Of a DNA stretch of 64,000 bases, positions 1 through 64,000 are shown one piece after another. A program made the translations under genes and the position numbers. Position 1 is the stretch's first letter, and every line of letters begins with the position of its first letter. This stretch comes from Theodoxus fluviatilis. Taxonomy: Eukaryota > Mollusca > Gastropoda > Cycloneritida > Neritidae. The notes below the pieces were generated by a model that was given only the letters and a program-made list of their open reading frames with translations, did not search any database and had not been told where the DNA came from. The DNA lies in the NCBI GenBank assembly GCA_034096865.1, contig JAWQFJ010000507.1, positions 1 through 64,000 on the forward strand, read 5' to 3'.

Positions 1-477
1 AAATTGATAATTTGGGTTTACTTTGTCGATTTTGAAAACTTGCCGATTTTGCACTCTGTGACCTCTCTAGATATGGACCCGATGTTGCTTTAGTGTGAAA
101 ACGAACTCTTTATGGGCTAAATTCAGCAATAAAACATACCACCCACCTATCAAACGAGTCTCCTTGTGCAATATTTCGTCAAAATTTGCAATGTTTGGGT
201 CTTGGCAACGGGCCTAAATTTTGAATGAACCCCTGCAAGTTAGGTATCACTGGAAAGCGGCACATGTCGTCTACAAATTGCAAGGGACGTAACTCTTCTA
301 GACTTCTTCTCCATAGAGCTACATGGCAGCAACGAAGAGTTAGATTGTATGAGATCTGGTCAGCTGACGCGAATGGACCAATCGGAGAGCTGGAATCGCT
401 ACCACAATGCAATGCGGCTTAGAGACAAAATGGCTTCCACATGAGCTGTTGGATTGTCAGTTTAAATACATTTTGCC

Positions 478-1727
478 ATGCCTGGACGAAAATCGCACAC
501 TGTAGGTGCTTTTAAACTCACGAAAAGCAAGAAAAGAAAGGAACAACTGTCAGCTGTACGAGCTGTGAAGGGAAGAAAGCCTTGTGATGTGGAATCGACG
601 TCAGCCACGTGTGCGAGCGCACTATCAGCGACTGCTACATCGTCATCGTCGGAACCAGTCCCATCTACATCGGCTGCTGAACCACTGGCGTCAAGTTCCA
701 GCTACAGCACACCAGCCCCCTCTACATCTGCTGATGATCCGGCACCATCCTCATCGCGATTGAAATTGGAGAGATTTCGAGAGGAGTATGACATGCCCAG
801 TGCAGCCGACCGAGTGTGGATTCTGACAGAGATCGGTCAGCTCAATGAACTCATTTCGGATGCAGTGTGTCCAAAGTGCTTCGAGAATCGTCTTTTAGTA
901 CGAGCTGGCACCCCTCTTGGATTTTCTCGGGAGATGACTATGATTTGTGGACGATGTAGAGAGGTAAGAAAATGCGTTTCTTCACCTCGCATTGAAAAGA
1001 GGCAAGAGAAGAAAGTGGGGTTTGAGGTGAACAGGCGTGCTGTGCTGTATTCCCATGAAATTGGTGGTGGATATGCTGTCTTGCGAAAGTTTTGCAGTTT
1101 TCGGCATGCCTCTTCTCCATGGCAATACTTTTTCCAGCATTGACAGGAGAGTCTGTGATGCTCTTGCTGCATCAAGGGAAGCCACACTGGACATGACTGG
1201 ACTTTGTGAAAAGGCAATACAGAGAGACCCATCATTGTGGCCAACACTCAGCAGAGGAGTTCAGTGAGGAAGACAGTGAGGATGACACAGCATGGGATGA
1301 AGATGATGGGATACCATGAATGATGGATCTATAGATGTGTTGTTCGATGGTACATGGCAGAAACAAGGATTCACACCTCACAATGGTGTGGGCGTTGTGA
1401 TTGATGTCCTCACAGGGTATGCTGTAGACTTCGAGGTGCTGTCAACATACTGCCACGTGTGCACCATGAACAAAGAAAAACTGAGGAAGATGACTGCAGC
1501 TGAGAGATGCAGGGGTGATGCAGAGTTTGAACATTGCTGCAAATGAGGTGACCCTGCTTCTGCTGCAGAAAGAAGATGCCAAGAGGAAGAGGAAGGCAGA
1601 TAAAGCTGCAACTCTAGCTTTCCTAAACAAAAGACGTTCACACCGTGTTGAGCATCTGCATGACATTGCTGCTCAGGAGGATGAAGAGGGACCAATCTAT
1701 GGCCCAGGCATGCTGGAAGACTCATAG
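478..1727 (+). pseudogene. Decayed Mutator-like (MULE) transposase, internally deleted
   Basis: Three reading frames carry successive pieces of one invertebrate Mutator-like transposase. The first (478-1143) is a Lys-rich, Ser/Thr-rich start followed by CPKCFENRLL and a CGRC motif, then FEVNRRAVLYSHEIGGGYAV. A frameshift near 1095 moves the reading to the +1037 frame (FGMPLLHGNTFSSI). A second break precedes 1316-1546, which reads LFDGTWQKQGFTPHNGVGVV and VLSTYCHVC, the first part of the DDE core as I know the family. The last piece (1515-1727) carries the Lys/Arg-rich tail ending GPIYGPGM. Most of the catalytic core between about 1500 and 1530 is missing. I found no terminal inverted repeats. 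The copy cannot encode an active enzyme; the family assignment rests on remembered motifs. Confidence 0.7.
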
Positions 1728-2710
1728 AATGTGACTGGGAAGCAGAAATTGGCTGTAAATTTGACTGAAAGTCCTTTTTCTGTGACATGGAACATTCCAA
1801 AAACTTTGTCGGCTGATTTCTCGGATTGTTGATTTTTCACGATGGTAGCTTCATGTAGAAATCGATAGAAAATTGTGTGTTTGTGCTAGTCACTTTCTGT
1901 TTTTTTCATTTTGTAGACAGATGAGTAGCCTGTGATATTACAATGAGAATTTAATAGAAAAACATTTGGTAAATTTTGCATTTGCTGAAGATTAAAAATA
2001 TTTCAAGCCTTACACAAACAGAAAACATATAGTTAAAATTCTAGGTTGTAGTTTTTTAAAATAAACAAGATAGACAAAATGTCTTCATGTAATCTCATGA
2101 GCAACATTATTATATGCAAATTAACATTGGTTTGAAGTTGATATGTAGTCTCTTGATTTTTTTACTGATTTCTTGAAAAATACATATTTTCCCCCATTTC
2201 CGTCATAAAACTATCATTATTTTCATAAGTACACCAGATACAGCCTTTATTTGATTTTTTTTTGTTTATTCCAAATGAACTAAATAAAAAATCAGCATCA
2301 AAATTGGAGAAATAAAAATTGGTAAAAAATGTGTACTGTAGCTGCCGTAAGCAAGAATATGTTGATGCTCACTTCAAGGGAGGTTACACAACAAACTAAG
2401 GGCTAATGTAAGATATAAGAGTTGCTTCCCTTGAAATTGTTTCGCCATCTGTCGTGGACATGTTTGCTCACATCTTGCCCGGTAATTATTTCAGAGCAGT
2501 TATTCTTTTATAAAAAGAAAAGTACAATATCAGCCTAACTTCTTGTAACGTCTCGCATAGGCTGGGTAATAATCACAGGTCGAAATGCGTGCCACAGATC
2601 ATATTTGTGATGGCGACTTTCTTCCTTTCCCCGAAGGCAGCCATTTTGTTATACAGGCGCGACAGCATTCCAGTGCTATCTACTAGTCGATACCGGTAGC
2701 CGTACCAAGT

Positions 2711-2763
2711 CGTTCAAGAGTCGAACGGTATCAACCGGTCGATACCGGCAGGCCTCTTGAACG
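2711..2763. repeat. Inverted repeat, 10-bp perfect arms
   Basis: CGTTCAAGAG at 2711-2720 pairs perfectly with CTCTTGAACG at 2754-2763 across a 33-nt loop. The loop and flanks repeat the motif CGATACCGG in degenerate form. It may be a fragment of a transposon end; no target duplication was found. Confidence 0.5.
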
Positions 2764-2870
2764 CACGGCAGGTTGAAGACTAGGTACCTCTGCAAGTTAT
2801 TATCAAAGAAGACTCCATGCACCCACCTGCCAAGGTGGATGTCATTATAGTGACACAGTCCGTGGTTGAT

Positions 2871-2945
2871 GTAGGCACCCACAGTGCAGGCACCCACAGT
2901 GCAGGCATCCAGGGTGCAGGCACCCACAGTGCAGGCATCCAGAAG
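2871..2945. repeat. Short tandem repeat, 15-bp unit, 5 copies
   Basis: The unit GCAGGCACCCACAGT occurs five times in tandem with one to four substitutions per copy. It lies inside an intron and has no coding role that I can see. Confidence 0.75.
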
Positions 2946-3366
2946 CTAATGCAGTTTCAATTATCCTGCTCTTGTGCCCACAGAGGTGAAAATGTCATAC
3001 ATTTTCAATGTCCCATGAAACATTTGACTGTTAAATGTTTATGGGGATGTAAGCATGCTATATCTAGACTTTCAACACCAGCATCTCACTTAAGTGATCT
3101 CAATGACTGCAAAAAATTGATCATGTTTGTACTAACACAGAAAGTCATCTTGTTTTTTGTTTTCTTTCTCTTTTTTGGACATGTTTGTAATGCTGTTGGA
3201 ATGTGAAAATAAAGAACTGAAATTCTAGTTTTGGAGATTTAATTATATAAACAGTTTGGTACAGATAACAATAGTGGAATTGCAAACTTCCTTCAAGAAA
3301 CAGTAAAAAAAAAAATGTTGGTTTTGTTCTTCATGTCATATATATTTTTAATCATTACTGTTGCAG

Positions 3367-3584
3367 CATGAAGTGGAGATGGATCTCATCTACAAGTACT
3401 CTCCATTCCGGTCAGAGGAGGAATTCTTTGCACAGTTTGACAAGATCGAAGGCAACTCAGGAACTCTTGTGATTGTGTTCAATATGAAACTTCTGGACTC
3501 TGGAGAGACAGAGCTTGACGTCCACTCAGACCCAAATGACATCCTGCTGACAAACCCCGAGTCTGACTTTGACTCGGATGAAGG
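3367..3584 (+). CDS. MORC2: MORC2 exon 1 of window: end of GHKL ATPase domain
   Basis: 218 nt, entered in phase 0 after acceptor TTGCAG and left through donor GTAAGT with two bases of a split Gly codon. It encodes [18 protein letters not shown], then [19 protein letters not shown] and a DVHSDPNDI stretch, matching the part of MORC2 that closes the ATPase domain. The acidic end (DFDSDEG) differs from vertebrates. Confidence 0.92.
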
Positions 3585-4792
3585 GTAAGTGGCCAGTGTG
3601 ACGTGATGATTGTTGGGCCGGAACTGGCAGTCTCTGAGAGAGTGTCGCTGCTTGGAGTTGTGGAGGAAGCCTTGCAAGATGAGGAGCGTTTCCTTCACCT
3701 TAGGTGATGGGAGAGAGGGTGTCAGTGCTGGCTGTTCCACTGCAAGGTGCTTTTGTACCCAGCTCTGTTGTTTTCAGTCCTCTCAGCCTCGCAGCTTTTG
3801 CAGCCTGGATGGCTAAAGTGATGAGTCGCTGTGGGATGCATGGAGGCTGCTGGGATGGATTTGTGGTTCTGGGCTTGTGTGTTGAAGAGTGAGTAGCCAG
3901 CCACCAAGTGCAGGCAGTGTTAAACTGCTTGTAGCGGAGGAGAGCGTGGTCATTACTCTGTTCTCCTCTCCTTCACTCTTGCGTTTATTGCACTGTGTGG
4001 AAATGCAATGGCATGAAACCGGCTTTGTGATATTCTTAAATGTAGCTTATTCTAGAGGAGGAGATGATTAGAAAGGAAACGTCCTAATTTGATTCCTTTT
4101 TATAGCTTTGCTGTAGCACTGCAAGTGCCAAAATGAATAATAAATAGCTTGTTTAAAGCAGGATCTCAAACTTGCAAGCTGTAGCCTGCACAGAGGCGTT
4201 CTCCCTGAAACATCAGTGGAGTGGACTTGGTGTGTGGCCATGCATGCAACCCTGGCTCTAGACCTCAGAACTACTTTCAGGCAAACACCCAGCAATGTTG
4301 TCAGTGCTCTAAGAAATGTATTGTTTTATGTAGATCTTCACAAAAGTAAAAATTGATCATTGGTCTGGTAAACATGCTGTTTTCCCAAGTTTTACACTTA
4401 GTAAGCAGAAAGCCTGCAAGAACAAGAGCTTTGCTGGTTCATTTGGTATTGACAGGTCTTCGTGCTTGGTTTTGTTGCCAAAGAGTTTGCCTTATTGTCT
4501 AGTTGTTGAATGTTTTTCACAACTGTAATGTCTGTCTTGGGATCCAGATGATAAAGATTCCTGTCTGCACCGTTCTAGATGATTTGTAATCCATGCACAG
4601 TAAATGCCAGATGGCTATTACATGGGAAGGTTGCATGCAAGGAATTTTTTACTCTGCATGCCTCTAAATTCTTTGCATGATGGCTGTTTGTGATGTAATC
4701 TATGGAATGGTGGTAACACCACTGGTTGGCCGGTAGGAAGATGATAAGCACTGGAAGGAGAAATGTACTCATTGCTTGTTGCTTTTATCCAG
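3585..4792. other. Intron with no recognised element
   Basis: 1.2 kb between donor GTAAGT and acceptor TTTATCCAG. I see no transposon end, tandem repeat or alternative exon in it. Confidence 0.6.
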
Positions 4793-5038
4793 GCTTGTAC
4801 CAGAGAAGAGATCCTTCCGAGCCTACACAGCCATTTTGTACATGGACCCCAGGATGAGGATATACATTCAGAACAGGAAGGTGCGCACGAAAAGGCTATC
4901 TTGCTGTCTGTACAAACCCAAGATGTACCGCTATTCCTCCAACCGTTTCAAGGGACGCTCTGAGAGCGAAGCCAAGAAGTCCCAGGAGGAAGCTGTTGCT
5001 GCTGAGAACAAAGCCAGGGAGTCCGAGAGCAAAGCAAA
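4793..5038 (+). CDS. MORC2: MORC2 exon 2 of window: transducer-like strand and coiled-coil start
   Basis: 246 nt. The first base completes a Gly codon; the reading is [20 protein letters not shown], then [17 protein letters not shown], and then an Ala/Glu/Lys-rich helix that starts the antiparallel coiled-coil arm characteristic of MORC2. It ends with two bases of a Lys codon before donor GTGAGT. Confidence 0.94.
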
Positions 5039-5439
5039 GTGAGTTTTCTCTTTCCTGGACCCCCCACCTCTGTCTTGCTGTCTCCTCTCCTCTCATCTTG
5101 CTTTGGCCTGTCTTGGATCCGTGGCTCCTCGTTTTCTTGTCTTCATGTTTCTGCTTGGAACTGTATCTGGATGGATGGATGGTTGGATATACTTTATTGT
5201 TCTTCAATAGAGGACATTCTTTGCATGCTGTCAGGAAAATGAATATGCACAGAGCAGTGAAGTCATGCAGTGGAGATGGTCACAACAAACAGTTGATAAT
5301 TTTAATATGGATCTAGGTTAGATAATTAGTCAACATATGAGTAGCATCCTAAATGGCTTTCCCTCCCCAGAACTATTACTTCATGTGAAAAACAAATTGA
5401 CTTCATTATATCGTCTAGTCCAGCCATTTTTCATCCCTG

Positions 5440-5735
5440 TTTGATTATCTGCAAGCAGATTCTTGTTTTTCAATAATGGTTGTCTCCACCAGAAAGTCCA
5501 GCAGTCTGTCACTGTACTTTATACAAGTGTGTTGTAGAATATAGCCAGGAATCCGCTGTTTGCATGCCATGCTCTCAAGAGTTTGAGACTGCACAATCAT
5601 GGCAGTCCTTTCCTGCAGAGCCTCCGTGTTCTGATTCCAAGTGAGCTTCTTATCAGTTGTTGTGCCTGAGTACTTTTGTTGGGTTGTCAATGTCTGAGCT
5701 TCACATCTGTACAGTGTCACACAGAATTCCATTAG
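5440..5735 (-). mobile_element. Non-LTR retrotransposon reverse transcriptase fragment
   Basis: On the minus strand the frame reads LTTQQKYSGTTTDKKLTWNQ then NTEAL, matching the thumb-region motif (YLGTxxDxKLxW...NTE) found at the end of many LINE reverse transcriptases. After this the sequence is frameshifted and only loosely recognisable. No endonuclease, UTR or target duplication is visible. It is a dead 5'- and 3'-truncated scrap inside a MORC2 intron, inserted against the host gene's direction. Confidence 0.65.
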
Positions 5736-5934
5736 GCTTCTTCAGAAAATCACATGTAATCTCTGCTTGTTGCAAACAGATATCTTCACCGCCAATCACA
5801 AGCTCTTTGGTTTTCATTACATTGAAGTAAAGGGAATGATTATCACACAATGCACTTATCCTCACCTTTGGGATATAATGATTAACATGAGACCCAAAAT
5901 AGCATTATCATTAGCGGATAGAACAATTGTCTGT

Positions 5935-6050
5935 GTGCGTGCATGTATATGTGTGTGTGTGTCTGTGTGTGTGTGTCTGTCTGTATGTATGTATGTATGA
6001 ATGTATGTGTGTATGTATGTATGTATATATGTATGAATGTATGTATGTCC
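5935..6050. repeat. TG then TATG microsatellite
   Basis: A TGTG/TCTG-rich stretch passes into imperfect TATG repeats ending near 6050. Confidence 0.85.
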
Positions 6051-6360
6051 TTGGCATTGTGGCTGCCTCTCTCCCTATTTATGACATCTTTTGAATGATT
6101 TAACCTTTGCTTGCAATGGGCTGGAGGCCTTAATAGTACGTTAGCTCATGAATGTGATCATTCCTTGTCTTTTGCCGTCTCCTGTGTCAAGCTATTTCTG
6201 GGTCACTTGGTCTCCCACTACGTATGTTTCTGTGCTTCCTTTTCATTCTGTTGCCCTCCGTTGACTTACAGCATCTTGATTCAGTCAAAAGCAGTAGATT
6301 TGTAGAGCAACTTGCATCCTTTTCTGTGTTCAGGCTTGTTGTCATTTGGCTGCAGATTAA

Positions 6361-6870
6361 TTTCCTGTGTGTGGTGTCAGTCATTCCTGTGTGTGATGTC
6401 AGTCATTCCATTGTGTGATGTCAGTCATTCCTGTGTGTGGTGTCAGTCATTCCTGCGTGTGATGTCAGTCATTCCTGTGTGTGATGTCAGTCATTCCTGT
6501 GTGTGATGTCAGTCATTCCTGTGTGTGATGTCAGTCATTCCTGTGTGTGATGTCAGTCATTCCTGTGTGTGGTGTCGTCATTCCTGTGTGTGGTGTCAGT
6601 CATTCCTGTGTGTGATGTCAGTCATTCCTGTGTGTGGTGTCAGTCATTCCTGTGTGTGGTGTCAGTCATTCCTGTGTGTGATGTCAGTCATTCCTGTGTG
6701 TGATGTCAGTCATTCCTGTGTGTGGTGTCAGTCATTCCTGTGTGTGGTGTCAGTCATACCTGTGTGAAGTGTCAGTCATTCCTGTGTGTGGTGTCAGTCA
6801 TTCCTGTGTGTGGTGTCAGTCATTCCTGTGTGAAGTGTCAGTCATTCCTGCGTGTGATGTCGATCATTAC
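6361..6870. repeat. 22-bp minisatellite, about 23 copies
   Basis: The unit ATTCCTGTGTGTGATGTCAG plus TC repeats head to tail with one or two substitutions per copy. All three plus-strand frames stay open through it, which explains the Val/Cys/Ser-rich translations. Many copies hold TGATGTCA, one base from the palindromic CRE site. Confidence 0.95.
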
Positions 6871-6901
6871 TGTACAAGTGCCTTGTCACATTGTGCACAA
6901 G

Positions 6902-6902
6902 C

Positions 6903-6978
<76 letters not shown>
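6902..6978. repeat. GT microsatellite joined to GA microsatellite
   Basis: About 18 GT units run directly into about 20 GA units, immediately downstream of the 22-bp minisatellite. Confidence 0.95.
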
Positions 6979-6981
<3 letters not shown>

Positions 6982-7268
6982 CTAATCAGATGGAAAGTTC
7001 AGATCAGTTTAACGTACACGATGAATGGAATGACTTGCTCCTCTTGCTGATGTCTGGTACACTGTAAACACTGGCATGGTTTTGCTGTAAAAGTTACTAG
7101 TAAACAACTGCTAGAGACAGGGTTTCCACCTTTCTCCGGGCAGGGTGTCATTGTGTCATGGGGGTCAGAGGGGTCATGGTTTGGGGAGTGTGTGTGAGGT
7201 TGGTAAGGTTTGTTCTGGAATTCCAGATGATGTCTATGGAATGACATGTCCATGAATATCTGTTTCAG

Positions 7269-7314
7269 GAACTATGAAGTAAAGATAGGAAATTCTGTGA
7301 ATCGAGATCAGCGG
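7269..7314 (+). CDS. MORC2: MORC2 exon 3 of window: coiled-coil microexon
   Basis: 46 nt, after acceptor GTTTCAG and before donor GTGAGA. It reads NYEVKIGNSVNRDQR and aligns with the coiled-coil tip of MORC2, where vertebrates have a related but longer stretch. Phases match both neighbours. Confidence 0.8.
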
Positions 7315-7834
7315 GTGAGATAATTGTTATGATTTTTTAAAACCTTTTTTTCACTGATTTCTATTGCATGTACTGTGCAAAGAGAGAAGCACCTCTACCT
7401 TGACCTGGGTACTGTCCTTTCTGAAGCATCGTCACATGCTGTTTTTATGTTAGCTAAGCTACTCAAGGTCTGCATGAAATAATTTATTTTTTTTGCAAAG
7501 TAAGACGCATATTTGTGAACCACCCTAATTTTTCTTTATAATTGAAGAGTGTGGTGTGTATGTACTTTAACATCTTTATAGCAGACATCAGTGGCAGGTA
7601 CACAAGAAAGTGAAACCTTGGTGTTTATAAAAATTTTGATTAAGATTCTTTATTTTGGTGAAGTCTGTTGTTCTCATGTTATGGAAAATAAAGCAAATTT
7701 TGATGAGAGCAAAACTATTCTGGAGATGAAATTTTATTTTAGAATTGCATATGCGTCTTTATGTGGGGAAACTTTTCTTACTTTATTTTTCATGTGGGAA
7801 TGGTAATTCTATCTTGAAACTGTTGCACACTCAG

Positions 7835-7920
7835 GCGGAACTGCGGAAACTCCAAACCTTGGCTGCTGAGGCAAGGCGAGATGCCCAGATCAAGAAACAA
7901 ATATCTGAGAGGAAAAACAG
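7835..7920 (+). CDS. MORC2: MORC2 exon 4 of window: returning coiled-coil helix
   Basis: 86 nt entered in phase 0. It reads AELRKLQTLAAEARRDAQIK and KKQISERKN, the second helix of the arm. It ends with two bases of an Arg codon completed by exon 5, giving KNRALKDPK as in other MORC2 proteins. Donor is GTGGGT. Confidence 0.88.
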
Positions 7921-8325
7921 GTGGGTGCATCATAATGAATAGAGGCTGCAAGGCCTGGGCACAAACTGATGGTCCTAGTGCTGGCATATCTGGAGGTCAG
8001 GGTGAAGAAGAGGGCACCATTAGTCACATCCCACCATGGGTCCTGGCCCTGGAGTTGTCGCCTGGTTGCAGACATGCAGTGACTGGGCTAGTGTAAAAAA
8101 TACACAGAATAAATCACTTTGATGCCATTTCCAACTGTCATACTTATTTTCCCCAGCTCCATGACTTGATTATAACGGTCATGTCATCTGCTGCAAAGTC
8201 TGCCATTTTTTTGTTGTTATTGTTACCTGAGAACACTTCACAAAACTTCCTGTCGTGTTGAAGCGTGGTTCGCAATGTGAACCAATTTGATCTTTGATGG
8301 ATGAGTTTGTTGATAAATAATGCTA

Positions 8326-9684
8326 CAGTAAAACCTCTATATTATGACCCTCTCTTAAACGACTTCCTCTCAATTGCGACTTGAAAAATTTTAACGGATG
8401 TATTTTCCTATCAAAGTGACCTCTCTTAAACGACTTCCTCCAAAACGCGACTTGCGACCGTCTATCCACGGCATTTTAATAACTTTTTTACCCAGATTTC
8501 CCAAAACTGCTGTCCCTTTAGCAGCACATGCAACTGCAGTTCCTGTCCATTCCAAAACGACAGCTTTTGCATGTGGTGTTATGCACACTTAGGAGGAGTT
8601 ACTTCACGTTCTGTGAGGATTGTCTGCCATCCTGTGACGTCTCCTGAGACCAGACAGACTTGTGGTCAAGGGGCAGACAACTTTCGTGCATTACGAAATA
8701 ACGTTTTCGTCCAGACTCGCTTGAAAGATGTTAAACTTTGTAATAAACTTGTCACACAAGTTTTCCTCTGCATAAGACAACTGTCTGAAATTTCCAGCCA
8801 TTGCGGGTTCAACAGTTTGAGTCTCATACCCATAGGTAAAAATAGTATCAACTCGTAGCGAGCTGCTGCTCCAGTGACTGAAGAGGCGGAGGCTGCTACT
8901 GGCGGCCTGGTTTTCAATTTTGCTGCGAACGTGTCTGTATTGGTTTACAGGTGGCCAGTAGGTGAGGCAGAGGCTACTCCAATGGCAGCACTGACAGTGA
9001 CCGAAGTGGTCTGGCATTTGTCAGGTTAAAGTTTAAATTAGGTTGAAGTTAGGTCAGTTTTCCTCCGTTGGCCATTCAATTAGTATGGAGTTAGGGTTAA
9101 AAAAGAACGAAACAATGAAGTAAACAGTTCAGCGATCGTTACAGCGGTACCATTTATTAGTATATTTTTCAACCAAAAATCCCTGAATGACACTCATCAA
9201 GTAATTGGTCCTTGAAACAGCCAGAAACTTTGCAGCCTAAATTGAACCTATTTACGTTACCTAATCAGTAATGTCTTTTGCAAGTAGCAGTTGTATACAT
9301 GTACATTATACAGTATCAAGCATGGATAAAAGACAGTTAATCCAAGTTTTTAAAAACATGTATCTATCCTTTCATATACAGACTAGCTCCATTGTTTTGT
9401 GTATGTCGGTAGATATCAACCTCTTCAAAGTTCCTTTATCTCCTGTATTCTGCTCATACATGTATGGTTGTTATAAGAAGAAAGGGAGGTCTAGCACACT
9501 CCAAGTTAACAGTAATAAAGATGTATTGTGCATGTATTGCATTGTGTTTTATGTTGGCATTATTCCTATGTATAATACATTATGTTCATTTTATTCAAAT
9601 CTCCTTACCTCCATTTTAAGACTCCCTCCAAATTAAGACTTGATTCAGTAGGTTTTTCAAAGGTCGCAAAATAGAGGTTTCACT
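8326..9684. mobile_element. pogo/Tigger-like DNA transposon, non-coding remnant
   Basis: The left end CAGTAAAACCTCTATATTAT (after TA at 8324-8325) and the reverse complement of the right end, AGTGAAACCTCTATTTTGCG (before TA at 9685-9686), form imperfect inverted repeats of about 22 bp. This terminus and the TA duplication are typical of pogo/Tigger elements. The subterminal motif CTCTTAAACGACTTCCTC is repeated inside the left end (about 8350 and 8420), and a diverged form lies near the right end. No transposase frame remains, so this is a 1.36-kb non-autonomous or fully decayed copy. Confidence 0.8.
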
Positions 9685-10636
9685 TATCTTTTTCTTGGGC
9701 TCTCATCTTTTCTGTCTTGTGCACTCTCTCACTGCCCTGCTAATATGTGTTTTACAGGCTTTCTAGAAACATCCTGAACTAATGATAACAGACCAGACTG
9801 CCTCCAAGCTAAGTGAATGAAGTCACATGACGCATTAAAGGTCTGGCACGCGCTGGCTACATCACATAACTAGGCAACAACCTTTGAAGAAGTCTGGCAT
9901 ATTATCTAGAATTCACTATGATGATCTAGTATATTCCAGCACCTTCACACACTATTACCATTTTGAGTACAGGCAGGTTTTTCTTTGTGTGTGTGTGTGA
10001 AAATATTTTCAATGTATGTCATGCATTATCAATGTTTGCAAGAATCTCCAGTGGCTGATCTTTATACGATGGTCGTAAACAGATGCATAGTTGTTGGTTT
10101 TTTTTGGAGGTGTGTCTGATGCTGCACTTCCATAACTCTTGCTACAAAGTTTATCATCCCAACAAGGTCAAAACCAATGTATTCTCTTTTTTTCTAGCTG
10201 GTAAGTGCATTCACAAAAAGATAAAAGAAAGACTGCTTCTGTTTAGTTCCCACCTCTCCCCCAGTGCACAGCTCACTCAAACTACCAACAATCATGCTAA
10301 GGCTCTATCTTTCACTCCATCTTTTGCTCTATCTTTACAGCCATTACAAGGACTGAGTAAGAACTCCAAAAATGATTGCCTTGCCAAATACGGGAGTCTT
10401 GGATGCAGGAAGATCTGTTGAGTGATTTGAGTGAGTGAAAAAATAAATGAATGAATGGATGAGTGAATGGATGGAGTGTTACAACATATCAGCTGCTGTC
10501 ACTTATCTAAAGCAATGATGTTATAATCACAAGAGCTGGTTAAAGTAAGAGCCAGCCAAGTGTTGACTTCCCTAGGTATGCACCTTCTACAAATCTCATA
10601 GGGAGACAAGGTGGGTGTATTCTTACCCCTAACCCA

Positions 10637-10770
10637 TGGGCGTGTGTTTGTGTGTGTAACTTTGTGTGTGTATGTGTTTGTGTGAAATTGTGTGTGTGCA
10701 GGCATGTGTGTGTGTGTGCTTGTGTGTGTAACTGTATGTGTTTGTGTGTGTGTTTGTGTGTGTTAATGAT
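10637..10770. repeat. Imperfect GT-rich microsatellite
   Basis: TGTGTG tracts broken by AACT, GCAGGCA and similar interruptions. It lies 50 nt downstream of SELENOU exon 2 on that gene's strand. Confidence 0.85.
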
Positions 10771-10820
10771 TAGGAAGCATCAAAGACCCTCAGATAAGAC
10801 AGAAACTGGTGGTTACATAC

Positions 10821-10895
10821 CTCCCTGCACAAAAATCATCCAGGTCGGCGGACAGCCATGATGACGACGCCATCTTTCTTCCACAGGTCTTCTGC
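10821..10895 (-). CDS. SELENOU: Selenoprotein U (PRXL2A family) exon with in-frame TGA as selenocysteine
   Basis: 75 nt, 25 codons, minus strand, with acceptor CTTGCAG and donor GTATGT. It reads AEDLWKKDGVVIMAVRRPG, then TGA at 10838-10836, then FLCRE. The family is a thioredoxin-fold, peroxiredoxin-like redox protein. Mammalian PRXL2A has Cys at this position, and fish and other animals have Sec, giving the redox motif U-x-x-C. The stop falls exactly at that residue and the frame continues to a good donor, so I read it as Sec. The SECIS element that would prove this should be in the 3' UTR, which I could not find. The following exons, about two thirds of the protein, were also not recognised between 7921 and 10820. 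Confidence 0.85.
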
Positions 10896-11219
10896 CTGCA
10901 AGCACAGTTTCTGAGTTATTTATTTCCCTCCTCACTTCCATTTACTTACCGCACTGTCTGTGTCTGTAACTCTCAGTTGTGCAACAAGTGTGTTTCTGTG
11001 TGCTAACACGAACATGCTCATTTGTATGCCCGTCTCAATATCTCTCTTCATGCATGTGTCTGTGTGTGTGAATTTCCATCCATGCACCTGTCTGTATGTC
11101 TATCTGTGTTCTCAAACAACTCTCTCAACATCCCTATCTCTGTACCACTCAGACCACCCTTACAAGTTCATCCCTGCCCTCATCCTACCAAGCCCTCTTG
11201 CTCCTGCTTGCCCTCTCAC

Positions 11220-11396
11220 CAAGAACTCTTGGCGTAGGCTAGGGTCTTTGTTGATGGTGGACAGCTTGCTGGAGGCCAGGTACTGGAGCGTGGCCCGTTC
11301 TGCTGAGGGAATAAAGGGGTTGCTGGGGAGGTTGCACAAGATGGCTGCTCCAGCTGCCAGCCCAGCAATGCCTAGCAACACGTTGGAGATACCCAT
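11220..11396 (-). CDS. SELENOU: Selenoprotein U (PRXL2A family) first coding exon
   Basis: 177 nt, 59 codons, from ATG at 11396 to donor GTGAGA after 11220. An acceptor AG at 11411-11410 precedes a 13-nt untranslated piece, so a separate 5' UTR exon is expected further right. The product starts with a hydrophobic segment (VLLGIAGLAAGAAILCNL, residues 6-23), a signal anchor like that of PRXL2A. It continues ERATLQYLASSKLSTINKDP, which aligns with the KAALEYL region of the family, and joins exon 2 in phase 0. Outer-membrane or secretory targeting is possible. The gene is nested in, and antiparallel to, a MORC2 intron. Confidence 0.82.
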
Positions 11397-11939
11397 GGCT
11401 GGCACCACACTGAAATTTCATAATGCAGAGTTTTCAGAACGGGTTTCAACTGATGAAAATGGCATAAAGAAGCAGTTTTCGAATTGTGTATATATGGAAA
11501 TAATAAGGGCATAAATATCTCAGTGTACGTTTTAATGTCATCTAATGAACAAAATCATCACTGAACAAATTTTATCAGAATCCGTTTTGAACTTGTTGAG
11601 TTATTTTGCCCAATAACTAATGAACCATCAAATAAACTGAGGGGAAAACACAACCTTGGTGGAGGTAATCAGCATTGATGCAGGAGGGTGATATATGTAC
11701 AAATTAAGAGAAAATTTATTCTGTGCACAGCATTGAGCTGGTACTGGGATGGAATGATCCTTGAGACACAGGGATGGTTCTACTAATTTATTGCCAGCAT
11801 TGCACTGCCTGCAACTGCAGAGGAACAGTCAGCTGCCCAAGGATCAAGGGGAAATGGAGCACGTAGTTCAAGTGCCTAGAGATGGTAACACTTACAATGC
11901 ATGTAAACATACTAGCCTGCATTCAACATTCTCTTTAAA

Positions 11940-12032
11940 AACACACCACACACACACACACACACATGCATGCATGCACTCACACACACACACACACACG
12001 CACACACACGCACACACACGCACACACACACA
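11940..12032. repeat. CA microsatellite
   Basis: CACACA tracts interrupted by ATGCATGCATGC and CG steps. Confidence 0.9.
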
Positions 12033-14609
12033 CTGATATCCAATGATGAACAGCATCTGGAGAACAAAATCAATCAGACTAGTTTTTTTATATTGTTAAA
12101 CTTGATGCTGCCTAATTCATCCTGGCAAAGTTTGCATCAACAATCCAAAACTTGCATTTTTCTAATTTTCTTAACTGTGTCAAATGATCAAACTGTAGAA
12201 ATTCACATGATTATAATTCCTATTAGCTTTCACAGGACTTAGGAGATGAAACTGACCTAGCCATTAAACTCTATGATTAACTGTACCTGTTGGGCATAAT
12301 GTCAAGTCTAATAAACAGACAGTGGATGAAAATCTGCTGATAATTATTTCTTGCACTCAGGCATCTCTACTTGAAGAATGGCTATGGGTGAGATTGGATG
12401 TAGGTGGTAAACAGCATGTCCAAAACTCAACACAAGTTAGGACAAGATCCGACACAAAATCTGGACAAACCAATGACCTTAATCACTTGTTATCAACAAA
12501 CTCAGTTATGATAATGTTAATGCCCAAAGGTGAAATGGGAGTAGTCCAATAATCCAGAAATTTTGTTGAATAAGACATGACCTTGACACTGTGCATCAAG
12601 CATGTCACTGGAGATAAACCTGAAACATTTAACTTTGCAAAGTACTCAGCATATTAAAAAAACAACCCTGCTAAGTCATTTTTTAAAAAGGGGGTGGGGG
12701 AGTGGGTGGGGATTCACCAACTAGAAGCTATGCAGGTACAATCTTTTTTGTTGCTGTAATTTACTAGCCTAAGGCTTACATGATACATCATACATCAGAT
12801 GAGCACATGCCATCAAGTTTGTTGTGTGCGCAATTAATGTGGCGTAGATCATGGCACAACTCGCGCTTGACGCAATGATGACGCAAGTATCGGGGCATTT
12901 CTGCCCGGGAGCCGGGAAAGCAAGAGTGTGTGGTCAGGCTCGATAAGCTATGTCCTGCATAAGAGTTTACTGTTTCTAATCATCACATATAATAGCGCTT
13001 GGGATCGGGTACACCTCGGCAAATCTATATCCTTCGCAATTGCGCCAACTCACTTTCCCAAGCTTAGCAACATTGACAAGTGTTCGTCACAATGCACTCT
13101 GAACTCTGCATAAGAGCAACAGAACAACAAAAAACGCGTATCCAACAAATATTGGTTCATATTTACTTTACATTGTCCGCAGCAGACAACGCTGCTCCAT
13201 TCAACTACTGCGGTGAAAGCACGCCACAGCTGTCCAAAAATTATTTCGACCTTGTGACTGTGAGTCACAGAGTGACAGAAAACATTCTACTCACAAACTT
13301 TTGGAGCACTGGAGGGGCCGAAGTATCTTGGATAGAATCATCAGTGATTAAGTGTCATATGATCACAGCAGAACTAATATTCTACTGCCCAACACGACTT
13401 CATTCATAAAAGCATCGGTGAACCAGCGATCAAAGACCATGGTCTTTGCAGCGATGTACAGTACTTGTTTTACAGGGGGAGGCTAGTTAATTTGAGTTAC
13501 TTCCCTTAGGCAGGTACTCGATTTGGAGAGCTCAAAGCTGCGTTTCGGAAAGTCACAAAGTGCCCCCGAGTATTGAAAGACAGTGCTCACAAACGGGGAT
13601 ATAACAATTAAACCAAGTGTGTTTGTTCAACAAACATACGACATACACCATCCTGTGATCAGAAATGTTCAATGTTGCTGGATGACCGAGAAGATCGACG
13701 CTCAGAGATCTGCAAGTTGTTGGCACGGCAAGTTGAAGTGGCCAAGTCTAGCCGAAGACTTATTCCTAGAGCTATGGTCTAGCAAGTGTTGTTTCTTTTA
13801 CGTATCGAACGAAGGGCACAAACCTTCATTACTGCCGAGGTGAACAACGAGGAAAGTAAAAATGCAGACATGTTCGTCTTAACTTACGGATGATATTACG
13901 TGCATATGTGCAAAGCGGTCGATCGAATATTATATTTGGTTGCAGCAAACCTTTCCGAGCCTGTGCAAACTTGCAAGTAGCCGAACGTGCAAATTATATT
14001 CACTTTCGCACAAACTGTCAGCTTTATTTTGGCTATAAGTAGTGACTGATATACGACACAGTGTAACATGCAGTATCAAAAAGTCGTTCGGAAAGACCAG
14101 CCATATAACTAAAGAACGCTCGTGATTATCGGAGTTAAAATACTCACCCATCCACGGTATCAGTGAGCCAGTCAATCCAGGACATTTGCTTGCTATTGGT
14201 GATCGAGCTAGTCCAGTGATCTTGCACCAAAGATTACACCAATGAATGAGTTCAAAGTGCAGGGGAACAATCGGCTGCTTCGAGTTCGAGACGCTCCCAA
14301 GTTCGCCTTGTGATGTGAACTTCGCGCGAATGATTGAAAGTGGCGCTGAAAGACGTAGAGCTATATTACACAGGTCAGTGTAGGAGCTTTGAAGGAACGC
14401 TCGGCTTTGCAACAGACCAACCCCCACTGAAATGTCGTTTATACCACAGTTTGTGCAATGGGAGTGGTTCGAAGCCCAGTTTAAGTTATTTCTGTGTAGC
14501 CGCGCGCGTGCGTGGGAACACGTACTTTATAAACATCCGGAGGGGTTCGGTTTCGCTGCCATGGTGATTATGTGAGACTGAGAGCCTTGGGTAAATCGAG
14601 ATGCTTCCA
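12033..14609. other. Unassigned sequence upstream of SELENOU, partly CpG-richer
   Basis: No gene or element was recognised. The part from about 12830 to 14600 has clearly more CpG than the surrounding intron (for example GCCGCGCGCGTGCG near 14500). It lies 5' of SELENOU on the minus strand, so it is a candidate location for its promoter and non-coding first exon. A 165-codon open frame on the minus strand (13930-14427) resembles nothing I know. Confidence 0.35.
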
Positions 14610-14866
14610 CATAGGTGTCAAGTCTCACGTATTTTGCGTGAGTCTCACGCAATTTCAGTGATTTTTAAGTCTCACGGCGTGAGACGAAAACCTCACGTAA
14701 TTTTGCGTTTTTGTCGGACTGATTTTTTTAAAGGTTCGTCTGAGGACTGTGTGAAAGTGTACAAGCCTCGCGATAAGTCGCTTCTCCCGCCTGCGTAGTG
14801 TGCCACAACAAAGAGATTCAAAGCGCAATAATGGCATCTTCGAAACGCCTGTGAAAAGGGAAGCGG

Positions 14867-15168
14867 CTTAGGAGAGAAGAGCGTCAGCCGGCTGACGGCA
14901 TGCATGTACATGTACAAGTAACGCTGAATTGGAAATCTCGGCATTTGAACGAGAACGAGACCGCATTCTCCACTCCGTCTGACTTCGCACGCCCGGGGAG
15001 TTATGCTAAGATCCGGCCGCGTTTATGAATCTGCGTTTTGTGGCAAACGTCTTGTTCGGCGGTACTGTACGCCATGCACCTTAGCGGTCCGCGTGATTCG
15101 GGTGTAATCTTAAGCTAAACGACGTTTATTGGCTGCCGTCTTAGGAGAGAAGAGCGTCAGCCGGCTGA
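14867..15168. repeat. 29-bp direct repeat flanking a 244-bp insert inside the hAT element
   Basis: CTTAGGAGAGAAGAGCGTCA and the following CGGCTGA-containing bases occur identically at 14867-14895 and 15140-15168. The insert between them (14896-15139) is related, in inverted orientation, to the MITE at 35594-35893: about 14985-15128 aligns with about 35675-35818 over some 140 bp. Either a MITE insertion or a local duplication could have produced it. Confidence 0.7.
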
Positions 15169-15202
15169 TCTCTCAAATGTAGTTGCTGTAGACTGCCACT
15201 GT

Positions 15203-15231
15203 AGAATCTGTTCTTTGTGTGTGTGTGTATG

Positions 15232-15311
<80 letters not shown>
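15203..15311. repeat. GT microsatellite abutting a splice acceptor
   Basis: About 50 GT units run straight into CAG and then into the hAT transposase coding sequence. The repeat is itself an open frame, which artificially extends the coding frame upstream. Confidence 0.95.
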
Positions 15312-15314
<3 letters not shown>

Positions 15315-16397
15315 TCCAAGCGCAGAAACTACTACAAGAAGTTTCAACTCTTCACTGAAGTCGAAGACAAGATCATCTTGAAGCACTGCCCCACTAGGTG
15401 GCTGAGTTTGGAGAGAGTGGTGACTAGGATGCTAGAACAGTATCCCGCCCTGCTGAGTTACTTCAGAAGTCACGAGGATGGAGAGAAGCCAGGCAAGGTG
15501 AAGAACATCTTGCAGCACCTAGAAGACCCTATGACAGAGCTCACCTTCCGCTTCCTCAAGTTCGTACTCCCAACTCTGAACGACTTCAACACAGTCTTCC
15601 AGGCTGATGAGTCAAAGGTTGGCATGCTGATTTCAGAGATGAGAATCCTGCTGAGAAAATTTCTTTGCAAATTTGTGAAGACGGACGTCATCAAGACCAC
15701 TGAACTGACTGAAATTGATGTCTCTAACAGAAGCTGCCAGCTGGATGATTGTATTCTTGCTGTTGGCATGCCTTGTCGTACACGCCTTGCTGATGCTGAC
15801 ATCGCACCAGCCACAGAACACAAGTTCTTGCATGATGTTCGACAGTTCTACACAGCCTGTGTCCAGAAAATGTTGAACAAGTTCCCATTTGGAGATGAGA
15901 TCCTGGAACATATTCAAGTCCTGGACCCCAGCAAGAGAGAGCAGCTGTCATACATTGACATTGTGACACTGGCAATGAAATTTGCTGATGATGTTGACCA
16001 GGAAGACCTGAAAGAGGAGTGGGAAGACTTTCAACTCCTGGGTGAGGGTGAGCTGGTACTTTTGGATCAGAATGGAAAAGCCAAAAAAATGGATGTTGTC
16101 TGGAAGGAGATCCTCACAATGAAAACACCTTTTGGAGAAGTTAGGTTCCCTCTGCTTGGCAAAGTGCTGCCTGCTCTTCTGTGTCTGCCCCACAGCAATG
16201 CTGACAGTGAGAGAGTGTTCTCAATGGTGAGAAAGATCCACACAGATGCCAGAAGCAGTCTGGCTCCTGACACCCTGGCAGCTTTCTTGCAAGTGAAGAT
16301 GAACTCTGATGAGTGTTGTCATGATTTCCAGGTGACTACCACAATGCACAAGAGAGCAAAGGCTTGTACTGATGAGTACAACAAAGAACATCTGTGA
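15312..16397 (+). CDS. hAT-family transposase, C-terminal part
   Basis: About 361 codons without interruption after a likely acceptor (GTGTGCAG) at 15311. The N-terminal part reads LKHCPTRWLSLERVV, a hAT RNase H-fold motif. The last 100 residues carry PALLCLPHSNADSERVFSMV and AAFLQVKMN, the C-terminal hAT dimerisation domain. The BED zinc finger and first catalytic Asp are absent, so it is a truncated transposase, or the last exon of one whose earlier exons were lost. A possible original start (ATG at 14832) is followed within a few codons by a stop. The frame is intact over more than 1 kb, which suggests recent insertion or retained function, but the element is not autonomous as it stands. 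Confidence 0.85.
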
Positions 16398-16402
16398 CTG
16401 TG

Positions 16403-16728
16403 AGGTACTGTAGCAGGATGTAAATAGAGAACTGAACATGTGAGTGAGGGGGAGCAGTGGATGTAAATAGAGAACTGTCAGAACTGAACATGTGAGTGAG
16501 AAGGATCAGTGGATGTAAATAGAGAACTGTCAGAACTGAACTTGTGAGTGAGGGGGAGCAGTGGATGTAAATAAAGAACTGTCAGAACTGAACTTGTGAG
16601 TGAGGGGGAGCAGTGCTGTGGATGTAAATAGAGAACTGAATATGTGAGTGAAAAGAAGCAGTGGATGTAAATATAGAACTGAACACACAACTAATGAGTA
16701 AGCCTAATGTGGAGCAGTGGATGTAAAC
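16403..16728. repeat. Minisatellite of about 50 bp, 7 copies, inside the hAT element
   Basis: Copies of GTGGATGTAAATAGAGAACT followed by GAACATGTGAGTGAG-type sequence recur with spacing of roughly 41-58 bp directly after the transposase stop codon. Confidence 0.85.
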
Positions 16729-16923
16729 CAAATGAGTGATGTACAGTACTATTTGATATTAGCAGTATACATGTGCTTGTGTAATAAAGAAAAAACAACA
16801 TATTTGCCGTTTTCACGGGTTTTGTTTCATTGCCGCGCGAATCTCATGACAAAGTGAGCAATCTCATGACAAATCATGCAAAATCTCATGACAAAACACT
16901 AAAAGTACTTGACACCTATGCGT

Positions 16924-16943
16924 NNNNNNNNNNNNNNNNNNNN
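16924..16943. other. Assembly gap (20 N)
   Basis: Twenty unresolved bases lie between the hAT right end (16920) and the polypyrimidine block. A fixed 20-N run is probably a scaffolding placeholder of unknown true size. Confidence 0.98.
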
Positions 16944-18720
16944 CCCCCCCTCCTCCCTCCTCCCCCCTCCTCCTCCTCCCCCCCCCGTTCCTCCTTCTCC
17001 CTCCTCCTCCCTCCCTCCCTCCTCCTCTCCTCCCTCTCCTCCTCCTCCTCCCTCCTCCCTCCTCCTCCTCCTCCCTCCCCCCTCCTCCCTCCCCTCCGCC
17101 CTCCCCCCTCCCTCCTCCCCTCCCCTCCCTCCCCTCTCCCTCCCCTCCTCCCTCCTCCTCCCCCCTCCTCCTCCTCCCCCCTCCCTCTACCTCCTCCTCC
17201 TTCCTCCCTCCCTCCCTCCCCTCCTTCTCCTCCTCCTCCCCTCCTCCCTCCTCCTCCCTCCTCCTCCTCCCCCCTCCTTCTCCTCCCCCCCTCCCCCCCC
17301 CCTCCTCCCTCCTCCCCTCTCCTCCCCTCCTCCTCCCTCCTCCCCCGTCCTCCCCTCCTCCTCTCCCCTCCCTCCTCCCCTCCCCCTCTCCTCCCCTCCT
17401 CCCAGGTCCCCTCCCTCCTCCTCCCCCTCCTCCTCTCCTCCCCCTCCTCTCCCTCCCCCTCCCCCTCCCCCTCCCTCCTCCCCCTCTCCCCTCCCTCCTC
17501 CCCCTCCCCCCTCCCTCCTCCCCCCCTCCCTCCCCCTCCCTCCTCCTCCCTCCCCTCCTCTCCCCCTCCCCTCCCCTCCCTCCCCTCTCCTCCCCCCTCC
17601 TCCCTCTCCCCTCCTCCTCCCTCCTCCCTCCTCCCTCCTACCTCCTCCCCTCTCCCCCCTCCCCTCTCCCCCCTCCTCCCTCCCCTCCCCCTCCTCCTCC
17701 CTCCTCCCCTCCCTCCCCCTCCCTCCCTCCCCTCCTCCCTCCTCCTCCCTCCTCCTCCCCTCCCTCCTCCCTCCTCCCCCGCCCTCCTCCCCCTCCCTCC
17801 TCCCCCTCCTCCTCCCCTCCCTCCTTCCCTCCCCCTTCCTCCCCCTCCTCCCCCTCCCTCCCCCTCCCCCTCCCCTCCCCCCTCCCCCCCCCCCTCCCCT
17901 CCCTCCCCCCTCCCCCCTCCCTCCCCCCTCCCCCCCCTCTCCCCTCCCTCCCTCCCTCCTCCCCCTCCCCCCCCCTCCCTCCCTCTCCTCCCCCCCCTCC
18001 CCCTCCCTCCCCTCCCCCTCCCCCCCCCTCCTCCCCTCCCCCCCCTCCCCCCCTCCCTCCCCCCCCCCTCCCCTCCCCCTCCCCCCCTCCCCTCCCCCCT
18101 CCCTCCCTCCCCCCCCCCTCTCCCCCTCCTCCCCCCTCCCCTCCCCTCCCCCCCCCCTCCCTCCTCCTCCCCCCCCCCCCTCCCCCCCCTCCCCCCCTCC
18201 CCTCCCCCCTCCTCCCCCCCTCCCCCTCCCATCCCTCCCCCCCTCCTCCCCCTCCTCCCTCCCCCCCCCCCTCCCCCCTCCCCTCCCCTCCCCTCCTCCA
18301 CTCCTGGCCCCCACCTCCACCTCCCCCCCCCCCCCCCCCCCTTCCTTGCACCTCCCCTTCCGATCCCCCCGCCTCCAATCCTCCACCCTCCCCCTCGCCC
18401 CCCCTCCCTCCCCTCCCCCCCCCCACCCCCCCCCCCCCCTCTCCCCCCGCCCCTCCCCCCCCCCTCCCCCCTACCCCCCCCCCCCCCCCCCCCTCCCCCC
18501 TTTCCCCCCACCCCCCCACCCCCCCCGCCCACTCGTCCGCCTCCTCACGTCCCCACTGCTCGTCCCACTCTCCTCCTACGGGCCACAGGGCCCCTCCGCT
18601 CCTCACTCAACAACCTCCATATCGTCACACCTCCGTCCTAACTACTCACTCCTCCTCCATCCTCCTCCTCCATCTCCATCCTCCTCCTCCTCCTCCCCAC
18701 TCCTCCTCCTCCTCCTCCTC
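16944..18720. repeat. Polypyrimidine block, C-rich CCT/CCCT low complexity
   Basis: About 1.8 kb of nearly pure C and T on the plus strand, dominated by CCTCC and runs of C up to 16 long, with purines appearing mainly after 18300. Frames of 300-640 codons of Pro/Ser/Leu or Gly/Arg/Glu across it are artefacts of composition. It could form triplex (H-DNA) and, on the minus strand, G-quadruplexes. It may be partly a sequencing or polishing artefact beside the gap. Confidence 0.95.
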
Positions 18721-18784
18721 CTCCTTCTTCTTCTTCTTCTTCTTCTTCTTCTTCTTCTTCTTCTTCTTCTTCTTCTTCTTCTTC
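18721..18784. repeat. CTT microsatellite
   Basis: About 20 CTT units continue the preceding CTC repeat; they read as poly-Lys, poly-Arg or poly-Glu on the minus strand. Confidence 0.95.
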
Positions 18785-19294
18785 TGTCTGTTACCTTCCC
18801 CATGTTTAATGAAAAAGTTGTATTGGAATTTGGATAAAAGTTTCTTAACTGTGCCAGGCACTGTAATTTGTTAAGAAAATGTTTTATCATACAAATGAAT
18901 GAAGTCTAAAGACATAAGATTTGTAATGCTAGACAAGATGATCAAGTTGCATTGCAATGAACGCTACCTCACAATGGATGTAGCTGTACAGTACTCTGTT
19001 TAGTAAAGTCACTGTCACTGCCATTATTCCAGGCCTCTGGAACATTCTTTTGCATGAGCCTCATTAATGGCGCCTCCAGTCCTGCTTTATTGAAAACCAC
19101 AACCTTGTATTTTGAATGAATATTCTTTTGACTCCATCCACCCATCTTTACAAGCTGAGGCAAAGATTGATTCAAACCCTGTCTGTCAAAGGCTGTGCCT
19201 TCACTTCTGCAAATGTGCAAAACCCTGTTTTAACCTTTGCCATTGATTTCCACACTTGTATCAAGCATTGAGTGAATGCATTCTGTGTTTGCAG

Positions 19295-19435
19295 GGCTTT
19301 GAAGGACCCCAAAACTTTGAATCTGATCTTTGGCATCAGCCTTGACAACAGAAGCCATGACGGCGTGTTTGTCTACAACTGCAGCCGTCTGATCAAGATG
19401 TATGAGAAAGTTGGACCACAAACTGAAGGAGGAGT
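19295..19435 (+). CDS. MORC2: MORC2 exon 5 of window: transducer region
   Basis: 141 nt after acceptor TTTGCAG. It reads [18 protein letters not shown] and [18 protein letters not shown], a highly conserved MORC2 block. Two GT donors overlap at the end (19434 and 19436). Only the second, GTACGC, keeps the frame open into exon 6, giving GGVNCSGVV. Confidence 0.95.
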
Positions 19436-20209
19436 GTACGCATCCTTTCTTATTTCTTTCCTTCCATGCCAATCCTCAGGCACACATAAACCCTTGAATG
19501 CATGCTGATGAGCTTCTTCTCCACATCCAGATGCGATTGTGTTTGATCACCGATTGGTAGTGCTTGAATTAAAGTGTGTGTGTGTTTTGCTCTGCTGATG
19601 AAGATGCATAAGGGTAAAATGTAATTTTGAAACCCCCGGATAGTAGATATTCAGCATATGAGGAGCAGTTTCTCAAGGGAAAAAGCTTGACAGACTGTGT
19701 GACAATGACGTTAGCATTGCCAGCCAGAGGCAGAACTCAGTTTCCCTACAGCTGCTGTGCGGCTTTGGCCACAGTAACCTTGCATTCCCGTACCAATGCC
19801 CAGCTCTGCCACTTGCAAGCAGTCAGGCTACAGTAACCTTGCACTCCCGTACCAATGCCCACCTCTGCCACTTGCAAGCAGTCAGGCCACAGTAACCTTG
19901 CACTCCCGTACCAATGCCCAGCTCTGCCACTTGCAAGCAGTCAGGCTCCAGTAACCTTGCACTCCCGTACCAATGCCCAGCTCTGCCACTTGCAAGCAGT
20001 CAGGCTACAGTAACCTTGCACTCCCGTACCAATGCCCAGCTCTGCCACTTGCAAGCAGTCAGGCTCCAGTAACCTTGCACTCCCGTACCAATGCCCAGCT
20101 CTGCCACTTGCAAGCAGTCAGGCTCCAGTTTGACCTTCATTGCACACTCTTTGCTTCTGTGCCTTTCCTTATTGCAAACTGATGTCACCCCCTGTGTTGT
20201 TTCTTGCAG
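19436..20209. other. Intron with 59-bp minisatellite
   Basis: 774 nt. Apart from the array at 19771-20128 nothing was recognised. Confidence 0.7.
19771..20128. repeat. 59-bp minisatellite, 6 copies
   Basis: Copies begin at 19771, 19830, 19889, 19948, 20007 and 20066, with the motif CAGTAACCTTGCACTCCCGT. Divergence is one to three bases per copy. Because 59 is not a multiple of three, any translation rotates frame. Confidence 0.95.
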
Positions 20210-20229
20210 GAACTGTAGTGGGGTGGTGG
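20210..20229 (+). CDS. MORC2: MORC2 exon 6 of window: 20-nt microexon
   Basis: It has acceptor CTTGCAG and donor GTAAGT, and encodes NCSGVV between split codons. The neighbouring block in MORC2 homologues has a short Cys-Gly-Gly-Val-Val stretch at this point, and both exon phases fit only if this microexon is used. Confidence 0.85.
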
Positions 20230-22024
20230 GTAAGTAAAGGACCAGTTTGTGAATGTGTGTTTTTCCATCTGGAACTTATTCAGCATTATAGAGCCCTCTG
20301 TTTTGTTATGTGTTTCTTCTTTTGATTGTTCTTGCTATTTGTGCATGAATAGGACAAAAGAATATATTTTGCTACACTGTACACTCTATTTTAGATTTGT
20401 GGTGCTGTTGCTTTCTGTTGAAAGGCCATTTCAGGGCTGCTAGTTTCCTGGCAATGTGAGGGTTGCACTGTATTGCACTGTATTGGAGTTGCAGAGAGAG
20501 ACTCTTTGGGGAACCTGCTTCTAGATTGCTTTATTTGTTTTGGGGATCATTGTGCATACAGTTTAGCATTGCAAGCTGTGCATTATTGATACATGTTTTC
20601 CTGAGACCTGATTATTGGCTGAGTGGGGTGCCCTTTGGTGTGGACAAGTCCAGAGCTTTGGGTTCCTTTTTGTAGTTGTCCAGTCCACATGATGCTAGTG
20701 GTGTTTGTGGAGCAGTTCTGGAGGAATTTTTACCAGTTGTTAGCAGATGCACCACCTAAACATGCACACACACACACGAACAAACAGACCAAACGAATAA
20801 ATGAACAAAGAAATGAAAATGTATTACTGGAGCTTACGGCCCATTACAAAAATGTTAATTATCCAAAAGTTGAGACGAACTTTGGAGAATATACTATTTC
20901 AAATGAGGTCAAGACAGGCTACCAGCCATATAAGGTTCTGCACATATACATAAGCACTAGAGTCAGTTTCCACGGGTCAAATTCAGAATTTTCACTGCTA
21001 TCTGAAATTGCACTGGTTCTCATGCAGTCTGCACATTCTGGGCTGCATTTGCTAAAGGCCTGCTTCTTGTTGCCCTTGTGTCACCTGCGCAATTTCCACT
21101 GTCTTGTCTGGCAGGCAACTGTTGGTTGTCCTGCAACAAAGCTGTTTTGATGGGAAACTCAAATGATGAAGGGTGGGGTGTCACATTTGAAAGATATATT
21201 AATAAGTGTCAAAATGAGCGATGAAACTCACTTGCTGGTGGCAGCAAACTGAAGCAGCATGCTCTTTTCTAGTGGTTTTGATCATTGTGATTTCACATTT
21301 ATTTTTCAGTGCATTCAATACTTGATTTCCTGCCAGCAACTTGATATCACCCACCCCCACCCCCCACCCCCCACACACACATTCTTGGTTTTAGCACAAT
21401 GCCTGCCATTAGAATTGGAACAAAATACCACTTGACTGTGAGTGTGATGAAAAAGACATTCAATTGACATTTTGTCCATCTCTGGGTGATTGGAAACATT
21501 ACTGTCTCAAGAAAATAGTTTTTAATCTTGCTGACATCATTTTCTCTGAATGGCATGTATGTAGCCAAGATTGTAGACAAGCAAATCCCAGACCGTTTAT
21601 TTTTTATTCAGAAATATAATATCTTACATAAAACTTTATATGAGTATGTACACAGTGGCTGATAAACATGAGGGTTAATACCTTTAGATGACCCACTTCG
21701 TGATGACATTAAACAAAATGTGGGCTACCATACCATATTTCTAGAGTGAAATAAGCACTTTGCTTTACATATCAGTGAATTGAAACACTGGAGCACACAG
21801 CACAACAGATAGGTTAAACTTCCTAAGACGATTTTGAGTCATTGTAATGCTAATTTGAGGACAGTGCCTACATGAGGTTGAACTGAACATGGAGTCAACC
21901 GCCCACTGCATTTCCATTGGCAAATGTCAGTTGTGGTACCTATTATCTATAGTATACATGTATGTGATGTGTTGCAATCTGTGCTGTGTGCCATGCTAAA
22001 TGGTGTGATGTGGTGCTGCTGCAG
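20230..22024. other. Intron with no recognised element
   Basis: 1.8 kb of A/T-rich sequence with only a short CA run (20765-20777) and a C-rich stretch near 21350-21380. No transposon ends or coding blocks were seen. Confidence 0.6.
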
Positions 22025-22159
22025 GCATTGTGGATGTGCCCTACCTAGTCTTGGAGCCTACACACAACAAGCAGGACTTTGCTGACGCCAAGGAGTACCG
22101 GCACCTGATGAAGGCCATGGGGGAACACATGGTGCAGTTCTGGAAGGACATCGGCATCA
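22025..22159 (+). CDS. MORC2: MORC2 exon 7 of window: conserved transducer block
   Basis: 135 nt after acceptor GCTGCAG. It reads [20 protein letters not shown] and [20 protein letters not shown], among the best conserved stretches of MORC2. It ends one base into an Ile/Met-region codon before donor GTCAGT. Confidence 0.97.
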
Positions 22160-22670
22160 GTCAGTGTCTCTGTCAGGACAAGATTTCTTTGAACTGAACA
22201 CACCCTTAGCTGTCTTGACTCCTACTCTTCCACCACCTCTGTCTTGAACTTTTCCCTCTCTCACAGTCTTCTCCTCTGACTCCTTCTTCTCTCCTTTTTT
22301 CTTCTCTCTTCTTTCTCTCCTCTTCCTTCTCCTCCTTCTGCTACTTCTCAGTTTCTTGTGAGGTGATAAATGTATGGAACTGGTCAGTCAAGTCTCTCTC
22401 TTTTTAATTAATTCACTTGTGATCTTTAAAGAAAATATATAAACTGTTCACTCAGTATATATAAAAAGTGCTGCAGTGGAGCCTTTGACAGTTTCCATTG
22501 CATCTTCTTCACAGCTGTCTGTGCCAAATGTATGTCCACAGTGCCACTCTTTCATAGAGTAGAACCTGTGCAAACTGAGGAAGTCTTCCTGTGTGCTAAA
22601 CAGCTGTTCAAACATCAACTCAGGTACTGCACCCTGGGGACTGACTAACGTTTTGCCTTTGTGTTCACAG

Positions 22671-22695
22671 TGCAGCAGGGGGTGACCAAATTCTG
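22671..22695 (+). CDS. MORC2: MORC2 exon 8 of window: 25-nt microexon
   Basis: It follows acceptor TTCACAG and precedes donor GTGAGC. It encodes QQGVTKF between split codons, matching the Gln-Arg-Gly-x-x-Lys-Phe-Trp segment of MORC2. The Trp codon is split across this and the next exon. Confidence 0.88.
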
Positions 22696-22801
22696 GTGAG
22701 CATTTAAGCCTTTACATTCTTTGTGTGGTGATACCTTATTGTTGTACTTTAAATGGAAACTTTCTTGTCAAGTTTTGAGGGGAATTTTTTTCCTTTCTTA
22801 A

Positions 22802-23419
22802 CCCTTATGTTGCTGAGTTTTTTTAGCAATGCGTCATTGCTCTGTGCTGACTTATCCCCCAGAATTTACTCCCAAAACGGTCACCGTCTTTGAAGTCAAT
22901 TTTCATATTCTTCTTCACCTCTGATTAAAAAATGCAAATAATAAAAGTTGTAGCCGAGAAAATTCTGTACACAGTGGTATGCAGCACTTGAATGAAATTT
23001 TTCATAATACCTGCGTTTTATTCTCAAAATGAAATAAAACAACAACAACAACAAAACAGACCAATGAAATGCCTTTACACTAACTTTATTATCTAATCAT
23101 AACCTCCAGCAATTATCAGGCTTGATTTCTGATAGGTTACCTAGTAAAAAGAAGCACAAAAAAAGCCTCAAATCCTTACATGCACCTCAAAAGTCACCAC
23201 GTACTTGCTGTGATCATGGAGTAGGGGTGTGGTTGGGAGTGGGGAAGACGCTGATCACAGTGCCTAAAAACAATCACTCTAATCTTCTTGAAAGCAAAAG
23301 ATTTTCATGAGGAATTATAAGCATAACTATTTACTCATCCACAAAATGACACCAATGGAATATCTACATGTTACTACAGGTACAATGACATACTAATAAA
23401 AATGGCTGAAACTGGAAAA

Positions 23420-23455
<36 letters not shown>

Positions 23456-24253
23456 CTTCTACCCAAGGCAACATGCAGTGTCCATAGCAGGTTGAAAACT
23501 ATCTAGGAAATCAAGCAAAAATCTCTACAGCAGGTTCAAAATTTCCAATCTCGAAACCGTGAGTGAGGCGCAAGTTGGTCGACTGGATGGGCTGCGAAAT
23601 ATTGCGACGCATACCTGATTGTTTGTTCGGTCATTAGTCCAAATACATCGTCATCGAAGAAGTAAGCGAAAATCTTGTTGGCATCGTCGCTCTCAGTGTG
23701 AACAAGTAGGCCAGACGTCTGACAGAAGGGAGGAAGCTAAGCATCTTCGGAAGCCTGCTGTCGGAAAGAGCGTGATGCGCTTCCTGATGCACGTCTTGAA
23801 GTTGATCTACTTGACAATGCTCGCTCCGATGCACGGTTCGAACTTCGCCATCTTCCCGCGATCGGAATCGCTGCAATTCTGCTTCTGCCTCGGCAACATC
23901 CTCTAGCTTGAAAGGCTCGAACTCTTCGTCTGAATCCTCGCCAAACAAAAGCTCTATTACACGCTCATCGATGTCTTCTGACATAACTTGACGCAAAAAA
24001 AAATCAAACTTCTGAGCGAATTTACTCGAAAACTTAGTAGAGATCGCCCATACAAACTGCACATGCGCAGAAAGCTCGGGATTTCCGCTTTCCTGCTGTG
24101 GTATTTATAGATAGTTGATGTCATTTGCAAGGGAGATAAGCGCGTTCAAACTAACCCACCCTCAGCGATCGAGTGCGGGCGGGACCTCCCGCCGTCCGCA
24201 CACAGTGGTGAAAACAAGCTCGGCGGGAACTCCCGCCGGCCGCACGCTAAGTG
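22802..24253. mobile_element. piggyBac-type element with TTAA duplication, N-terminal relic only
   Basis: TTAA at 22798-22801 and 24254-24257 flank the element. Its ends begin CCCTTATGTTGCTG (left) and, as reverse complement, CACTTAGCGTGCGG (right), weakly matching inverted repeats. The minus strand carries an acidic leader, MSEDIDERVIELLFGEDSDE (start near 23985), of the type that opens piggyBac transposases, and then frameshifted sequence. The DDE core is absent. Internal CA repeats lie at 23415-23453. Confidence 0.7.
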
Positions 24254-24257
24254 TTAA

Positions 24258-24590
24258 TTAGGTGCTCATGGGCACACACACAAACCTGCCTGCACACACA
24301 AACACACACACACACACACCTACACACCTTTTTTTTTGCATGGTCCCACTCAAGCATAAACAGAGAGCAAGTTATTCATAGCTGTTAGCATAGGTTGATG
24401 ATCAGCCTATGGGACTCTCATATTTTTCACTAATAATTGGAGGCAAACAAAGATTAATATTTCCTTTTGTGCTTTATTTTAAGTCAGTATTGATTTTATG
24501 ATGGAAGTGTAGTGAGGCACAGATGGATTGGCACGGATTCATGCAGATGCTTGCTCAGGCCTTTGGAAAGATGGGACAGAGCTGCTGTTG
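24258..24590. other. Intron segment with CA tracts
   Basis: CA microsatellite pieces at 24274-24320 and otherwise unremarkable A/T-rich sequence before the minisatellite. Confidence 0.6.
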
Positions 24591-25660
24591 CCATTGGAAA
24601 CTCAGTTCAGACCTGTCATTGCTTTGAAAGGACAGACCTGTCATTGCTGTGGGAAGGACAGACCTGTCATTGGTTTGGAAGGACTGACCTGTCATAACTT
24701 TGGAAGGACTGACCTGTCATTGCTTTGGAAGGACAGACCTGTTGTTGGTTTGGAAGGACAGACCTGTCATTGCTGTGAGAAGGACAGACCTGTCATTGCT
24801 TTGGAAGGACAGACCTGTCGTTGCTTTGGAAGGACAGACCTGTCATTGGTTTGGATGGACAGACCTGTCATTGCTTTGGAAGGACAGACCTGTCATTGCT
24901 GTGAGAAGGACAGACCTGTCATTGCTTTGGAAGGACAGACCTGTCATTGGTTTGGAAGGACAGACCTTGTCATTGGTTTGGATGGACAGACCTGTCATTG
25001 CTTTGGAAGGACAGACCTGTCGTTGGTTTGGAAGGACTGACCTGTCATAACTTTGAAAGGACTGACCTGTCATAACTTTGGAAGGACAGACTTGTTATTG
25101 CTTTTGGAAGGACATACTTGTTATTGCTTTTGGAAGGACAGCACAAAGCTATTATTGCTATAGGAAGGACAGCACAGATCTGTCATTGCTGTAGGAGGGA
25201 CAGCACAGACCTGTTATTGCTTTTGGAAGGACAGCACAAAGCTGTCATTGCTGTAGGAAGGACAGCACAGACCTGTCATTGCTGTAGGAAGGACAGCACA
25301 GACCTGTCATTGCTGTAGGAAGGACAGCACAAAGCTGTCATTGCTGTAGGAAGGACAGCACAAAGCTGTCATTGCTGTAGGAAGGACAGCACAGACCTGT
25401 CATTGCTGTAGGAAGGACAGCACAAAGCTGTCATTGCTGTAAGAAGAACAGTACAGATCTGTATTAGCTTTTGGAAGGACAGTACAGACCTGTCATTGCT
25501 GTTTTAAGAACAGACTTGCTGTTGCTTTTGGAAGAACAGTGCTTACTTGCTGTTTTTTTTGGAAGTACAGTACAGACCTGTCGTTGCTACTGGAAGGATA
25601 GTACAGACCTGTCATTGCTATTGGAAGGACAGGACAGACCTGTCATTGCTTGGTGTGATG
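24591..25660. repeat. Two-phase minisatellite, 25-bp then 30-bp unit
   Basis: From about 24600 to 25110 the unit is near GGAAGGACAGACCTGTCATT plus GCTTT (25 bp). From about 25110 to 25660 it becomes GGAAGGACAGCACAGACCTG plus TCATTGCTGTA-type (about 30 bp), gaining GCACA. The array ends 20 bp before MORC2 exon 9. Translations through it are artefacts. Confidence 0.95.
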
Positions 25661-25680
25661 TGCAATGATGGTCTTTACAG

Positions 25681-25784
25681 GGAGAACTTTGGCTACGTCA
25701 GCACTCAGTGGAAGGACCCGCCTTCATCAGACATCAAGTTCTTGAGGAAACGAGCCATGCAGATCAACGTTACACTACAGTGTG
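25681..25784 (+). CDS. MORC2: MORC2 exon 9 of window: entry into CW zinc finger
   Basis: 104 nt after acceptor TTTACAG, completing a Trp codon. It reads ENFGYVSTQWKDPPSSDIKF and RKRAMQINVTLQC; the final Cys is the first zinc ligand of the CW domain. Donor GTGAGT splits the next Asp codon. Confidence 0.95.
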
Positions 25785-27709
25785 GTGAGTTTTTTCCCAA
25801 GGAGCCTTTGACAGTGGGCTGACTGCTAGCATGGCTGGTTGCCAATGGCCTCAAGAAAGTTATCTCATCTCCTCAAAGGCTCTGTGACAACAATATAGTG
25901 GAGTAGTGCTGACTGGCCCATCACTGCATCAACAAAGTTGTAAGAGCGAGATGAACAATCAAGTTGAAACGTGTCCATATGGTGTTGTGAGTGGGACCAA
26001 GTGAAAGGGGGTCCAGGCATGGCAAGGCTTTCCTCTGTCTCTGTCCTCCCAGGAGAGGGCCAGGCTTGAAAGGCATGCAGTGGTGACGACCTCACCTGGA
26101 AGGTGGGGTCATGCAAAGTGTTTATGATATCATATGCAGTGTTTCACACATTTCATTTCAAATATACAACATGGAGACTGGAAAGATCCCATAGACATCA
26201 CAACTTTCATTCTTGTTGGCAGGTCTAAACGTTTAACCAACAGGTGCATCAATTGATGTTCACCTATACAATCATGCACAATCATTTACTCATTCATACC
26301 TGACAAAGTGACAAGACAGGGTAGTAACAACTTTTTTATTTTATCAACATGATTTGTTTTTTATACTTTTTTCCCATCTCTCCCACCCCTGGGATTGAAC
26401 CACGGCACAGCGCCTCGCTACAAAGTCCAGTGCCTTAGCTGTGCTGTGGTTCAACCCCAGGGGCAGGAGAGATGGGAAAAAAGTTTGAAAACATATTTCA
26501 TTTCGTAGAGGGTTTTAGGAACCTCTGCAGTAAAATACAAAGAGTTCCCACAAGTCTGCCAAGTCTTATTTCCATGTCAAAATCTGAAGGAAAACAGGTC
26601 TGCCAATTGCAGAAAGTGACTTTTGTACAAGCGCATCTTCACATGCACATATGGGATTGTTTCCTGTTGAAACATCGTCTTCGTGGTTACATCATTTTAA
26701 ACCACTGCCTGAGATTGTATTTAAATGATGGATAAATCATGGTGTTGCATTGAAATGCAAGCATCAAGTTGCAGACATGTAGTACCTACATTGGACGCAC
26801 ACCAGCAAAGCATGGTGTGTAATTTTCCAGGTCAGTGCATCAGGGACTCACAACTGTGCATAATGTGTAACACTGGTGTAGTGTTGATGTGTTTAGAGTT
26901 TCTTTCCTTTTCTTGTTGTTGTTGTTGATCAGAAACTTCTGCAGCACCAGAGAGAGAATAATGTAGAGGATATAATGACATTATGTATAATGCATAGAAA
27001 TATTCAGTGCATTTTCTTCTGTACATCAAGCAAAAAGCACATGGATGTGTTGAGAGTTTTAGAACTGGAAAAGTTTAGAGTAAATTGCTGCAATGTAACT
27101 TTGCAAATATAGCTATGACATGGCTGAATTTCTGTAGCAAACATTGCCATGATGTCTTCCTCAATGCCAAATGGAAAACTTTTCTAACAGTTTATGGTCT
27201 CCAGTACAAATCTCTGCCCAAATGCCCAAACTTATCTACTGTAATGTTGCACTGAATTGCAATTGTCATGCATAGCAGAGATGTTAGCCCTGGAAGGTTG
27301 TATCTTTAGTTTCTATACATGTTCATGAATACCTTTTGCCAGTATACATTTATATCAAGAAAATATTGCTCTGAAAGCCCAGCACTCAGCTGATGAAAGG
27401 GACATGGAGCCACTACGGCCATATGTTACTCTAATAGGGTCTGAATACATGTCTCGTACTTGATAAGTCTGTGAAGTATTTATGTATGTCCACAATATGA
27501 CCCATCTTTAATGTCTCTGCAGTTAGGTTTGTCTAGACACTTCTGCGGACATGTCCCTTTCATGCATATGTCCCTCCTGCAAAAATCTGTTGTGGTCGTG
27601 CCAGTACGTATGTGCACACCTTTGTCCCATGTCTGCATGTATCTTCAGAAGTGATTGAAATGGTTGCCATGCTGTGCATGCAGTAAAGCTAGTTGAATTG
27701 TCTCTGCAG
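25785..27709. other. Intron with SINE-like inverted hairpin
   Basis: 1.9 kb. Apart from the 47-bp inverted repeat at 26365-26484 no element was recognised. Confidence 0.6.
26365..26484. repeat. 47-bp inverted repeat carrying tRNA-SINE-like B-box sequence
   Basis: The arms 26365-26411 and 26438-26484 match at 43 of 47 positions around a 26-nt loop. Each arm contains a GGTTCAANCCC-type RNA polymerase III B box. On the minus strand the loop plus one arm reads CTAAGGCACTGGACTTTGTA then GCGAGGCGCTGTGCCGTGG, the layout of a tRNA-derived SINE head. Inversion of one SINE next to another would give this hairpin. Confidence 0.75.
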
Positions 27710-27815
27710 ATATGTGCTTGAAGTGGCGGACACTTCCCTTCTCCTCCAGTTACATTGGCTGTGACTTCCCTGACGACTGGGTGTGTGCTATGAACCCTGA
27801 CCAGCAACATAACAA
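27710..27815 (+). CDS. MORC2: MORC2 exon 10 of window: CW zinc finger core
   Basis: 106 nt after acceptor TCTGCAG. It reads MCLKWRTLPFSSSY and DFPDDWVCAMNPDQQHN. It supplies the second and third zinc Cys and the two conserved Trp (KWR and DDW) of the CW fold. CW domains generally read methylated histone H3 Lys4; in vertebrate MORC2 this activity is thought to be weak. Confidence 0.97.
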
Positions 27816-28262
27816 GTATGCTCTTCTGTGTGTCTGTGTTTGTGTGTGTTTGGATGTTGTGTGTCTGTGTTTGTGAAGGGGAAAGAAAGATGCCGAAGAG
27901 GTGGGAATATGAGCAAGACTAATGGGAAATAGTTCCAATACTTGTATGCAAATGTACACATGCATACACACACATGCATGCACACACATGTGGTTGTGCA
28001 CATACATGCGTGTATGAATGTATATACATGCACATGCACGTACACACATACACTCACTGACACACACACATGAACATTTGAAGTTTGAGCCATATGAAGG
28101 CTATTGAAACATGCACCTGGTAAACCAAGAACAGCATTAGGCTGCTGAAAGAGGTTGAAAAAAACTCGTTATTTTTCGCCAACTTTTTGTTTATTGCAAT
28201 TAATCTAAGATTTAACGTGGTTTTTCTTGTTTTTGAATCTCCCTGTGGATAGGGGATAAGAA

Positions 28263-28395
28263 TAGACTTGACACTTCACTTCACGATTGATAAAAGGCAA
28301 GTAACTAGGAAATTGAGACTCAGCTTGCTCTAATTAGCTCTAGTGATTTTCCTTGTCAGTGGCCCTGCATAGCCTACAAAGGCTGATTGGTCATT
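28263..28395. repeat. Dispersed repeat copy A
   Basis: About 130 bp (GATAAAAGGCAAGTAACTAG ... TCTAGTGATTTTCC ... ATAGCCTACAAA) is similar to 36575-36705 (copy B). It runs up to the TTAA of the neighbouring piggyBac MITE. Function unknown. Confidence 0.6.
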
Positions 28396-28397
28396 AA

Positions 28398-30095
28398 CCC
28401 ATAATGACTGGATGCTACGTGCGCATTACATCTCCCTTTCAGACCGGATGCTATGCAGACGTCACATTTGACAGTGGTGTACTTCTTGTTTCTAGGAAGT
28501 GTAGAAGTGAAGACTTTTTTTTTGTTTGTGTGTTGTCGACTTTGTGTTTTTTCCTAAATAAAACCTCCGGTTTTAGGAAGCTGTTTTCATCACACGCTGT
28601 AGGTCTTAACCCTTATCCTGGTGCTAAAACGGTGACGTTATGGGCTGCCAGTGGTGCTAAAACACAAGCAAATTGAGCAACACGCACACCTTTCATTAAC
28701 TTTGGGATTGCTGATGAACCGTTACAGATAGACACATAAAATAAAAACACAAAATGCTTGAAATTGAATGAACAATATTTTGGTGTGCAGTTTATAATCT
28801 TTATTCAAATCCTGATTTTTTTGTTAAATTTTAAATGGTAAACATTTGTGTGTTTTTCACTCCTGGAGAAATAAAACTGGTAAATCACTATGCAATAGTG
28901 GGTAAATACCATATAAACCCTACTGGATGTTTGCTTTATCATCTGTGCATACTAATGTATCATTCTCTTGACCAAAAATGCACTCTTTAAATTACAATGC
29001 AAATTCGATGAGCCGTGTATTAGAGAGGCAAAATGAAGTAATTCTGATTACCTATACTCTTCCATCTCTTATGCAATATTCCTCATATTATTGCAAATGT
29101 TGAAACTGAATAGCATCAATATGTGGATAATTCAGCATGAAAACAGTCTGCAGTAAAGTTTGTCTCCTACACATGTCCACCTAGTTCTGCTATCTGGAAG
29201 AGTTATCTACATGGCCGTATTTTGAACAACGGATTAGTCTTGTCGTCGAGCACGTTGTCTGCCAAGTGCAGGTTGCTCAGTATTCCTTGAAAACGTGTGA
29301 GCGACATTGTCTGACCAAAAAAACAGAGTGGCATCGACTTCATCTGTGCTTCAATATGCTGGGATGAACGTTTTCAGAACGATACCCTTGAGGATCACGA
29401 GAGCAAGGAATGTTTACATTTCGTCACAGCTGACAGGCGACCAGCGTAACAATCGCGAATGAGGAGACGGCTCGTTGCTTTCCAGTTAGTTTCCTCTCAG
29501 CATACAAGTTTGTTTTCTCCACAAGCAAATCAAAAACTGTATCATCCAGGAATAGATTGAAAAAGTCAATTGGCTCAGCGTCAAGAGTTGATCTCCGCGA
29601 GAAGTTTCAACTCACCGGTGAATGACGCGATTAGCGGCTCATCAACTGTTCGCATCCACCCCTCTTCTCCTACCTCTCGATCACTCGCAGCTTGAGAGAT
29701 CGGCATTCTAGAACTAATTACAGCTTGCCTGATTATTTCATCCAAAGTTTCCTCATCATCTTCGGCAGCTGAAGGATTAAAGTCTTCGAACAGATTTCGC
29801 GATCGCGACATGCTGACTCGAGCTTCCGCTTCAATTCGTACGGGATAGCCCATAATTTCTACTATAACGCACATAAAACCACCCCGATCGTTGATTGGCC
29901 AAGCTGTAGACTGTAGAGAAACCTCTTCTGCATGAACTGGAGTCAGTAAACGTAGAGTTATATGATAGGCTTGTACTTGGAGAGAGCAACAACGCACGTG
30001 GTGTCAGAAACGACATATGCCGCGCTAACCAGTGGCGGACCACAAGGGCGAGCGCGGCAAATGCCGCGCTAACCAGGATAAGGGTTAATCATGGG
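28398..30095. mobile_element. Outer piggyBac-type MITE interrupted by a second insertion
   Basis: TTAA at 28394-28397 and 30096-30099 flank matching ends, CCCATAATGACTGG (left) and CCCATGA (right, reverse complement). Without the inner element the MITE is only about 220 bp. The inner copy lies 7 bp from the right end. Confidence 0.6.
28610..30084. mobile_element. Inner piggyBac-type element nested in a MITE
   Basis: TTAA duplications at 28606-28609 and 30085-30088 flank inverted ends CCCTTATCCTGGT. The minus strand retains an acidic N-terminal piece (SRSRNLFEDFNPSAAEDDEE, near 29810) as in piggyBac transposases, with no DDE domain. Size and organisation resemble the element at 22802-24253, so both may be deletion derivatives of related parents. 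Confidence 0.75.
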
Positions 30096-30099
30096 TTAA

Positions 30100-32251
30100 A
30101 AGGGGAGACACGGCAGTGCAAAATGGTCTATTTCTGATTTCTGGTTCATTTTGGGATTATTGGGGGGGTTTTGCTTGCCTAACTTCTGTACATCACTGTT
30201 CAGTGATTTTTCTTTCAGAAACTGCAGGGAAAATACATAAAACTCTGATAAAACAACCTACCCCCACCTCAAAATGATGGCGTTTTCTGGTGTATAGCAA
30301 AAATATCATTTTTGGGGGTCCTAGCAACTACTCAAATCATTCAACAAAGGCAGAAGTGTTGGACATCACTGCATTCGGCATTCTCTTGTGGGGTGCGTTT
30401 GTTTGGCAAAAAATATATTAAAAATCGCGAGGGCTAGGCGTTTCCTACATTCTTCGCTCATAAGGACACACTCGCCGTGAAGGCGGGAGGCCGAGGGAGG
30501 TCCAGAGCTCCCTCGATGCTTCCCGCTGCAGTGACCCAGATGAGCCAAAATGGCGGAGACAGTGCGAGTTGGGCTGGTGTTAAGAGATAACAGTGCCTGT
30601 AATGTGCTTCTCAGGGTCCAAAAATTGAAAAGTGTACGTAGACGGAAGTATTAGCTGTTCGAGTGTTCATTTGTATATCTTGAGGAGTAGGTGTACAGGT
30701 TATTTCTGGAGATATGCTGCCGAAACTTTTTATCACACCACGCTCACAAAGGTTACAATTTCTGATCTTAAGTCGAAAATATTTTCTAAAGGGAAGTAAA
30801 TCTGCTTGCAAATTCCTTCAGCTATATAGGCTAACAAGGTTTACCTGCCTTAGACCGTTATTGCGAAAGTGAAAAATTTGCAAGCGAGTCACGAGAGATA
30901 TCTTGCGATGCGATTCTGGCGGAAGAACACTTATCGCGAGATATTTTGCAATACAACTCCTATGAGTTAAGCAGTAAATTCCAGCATCTAGAGAAGAATT
31001 TACTGGGTTATGTAGTGTGGGAATATTGATTAATACTGACCAATCAAATGTCGCAAAACATCAGCGTATAGCAACCGAGTAGCAACGGAGTAGCATCTTC
31101 TATTTGAGATCTATTGATTGGGATTTCATTTTGCAACTTGCAAAATAAGATCTTTACTGATTTCATCAATCTAATGAAGCATGCTGCTTCATGTAGACAT
31201 GCCTCAATGTACACGTTAAAGCTGCAGTTTACACCAAGCAGCCGTATGAATGAGATGAGAACCACACTGCTCATTTCCACAATCATAACCACTGAATCAT
31301 TCTTGTCAGTCATCTGTGATTTAAACACAGACATAATGACCCATATTTCTATGCAGCAAGAAACTGACTTTAAAGAAGTCCATACCAGAGATAAATGGCA
31401 TAAATCAAGTGGAGAACATAGTGCATGACATCGATTGTCACAACTGCATATGGCAGTGTGGCTTGTCCAAACACTCAACAGTTTCCAGTGTGATTTCCTT
31501 TGTCAGGGTTTGTCTGGCATTTGCTTTGGAAACTGGCTGCAGAGTATAAAATCAGTGTTACATTGTCCTCTATTATGTGGGAAAGTATTAGAAAACAGAC
31601 CCTGATGAGCACACTTTTAAAATCCTGAAAATACTCTGACCTGCGGATGATTTTTGCAAAACTCACGTTCTGTTTTATGTCTGGAAATGCTTACACAGTA
31701 AAATCCCTTGGCTGAATATGTTTTCTAAGGAACAGACTTGAGATGCATGTACAGAAGTGATGAACAAATTATTTCAACACTGCTTGTTTCATGCCAAGCT
31801 CAAACTATGCCCCATGGTCTGTTTTAACCAATTTCTTACATTTTCTCAAAAGTAGAAATTTTCATGGAAAAAATAATCCCATTTACAATGTAGTGTAGGT
31901 ACAGCAATGAAACTTTCCCCTAAAATTCTGCTAGTCATTTGCTACAAACGCACAGCCCAGACTTCAGAAAAAATCACTTGGGATTTTAAAACAATTTTTC
32001 AAAGTGAAAAGATGAGTGTTTTTCATGATTTTAAAGAGGAAGTAGAAGTGATTTGCTACAATTTGTGTGTGTGTGGATATATTGCAAAACCCTCCTGTAT
32101 AAATGTTGGTACATCCCTTGCATTGCTAAGGAAGAAATCTTTTTTCACTCTAGCATACACAGTTCAGGAGATTGATTTGTTTGAATTTTGGTTAAAATTG
32201 GTCAAATGGCAGCCATTTTGAGTCCCATGTGGATCAGTTGCATATCTTTTT
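30100..32251. other. Intron segment with no recognised element
   Basis: About 2.1 kb. A CpG-richer patch lies at 30425-30560. A 144-codon minus-strand frame (31044-31478) resembles nothing I know and is opposed by another open frame on the plus strand, so I do not call it a gene. Confidence 0.5.
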
Positions 32252-33125
32252 GACTCACATGCGAAGCAAAAGTGAGTCTATGTACTGAGCCGTGTCGTCC
32301 GTCCGTCCGTCCGGGCGTCCGTCCGGGCGTCCGTCCGTCCGGGCGTAAAAAACTTAAACGTTGGATTTTTCTCGGAGACTATTAAGTCTATCAACACCAA
32401 ATGTGGCATGATGGTGTATGATGACAAGGCCTCAAAAAACATACATAGTGACTTGACCTTGCTTCAAGGTCAAGGTCACAGGAGCCATAAATGTGGTCTC
32501 AAAAACAGTCATTTTTCACATTTTCCCAATTTTCTCCCACGTTATTGAGAATGGCGACCTTAGCTACAAGTGGTATATAGGTCAAAGCAAGCCCTATCTT
32601 TTGATACCAGTTTGGTTGACCTTGCTTCAAGGTCAAGGTCACAGGAGCTCTTCAAAGTTGGATTGTATACATATTTTGAAGTGACCTTGACCCTGAACTA
32701 TGGAAGATAACTGTTTCAAACTTAATAATTATGTGGGGCACATGTTATACTTTCATCATGAGACACATTTGTTCACATATCATCAAGGTCAAGGTCACTT
32801 TGACCCTTATGAAATGTGACCAAAATGGGGTAGTGAACCACTAAAAGTGACCATATCTCATGGTAGAAAGTGCCAATAAGCACCATTGTGCTTCATATGT
32901 CTTGAATTAACAGCTTTGTGTTGCATGACCTTGAATGACCTTGACCTTGGGTCAAGGCCACATGTATTTTGGTAGGAAAAATGTGTAAAGCATTCCTTAG
33001 TTTAGTGTATGATGTCATTGCTAGGTGTAGTTGATTGGCCTTGACCTTGAAGGTCACCTGAAGGTCAAGGTCATGTAAAGGTCAAGATCAAGCATGTGAG
33101 TCGTATGGGCTTTGCCCTTCTTGTT
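32252..33125. repeat. Dispersed mollusc-type repeat rich in AAGGTCA direct repeats
   Basis: The ends carry GACTCACATGC (32252-32262) and its inverse GCATGTGAGTC (33092-33102). A CCGTCCGTCCGGGCG block (32307-32345) follows the left end, and TCAAGGTCAAGGTCA tracts occur near 32465, 32625, 32785 and 33060 with inverted forms near 32925 and 33040. The right end finishes GGGCTTTGCCCTTCTTGTTC. I recognise this as a common repeat of mollusc genomes. AAGGTCA is the nuclear-receptor half-site. No coding capacity. Confidence 0.75.
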
Positions 33126-33435
33126 CTTTTTTTGTTGCTGATTTGGTAACTAGACACAGGTATCTTTAATTGTAAATATGTTTTTACTGGTCCCAATTAC
33201 AAATAGTTAACGTTGCCCATTTGACTACCATATCTCCCCTTAAATTTCATTAATTAATTAATTCATTCATTCATTCATTCATTTATTCATTTATTCATGT
33301 GTTTATTGTGTTTGAAAAACATTGAAAGTGTTTGTCAGAGGCAATTTTCCAGCAGTGACTGATGCTTTGCCGAAGTTTTCATGCTTGAACAGTGAGTCCA
33401 TGACATGCCAAGCAATGAACTCTTTTTCTCAACAG

Positions 33436-33529
33436 GTGTGCCACAGCAGAGCAAAAGATGAACTTAGTGGAGGGCTTTCTGAAGAAAGAGACCAAATCAC
33501 AGGAACAAAAGAAGAAGGAACTTGAGGAG
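33436..33529 (+). CDS. MORC2: MORC2 exon 11 of window: end of CW zinc finger
   Basis: 94 nt after acceptor CTCAACAG. It reads KCATAEQKMNLVEGFLKKET followed by a Lys/Glu helix, ending in phase 0 at donor GTAGGT. The Cys is the fourth zinc ligand. Confidence 0.93.
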
Positions 33530-33764
33530 GTAGGTAACGAAATGTCTCCATGCGGTGCAAACGTGCTAGCATGTGTGCCTGTGTGTCTGCAAGTGTGGGG
33601 GTGGGGATTTCCTGTGCTGTTCATTGTGAACTGCTCTCCAGTATTGGCATGTTGTCCATGTAACAAGAGAAATTGAAACCTCCTTATTCATTTGTCATAG
33701 TTATGCAGTAACCTCTGTAGATGAGTAACTACTGTTAGAAAAGTTGCTGCATGATTCTAGCATT

Positions 33765-34297
33765 CACATTAGACATCTCCACCACTTGCAAGTAGTGAGA
33801 GAAACATGCAATACGATACAACGGATGTTTGTACAAGTTGAAGGCATACACATTAGACATCTCCACCACTTGCAAGTAGTGAGAGAAACATGCAATACGA
33901 TACAGTGGATGTTTGTACAAGTTGAAGGCATACACATTAGACATCTCCACCACTTGCAAGTAGTGAGAGAAACATGCAATACGATACAGTGGATGTTTGT
34001 ACAAGTTGAAGGCATACACATTAGACATCTCCACCACTTGCAAGTAGTGAGAGAAACATGCAATACGATACAACGGATGTTTGTACAAGTTGAAGGCATA
34101 CACATTAGACATCTCCACCACTTGCAAGTAGTGAGAAAAACATGCAATACGATACAATGGATGTTTGTACAAGTTGAAGGCATACACATTAGACATCTCC
34201 ACCACTTGCAAGTAGTGAGAGAAACATGCAATACGATACAGTGGATGTTTGTACAAGTTGAAGGCATACACATTAGACATCTCCACCACTTGCAAGT
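33765..34297. repeat. 84-bp minisatellite, about 6.3 copies
   Basis: AGACATCTCCACCACTTGCA recurs every 84 bp from 33771 to 34275. The unit also holds CAATACGATACA and TTTGTACAAGTTGAAGGC. Because 84 is divisible by three, frames on both strands stay open for about 186 codons with a 28-residue repeat; these are not genes. Two diverged copies occur at 36421-36560. Confidence 0.95.
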
Positions 34298-34304
34298 CAT
34301 GTAG

Positions 34305-35584
34305 TTAGAACTAGAGAGCATTCTGAGAGCTCAAACCTCAACCAGGGAAGCCACAATTTCTCTGTATGCTTCCGATTCCATAACTAGATGACAGATAACC
34401 TCCAGAATGTAATGGATTATTCCTTTTGTGGAACCCGTACCTTGCACCAAATTTCTTCAAAATCTGTTGAGAACTTTAGGAGTAATTTAGCACACAGAAT
34501 AGCAAATAAACCAAGGCCATGCCACGAGGAACACAACACTATGCAGCATAATTCAGGCAGTGTGTTCTGCTTGCCGGCTTTGATGCTACATGATGGTGAA
34601 GGTTACTTCATTTAAGTGCTGCTTGTGATTCATGAGGTTATGCCTGTGAAGCGGCCTGTATGATTGAAGACATTAGTGTTTAATGCCTTACAATAGGTAG
34701 TGGCAGCAAAAATTGATAACTCACTATAGAATAGAAAATTCTTATTTATTATGATTCTACTATATGACAGAATTTACTTTTTTTTTAAATTTAATTCTAT
34801 CATTAACAGTTCCGGAGATAATGAGGTTTCAATTTGATGTCGAAAATTGGGGAGATTGTCCTTGTACTAAACTACCATCTTCAGCCTGGAAAAACTTAAT
34901 GAATTAGATGGATTATGTAGTCTATGTTAAGTAAGCATATGCAATTGATTATATAGATTGCATTTCTGAAACAGCTAGGCTGTGACTACAAAATCAGCAA
35001 AACTACAAGTGCTTCAAAATGGATAAAAAGATATTCAAAACAAGTCAAAATTGAATTAATTGTCTATTTTGACAGCATGTAATTACAAAACCACTTCAAA
35101 GATTCACTCCGAATTACTTCCTTATCACAGAATTTTACATATACATTAAGCTCAGTTTTTTAATAGCTCATCAAAGCAATATTTAGGAATATACAGTTTC
35201 AAAAAACAAACAGGCTAAATATGCCCTGACGGACTAGAAAATGACTGTCATGTGCATATAATGGCCATAACTTTTGAATCACTCGATGGATTTACTTCAA
35301 ATTTGAAAGCAATAAAGAAAACTACATAAGAAGCATGAAAAGATTCATCTTGGTTGATAGCTTTTATATCTGATACTTTGTAAAAATTAATGATGTAAAT
35401 ATTTATGTGCATCTCGCATTTTTTGGCTCAACGGATGGCATTTTCAGTTGTTTCCTTTTCCCCTGGGTCAAGGTGACAGACCTCAATATGTCGCACTGAG
35501 CTTCATCTGAAAATATAGATATTAAAATGAATTTAAACAAATGTCAATACCCTCCATGTAGCCACGTATATTTCTGTTGATGTG
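34305..35584. other. AT-rich intron segment with no recognised element
   Basis: 1.3 kb of AT-rich sequence. No gene, tandem repeat or element end was seen. Confidence 0.6.
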
Positions 35585-35593
35585 CTCAGTAAC

Positions 35594-35893
35594 GCTGAAA
35601 TGGTCGTTGTCATCCACATTCGGCGACACTGTACCCGAGTTTCAAATCTCTGCATTTCTCGCGAGAACGGACATTTATAAACGTCGTTTAGCTTAAGATT
35701 ACACCAGAATCACGCGAACCATTAAGGTGCATGGAGTACAGTATCGCCGAGCAAGACGTTTGTCACAGAACGCAGATACATTAACGGATCTTAGCATAAC
35801 TCCCCGGGCGTGCGAGCCACGTGACTGTAAGGCCGAGATTTCAAAACTCGGGTACAGTATCGCCGAATGTGGATGACAACGACTCTTTCAGCC
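35594..35893. mobile_element. MULE-like MITE, 300 bp, with 9-bp target duplication
   Basis: CTCAGTAAC occurs at 35585-35593 and 35894-35902. The ends form inverted repeats of about 55 bp: GCTGAAATGGTCGTTGTCAT on the left matches GGCTGAAAGAGTCGTTGTCA in reverse complement on the right, and pairing continues through CCACATTCGGCGA and ACTGTACCCGAG. The 9-bp duplication points to the Mutator superfamily. No coding capacity. Confidence 0.85.
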
Positions 35894-36269
35894 CTCAGTA
35901 ACAGTATCAAGTCTATGTTCAAGGATAAATTTCACAATATTCTCAAGCATCATCCTGCAGCAATTTCCCATACCTTTATCTAAAGTCTAGCCAATGGGAT
36001 AGCTAAAAGTGTATTCTTTTCTACACCTTTTGCATATCATTACTTGAGAGGTTGGCCCTGGCTGAGCTGATGGGGGGTGGGGATGAGATTCCAATGTCTA
36101 GATGTCTGGAAGTGTGTGTGTGTTTTTCATGTGCAGATGTCATTGTAATCATGCTATCATAAATTTAACAAATACATTTCTTTTTCTCTGGTACACACAT
36201 TTTTGGGGGGCATGTTTCAGAGATTGCATAATTCATCATACAAGTAGATTTTTGTTTCCTCCCTCCCAT

Positions 36270-36560
<291 letters not shown>

Positions 36561-36574
36561 CCGCGTCTCCCTAC

Positions 36575-36705
36575 GCGATTCATAAGAGGCAAATAACTAG
36601 GGGCACCGTGACTGGATTACGTTTACTCTAAACTGTTCTAGTGATTTTCCTGCTTAATGGCCTTAAATAGCCTACAAAAGCTGGTAGGCCATAATACACC
36701 ACCCA
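36575..36705. repeat. Dispersed repeat copy B
   Basis: Similar to 28263-28395 (CATAAGAGGCAAATAACTAG, TCTAGTGATTTTCCTG, AATAGCCTACAAAAGCTG), same orientation. Family unknown. Confidence 0.6.
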
Positions 36706-37067
36706 TCCTCCATCAGTTCTAATCAGTGCTCATAGGAACACACAATGTAACATGATAGATGTTTGTGTAGGTTGTAGGAGGGTTTGGTATTTTAGGAAGA
36801 GGAATCTACAGTACTGTTGTCATGCAAGGTAAAGTTTTTGGAGATCTTTTTTCTCTTCAATTGAGAAATGTGACGGAAAGTTCTTTTTTAGCTTGAAGAG
36901 TGAAAGTGCAAGTACAATGCCAAGGAAGGGGTGCAATGGTGGCTGTTGTGACCACACTTGGAGCTTTTGCCGGGGGATACATATTTGTTTTCCATGAGAG
37001 ATTATTCCCACTCACGCCTGCTGGTTTCTTGTCACTGATCTATGTTTCCGTTTCTGTGTCTTTTCAG

Positions 37068-37106
37068 GAAATTAGGAAAAACCAAGAGAAGCTAGAAAAA
37101 ATAACA
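37068..37106 (+). CDS. MORC2: MORC2 exon 12 of window: 39-nt microexon
   Basis: It has acceptor TTTTCAG and donor GTAAGT, phase 0 on both sides. It encodes EIRKNQEKLEKIT, matching the short helix after the CW domain. It could be skipped without changing frame. Confidence 0.85.
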
Positions 37107-37350
37107 GTAAGTATGTCTTTTTGTATTTGCTGCATTCGTTGTTTGGTATTTGAGGTTAAGAGGGAGCTGCCTGATGTCCCCTTCCTGGGTTGTGATGCAG
37201 TGCCCCATACTCAACCCTCCCTGCAGCCTGGCTTCCCTTGGAGGAGGCTGACAGGCAGGCCATGGGCCAACTCTGTGTACTGCCTTCCTTTTCCTTCATT
37301 CTTATTCCTCTCCCTTTGTGCAATTAACTCGAGTGCTTTACTCATTGCAG

Positions 37351-37485
37351 AAGACCAAGCAGGTCACCTCATCCAAGCAGCTACGGGATATGGAGAGGGA
37401 GAAGAAGAGGCAAGCTGAAGAGAAAGAGCAGGAACGAAGAAGGGAGCAGGAGGAGAGAGAGAAGGAAAGAATAAACCAACAGAGG
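37351..37485 (+). CDS. MORC2: MORC2 exon 13 of window: charged Lys/Glu/Arg helix
   Basis: 135 nt, phase 0 on both sides, acceptor ATTGCAG and donor GTAAGG. It begins KTKQVTSSKQLRDMERE and continues as an almost uninterrupted run of Glu, Arg, Lys and Gln, a likely single helix or coiled coil. The Lys/Thr-rich start resembles the linker after the CW domain in vertebrate MORC2. Confidence 0.88.
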
Positions 37486-39698
37486 GTAAGGAAGCCTTTT
37501 CGTGGTTGTGACCTTCTCCTGTGTAGAATGGTTGCTGTGGAAGTGAAATGTATGCTGACAGACAAGGCCTCTAATGAACTAATTATCTTTTCAAGGTCAA
37601 CCTGACCCATCTCAGTGCTCGGCAATTCATTGTGTGAGTGTATGGATTATTGTTGACTGTAAAGCTGTATATTTCGTTAAAATCACAAAAGTTGGCTTTA
37701 TGTTGCCATTAGGGTTTCAGGTGTAGTAACCTATCTCTTCCAGGTGGTTCATGTAGAATAGTGTTTAGAAATTTACCTCCTGTGTAGAAAGAGTGCCTCT
37801 TCCCCAAAATGATCTCATTGAAAACAGGAGTTGATGTATCACAGGACACAGGCCTTCTTCGGGTGGAATTGCAGCCCTGCAGTTTTCCTGGCGGAGAACA
37901 AAACTGTTGTGTTTTCAGGTCTAGATCAGTGAAAGACTATCAGCCCTTACCCTTGTAGGGGCACCATAAGCCACAAGGTTGCAGCTGAGCCAAGCTCACT
38001 AGATGTGGCATATGCCAAGTGGCAGAGGTTTAAAGGTCCTGAATGCTTCTGGCACAACACTAGTCTTCAATCAGATCACATACTTTCAATCTATAGGGGC
38101 TTGGTGTTCTTCCTCAGAGGAGATTAGGGAGAGATGTTCTTTGCTGACTTGAAGATCCACTAGGGCACTTGCTCAAAATTGGGGAAAGAGTTGACATAGT
38201 AGTAAATAAATGTATTATTGTCTTCATTTTGACTCAGAAATTCGAATTCGAATTTTATTTAATTAATTTCTTAAAAGCTCACCTGAAAGTTGTGAAATTC
38301 CCTCTCGAACAGGAAGTGACATGATGTAAGTACGTGCAACGCGAATGCGTGGAGCCAGCTGTCACTGTTGGGGTAGGTGGAAACTGGCTCAACCACCAAC
38401 CGGACAGTTTAAAATAAAAAAAAAAGGAAAACTCCTTCCTCAGGCACTAATTACATTTAAGAACGAAGATGCCACAAACCGAATTTTAGATAAAACAATC
38501 AACTCTTTACAGATAAACACCTATCAATACAAACACCTTTCTCTCACTTGACAAAGTACAAACTGAAAACAAAATCAAAACCAATTATTGCAAATATACA
38601 TTTTTTTGAAACCCCACACAGCAGGCTTAACAATTACAGTTCTTAGTATTTAATTCTTCAATTCCAATTCCAATCTTCTCCAATTCTCATCCCTCTAATT
38701 CGCAATTCCTCATGAAAAGAAAAAATTACCCTTTATATACACGATGCAGGACACTAAAAAAACAATTGTGCACAAAGAAAAAGTTCTGCACAAGCCGCCG
38801 CAGAACTGAAAAAATCACACGTGCAAAACGTCCCCCAAAATGCGGAGTCAGCAAGTGCTGACAACGCATAACACTTAGAGGTGCATCACCACAAGAGTCA
38901 CAACATAATTTCTCTATCATTATTCCCTAAAATTAAAAAATAATAAAGTGAGTCGTGACAGTAACGTCTGTAACTTAGAGGACAGATTGACCTCCGGATA
39001 ACTCGACATTCTGATTAGCTAGACTGTTTTCTCTGTCCCCCTGCAATGACGAGCTAACCAGAGTGGACTGTATAATCTAGTCACACAGTTTGATGTACAT
39101 TCCATGAGGAAGAGGATGGTGGTGAAGTACTATACAGCCAGCAAAGGCCAGTTACAATGTTGGGAATCAGTTGGTAGAGAGATGAGAGCAATCAAAGAGA
39201 GATGATTCCAGCCCACCAGTGTCCCCCCACTGGCCTAGTTGAAGAGTTTCATAGCTTATTCACAACTGCACAGAATCAAACTGTTATATCAAATTAGGTT
39301 GATTTATTGCCTAGAATTTGAGTTCTGCATATCAATGAGGTAATTGATTCGTGGTAGATAGGAAGATCTGTTTTTTTCTTTCAACACCCTTCATATTCAA
39401 ACTTAGATCAATAATCCAACATTTTGACAAATTAGATTTAAGTGTCCTTATAACTTGGTTTTCAGATCCTCTGAAGATCAAAATTTGAGTCAACATTTGT
39501 GGTCTTGAACGTCCATAGGTGGACTGAACTTGTATGATTTCTGTAACTACTGCACAGAACCAAATGCTCCTCTCACTCTAACTTGGGCCTCCCAGAAGGA
39601 GTTTTGTCCAACATCATCAGGACTGAGAAAGCCAGGGCACCTACACATACACAGCCCACTTTGACCCAGAATCACACCATCTTTAATCTTTTCCTCAG
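37486..39698. other. Intron with no confidently recognised element
   Basis: 2.2 kb. The sequence near 39035-39075 resembles one inverted-repeat end of a pogo-type element, but no partner end was found. Confidence 0.5.
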
Positions 39699-39884
39699 AT
39701 CCAGAGACAGATAGCCAATCTGGCCAAGCCAAGCAACAACAACAACAGTGTCAAAAAGACACCAGAGCCTGCCTCCAAGACCCGTTCCAACAGCACCAAC
39801 AGCACGTCGGCCTCCACCAGCACCAAGACACGCCGTGCCTCATCTCCCCTGCCCAAGAAGGAAGCACCCAAGCCCATTGCCAAG
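39699..39884 (+). CDS. MORC2: MORC2 exon 14 of window: Ser/Thr/Pro/Lys-rich linker
   Basis: 186 nt, phase 0 on both sides, acceptor CCTCAG and donor GTGTGT. It reads IQRQIANLAKPSNNNNSVKK, then TRSNSTNSTSASTSTKTRRA and SPLPKKEAPKPIAK. A disordered basic linker, comparable in position and composition, though not in sequence, to the Pro/Ser-rich linker of vertebrate MORC2. Confidence 0.88.
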
Positions 39885-40426
39885 GTGTGTAATGCATGTT
39901 CTGTCGGCCTCCTGCCCCATGTCCTTGCCAACAACACCAACACTGCAGCCATCTTCAGTCATGAACAGCAGTGTGGTCCCTCAGCCTGGCATGCCCATAG
40001 CTCATCTCTAACAACTAGTTTCATGGTTACATTTCCTCACCGATGTAATGATCAATTCATCACAAAGAAGCATTCTCTATTTGACAAATCAGACAAAATC
40101 TTGATTAATAAGTTCCTTAAAGGTCTTGAAATGAAATAGAATGCAAGGCTAACTCAAAATGTAAAGCAATAATGATGGTCAATCTCTGTACCTTTTCATC
40201 CATCTCCATCCTCCAATTCTACATCTACTAACAGAGAAATCATCTTCATAAAGCACTCAGTGTTCGGAACCAAATTGTTTTGAGGTGAGAAACTAAAAGG
40301 CGGTGTGAGTCAATTCATGATATGAAGCATTTGTATGTTGAAGTTCCATGCCGGGGGGGGGGGGGGGGGGGGGGGGGGGGTCGTTGACTCTAAATGGCAT
40401 TGTTTACTTCCTTGTGCACTCTTTTA
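39885..40426. other. Intron segment with G homopolymer
   Basis: A run of 28 G at 40353-40380 is the only notable item. It may be length-compressed or expanded by sequencing error. Confidence 0.7.
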
Positions 40427-43022
40427 CTCTTTCCGTACCAAGTTTTTACAGCACACAACGCAATTATTTTCTACAGAGAAAAAACGCACCCGGTAGTGCT
40501 CTTTTGAGAGTGTATTGTGCCTCTAGAAGAAGATACTACATGCATCATGTTGCATATCATTTAGAAGGAAAATGAATGCCCTACAAGACTAAAACAAAAA
40601 AAGAGCTAGTAGACTTTAGAAAGACTGAGAAAGCATGCTTGAAATTACACACTTGTTTCAAAAACCAAGAAATAGGAGCATGCTGAATTTGACCTTACCA
40701 AGCAATATCTTGGTAATGATCCGGCTGATCCTTTCCAGAATTTCACCACACAATAATCATCCATTGGAAAATGTCCAGTCAAAATTAAAAAAAAATATTT
40801 AACAGTTTTCTAGCACTGACATACAGAAGAGACGAACCGCCATCACAATGACAGTCTCGGAATTGTAGATGAGGAATCTGGGATGATAAGATCTGTTTAT
40901 AATAGGACTGGTTGCTTTTCATGCATTGTGGTACTGTTGAAAGCAGTCCTTTGGATGCAGATGAGGCTGGTTTGAACATCCAAGGCAGATGAAGTGGGTT
41001 CTCTTCCTCTGAGTTGACGTGGAGCAGAAGACGCAGTCTCGATCCCGCTTGACATAGGAGACAATGTGACGAATGGGGCTCCATGGGACTGGCACTTGGT
41101 GGTCTTCCAGGCTGTCTCCTGGTGTCTGCTCCAGGCTCTGGCAGGGTCACTGCAGCCCTCTCAGTGAGCTGAGATTGCAGCTGTTGTTTGAAGGCCTTCA
41201 GACTGGTTGGCTTGGATCTCTCCCCTCTGGCCAGACTGTAAAGGATGAAGGCGTTCACCTCGGCAATTTCTATTAACCAGAAGAACAGCTTTTTCCACCA
41301 CTTCACAGTCTTCCTCTCAAAGATGTTGTAATAGGACACCTTCTGGTCCAGCAGATCACAGCCATTCATATTGAAGTTGTAGTGGTGGACCTTGGTGGGC
41401 TTTGGCCTGTCTTTCACCCGTGTCGGTCCAAACTCAGCATCAGAGGACACCATCAGGACCTTGTTCTTTGCTTTCTTGTGTCTGAAAGCAACACAGAGAA
41501 TGGTTTCATCCCTCTTGAGATACCACTGCATTTCTCTGTGTTGGAGAGCCAGCTGCTTCATTTGTATAGTAAGGCCTACACGGTTCTCGTTGAGAGTGCC
41601 TTTTAGTACTGCTGCCTTTCCAGCAGGAAGTTGATGAGGGTCCAAGTGGTGTAGTATCTGTCTGCAAACAACTTGTGGCCTGGGCCCACATGTGATAGCA
41701 GAGTGGAGAAGATCTGCCTGCACTGCCTGGCCTGAATGCTGGATCATAGGAGGTGTCAGCACCAAAACATGTCAGGATGTTGATAACGTAGCCTGTGGTA
41801 GCATCGCGGAGACCAAAGGTCTTGATGTGGTATTTACTTGGCTTGGCAGCATTGCACTGTTTGAACTGCCATCTCCCCTTGAATCCAATGACCATCTCAT
41901 CAATGTTCAGTTCTCTGTAGGGGTAAAAGGCAGCCCGGAATTTGAAGAGAAGCAGGTTCATGAAGAGCTCCATCTTGTCCTTGCCTTCAGCCTCTTCATC
42001 TCCTGCATGGAGCATGGTGTGGTAGATGTCCTGGAACCTGTTTCTGGAAAACATGGCATGGTACCAAGGTGTGTACAATTCAGGTGCCAGGGACCAGTAA
42101 TCAGTTATCTCTGGGCGTTTGTCAATTCCCATGACAATGATGGTTGCCAGGAACTTGTCAAGTTCATGAGAGGTGAGGGGAACCCATCTTCTGTACACAG
42201 AGCTCAGCAGAGGAGGCGTGTTCAAAGTCACCTTCCATGCATAGCTGTTGATCGATTCAAGAAGAAAATCCCTCACTTCGTCGTCAAAGAGCTTCAAAAA
42301 ACAGTCAATTGCCTGAGACTCTTCATTGATGCCCAGATCTGGTGAAATTCCAGGCTTGCGAAGAGGACGAAATCGAAATGAGTTCTTCGTTGAACCCTTG
42401 GTCACATGCCTCCAATCTTCATCAAGACCACGCTGTGAAATTGGAGTCCGGGGCTGACGACTTGAAGACGGTACTGGGTCAGCTGCGTGTTCTTTCCTAC
42501 CTTAGCCTCTCCCTTTCCCTTTGCCCGAAACTACAGGATCAGGCGTACGTCGTTTGGGAGGGGGCGGTGTCACTTCCACATCAGACTCCAAACTGGAATC
42601 TCGCTGCACAAATACACGTACTGAGGAGTTGATGAATTCTTCACCAGCATCGATTGTAGATTCATCTCCACTCTCGCTGTCCTCTCTCATGCATGAATCA
42701 ATAATCATGCGAGCAATTTCGGCCGTATAATGACAAGGCCGCTGCGACGCAGAACTTCCAGGTTGTTCTTCAGTCATCTCGATCAAAACAATCACAATCA
42801 GTCCACAGAAGTTGCATTAAACCTCACGCTCCGCGTTAGACGTTCATCTAACATTATGGGAGAGCTCTCTGTTGCTGTAAAACCACATTGGTCCGAGAGG
42901 GAATACTAGAAAGTGTGGAATATAAAAAGAAACGAAGCAAAGTAGCTTTGGCGCAGAGTGCGGTGGATGGGAGGCAACTGAAAGCGCTTTTGCGCACAGT
43001 GCGGCGAATGGGACGGAAAGAG
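40427..43022 (-). mobile_element. piggyBac element, 2.6 kb, near-complete but inactivated
   Basis: The ends CTCTTTCCGTACC (left) and CTCTTTCCGTCCC (right, reverse complement) are inverted repeats. The right flank is TTAA (43023-43026); the left flank is TTTA (40423-40426), a one-base change from TTAA. Length and content fit a full piggyBac transposon carrying one minus-strand transposase. It shares its right TTAA with the next element. Confidence 0.85.
40785..42777 (-). pseudogene. piggyBac transposase, disrupted by a stop and frameshifts
   Basis: Reading the minus strand from ATG at 42777: an acidic leader, an in-frame TAA at 42504-42502, then the DDE_Tnp_1_7 domain with YRRWVPLTSHELDKFLATII, TDYWSLAPELYTPWY and ELNIDEMVIGFKGRWQFK (first catalytic Asp). 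Near 41735 and again near 41655 single-base shifts break the frame; between them the third frame holds the DRYYT block with the second Asp. The last part reads LKGTLNENRVG, then NMNGCDLLDQKVSYYN with the third Asp, and a Cys-containing tail (SHCLLCQ). All catalytic blocks survive, so decay is recent, but the copy is inactive. Confidence 0.9.
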
Positions 43023-43026
43023 TTAA

Positions 43027-44154
43027 CTCTCTTACCATCATTACCTTGGGCCAAAAACCTAACTCTGAACCCCATGAAAAGGGAGGCAACTGTGTACATT
43101 TTGATGGTTACCTTAAATAAAAATCAATTAAAAAACTAACTTTTTTTCCCACAAAAGTATTAATACCTTCCTTAACATTTTTCTTACATAAGAAGTGCTC
43201 ATCTTTCCTTTGAGGCTCAAATAATGGGCACCAAAAATTGAAATAGAGTAGCTAAGAATCTCTGAAAAGATGCCGTCTCTCAACCCTCAGTTCCCTTCCC
43301 AAAACCATAATTGTGACATCTTATCTACACTACAGGCACAATCTAAACCCCATGCAAGTGAAGAGTTAACTCCCCCTTGACCACACACACTGCCTTATGA
43401 TAAAAAACACAGTACCTCACAAGGGAAGATCATAGAGGACAAAATCAAAACAAAATAGAGACAAATTAATTTAATAAAAACATTTTGATTGTGAAGAAGA
43501 GTTTGAATTCTTTGGCAGTGGTGACTTTCCGCACTTGGTCCTCACAACTCTCTTCCGCCTGCTTTAATTAGTTTTTAAACAGCATAAGTACACGTTCGTC
43601 TGCTCCGCAACATGTTGGGAAAATGAATCATCTAGAAATAATTCATGAAAATCATGGGCTGATGCACCGACAAGCAGGTCTTGAAGCACACCCACTTCCT
43701 CCACAAATTTCTCTAGTGTGATCCGAGTCAGATAGCAGGTCCATTTCATCAGAGATGATCGCTGTCAACTTTGCTAGTAAAAATCTCTGGATCTAGGTCA
43801 CTCTAGGTCACTCTCCTATTCCTATTCCAGGTCAAACAGCGGTAGTTCAACGCTTTTTGCACTGCTATCTTTGCAAAAAAACATGCGATGGGCCTGGCTG
43901 GGGCTCATCCGACATCGTAATGTTTCCAAAATTCAGAAAAATTCACTCAATCGCCAGAAATTAAAAATCAAAATGGCAGACTATTGCTAATTCACTGCGA
44001 AGCTAATGCTCGAAGTTTTGCAAGATTACCATTACCATGGAAAACATGGCAGCTTCCAGTATAAGTGTGGTGTCTTGCGGGACGTAGTGGGATATCCAAG
44101 GGAGAGAAAAGCCATTTTTTGTGGGACGCACTGGGACATCCATTGGTAAGAGAG
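43027..44154 (-). mobile_element. Second piggyBac-type element abutting the first, internally deleted
   Basis: The ends CTCTCTTACCATC (left) and CTCTCTTACCAATG (right, reverse complement) lie directly inside TTAA at 43023-43026 and 44155-44158. The minus strand near 43570-43650 keeps FHELFLDDSFSQHVAEQTN, a recognisable piggyBac N-terminal block. The catalytic core is missing. The last 100 bp are a tandem duplication of the subterminal sequence GGGACGTAGTGGGATATCC / GGGACGCACTGGGACATCC. Confidence 0.78.
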
Positions 44155-44158
44155 TTAA

Positions 44159-45221
44159 TTCTCCTGTGTACAATTTCCCTCTGCTTATGGTCAGAGACGA
44201 AGTCACGAAGACAATCTGGTGCTGACATTTGCATCTTTCTAACAAATCCTTTGTCATCAACAGCACCAAGTGTGCTGGTTTCTGCCATTCCCTTCAACCC
44301 AGCTGATTTTGTCAGGAACCTGTCCTCCATGTCAACCCTCACCCTGGTAGTCATGGCATACGCGCGAGTTGAAAGGCGGAAGGTCATGGAATGCACTTGG
44401 CAAAAATTACCGAAAACTATACATTAACAATTTCCTAAAACAATGACATTGCTTTGTTCTTTGTTCAACAGTGAGTACTTCTGGTATAAAATTTGCTACA
44501 TTTTGTTGGGTAGGTGGAAGGGCATGCAGTAGAGAAAAGGTAGGTGTCTCATCCTTAAAATGTAGCCTTTTTTTGTGGAGCTTTCAGACCAAACGGTCCT
44601 AGTCATGATGCCAAGGTAAGGGTCAGTACCCCAAGGCCGGCACACTGGAGAGATCACCGCAGCATTGCTTACCAGTAATGACCAAGCACAGAAGCCACGG
44701 TCTTCCAGTTATAAGTCTCAGTGCTTGAATGGCAAAGGGGAGGGCACCGGGGGTTCCCTTGATGTTAGGAAAGGTTTTTTATCCTCGGTAGACATCTATT
44801 GCAAGCAGGACATCCCCCAACCAGCAAGGTGCAGTCCCAACACAGTGTGTCAGCCTAATAGGATGCATGGGGCCTAGGGCCACACCAGACAAAATGTCAT
44901 CCACGGTGCAGACCAAGTAGAACAAAGAAATAAAAGAAAGGTCCCACACTCAAGACTGTCACCTGGAATGTAAGAATCATGATGACCAGTCTGTCTGGGG
45001 ACTCAGGGAAGGGTTCATTGTAAATCAAGATGTGTGAGATAGCCATGGAGCAAATACTTGATTTGCATGGGTTATGTGGAGAGGACAGAAAGCCCACATA
45101 GCTTTCTACTGCAGTCCGGCAGTGCTTTTGAATTGAAGCTGATGGAGTCACCCACTGTTCTGCACTGCACAACACTATGTTGCCCAGGGGGCTTCACTGC
45201 ACAGAGCATGTCTGACCACAG
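44159..45221. other. Intron segment, possible LINE 5' fragment
   Basis: At about 44950-44985 the plus strand reads KTVTWNVRIM, which resembles the opening TWNVRTL motif of LINE endonucleases, preceded by GC-richer sequence as in a LINE 5' UTR. The frame breaks soon after. Only weak support. Confidence 0.35.
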
Positions 45222-45368
45222 GCCACGCCCCCTGCAAGGACAGGTGCCAGGACTGTGGCTTCTGTGAAGGCTGCAGCTGCCGCCGCCGCCGCCGCTGCTG
45301 CTGCTGCAGCTGCTGCCAAATCGGCTTCTTCTGCCAAGACTGCTGAGAAGAGAAGTGCCCCTATCAAG
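45222..45368 (+). CDS. MORC2: MORC2 exon 15 of window: poly-alanine linker
   Basis: 147 nt, phase 0, after acceptor GACCACAG and before donor GTAAGC. It encodes ATPPARTGARTVASVK, 16 consecutive Ala and then KSASSAKTAEKRSAPIK. The later AG at 45249-45250 would give a frame with a stop, so the upstream acceptor is chosen. The Ala tract uses mixed GCC/GCT/GCA codons and may vary in length. The antisense frame is also open, by composition. Confidence 0.8.
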
Positions 45369-46046
45369 GTAAGCGCTGGCTCCCCTCTCTTGAAGGTGTG
45401 CTGCATCTGGCACCACACCCAGGCCCCTGGTGCCTGGCATGCTAGGGCACAAGTGCCTGTTGTTGATAGTGTCTGTTTGGTGAAGGGCTGTAGAGAGATA
45501 GCCTGATGAATGAGATGACAGTTTGCTGTGTGTGACTGCAGACTGAAGATTGTGATGTCCGGTACGGACAGGTGCTTCACCCACTGAGGATTATTGACAC
45601 GGATTATCTTGTCTGCAGTTTCCGTCAGAAAATTTTATTAATTTTTTTATCTCAAGGAAAACAAAAACTTTGAGTAATATGAAATTGAGGCTTAATTTAC
45701 TGCCCCGAATTGGCTTTGTAATGGTGTAATATATTTTGTGGTAAAGTTGACCATTGGTAAAGAAAATAACAACTAATTTAAGTTGGTCAGATTTGATCAA
45801 GCAGTAATTTGTTGTATAAAAATGTAAATAAGTGGAATATGTCTAGATCACCGGGTTTGTTTGGGCTGAATGAAGTCCTGGTTTTCCTTTGCATATACAC
45901 ACTGCCCAGGCCATCCCCTCTCCTGTGGTGTCCCTCGGTGCCACAACACCAGGGATGGGAATGTGTGTGCACACTCACTCACATAAACACAATAAAACCA
46001 ACACACACTTGCATAGAAACCAACACTCACACTCGCACGCACACAC
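45369..46046. other. Intron segment with no recognised element
   Basis: 678 nt ending in a CA-rich stretch (45964-46046) that served as target for the hAT insertion. Confidence 0.6.
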
Positions 46047-47520
46047 CAGTGCTTCAGATTGTTGGCGCGCCCGCGCCATTGGCGCATATTTTATCAGAAT
46101 GGCGCGTTACTTTCAATGTGTATGCGCCAGCCAGGCGCGTCATAAAAATCGCCAACTTGTATCAATCCTCGGTCCGTCTGTACCACTAAGCCACACCAAG
46201 CACATGTGGCCACACCACGGAGTACCAAAACCGACGTCAAAGTGCTGCTTTGCCTAGCATCGATGCATCGCTCTGTGTGATTGGCTAACAGCCAGCAGAC
46301 AACCAATCAGTGAACCTCTATCAGTTTACCTTGCACAGACTCGCTCACGTGTGCGGAATCAAGATGCCACCGAAGAAAAGGCTTAGAAAAGAAACTGAAG
46401 AAAACCAACGTCCGTTGACGTTGTCTTCAATGTTTGGCAAGAATAAAGCAAGCGGTAACTGTTTAGTTTTTATCTCTTAGTCTTACTAGCTGAAAATTGA
46501 AGCGATCGTTTTTTCTCTCCCTTCTCCCAGATCAGCCAACCGGCACGTGTTTTCCCCACGCCCCTTCCAACTCCTGCCTCCCGCACTCCAACGTACCTTT
46601 CTCCCCCTTCCCTCTTCTTTTAGATGCCGGCAAGGCGGCATGTGTATCCCCCTTCCTTTCCTCCCCTCCTCCAGCGTTTAGTGGGTCAGTGATCTAGCAA
46701 GTTCAGACCTGAACTGAACTGAACTGAACTGAACTGATCTAGCAAACTGTACATCGTCTCAAAAAATAGCTAAGTGCCGCGAACTCGTCGCGAGGAGGGC
46801 CTGGGGAGGGGGTAAAGAGGCAAGAGATCTAGAGCGGAGAAGGGGGAAAAAGGAATAAAAGAGGGATAGGGTGGGGCGGGTTTAAAGAGGGAAGAGATCT
46901 AGAGCGGAGAAGAAGAATAAAAAGAGAGGGGCGGGGGTGGGGGGTGGGGTGGGTTCAGTACCGTAAACCTAGTGTCACCTGAAGTGATTGTCAGGCTCGC
47001 TGTCGTGTTGGGTTTTGCGTCGTTTTGCTCTTGATGATATCGGTTGTGGAAATGTGAACTGTGAGAGTGTAAGGTTGTATGCGTCAAACTTCCGGAAAGA
47101 AGGTGAATGAGCGAATACTAGAGGAGTGATTTTGTGTTTGACTGATTGAAGCAGATCTCTGTTAGTGTTAGATTTCATTGTGTTAGGCCCTAAAACCAAG
47201 TTTGTTTAAACAAAACATCATGCTACCAAGAAAGAATAGAATGGGTTTTGAGTGATCATGACTCTGTGTCCACAGAACGAAATGTTAAAAGAGACAATAA
47301 AACAACTGAAAGACACACAGCTTGACATGTGTTTGTTTATTTTTTTATTTTATATTTTGCTTATTTAATTATTCATTTGTGTGTGTATGGGGGGTGGAGG
47401 GTCATTCTGTTTGAAGTGAAGGTTCGATTGTTAATGACCCATGTTTTTCAAAATTGACCCATCATTTTGCCTGGCCGTGGGTCATTGGGCCCATGAAGTC
47501 TGAAAACAATCTGAAGCACT

Positions 47521-47521
<1 letters not shown>
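46047..47521 (+). mobile_element. hAT-type element, internally deleted, 17-bp inverted repeats
   Basis: CAGTGCTTCAGATTGTT at 46047-46063 is the exact reverse complement of 47505-47521. Both flanks are CA repeat, so an 8-bp ACACACAC-type duplication fits but is not decisive. The left part is CpG-rich and holds a first exon (46364-46454). The rest is non-coding and contains a 68-bp tandem duplication (AAGAGATCTAGAGCGGAGAA at about 46824 and 46892) and a short GAACT repeat (46711-46735). No catalytic domain remains. Confidence 0.82.
46364..46454 (+). pseudogene. Orphan first exon of a hAT transposase gene
   Basis: From ATG at 46364 the frame reads MPPKKRLRKETEENQRPL, then TLSSMFGKNKAS, and ends at a donor GTAACT after 46454. 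A short basic leader like this precedes the BED zinc finger in many animal hAT transposases. No continuation was found inside the element, so it is a leftover exon with its promoter region. Confidence 0.5.
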
Positions 47522-47596
<75 letters not shown>

Positions 47597-47650
47597 GAAA
47601 AATGCATACATGCGTGCATGCACACACATGCATGCACTCACACATGCGTG

Positions 47651-47700
<50 letters not shown>
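47522..47700. repeat. CA microsatellite in two blocks
   Basis: Pure CA runs at 47522-47594 and 47655-47700, separated by ATGCATGCACAC-type sequence. Confidence 0.97.
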
Positions 47701-47703
<3 letters not shown>

Positions 47704-47768
47704 ACAAAGCCATGATCTTCAAATGCTGTAGAGAACAGCAGTGTGCATGTTGAGTGTTTGTTCTGCAG

Positions 47769-47978
47769 GAAGCTGAGGGGAAAGGTAGGGGCAAAGCTGA
47801 TGCCAAGACGGATGGCAAGATTGATGCCAGGAAGCGGAAAGCCTCTTCAACTGCCAATGCTGAGGAGGAGGAAGAGGAAGAGGAGGTTGTTCCCGCCAAG
47901 AAGGGTCGCGTGACCAACCAGAAAGCAGTGCAGGAAGAGGAGGAGAAAACGGCTCCGGAACCTGCACCTGCCAAGAAG
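47769..47978 (+). CDS. MORC2: MORC2 exon 16 of window: basic/acidic nuclear linker
   Basis: 210 nt, phase 0 on both sides, acceptor TCTGCAG and donor GTACTT. It reads EAEGKGRGKADAKTDGKIDA, RKRKASSTANA (a likely nuclear localisation signal), a run of eight Glu, then VVPAKKGRVTNQKAVQ. Vertebrate MORC2 has a similar basic and Glu-rich nuclear-targeting segment here. Confidence 0.88.
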
Positions 47979-48930
47979 GTACTTACTTGCCTTCACAGAC
48001 AGTTTAAGCATGTGGCTTGGTTAGGAAGAGCGTGTAAGAGCTGAACCCACAGAGATCAAATGCAATACAGTGGGATGTTTGACAGTGATCCCAGTCTTTC
48101 ACCATTCTAGGATAGATCTCATCAAGCTTAGTGCAAGTGTATGGCACATGTATAGCAGTGTTTCACTTCAAAATTAGGCCTGTGTTCATACTAATAGATT
48201 TGCATAGAAATTTTATATATACTTTCATTCCTGTGTACTTAAAAATTCATCTGTCTTCCTTGCAGCTTTTTAAATGCTGTCTTTATTGGTGTTTATGATG
48301 TCCACATCATCAACATAGGCTTGGAATGGATTGGCTGATTAAGTGTTGGTGTGGTTCTGCCAAATCCACCTGATTCACTCATAGATGCCTTCTTCAAAGA
48401 GAATAACTGACCAAGGACAGCCTTGGATGATCCCCCTTCTTCTTGTGATGGCTTTTGTCAGATTGTGTATTGTCTTCACCTGGAAAGTTGAATCTTTGTA
48501 GATGTCTCTTGTGATGGAGATTGTTTTGTTCTGGGTATCCCATGGTTGTTAAATCTTTTATCATCAGTTGGTGGTTGATACTTCGAAATGCTACCATGAT
48601 GGCTATAAATGCATTGTACAGGGTGCGGATGATAATTTAGGACAAACATGTCAAAATCACAAAAAATGCCATGACTTCCTTGAAAATCAATTTATTGTAG
48701 GTAGCAGCAGCCTACGTGTTTTTATGCGGGAAAGGCTTTGTGAGGCTCAAAATACATCGTTTTGTATGTGATTTTTATGGTGTGCAAATGTCACGTTTGT
48801 CAGAAAATCTGGGTAGAAATCAAAGATTCATGTCTCATCTTTCTTTTCTGCTAATTTTGCATTCATGGAGTGTGAGTATAGGGGCACGGAAGAAGGAAAG
48901 AGCGCACTACTGGGAAGCCTTGAGCAAAGC
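47979..48930. other. Intron segment with no recognised element
   Basis: About 950 bp of A/T-rich sequence before the Tc1-like relic. No coding block or repeat was recognised. Confidence 0.55.
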
Positions 48931-48966
48931 CTTCACTAGAGATGGCGTGCTGAAAACAAGCTTTTT

Positions 48967-49850
48967 TCAAAGTTCAGGATTGATTTTGGCCCATTTCCGC
49001 TTCAAAACACTTTCCATTTCTTTCTTACTGCTTGGCTTGTCCTCTTGAAAAGCTTTGCCCAGGATGTCCCACAGATTTTCAATGGGGTTCATGTCTGGAG
49101 ACTGTGCTAGTCATGGACGGACATCAATGTCATGGTCATTCAACCAACGATGGACCACCCTTGCAGTGTGGCAAGGGGCATTGTCCGGCTGCAACGCCCA
49201 CTCCTGGTCTGTGGGGAACAGTTGCTGTGCTGAGGGGAGCATGGCATGCTCCAGAACCTCTCTGTAAGCAACGCTATTCATGCGGTCTGTCATGGTTCCC
49301 CAAACCATGATGGATCTGCCTCCATGTTTCACAGTGGGAACCATGCATTCAGGCTTGTAAGCTTCTCCAGGCCTTCTGCTCACCCTGACATAGCCTAGTA
49401 TAGGAAAAAGCTCAAAGTTGGACACATCGGTAAAGGAGACTTTGGACCAGTCATCCACTGTCCATCTTCAGTGGTTTGGGGCCCATTGCATCCTCTGCTT
49501 TCTCTTGCGTTCATTCACCAGGGGCTTCTTCCTTGCCTTGTTTTCCAGCAAACTTCTCCTCACAGTTCTGGAGGAACAATTAATGCCTGTCAGCTGGGCC
49601 GATTGGCGTTCAGGCTGTGGTAATGTAGCTCACCAGTTGTGAAGAGATGCCCTGAGGAGTTAAAGGTCATCACTGTTGATACACATCCTCTTTCTTCCTC
49701 TTCCATTGCAGTTGATAGTTGACCCATGGGCTTGGAACTTCTTAATAATGTGACGAACTGCTGTCTTGAATACATATACTCTCTCTGCCTTCTTCCTCTG
49801 GCTGTATCCTTCTTTGAAAAAGGGTGACCACCTTGAGTCAATCCTCCCCA
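48967..49850 (-). pseudogene. Tc1-like (DD34E) transposase, disrupted
   Basis: The minus strand carries a helix-turn-helix-type N-terminal part (DSRWSPFFKEGYSQRKKAER at about 49835) that is frameshifted. The catalytic domain follows: FTDVSNFELF (first Asp), GGRSIMVWGTM, LQPDNAPCHTARVVHRWLND (second Asp), and SPDMNPIENLWDILGKAF (Glu). The second Asp and the Glu are separated by 34 residues, the Tc1 signature. A TGA replaces a conserved Trp just before LAQSPDMNP at 49111-49113. The frame ends at 48967. Terminal repeats were not identified. Confidence 0.9.
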
Positions 49851-50235
49851 GAGAGTTTTTGATCTAGTTTGGCGTCACTGATGAGGTTTTATCATCCGAT
49901 AATCTTCTTTTAATCACCCTTTGTCATAATAAATTGCTTGTGTTAATGTTAGAAAAGGGTTACATCCATTAGCATGCTGGAAGAGCTAAGTGAGGTGAAA
50001 AAAATTATAAAGACGTTTTTGACCATGTCATCTGTTGATCTGCAATGTATGTTGTATTTTCATCATTCTGATATCAACAAGTATGTGAAATCATCGCACA
50101 ATCGTGTATTAACAACCTTTCCGTATGGTTACAATTATATTACTTGAAATAAAGTAGTCATCATTGCAGTAAGTCAAAAAAACTTAAAAAAACAAAGTGG
50201 TCAAAATATTTTTCCCACAGCTATACATACATATA
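49851..50235. other. Intron segment, nothing recognised
   Basis: A/T-rich sequence; it may include the decayed outer end of the Tc1-like element. Confidence 0.5.
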
Positions 50236-50411
<176 letters not shown>

Positions 50412-50479
50412 ATGCATGCATGCATGCTTGCATGTGGAGGAAAACAATTCATGACATGTTTGATATGTTTGCGCTGCAG

Positions 50480-50582
50480 AATGCTGTGGATGACAATGAG
50501 GCTGACGTCACGTCACTTGGCACAGAGGACAGCATGGAGGCAGAGGAGGACTCGGTGATGGTGAAGGACGCAGACAGCAATG
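50480..50582 (+). CDS. MORC2: MORC2 exon 17 of window: acidic segment before the Tudor/chromo-like domain
   Basis: 103 nt, phase 0 at the start, acceptor GCTGCAG and donor GTGAGA. It reads NAVDDNEADVTSLGTEDSME and AEEDSVMVKDADSN. Vertebrate MORC2 also has an acidic Ser/Asp/Glu stretch here. Confidence 0.85.
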
Positions 50583-50615
50583 GTGAGAACAGCCTCTCTT
50601 CACCCCTTCTCTCTG

Positions 50616-50621
<6 letters not shown>

Positions 50622-50688
<67 letters not shown>
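50622..50688. repeat. CT microsatellite
   Basis: About 33 CT units in the intron 40 bp after the exon 17 donor. Confidence 0.97.
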
Positions 50689-50691
<3 letters not shown>

Positions 50692-50699
50692 CATCTATC

Positions 50700-51337
50700 A
50701 TCTTTTGTGTTTTCTCTTATGTCTGGAAATGTAATTGTATTGGGTGCAATTTTGAATCTTTGTTTTCCTCTTTGAAACCACCTGTATTTGTTTCCCTGCC
50801 ACCGAAGTGCTTTGCGTGGAGGGCTTGTTACTTCCCTTGTATTCATCTGTGTGAACATCTGTGGGATGAAATAATTTAGTAGTTGTGGTGGAAGTAGTTG
50901 CAGAAGTAGTTGTTATAGTAGTTGTTCTCATAGAAGAAGTCATAGCTGTAGCAAAGACTGCATACTGTCATTGACACACTGTCATTGACTCACTGTCATT
51001 GACACACCAGACTTTATTCCCTTCACACATGTTGCATAGATGACAAGGCAACAATGCTCAGACATAACATGGCACAAAGGGGAGGACACTCTGATGGAAA
51101 TATTGTACAAAATAGAGTGCTCTGTCTTAGTGTTATACATGCTGTAGTAGTATATAGAAGTAGTTGTGTAGTAGTTGTGTGACCGATCAATTCAACCATT
51201 TCCGGAAATCACTGAAATTTTAAGTAAATATTGGAAATGACTGATTTCCCGATTTGACTGTAATATATTATCCCTTCCCAAATGTCCCATGAAGAACCAC
51301 AGTGTTTACTCTTCCTTTGCTTTCTTTGTTTCTGCAG
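50700..51337. other. Intron segment, nothing recognised
   Basis: About 640 bp of ordinary A/T-rich sequence, with a triple TCATTGACACACTG-like repeat near 50968-51008. Confidence 0.55.
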
Positions 51338-51380
51338 GTGAAATAGGCCAGAGAGTGGAAGCCATGATCAGCAACAAGTG
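51338..51380 (+). CDS. MORC2: MORC2 exon 18 of window: 43-nt microexon opening the Tudor/chromo-like domain
   Basis: It has acceptor TTCTGCAG and donor GTAAGC. It encodes EIGQRVEAMISNKW with split codons at both ends. It supplies the first strand of the small barrel, which vertebrate MORC2 starts with a similar Val-x-x-x-x-x-x-Trp-Tyr pattern. Confidence 0.9.
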
Positions 51381-51659
51381 GTAAGCAAAGCATGCATCTT
51401 TCCTTTCATGCCCGGCTGTTTTCCTCCCAGCTCGCCAAACAGTCTCTCATGCGTGCATGGCAGTCTTCATAGAGTTTTTGGTGCACCAGAATATTTTTTT
51501 CTGTCTGTTTGCCTCTCTGAATGTGCTTTATTTTTGTATCATTGGATCTGCTGCAATATGTGCCATAGGAGTGCTTTTCCAAGAGGGCATGGGTTACCTC
51601 CCTTGTATTGTGCCAGAGTGTGTGGACGCAATGGTGGGAGGGAGATGGTTGGGGAGAGA

Positions 51660-52266
51660 TTATGTGGAAGGATGTTAGCTGTAGTTGTTGTAGTGTGGTG
51701 ATTGAAGGGAGATGGGTGGAGAGAGAGAGCTTGTGGAAGGATGTTAGCTGTAGTTGTTGTAGTGTGGTGGTGGAAGGGAGATGGGTGGAGAGAGAGAGAG
51801 TTTGTGGAAGGATGTTAGCTGTAGTTGTTGTAGTGTGGTGGTGGAAGGGAGATGGGTGGAGAGAGAGAGAGTTTGTGGAAGGATGTTAGCTGTAGTTGTT
51901 GTAGTGTGGTGGTGGAAGGGAGATGGGTGGAGAGAGAGAGAGTTTGTGGAAGGATGTTAGCTGTAGTTGTTGTAGTGTGGTGGTGGAAGGGAGATGGGTG
52001 GAGAGAGAGAGAGTTTGTGGAAGGATGTTAGCTGTAGTTGTTGTAGTGTGGTGGTGGAAGGGAGATGGGTGGAGAGAGAGAGTTTGTGGAAGGATGTTAG
52101 CTGTAGTTGTTGTAGTGAGGTGGTGGAAGGGAGATGGGTGGAGAGAGAGAGAGTTTGTGGAAGGATGTTAGCTGTAGTTGTTGTAGTGTGGTGGTGGAAG
52201 GAAGATGGGTGGAGAGAGAGAGAGAGTTTGTGGAAGGATGTTAGCTGTAGTTGTTGTAGTGTGGTG
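51660..52266. repeat. Minisatellite of about 71 bp, 9 copies
   Basis: GTGGAAGGATGTTAGCTGTA recurs at 51663, 51732, 51803, 51874 and onward, about every 69-73 bp. The length varies through a GA run at the unit's end, so each unit carries its own small microsatellite. Confidence 0.95.
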
Positions 52267-53100
52267 CAGCTGTTGTGCTGATGGAGGTGGCTCATTATTT
52301 TCATGCCAAGCTGCCAAATCCACCACCATAAGAAACAATACCACTCTCGCCTGTGTAGAAGTTTCGGCCGAAGTGGTGGTCATTGTTAGTGTTGTGGGTT
52401 GGGACTTAAACCTGTCACTTGCTTGAATTGAAGGGCCGGCAATGCCTTGCCACAGAATGCCACATTACAAATGGTGTCTGTCAATGACACCAACGCAATG
52501 ACAGAAACTGGAGCCAGAGGTTGGGAAATTGTGTTGCTGGGTGAGAGACACATGTCAGCAGAGATTCAGACTACAAAATGGATGTATTTACCAATGGCAT
52601 TGCTGCCTTTTCTTGTTGCAGTGGCAACACTGTAGGCATCTTTCACTTCATCCTGGTCATAGTGCTCCTACCTGTTCATGTCTTAGAGGCAAGGGTGAGA
52701 ATAATGCTTATTTTTTAAGGAAGCATCTTGCAAAGTCAGGAACCATTGTACAGTAAGATAATCAGAATGTCATGGCAGGGAGATGTTTTGATTGAAGATA
52801 CTTTTTGTATCAATTCAGAATACAAACTCTTAGCTGCTCATGCCAAGCAATAGAAGAGCCTTGCCCTGCCCTGCCCGCACCATGCATGCGACAGGCTACA
52901 GTGCAATGTTCCTCCTGTGCTGAGTGTTAGAAGGAGCCTGGTATGGCACTTGTGTGTCTCATCATAGTTTGCCAGTCCCTACCTTTCCTCCACTGTAGAG
53001 TTTTGAAAGAAGCACAGGAGATGGCATTTGTGTGCATCATGATAATTGACGTTTCCCTGCCTTCCCGTATGCCTGCACACCTGACGTCTGGTGTCCCCAG
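52267..53100. other. Intron segment, nothing recognised
   Basis: About 830 bp between the minisatellite and exon 19. It includes imperfect inverted or duplicated phrases around 52930 and 53010, but no element. Confidence 0.55.
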
Positions 53101-53190
53101 GTACCCTGGTGTCATCGTAAAAGTGAACACGGCAGAGGCCAAGTGGAAGGTGAAGTTTGACAATAACACCAAGGACAAGTATGACAAGTG
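53101..53190 (+). CDS. MORC2: MORC2 exon 19 of window: Tudor/chromo-like domain
   Basis: 90 nt after acceptor TCCCCAG. It completes a Trp codon and reads YPGVIVKVNTAEAKWKVKFD and NNTKDKYDKW, matching the barrel domain of MORC2 (vertebrate pattern WYxGxV...RWKVKFD...DRW). It ends two bases into a Trp codon at donor GTGAGT, so at least one more exon follows. I could not find that exon before 64000. Confidence 0.93.
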
Positions 53191-54575
53191 GTGAGTAGTC
53201 CCTCTGTCTTTCTGGTCACACAGTCCAGGTTGTCTGGTCTTTTGCTTTGAACTACTGTTCTTCCTGTCAGCAGGGCTCCAGGCTGGAGGCTTGATAAGTT
53301 TCTAAATAAACAACAAACACTTTTGAAATGACACTGTAGTAGGACTTCTGTGTGACACAGAAATTTCTTTTTGATTCTGCCCGTGAGTCGCAGAGCATTT
53401 TTCTTTGGCCCGTGATCCTGTGTTTTCACTTCATAAGGTTTCAAGTGATCTGTAATGATCAATGTTCTTGTGAATGGATAACAGATGTTGGCTTGCCAGA
53501 AAACCTTGGTAAAATTATGATTTGGTCGAATGTATTACCCTGGTAGTGCAAGTACACCACTCATACCACATTTTATTATCTTCCCTGCTGTGATAAAATT
53601 GTAAAGTCAAGTCAAGAATGTTTAGTAATGGTATTTGTGGACAGCTTGGACCAAAGCTTAAAATGAACATTCAATGTGTATGTATGACGCCTGGTGTGAT
53701 TGTCTTCACATTCCACCTACTTGCATCGATGCCTCAGTTCAAACATGAAAAGTGGCATTGAAGAGAAAACTCTGCCAGGGATCGGGCTTTTCCCATCATT
53801 TTGACTTGCCATGCAGCCACTTTGGGTAATGCTTTCTCCTAACATGGATGTGTAGCTAGTGCCATAGGCAGTAGTGTTGATGGATGTGTTTGCCCATCTG
53901 AAACTTGTGGCTGTCTGTTCTGAATGTCAACAGGCTATCTTTCCCTCACGCTGCATGACACTTTTTGATGTGTTGCTTGGATTTAACATATGTCGTAAAT
54001 ATCTTTCTGGAAAGAAAAGGTGGTTGTTTTGAATTGTATTTGCATTGTGGATTATGCTGCTTTTGTGCAAGGTGTGAGTGAGTAAGTGTGTGTGTGTGTG
54101 TGTGTATGTGCGTGCGCATGTGCACATGTGCATGGCCAAATGCATTTCGTGCTGTAAGAGATTTAGCCAGGGATATGAAAATGATCTTGTGCATTCTTCA
54201 ACATAATCACTTTATCTGTAGCATTCATTGACAAAGACTCTTGCTTGGTGTGTGACAAAATATTATATACATCTTTGTGTTTCACTTTGTTTGGACTATT
54301 AATTCAATCTGATTTGTAATGCTGGTCTTGTTGATACAAGTAATATTATTTTGCCCTTGATCCAAGCATTGTCATGTTATGTTTAGCCTCAGTCCTACCC
54401 TTCTTCCTTCCTATGTTACACGGCTTATTTGTGACAGCTGCCGCTCTAGTTTAATATTTGCATTTGTGCCATCGATTCAATGCCAACTGGTGTATACCTG
54501 TCATTCTCTTGCCAGTGAGACAAGGGGAATATTTAGTTTGAGAATCAAGTTATATCTCACTAGCTTCATGTAATA
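53191..54575. other. Intron segment, nothing recognised apart from a short GT run
   Basis: A GT run lies at 54088-54112. No exon continuing the Trp codon of exon 19 was found. Confidence 0.55.
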
Positions 54576-54605
54576 TCTGTCTGTCTGTCTGTCTGTCTGT
54601 CTGTC
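54576..54605. repeat. TCTG microsatellite
   Basis: About seven TCTG units. Confidence 0.95.
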
Positions 54606-54611
54606 AGACAC

Positions 54612-54885
54612 ACGCCCATGCCCAGCCCAGCCCAGCCCAACCCAACCCAACCCAACCTCAACCCCAAACCCCAACCAAACCCCAACCCAACCCCAACCAA
54701 ACCCCAACCTCAAACCCTAACCCCAAACCCAACCAAAACCCAAACCCAACCAAACCCAAACCCCAAACCCAATCAAACTCCAACCCCGAACCCAACCAAA
54801 CCCCAACACCAAACCCCAACCAAACGCCAACAAAACCCCAACCAAACCCCAAACAAACCCAACCCAACCAACCAACTAAACAACC
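54612..54885. repeat. CCCAA/CCCCAAA-type low-complexity repeat, telomere-like in part
   Basis: C/A-only sequence of CCCAG, CCCAA, CCCCAAA and CCAAAC units, with one CCCTAACCCC. It resembles degenerate telomeric or subtelomeric repeat but lacks regular TTAGGG. Confidence 0.85.
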
Positions 54886-54889
54886 ACCA

Positions 54890-55530
54890 CCACTGCAGAG
54901 GGAAAAACAGGCATGGAAATGCCAGTCCCTGCCCTCCAAGAGAGAGGAATCCATCACAGGGCACCTTGCTGTCTGCAACTCAGCCTGTGTGGAGTTCTTC
55001 TGTCAGAGACGGACAGCCTTGGCGGTGCAAGACGGAGCGTTAGCCTTGTCACAGGGAACGGCGTCCGCTGTCCGTTTGTCCGTTCCTCTGTCTATCTGTC
55101 CGTTTATCCCTCTGTCTGTCCCTCAGTCTTCAGGCACGATCCCAGGGCCCGGGCTCCCTTTTCGTGTCATGCTATCCTGGAGACCCTGATGCATGGGTGG
55201 CTGACGTTTCATTGGCCCTTTTACAGTAGGAAGGCGAGGCATCATGCCAGGGGCACATCACCCGCCCCGACTCGCCAGCTCTCCAACACCTGGGGTGTCG
55301 CCTTGGCAGACAGGGGTGCCACTGCCTGCCCCATTCTGTCCCTGGCAGCCCCAGTGTGATGGCCATCGCAACACTGCTACATACATCATGCCCCTTGCAC
55401 ACAGGGGGTGGGGGTGTGAAAAAAGGACTTATGCAATGAGCTTTTGCAATGGTACACGGGCTGGAATGTTCTTAGGACAGCCGAGTTGGATGTCGCTGCA
55501 TTCATCACGACCCCCAGGCAGACAGTGTGG
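54890..55530. other. Unique sequence between the C/A repeat and the giant satellite
   Basis: GC-richer, non-repetitive 640 bp. Open frames here resemble nothing I can name, and none continues MORC2 in frame. It includes CTGTCTGTCC-type pyrimidine sequence at 55075-55130. Confidence 0.4.
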
Positions 55531-55533
55531 GAG

Positions 55534-58500
55534 GGGAGAACCGTGGAGGGCAGTGTGGATGCAGTGTGGGTAGCAGTCTGGAGGGCAGTGTGGGTAGCAG
55601 TCTGGAGGGCAGTGTGGAGGCAGCCTGGAGGGCAGTGTGGAGGGATGTGTGGAGGGAAGTGTGGAGGCTGTGTGGAGAGCAGTCTGGAGGGCTGTGTGGA
55701 GGGCAGTATAGAGGCTGTGTGGAGGCAGTCTGGAGGGCTGTGTGGAGGCTGTGTGGAGGGCAGTAAAGAGGCTGTGTGGAAGGCAGTATAGAGGCTGTGT
55801 GGAGGGCAGTATAGAGGCTGTGTGGAAGGCAGTATAGAGGCTGTGTGGAAGGCAGTGTGGAGGCTGTGTGGAGGGCAGTATAGAGGCTGTGTGGAGGGCA
55901 GTATAGAGGCTGTGTGGAGGGCAGTATAGAGGCTGTGTGGAGGGCATTGAGGAAGCAGTGTGGATAGTAGTCTGGAGAGCAGTGTGGAGGCAGTCAGGAG
56001 GGCAGTGTGGAGGGAGTGTGGAGGGAGTGTGGAGGGATGTGTGGAGGGATGTGTGGAGAGCAGTGTGGAGGCAGTCAGGAGGGCAGTGTGGAGGGAGTGT
56101 GGAGGGAGTGTGGAGGGATGTGTGGAGGGATGTGTGGAGAGCAGTGTGGAGGCAGTCAGGAGGGCAATCTGGAGGGAGTGTGGAGTCGGTCTGGAGGGCA
56201 GTGTGGAGGGCAGTCTGGAAGGCAGTAGTGAGGCAGTGTGGAGGGAGTGTGGAGGGATGTGTGGAGGGTAGTCTGGAGGGCAGTGTGGAGAGATGTGTGG
56301 AGGGCAGTGTGGAGGGATGTGTGGAGAGCAGTGTGGAGGGATGTGTGGAGGGCAGTGTGGAGGGATGTGTGGAGAGCAGTGTGGAGAGCAGTGTGGAGGG
56401 ATGTGTGGAGGGCAGTGTGGAGAGATGTGTGGAGGGCAGTGTGGAGGGATGTGTGGAGGGATGTGTGGAGGGCAGTGTGGAGGGATGCGTGGAGGGTAGT
56501 CTGGAAGGCAGTAGTGAGGCAGTCTGGAGGGATGTGTGGAGGGTAGTCTGGAGGGCAGTGTGGAGAGATGTGTGGAGAGCAGTGTGGAGGGATGTGTGGA
56601 GGGATGTGTGGAGGGTAGTCTGGAAGGCAGTAGTGAGGCAGTCTGGAGGGATGTGTGGAGGGCAGTGTGGAGGGATGTGTGGAGGGCAGTGTGGAGGGTA
56701 GTCTGGAAGGCAGTAGTGAGGCAGTCTGGAGGGATGTGTGGAGGGCAGTGTGGAGGGATGTGTGGAGGGCAGTGTGGAGAGATGTGTGGAGGGCAGTGTG
56801 GAGTGCAGTGTGGAGGGATGTGTGGAGAGCAGTGTGGAGGGATGTGTGGAGGGATGTGTGGAGGGCAGTGTGGAGGGATGTGTGGAGAGCAGTGTAGAGA
56901 GATGTGTGGAGAGCAGTGTGGAGGGATGTGTGGAGAGCAGTGTGGAGGGATGTGTGGAGGGCAGTGTGGAGGGATGTGTGGAGAGCAGTGTGGAGGGCAG
57001 TGTGGAGGGATGTGTGGAGGGCAGTGTGGAGGGATGTGTGGAGAGCAGTGTGGAGGGATGTGTGGAGGGCAGTGTGGAGGGCAGTGTGGAGAGATGTGTG
57101 GAGGGAGTGTGGAGGGATGTGTGGAGGGCAGTGTGGAGAGATGTGTGGAGGGCAGTGTGGAGGGATGTGTGGAGAGCAGTGTGGAGGGATGTGTGGAGAG
57201 ATGTGTGGAGAGATGTGTGGAGAGCAGTGTGGAGGGATGTGTGGAGGGTAGTCTGGAAGGCAGTAGTGAGGCAGTCTGGAGGGAGTGTGGAGGGCAGTGT
57301 GGAGGGATGTGTGGAGAGATGTGTGGAGGGCAGTGTGGAGGGCAGTGTGGAGGGCAGTGTGGAGGGAGTGTGGAGGGAGTGTGGAGGGATGTGTGGAGAG
57401 CAGTGTGGAGGGATGTGTGGAGGGCAGTGTGGAGGGATGTGTGGAGAGCAGTGTAGAGAGATGTGTGGAGAGCAGTGTGGAGGGATGTGTGGAGAGCAGT
57501 GTGGAGGGATGTGTGGAGGGCAGTGTGGAGGGATGTGTGGAGGGCAGTGTGGAGGGATGTGTGGAGAGCAGTGTAGAGAGATGTGTGGAGAGCAGTGTAG
57601 AGAGATGTGTGGAGAGCAGTGTGGAGGGATGTGTGGAGAGCAGTGTGGAGGGATGTGTGGAGGGCAGTGTGGAGGGATGTGTGGAGGGCAGTGTGGAGGG
57701 ATGTGTGGAGGGCAGTGTGGAGGGCAGTGTGGAGGGCAGTGTGGAGGGCAGTGTGGAGGGATGTGTGGAGGGCAGTGTGGAGGGCAGTGTGGAGGGATGT
57801 GTGGAGGGCAGTGTGGAGGGCAGTGTGGAGGGATGTGTGGAGGGCAGTGTGGAGGGATGTGTGGAGAGCAGTGTGGAGGGATGTGTGGAGGGCAGTGTGG
57901 AGGGATGTGTGGAGAGCAGTGTAGAGAGATGTGTGGAGAGCAGTGTGGAGGGATGTGTGGAGGGCAGTGTGGAGGGCAGTGTGGAGAGATGTGTGGAGGG
58001 AGTGTGGAGGGATGTGTGGAGGGCAGTGTGGAGAGATGTGTGGAGGGCAGTGTGGAGGGATGTGTGGAGAGCAGTGTGGAGGGATGTGTGGAGAGATGTG
58101 TGGAGAGCAGTGTGGAGGGATGTGTGGAGGGCAGTGTGGAGGGCAGTGTGGAGAGATGTGTGGAGGGCAGTGTGGAGGGATGTGTGGAGAGCAGTGTGGA
58201 GGGATGTGTGGAGGGATGTGTGGAGGGTAGTCTGGAAGGCAGTAGTGAGGCAGTCTGGAGGGAGTGTGGAGGGATGTGTGGAGGGTAGTCTGGAGGGCAG
58301 TGTGAAGAGATGTGTGGAGGGCAGTGTGGAGGGATGTGTGGAGGGTAGTCTGGAGGGCAGTGTGGAGAGATGTGTGGAGGGATGTGTGGAGAGCGGTGTG
58401 GAAGCAGTGTGGATAGTAGTCTGGAGAGCAGTGTGGAGGCAGTCAGGAGGGCAATCTGGAGGGAGTGTGGAGTCGGTCTGGAGGGCAGTGTGGAGGGCAG

Positions 58501-61500
58501 TCTGGAAGGCAGTAGTGAGGCAGTCTGGAGGGAGTGTGGAGGCAGTCTGGAGGGAGTGTGGAGGGTAGTCTGGAGAGCAGTGTGGAGGGATGTGTGGAGA
58601 GCAGTGTGGAGGGATGTGTGGAGAGCAGTGTGGAGGCAGTCAGGAGGGCAGTCTGGAGGGAGTGTGGAGGCAGTCTGGAGGGAGTGTGGAGGGTAGTCTG
58701 GAGAGCAGTGTGGAGGGATGTGTGGAGAGCAGTGTGGAGGAATGTGTGGAGAGCAGTGTGGAGGCTGTCAGGAGGGATGTGTGGAGGGATGTGTGGAGAG
58801 CAGTGTGGAGGCAGTCAGGAGGGCAGTCTGGAGGCAGTGTGGAGTCGGGCTGGAGGGAGTGTGGAGGCAGTCTGGAGGGAGTGTGGAGGCAGTCTGGAGG
58901 GCAGTGTGGAGGCAGTCTGGAGGGAGTGTGGATGCAGTCTGGAGGGAGTGTGGAGGCAGTCTGGAGGGAGTGTGGATGCAGTCTGGAGGGAGTGTGGAGG
59001 CAGTCTGGAGGGAGTGTGGAGGCAGTCTGGAGGGAGTGTGGAGGCAGTCAGGAGGGCAGTCTGGAGGGAGTGTGGAGGCAGTCTGGAGGGAGTGTGGAGG
59101 GTAGTCTGGAGGGCAGTGTGGAGGGAGTGTGGAGGGATGTGTGGAGGGATGTGTGGAGAGCAGTGTGGAGGCAGTCAGGAGGGCTGTTTGGAGGGAGTGT
59201 GGAGTCGGTCTGGAGGGCAGTGTGGAGGGCTGTCTGGAGGGAGTGTGGAGTCGGTCTGGAGGGCAGTGTGGAGGGCAGTCTGGAAGGCAGTAGTGAGGCA
59301 GTCTGGAGGGATGTGTGGAGGGATATGTGGAGAGCAGTGTGGAGGCAGTCAGGAGGGCTGTCTGGAGGGAGTGTGGGGTCGGTCTGGAGGGCAGTGTGGA
59401 GGGCTGTCTGGAAGGCAGTAGTGAGGCAGTGTGGAGGCAGTCAGGAGGGCTGTCTGGAGGGAGTGTGGAGTCGGTCTGGAGGGCAGTGTGGAGGGCAGTC
59501 TGGAAGGCAGTAGTGAGGCAGTCTGGAGGGAGTGAGGAGGCAGTGTGGAGGGAGTGTGGAGGCAGACTGGAGGGAGTGTGGAGGCAGTCTGGAGGGAGTG
59601 TGGAGGCAGTGTGGAGGCAGTCTGGAGGGAGTGTGGAGGCAGTCTGGAGGGAGTGTGGAGGCAGTCTGGAGGGAGTGTGGAGGCAGTCTGGAGGCAGTCT
59701 GGAGGGAGTGTGGAGGCAGTCTGGAGGCAGTCTGGAGGGAGTGTGGAGGCAGTCTGGAGGCAGTGTGGAGGCAGTCTGGAGGCAGTGTTAAGGCAGTCTG
59801 GAGGGAGTGTGGAGGCAGTCTGGAGGGAGTGTGGAGGCAGTCTGGAAGGGAGTGTGGAGGCAGTCTGGAGGGAGTGTGGAGGCAGTCTGGAGGGCAGTGT
59901 GGAGGGCAGTCTGGAAGGCAGTAGTGAGGCAGTCTGGAGGGAGTGTGGAGGCAGTCTGGAGGGAGTGTGGAGGCAGTCTGGAGGGAGTGTGGAGGCAGTT
60001 TGGAGGGAGTGTGGAGGCAGTCTGGAAGGCAGTATGGAGGCAGTTTGGAAGGCAGTGTGGAGTGCAGTCTGGAGGCAATCTGGAGGGATTGTGGAGGGTA
60101 GTCTGGAATGAGTGTAGAGGTATTCTGGAGGGAGTGTGGAGGCAGTCTGGAATGAGTGTGGAGGCAGTCTGGAGGGAGTGTGGAGGCAGTCTGGAGGCAG
60201 TGTGGAGGGCAGCGTCAAGGCAGTGTGGAAGGAATTGTGGAGGCAGTGTGGAGGGCAGCGTGAAGGCAGTGTGGAGGGCAGCGTGAAGGCAGTGTGGAGG
60301 GCAGCGTGAAGGCAGTCTGGAGGGCTGCGTCAAGGCAGTGTGGAGGGAATTGTGGAGGCAGTGTGGAGGGAAGTGTGGAGGGAAGCTAGGAGGGAAGTGT
60401 GGAGGCAGTGTGGAGGGCAGCGTGGAGGCAGTGTGGAGGGAAGTGTGGAGGCAGTGTGGAGGGCAGCGTAAAGGCAGTGTGGAGGCAGTGTGGAGGGCAG
60501 CGTGAAGGCAGTTTGGAGGGCAGTGTGAAGGCAGTTTGGAGGGCAATGTGGAGGGCAGCGTCAAGGCAGTGTGGAGGGAAGTGTGGAGGCAGCGTGGAGG
60601 GAAGTGTGGAGGCAGCGTGGAGGGAGTGGGGAGGCAGTGTGGATGTAAGTGTAGTGGTAGCGTGGTAGTGTGGAGGCATCGTGGAGGCAGTGTGGAGGGA
60701 AGTGTGGTGGCAGCGTGGAGGCAAGTGTGAAAGGAAGTGTGGTTTCAGCGTGGAGGGAAATGTGGTGGCAGCGTGGAGGCAGCGTGGAGGGAAGTGTGGA
60801 GTGAAGTGTAAGGCAACATGGAGGGAAGTGTGGAGTGAAGTGTAGAGGGAAGTGTGGTGGCAGTGTGGAGGCAGTGTGGTGGCAGCGTGGAGGCAGCATG
60901 AAGGGAAGTGTGGAGGCAGTGTGGAGGGAAGTGTGGTGGCAGTGTGGAGGGAAATGTGGAAGCAGCGTGGAGGGAAGTGTGGAGGCAGCGTGGAGGGAAG
61001 TGTGGTCAAAGTGTTGAGGGCAGTGGTGGAGGCAGCGTGGAGTCAGTGTGGAGGGAAGTGTGGAGGCAGCGTGGAGGAAAGTGTGGAGGGAAGCGTGGAG
61101 GGAGTGTGGAGGGATGTGTGGAGGTAGCCTGGAGGCAGCATGGAGGCAGTGTGGAGGCAAGTGTGGAAGGAAGCGTGGAGGCAGTGTGGAGGGCAGCATG
61201 GAGGCAGTGTGGAGGCAAGTGTGGAGGGAAGCGTGGAGGGAGTGTGGAGGGATGTGTGGAGGTAGCCTGGAGGCAGCATGGAGGCAGTGTGGAGGCAAGT
61301 GTGGAGGCAGTGTGGAGGGCAGCATGGAGGCAGTGTGGAGGCAGTGTGGAGGGAAGTGTGGAGGCAGTGTGGAGGAAAGTGTGGAGGGCAGTGTGGAAGC
61401 AGCGTGGAGGCAGTGTGGAGGAAAGTGTGGAGGGCAGTGTGGAAGCAGTGTGGAGATAAGCGTGGAAGCAGTGTGGAGGGCAGCGTGGAGGGAAGTGTGG

Positions 61501-64000
61501 AAGACAGCGTGGACGCAGTGTGGAGGGCAGCATGGAGGCAGTGCGGAGGGAAGTGTGGAGGCAGCATGGAGGCAGTGTGGAGGCAGCGTGGAGGGAAGTG
61601 TCTAGGCAGTGTGGAGGCAGCATGGAGGGAAGTGTGGAGGGAAGTGTCTAGGCAGTGTGGAGGCAGCATGGAGGGAAGTGTGAAGGCAGCATGGAGGCAG
61701 TGTTGATTGAAGTGTGGAGGGCAGCATGGAGGCAGTGTGGAGGGAAGCATGGAGGCAGTGTGGAGGGAAGTGTGGAGGCAGTGTGGAAGCAGTGTGGAGG
61801 GAAGTGTAAATGGAAGTGTGGAGGGCAGCATGGAAGGAAGTGTGGAGGGCAGCATGGAGGCAGTGTGGAGGGCAGTGTGGAGGGAAGTGTGGAGGGCAGC
61901 ATGGAGGCAGTGTGGAGGAAAGTGTGGAGGGCAGAATGGAGGCAGTGTGGAGGGAAGTGTGGAGGCAGTGTGGAGGGAAGTGTGGAGAGCAGCATGGAGG
62001 CAGTGTGGAGGGAAGTGTGGAGAGCAGCATGGAGGGCAGCGTGGAGGGAAGTGTGGAGGGCAGCACGGAGGCAGTGTGGAGGGAAGTGTGGAGAGCAGCA
62101 TGGAGGGCAGCGTGGAGGGGAGTGTGGAGAGCAGCATGGAGGCAGTGTGGAGGGAAGTGTGGAGGCAGTGTCGAGGCAGCGTGGAGGGAAGTGTGGAGGC
62201 AGTGTGGAGGGAAGTGTGGAGGCAGTGTCGAGGGAAGTGTGGAGAGCAGTGTGGAGGGCAGTGTGGAGGCAGTGTGGAGGGAAGTGTGGAGGCAGTGTCG
62301 AGGGAAGTGTGGAGAGCAGTGTGGAGGGCAGTGTGGAGGCAGTGTGGAGGGAAGTGTGGAGGCAGTGTCGAGGCAGCGTGGAGGGAAGTGTGGAGGCAGC
62401 GTGGAGGGAAGTGTGGAGGCAGTGTGGAGGGAAGTGTGGAGGCAGTGTCGAGGGAAGTGTGGAGAGCAGTGTGGAGGGCAGCGTCAAGGCAGTGTGGAGG
62501 GAAGTGTGGAGGCAGTGTGGAGGGAAGTGTGGAGAGCAGTGTGGAGGGCAGCGTCAAGGCAGTGTGGAGGGAAGTGTGGAGGCAGTGTCGAGGGAAGTGT
62601 GGAGAGCAGTGTGGAGGGCAGTGTGGAGGCAGTGTGGAGGGAAGTGTGGAGGCAGCATGGAAGGAAGTGTGGAGGGCAGCATGGAGGCAGTGTCGAGGCA
62701 GCATGGAGGCAGTGTTGAGGGCAGTGGTGGAGGCAGCGTGGAGTCAGTGTGGAGGGAAGTGTGGAGAGCAGCATGGAGGCAGTGTGGAGGGCAGCATGGA
62801 GGCAGTGTGGAGGGCAGCATGGAGGCAGTGTCGAGGCAGCATGGAGGCAGTGTTGAGGGCAGTGGTGGAGGCAGCGTGGAGTCAGTGTGGAGGGAAGTGT
62901 GGAGGCAGTGTCGAGGCAGCATGGAGGCAGTGTTGAGGGCAGTGGTGGAGAGCAGCATGGAGGCAGTGTTGAGGGCAGTGGTGGAGAGCAGCATGGAGGC
63001 AGTGTGGAGGGAAGTGTGGAGGCAGCGTGGAGGGAAGTGTGGAGGGCAGCATGGAGGCAGTGTCGAGGCAGCATGGAGGCAGTGTTGAGGGCAGTGGTGG
63101 AGAGCAGCATGGAGGCAGTGTGGAGGGCAGTGGTGGAGAGCAGCATGGAGGCAGTGTTGAGGGCAGTGGTGGAGAGCAGCATGGAGGCAGTGTGGAGGGA
63201 AGTGTGGAGGGAAGTGTGGAGGCAGTGTCGAGGCAGCATGGAGGCAGTGTTGAGGGCAGTGGTGGAGAGCAGCATGGAGGCAGTGTTGAGGGCAGTGGTG
63301 GAGAGCAGCATGGAGGCAGTGTGGAGGGAAGTGTGGAGGCAGCGTGGAGGGAAGTGTGGAGGGCAGCATGGAGGCAGTGTCGAGGCAGCATGGAGGCAGT
63401 GTGGAGGGCAGTGGTGGAGAGCAGCATGGAGGCAGTGTTGAGGGCAGTGGTGGAGAGCAGCATGGAGGCAGTGTGGAGGGAAGTGTGGAGGCAGCGTGGA
63501 GGGAAGTGTGGAGGGCAGCATGGAGGCAGTGTGGAGGGCAGCATGGAGGCAGTGTGGAGGGAAGTGTGGAGAGCAGCATGGAGGCAGTGTCGAGGCAGCA
63601 TGGAGGCAGTGTTGAGGGCAGTGGTGGAGAGCAGCATGGAGGCAGTGTGGAGGGAAGTGTGGAGGGAAGTGTGGAGGCAGTGTCGAGGCAGCATGGAGGC
63701 AGTGTTGAGGGCAGTGTGGAGGGAAGTGTGGAGAGCAGCATGGAGGCAGTGTCGAGGCAGTGTGGAGGGAAGTGTGGAGAGCAGCATGGAGGCAGTGTTG
63801 AGGGCAGTGGTGGAGGCAGCGTGGAGTCAGTGTGGAGGGAAGTGTGGAGGCAGTGTGGAGGGAAGTGTGGAGGCAATGTGGAGGGCAGCATGGAGGGAGT
63901 GTGGAGGCAGCGTGGAGGGAAATGTGGAGGCAGCGTGGAGGGAAGTGTGGAGGCAGCGTGGAGGGAAGTGTGGAGGCAGCGTGGAGGGAAGTGTGGAGGC
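55534..64000. repeat. Giant 11/12-bp satellite array, over 8.4 kb, running off the window
   Basis: The basic unit is GAGGGCAGTGTG (12 bp) with variants GAGGGATGTGTG and GAGAGCAGTGTG, and 11-bp forms GAGGCAGTGTG, GAGGGAGTGTG and GAGGCAGTCTG. Composition changes along the array. From 55.5 to 58.4 kb GAGGGATGTGTG dominates; from 58.4 to 60.2 kb GAGGCAGTCTG alternates with GAGGGAGTGTG; from 60.2 kb onward GAGGGAAGTGTG, GAGGCAGCATG and GAGGGCAGTGGTG dominate. Longer blocks recur, for example 57101 onward and 57996 onward. The many frames of 100-550 codons on both strands are artefacts of a 12-bp period. The plus strand is strongly G-rich and C-poor. Confidence 0.97.

What the first reader, a model, noticed from the sequence alone, without database searches (positions are those of the whole stretch)
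10821..11396. Selenoprotein U with a TGA selenocysteine codon, nested antisense in a MORC2 intron
Two minus-strand exons with correct splice sites and matching phase encode the start of a PRXL2A/SELENOU protein. The TGA at 10838-10836 falls at the exact redox residue (VRRPG-TGA-FLCRE). A gene predictor would end the protein here or skip the exon. It suggests that this lineage keeps the Sec form and places a Sec gene inside a chromatin-silencer gene.
Basis: partly seen in the sequence, partly recalled or inferred. Interest (0 to 1): 0.82.

Follow-up and report, generated by a model that had tools for sequence, protein, structure and literature searches.

The report
Snail selenoprotein U, misjoined into MORC2
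The two exons are the genuine start of an ordinary snail selenoprotein U gene whose UGA codon very probably encodes selenocysteine, but the complete gene lies on another contig and its place inside a MORC2 intron looks like an assembly error.

Summary
Two minus-strand exons (11396-11220, 10895-10821) with canonical splice sites encode the first 84 codons of a SelU1/PRXL2A protein, with TGA at the redox position (VRRPG-TGA-FLCRE). No downstream exon or SECIS was found in the window. The window is bases 1-64000 of contig C506 in a 965-Mb mollusc (probably gastropod) assembly. The complete gene is on another contig, C4165: five coding exons, 218 residues, one in-frame TGA (codon 79), a TAA stop, 50-54% identity to vertebrate PRXL2A, and a weak SECIS match 829 nt past the stop on the right strand. 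So it is very probably a working Sec-form SelU1. That is ordinary: the Sec form of invertebrate SelU1 was published in 2012. The striking part, nesting in MORC2, very probably is not real. Window 9165-15232 is 100% identical to C4165; the identity starts inside a dispersed repeat and, at about 99.9%, stops 2 bases before a 20-N scaffold gap. That is the signature of a chimeric contig end. A recent real segmental duplication into MORC2 is the main rival and is not excluded.

The parts
11220..11396 (-). SelU1/PRXL2A first coding exon, 59 codons, ATG at 11396
   Evidence: identical to C4165:141845-142021
10896..11219 (-). intron 1, 324 nt, GTGAGA...TTGCAG
10821..10895 (-). SelU1/PRXL2A second coding exon, 25 codons, donor GTATGT
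   Evidence: identical to C4165:141446-141520
10836..10838 (-). in-frame TGA, codon 79, inferred selenocysteine
9165..16921 (.). stretch shared with contig C4165:139790-147545 (100% over 9165-15232; 6 mismatches and 1 gap in 15000-16921); ends 2 bases before the N gap
8323..9495 (.). dispersed repeat (long matches to other contigs at 82-89% identity; it may extend further right); the switch to C4165 identity at 9165 is inside it
16924..16943 (.). 20-N scaffold gap in the host MORC2 intron
7835..7921 (+). MORC2 exon left of the block (Gigantopelta MORC2 residues 335-363)
19293..19463 (+). MORC2 exon right of the block, beyond the gap (extent of the alignment, residues 363-419)

Best explanation
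The window holds the first two coding exons of an ordinary Sec-form selenoprotein U1 (PRXL2A, thioredoxin-fold peroxiredoxin-like) gene of a mollusc, probably a gastropod. The intact gene is on contig C4165. By analogy with known selenoproteins (inferred, not shown), the UGA at codon 79 is decoded as selenocysteine through a 3'-UTR SECIS and forms a U-x-x-C redox motif. The copy in the window is most likely a chimeric contig end: the assembler crossed from the MORC2 locus to the SelU locus inside a dispersed repeat, the SelU-locus tail runs to a scaffold gap, and MORC2 resumes beyond it. SelU is therefore probably not nested in MORC2. Shown: exon anatomy, full coding sequence, conserved TGA context, sequence identity, break in a repeat, end at the gap. 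Inferred: Sec insertion, and misjoin rather than real duplication.
For: An own-genome search with a carp PRXL2A (P0105) gave 7 matches: exons 3, 4 and 5 once each, on C4165, exon 2 twice (C506, C4165), and two on C18102. The C4165 exons join into 657 nt with one internal stop (TGA, codon 79) and a TAA end; the four introns have GT-AG ends as I placed them; identity to the four vertebrate proteins compared is 49.8-53.9%. Pfam AhpC-TSA_2 matches at 4.5e-18. SECIS_1 matches C4165:135797-135738, minus strand, 829 nt past the stop, with AUGA, apical AAA and GA aligned to the model (21.9 bits); there was no other SECIS_1 match at E<=10 in the 64-kb window, 30 kb more of C4165, the 4 kb just downstream at the same search size, the rest of L011 or 10 kb of C18102. 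Exons 1 and 2 in the window are letter-identical to C4165. Identity is 100% over 6,068 bases, begins at 9165 inside a repeat with many copies, and stops 2 bases before the 20-N gap. C4165:105001-155000 has no N and no significant MORC2 match (one row at E<=1, E 0.55). The same assembly holds another perfect duplication: two 3,168-base stretches of C18102 are exact reverse complements.
Against: No reads, Hi-C or transcripts could be examined, so the misjoin is inferred. A very young real duplication would also be nearly identical, and recombination between repeat copies could also break inside a repeat. The block is not wholly identical: 6 mismatches and 1 gap lie in 15000-16921. The SECIS match is below Rfam's gathering score (21.9 against 35; E 0.77 in 4 kb, 1.9 in 10 kb, over all families) and has non-standard pairs marked in its alignment. 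The family search with PF13911 found nothing at E<=0.001 in the whole genome, which I put down to the domain being split over exons. No second contig with the neighbouring MORC2 sequence was found (window 7000-8079 matched only itself among 40 scored of 156 candidates), so the true MORC2 intron could not be shown. The searches for further copies of 10780-13900 and of 19200-19500/19700 did not complete.
Confidence: 0.83

Rival explanations
1. A real, very recent segmental duplication of at least 7.7 kb carried the 5' end of SelU (upstream sequence and exons 1-2) and a hAT remnant into the MORC2 intron, by recombination between repeat copies or by transposition.
For: The two copies are collinear over the block; the left break lies in a shared repeat family; MORC2 exons flank the block in the right order; a few differences exist near the right end.
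Against: 100% identity over 6,068 bases; the right end coincides with a scaffold gap; another perfect, false-looking duplication occurs in the assembly.
Confidence: 0.12
2. A true nested SelU gene whose later exons continue beyond the left end of the contig, antisense through MORC2.
For: Exons 1-2 are intact and the window starts at base 1 of C506, so sequence further left is unseen.
Against: Exons 3-5 were found once each in the genome search, on C4165, starting 2.9 kb downstream of an identical exon 2; no exon 3 was detected in the 10.8 kb of window left of exon 2.
Confidence: 0.03
3. The TGA is a real stop or a decay mutation (pseudogene or truncated protein).
For: No transcript evidence; the SECIS match is sub-threshold.
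Against: 139 further codons stay open and conserved to a TAA stop, splice sites are intact, TGA falls exactly at the Cys/Sec column, and a SECIS-like match is in place. The intron right after FLCRE is at the position inferred for vertebrates.
Confidence: 0.02

Closest known systems
Selenoprotein U1 / PRXL2A (FAM213A, C10orf58), Sec form of fish, birds and invertebrates
   Same: Sequence, AhpC-TSA_2 domain, position of the TGA at VRRPG-U-FLCRE, intron immediately after FLCRE, SECIS-like element in the 3' region
   Different: Species; the exon 1/2 junction appears several codons downstream of the vertebrate one (inferred from exon-skipped models P0037, P0041, P0046); no other difference found
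Mammalian PRXL2A (Cys form)
   Same: Same family and domain order
   Different: Cys instead of Sec at the redox position
False duplications and chimeric contig ends in repeat-rich assemblies (general knowledge, no call)
   Same: Perfect identity, break in a dispersed repeat, end at a scaffold gap
   Different: Not confirmed with reads here

Membership tests
SelU1/PRXL2A family | Sequence similarity to PRXL2A over the full length | tested here: met
   49.8-53.9% identity to 4 of 4 vertebrate proteins compared, 213-219 aligned columns
SelU1/PRXL2A family | AhpC-TSA_2 (Prx-like2) domain | tested here: met
   PF13911 E 4.5e-18, 66.1 bits against cut-off 27, on the joined exons; the unspliced genome search with PF13911 found nothing at E<=0.001
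Eukaryotic selenoproteins | In-frame TGA at a position occupied by Cys or Sec in homologues | tested here: met
   codon 79 of 218. The protein library may write U as C, so fetched rows do not tell Sec from Cys
Eukaryotic selenoproteins | SECIS element in the 3' UTR | tested here: inconclusive
   SECIS_1, 21.9 bits, below gathering 35, but the only match in the stretches searched, on the right strand and 829 nt past the stop
Eukaryotic selenoproteins | Selenocysteine incorporated in the protein | not testable with these tools
   needs protein chemistry
Nested gene in a MORC2 intron | Physical location inside the MORC2 intron in the genome | tested here: inconclusive
   true of the assembly but identity, repeat break and gap point to a misjoin

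The most novel reading that the evidence does not exclude
The second copy is real: a recent repeat-mediated duplication put the upstream sequence and exons 1-2 of a selenoprotein gene, UGA included, antisense into an intron of the chromatin silencer MORC2, where it could make an antisense transcript or a truncated product lacking its SECIS.
Probability: 0.12. Interest if true: 0.3.

Novelty: new member of a known kind. Interest (0 to 1): 0.12.

Why it matters
The gene adds one mollusc to the known Sec-form SelU1 genes and shows how selenoproteins escape annotation. The more useful lesson is a warning: an apparent nested gene in a draft assembly lost its support once the rest of the assembly was searched, so nested or antisense gene claims from single windows need a test for redundant contigs, repeat-bounded breaks and nearby gaps.

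Tried and rejected
Downstream exons inside the window: none by tblastn or profile. SECIS in the window: none by Rfam at E<=10 (for the whole window, for 1-11400); a home-made pattern scan also found none but was strict and had no positive control, so it carries no weight. Pfam on the two-exon piece alone found nothing; the domain match starts at residue 88. A protein-database search restricted to the 84 N-terminal residues scored nothing at E<=0.01 among 197 candidates. Transposon capture of the exons: the 25 longest of 186 inverted-repeat pairs around them are CA/GT microsatellites, and the exons have no second copy inside the window. Literature: six searches; the most relevant paper is PMC3473315 (passages, section 7, section 8; figures not seen). 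Of PMC12822975 and PMC3828610 only passages were seen. Baclaocos et al. 2019 (PMC6885538) is not held. One search produced no result because of a scripting error and was redone; one of the two blastn comparisons printed nothing and was redone.

Full report
What is there. On the minus strand, exon 1 (11396-11220) and exon 2 (10895-10821) read MGISNVLL...RQEFL | AEDLWKKDGVVIMAVRRPG-TGA-FLCRE, with GT-AG ends and phase-0 junctions. The match to PRXL2A is far above chance: 28.5 and 21.6 bits against a best of 9.0 in 50 shuffled windows. Nothing that looks like exon 3 or later was found in the window on either strand, and no SECIS at E<=10.

Organism. The MORC2 exons are closest to Gigantopelta aegis (77%), then Haliotis (74%), Littorina (73%) and Babylonia (72%), with oysters at 71-72%, among the best 120 listed of 1086 proteins; the part scored was the window's own exons, one short exon guessed. 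The source is therefore a mollusc, most likely a gastropod. MORC2 runs on the plus strand from 3364 to at least 53191.

The whole gene. The window is bases 1-64000 of contig C506 (170,651 bases) in an assembly of 965,456,814 bases and 19,668 contigs. A search with carp PRXL2A (P0105) gave 7 matches: three later exons and one copy of exon 2 on contig C4165, the window's exon 2 on C506, and two on C18102. The five coding exons on C4165 (minus strand: 142021-141845, 141520-141446, 138539-138405, 137753-137618, 136759-136626) join to 657 nt with one internal TGA at codon 79 and a TAA stop, giving 218 residues. Identity to the four vertebrate proteins compared is 49.8-53.9% and Pfam AhpC-TSA_2 scores 4.5e-18. 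A SECIS_1 match lies at C4165:135797-135738 on the same strand, 829 nt beyond the stop. It is weak: 21.9 bits against a gathering score of 35, E 0.77 in 4 kb and 1.9 in 10 kb over all 4227 families, with non-standard pairs marked in the alignment. But it was the only SECIS_1 match at E<=10 in the stretches searched (the larger searches use stricter filters), and asked of that one family alone the E-value would be about four thousand times lower (my arithmetic).

Support from vertebrate models. Among the best 120 listed of 555 PRXL2A-like proteins, 99 have C and 1 has W at the position, and 20 lack the motif as I wrote it. In 13 of those 20 (counted by eye) the model resumes exactly at EA[AS] after losing at least FLCRE, as expected if predictors dodge a TGA and if an intron follows FLCRE in vertebrates too. 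The window's donor after FLCRE is at that same place. The library may print U as C, so the 99 do not show how many are Cys forms.

Why the nesting is doubtful. Window 9165-15232 is letter-identical to C4165:139790-145857, and the match continues to window 16921 with 6 mismatches and 1 gap. It stops 2 bases before a 20-N gap at 16924-16943, while C4165 runs on with other sequence. On the left, 8323-9164 resembles C4165 only at about 78-89% (gaps counted, my arithmetic), because this is a dispersed repeat: a search with 8323-9500 returned 78 matches (357 candidates, 40 scored), the long ones to other places at 82-89%, many of them covering both sides of 9165. The switch to perfect identity is thus inside a repeat copy. 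MORC2-side sequence at 7000-8079 matched only itself among 40 scored of 156 candidates, and C4165:105001-155000 shows no significant MORC2 match. A contig that crosses from one locus to another inside a repeat and then ends at a scaffold gap is what a misjoin looks like. The assembly also carries two exactly reverse-complementary 3,168-base stretches on C18102. A young true duplication would look similar, and only reads can settle it; I give it 0.12.

Against what is known. Jiang et al. 2012 (PMC3473315; passages and sections 7-8 seen) list at least one SelU in each of six invertebrates, including one in the limpet Lottia gigantea (its subfamily is not stated in the text I saw), say that three of the more than ten are SelU1, and state that all invertebrate members of the SelU1 family contain Sec. 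They also note incomplete selenoprotein copies without SECIS. [quoted passage not shown] The gene is therefore a new member of a known kind, and its expected mechanism (UGA recoding through SECIS, SBP2 and eEFSec) is established knowledge, not tested here.

Noticed in passing
C18102:12860-13027 (L006/L013) and 27179-27346 (L007/L014): A PRXL2-like stretch with an in-frame TGA (AIVVFLRRFG-TGA-HLCR), which by recalled resemblance is SelU3/PRXL2B; the two places lie in exact inverted copies over 3,168 bases. No SECIS match at E<=10 in 10 kb around one copy.
   Followed up: partly
window 15219-16397, +: hAT transposase remnant (PF05699, E 2e-8), part of the block shared with C4165.
   Followed up: partly
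window 40785-42405, -: Transposase with DDE_Tnp_1_7 (PF13843; piggyBac type by recall) split over two overlapping frames.
   Followed up: no
window 478-1143, +: Open frame weakly like a Mutator transposase (PF20700, 19.8 bits, below cut-off 26.5).
   Followed up: no
window 55543-63999: About 8.5 kb of 23-base minisatellite (about 364 copies) reaching the window end.
   Followed up: no
window 16944-18546: About 1.6 kb of CCT-rich low-complexity sequence directly after the N gap, a possible cause of the assembly break.
   Followed up: no
window 11397-11420, -: TTTCAG ending 13 bases before the ATG and an in-frame TGA just upstream suggest a separate 5'-UTR exon (read).
   Followed up: no
window about 22670-22700, +: Short MORC2 exon-like stretch (QQGVTKFW) seen when a 400-base piece was searched alone.
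   Followed up: no
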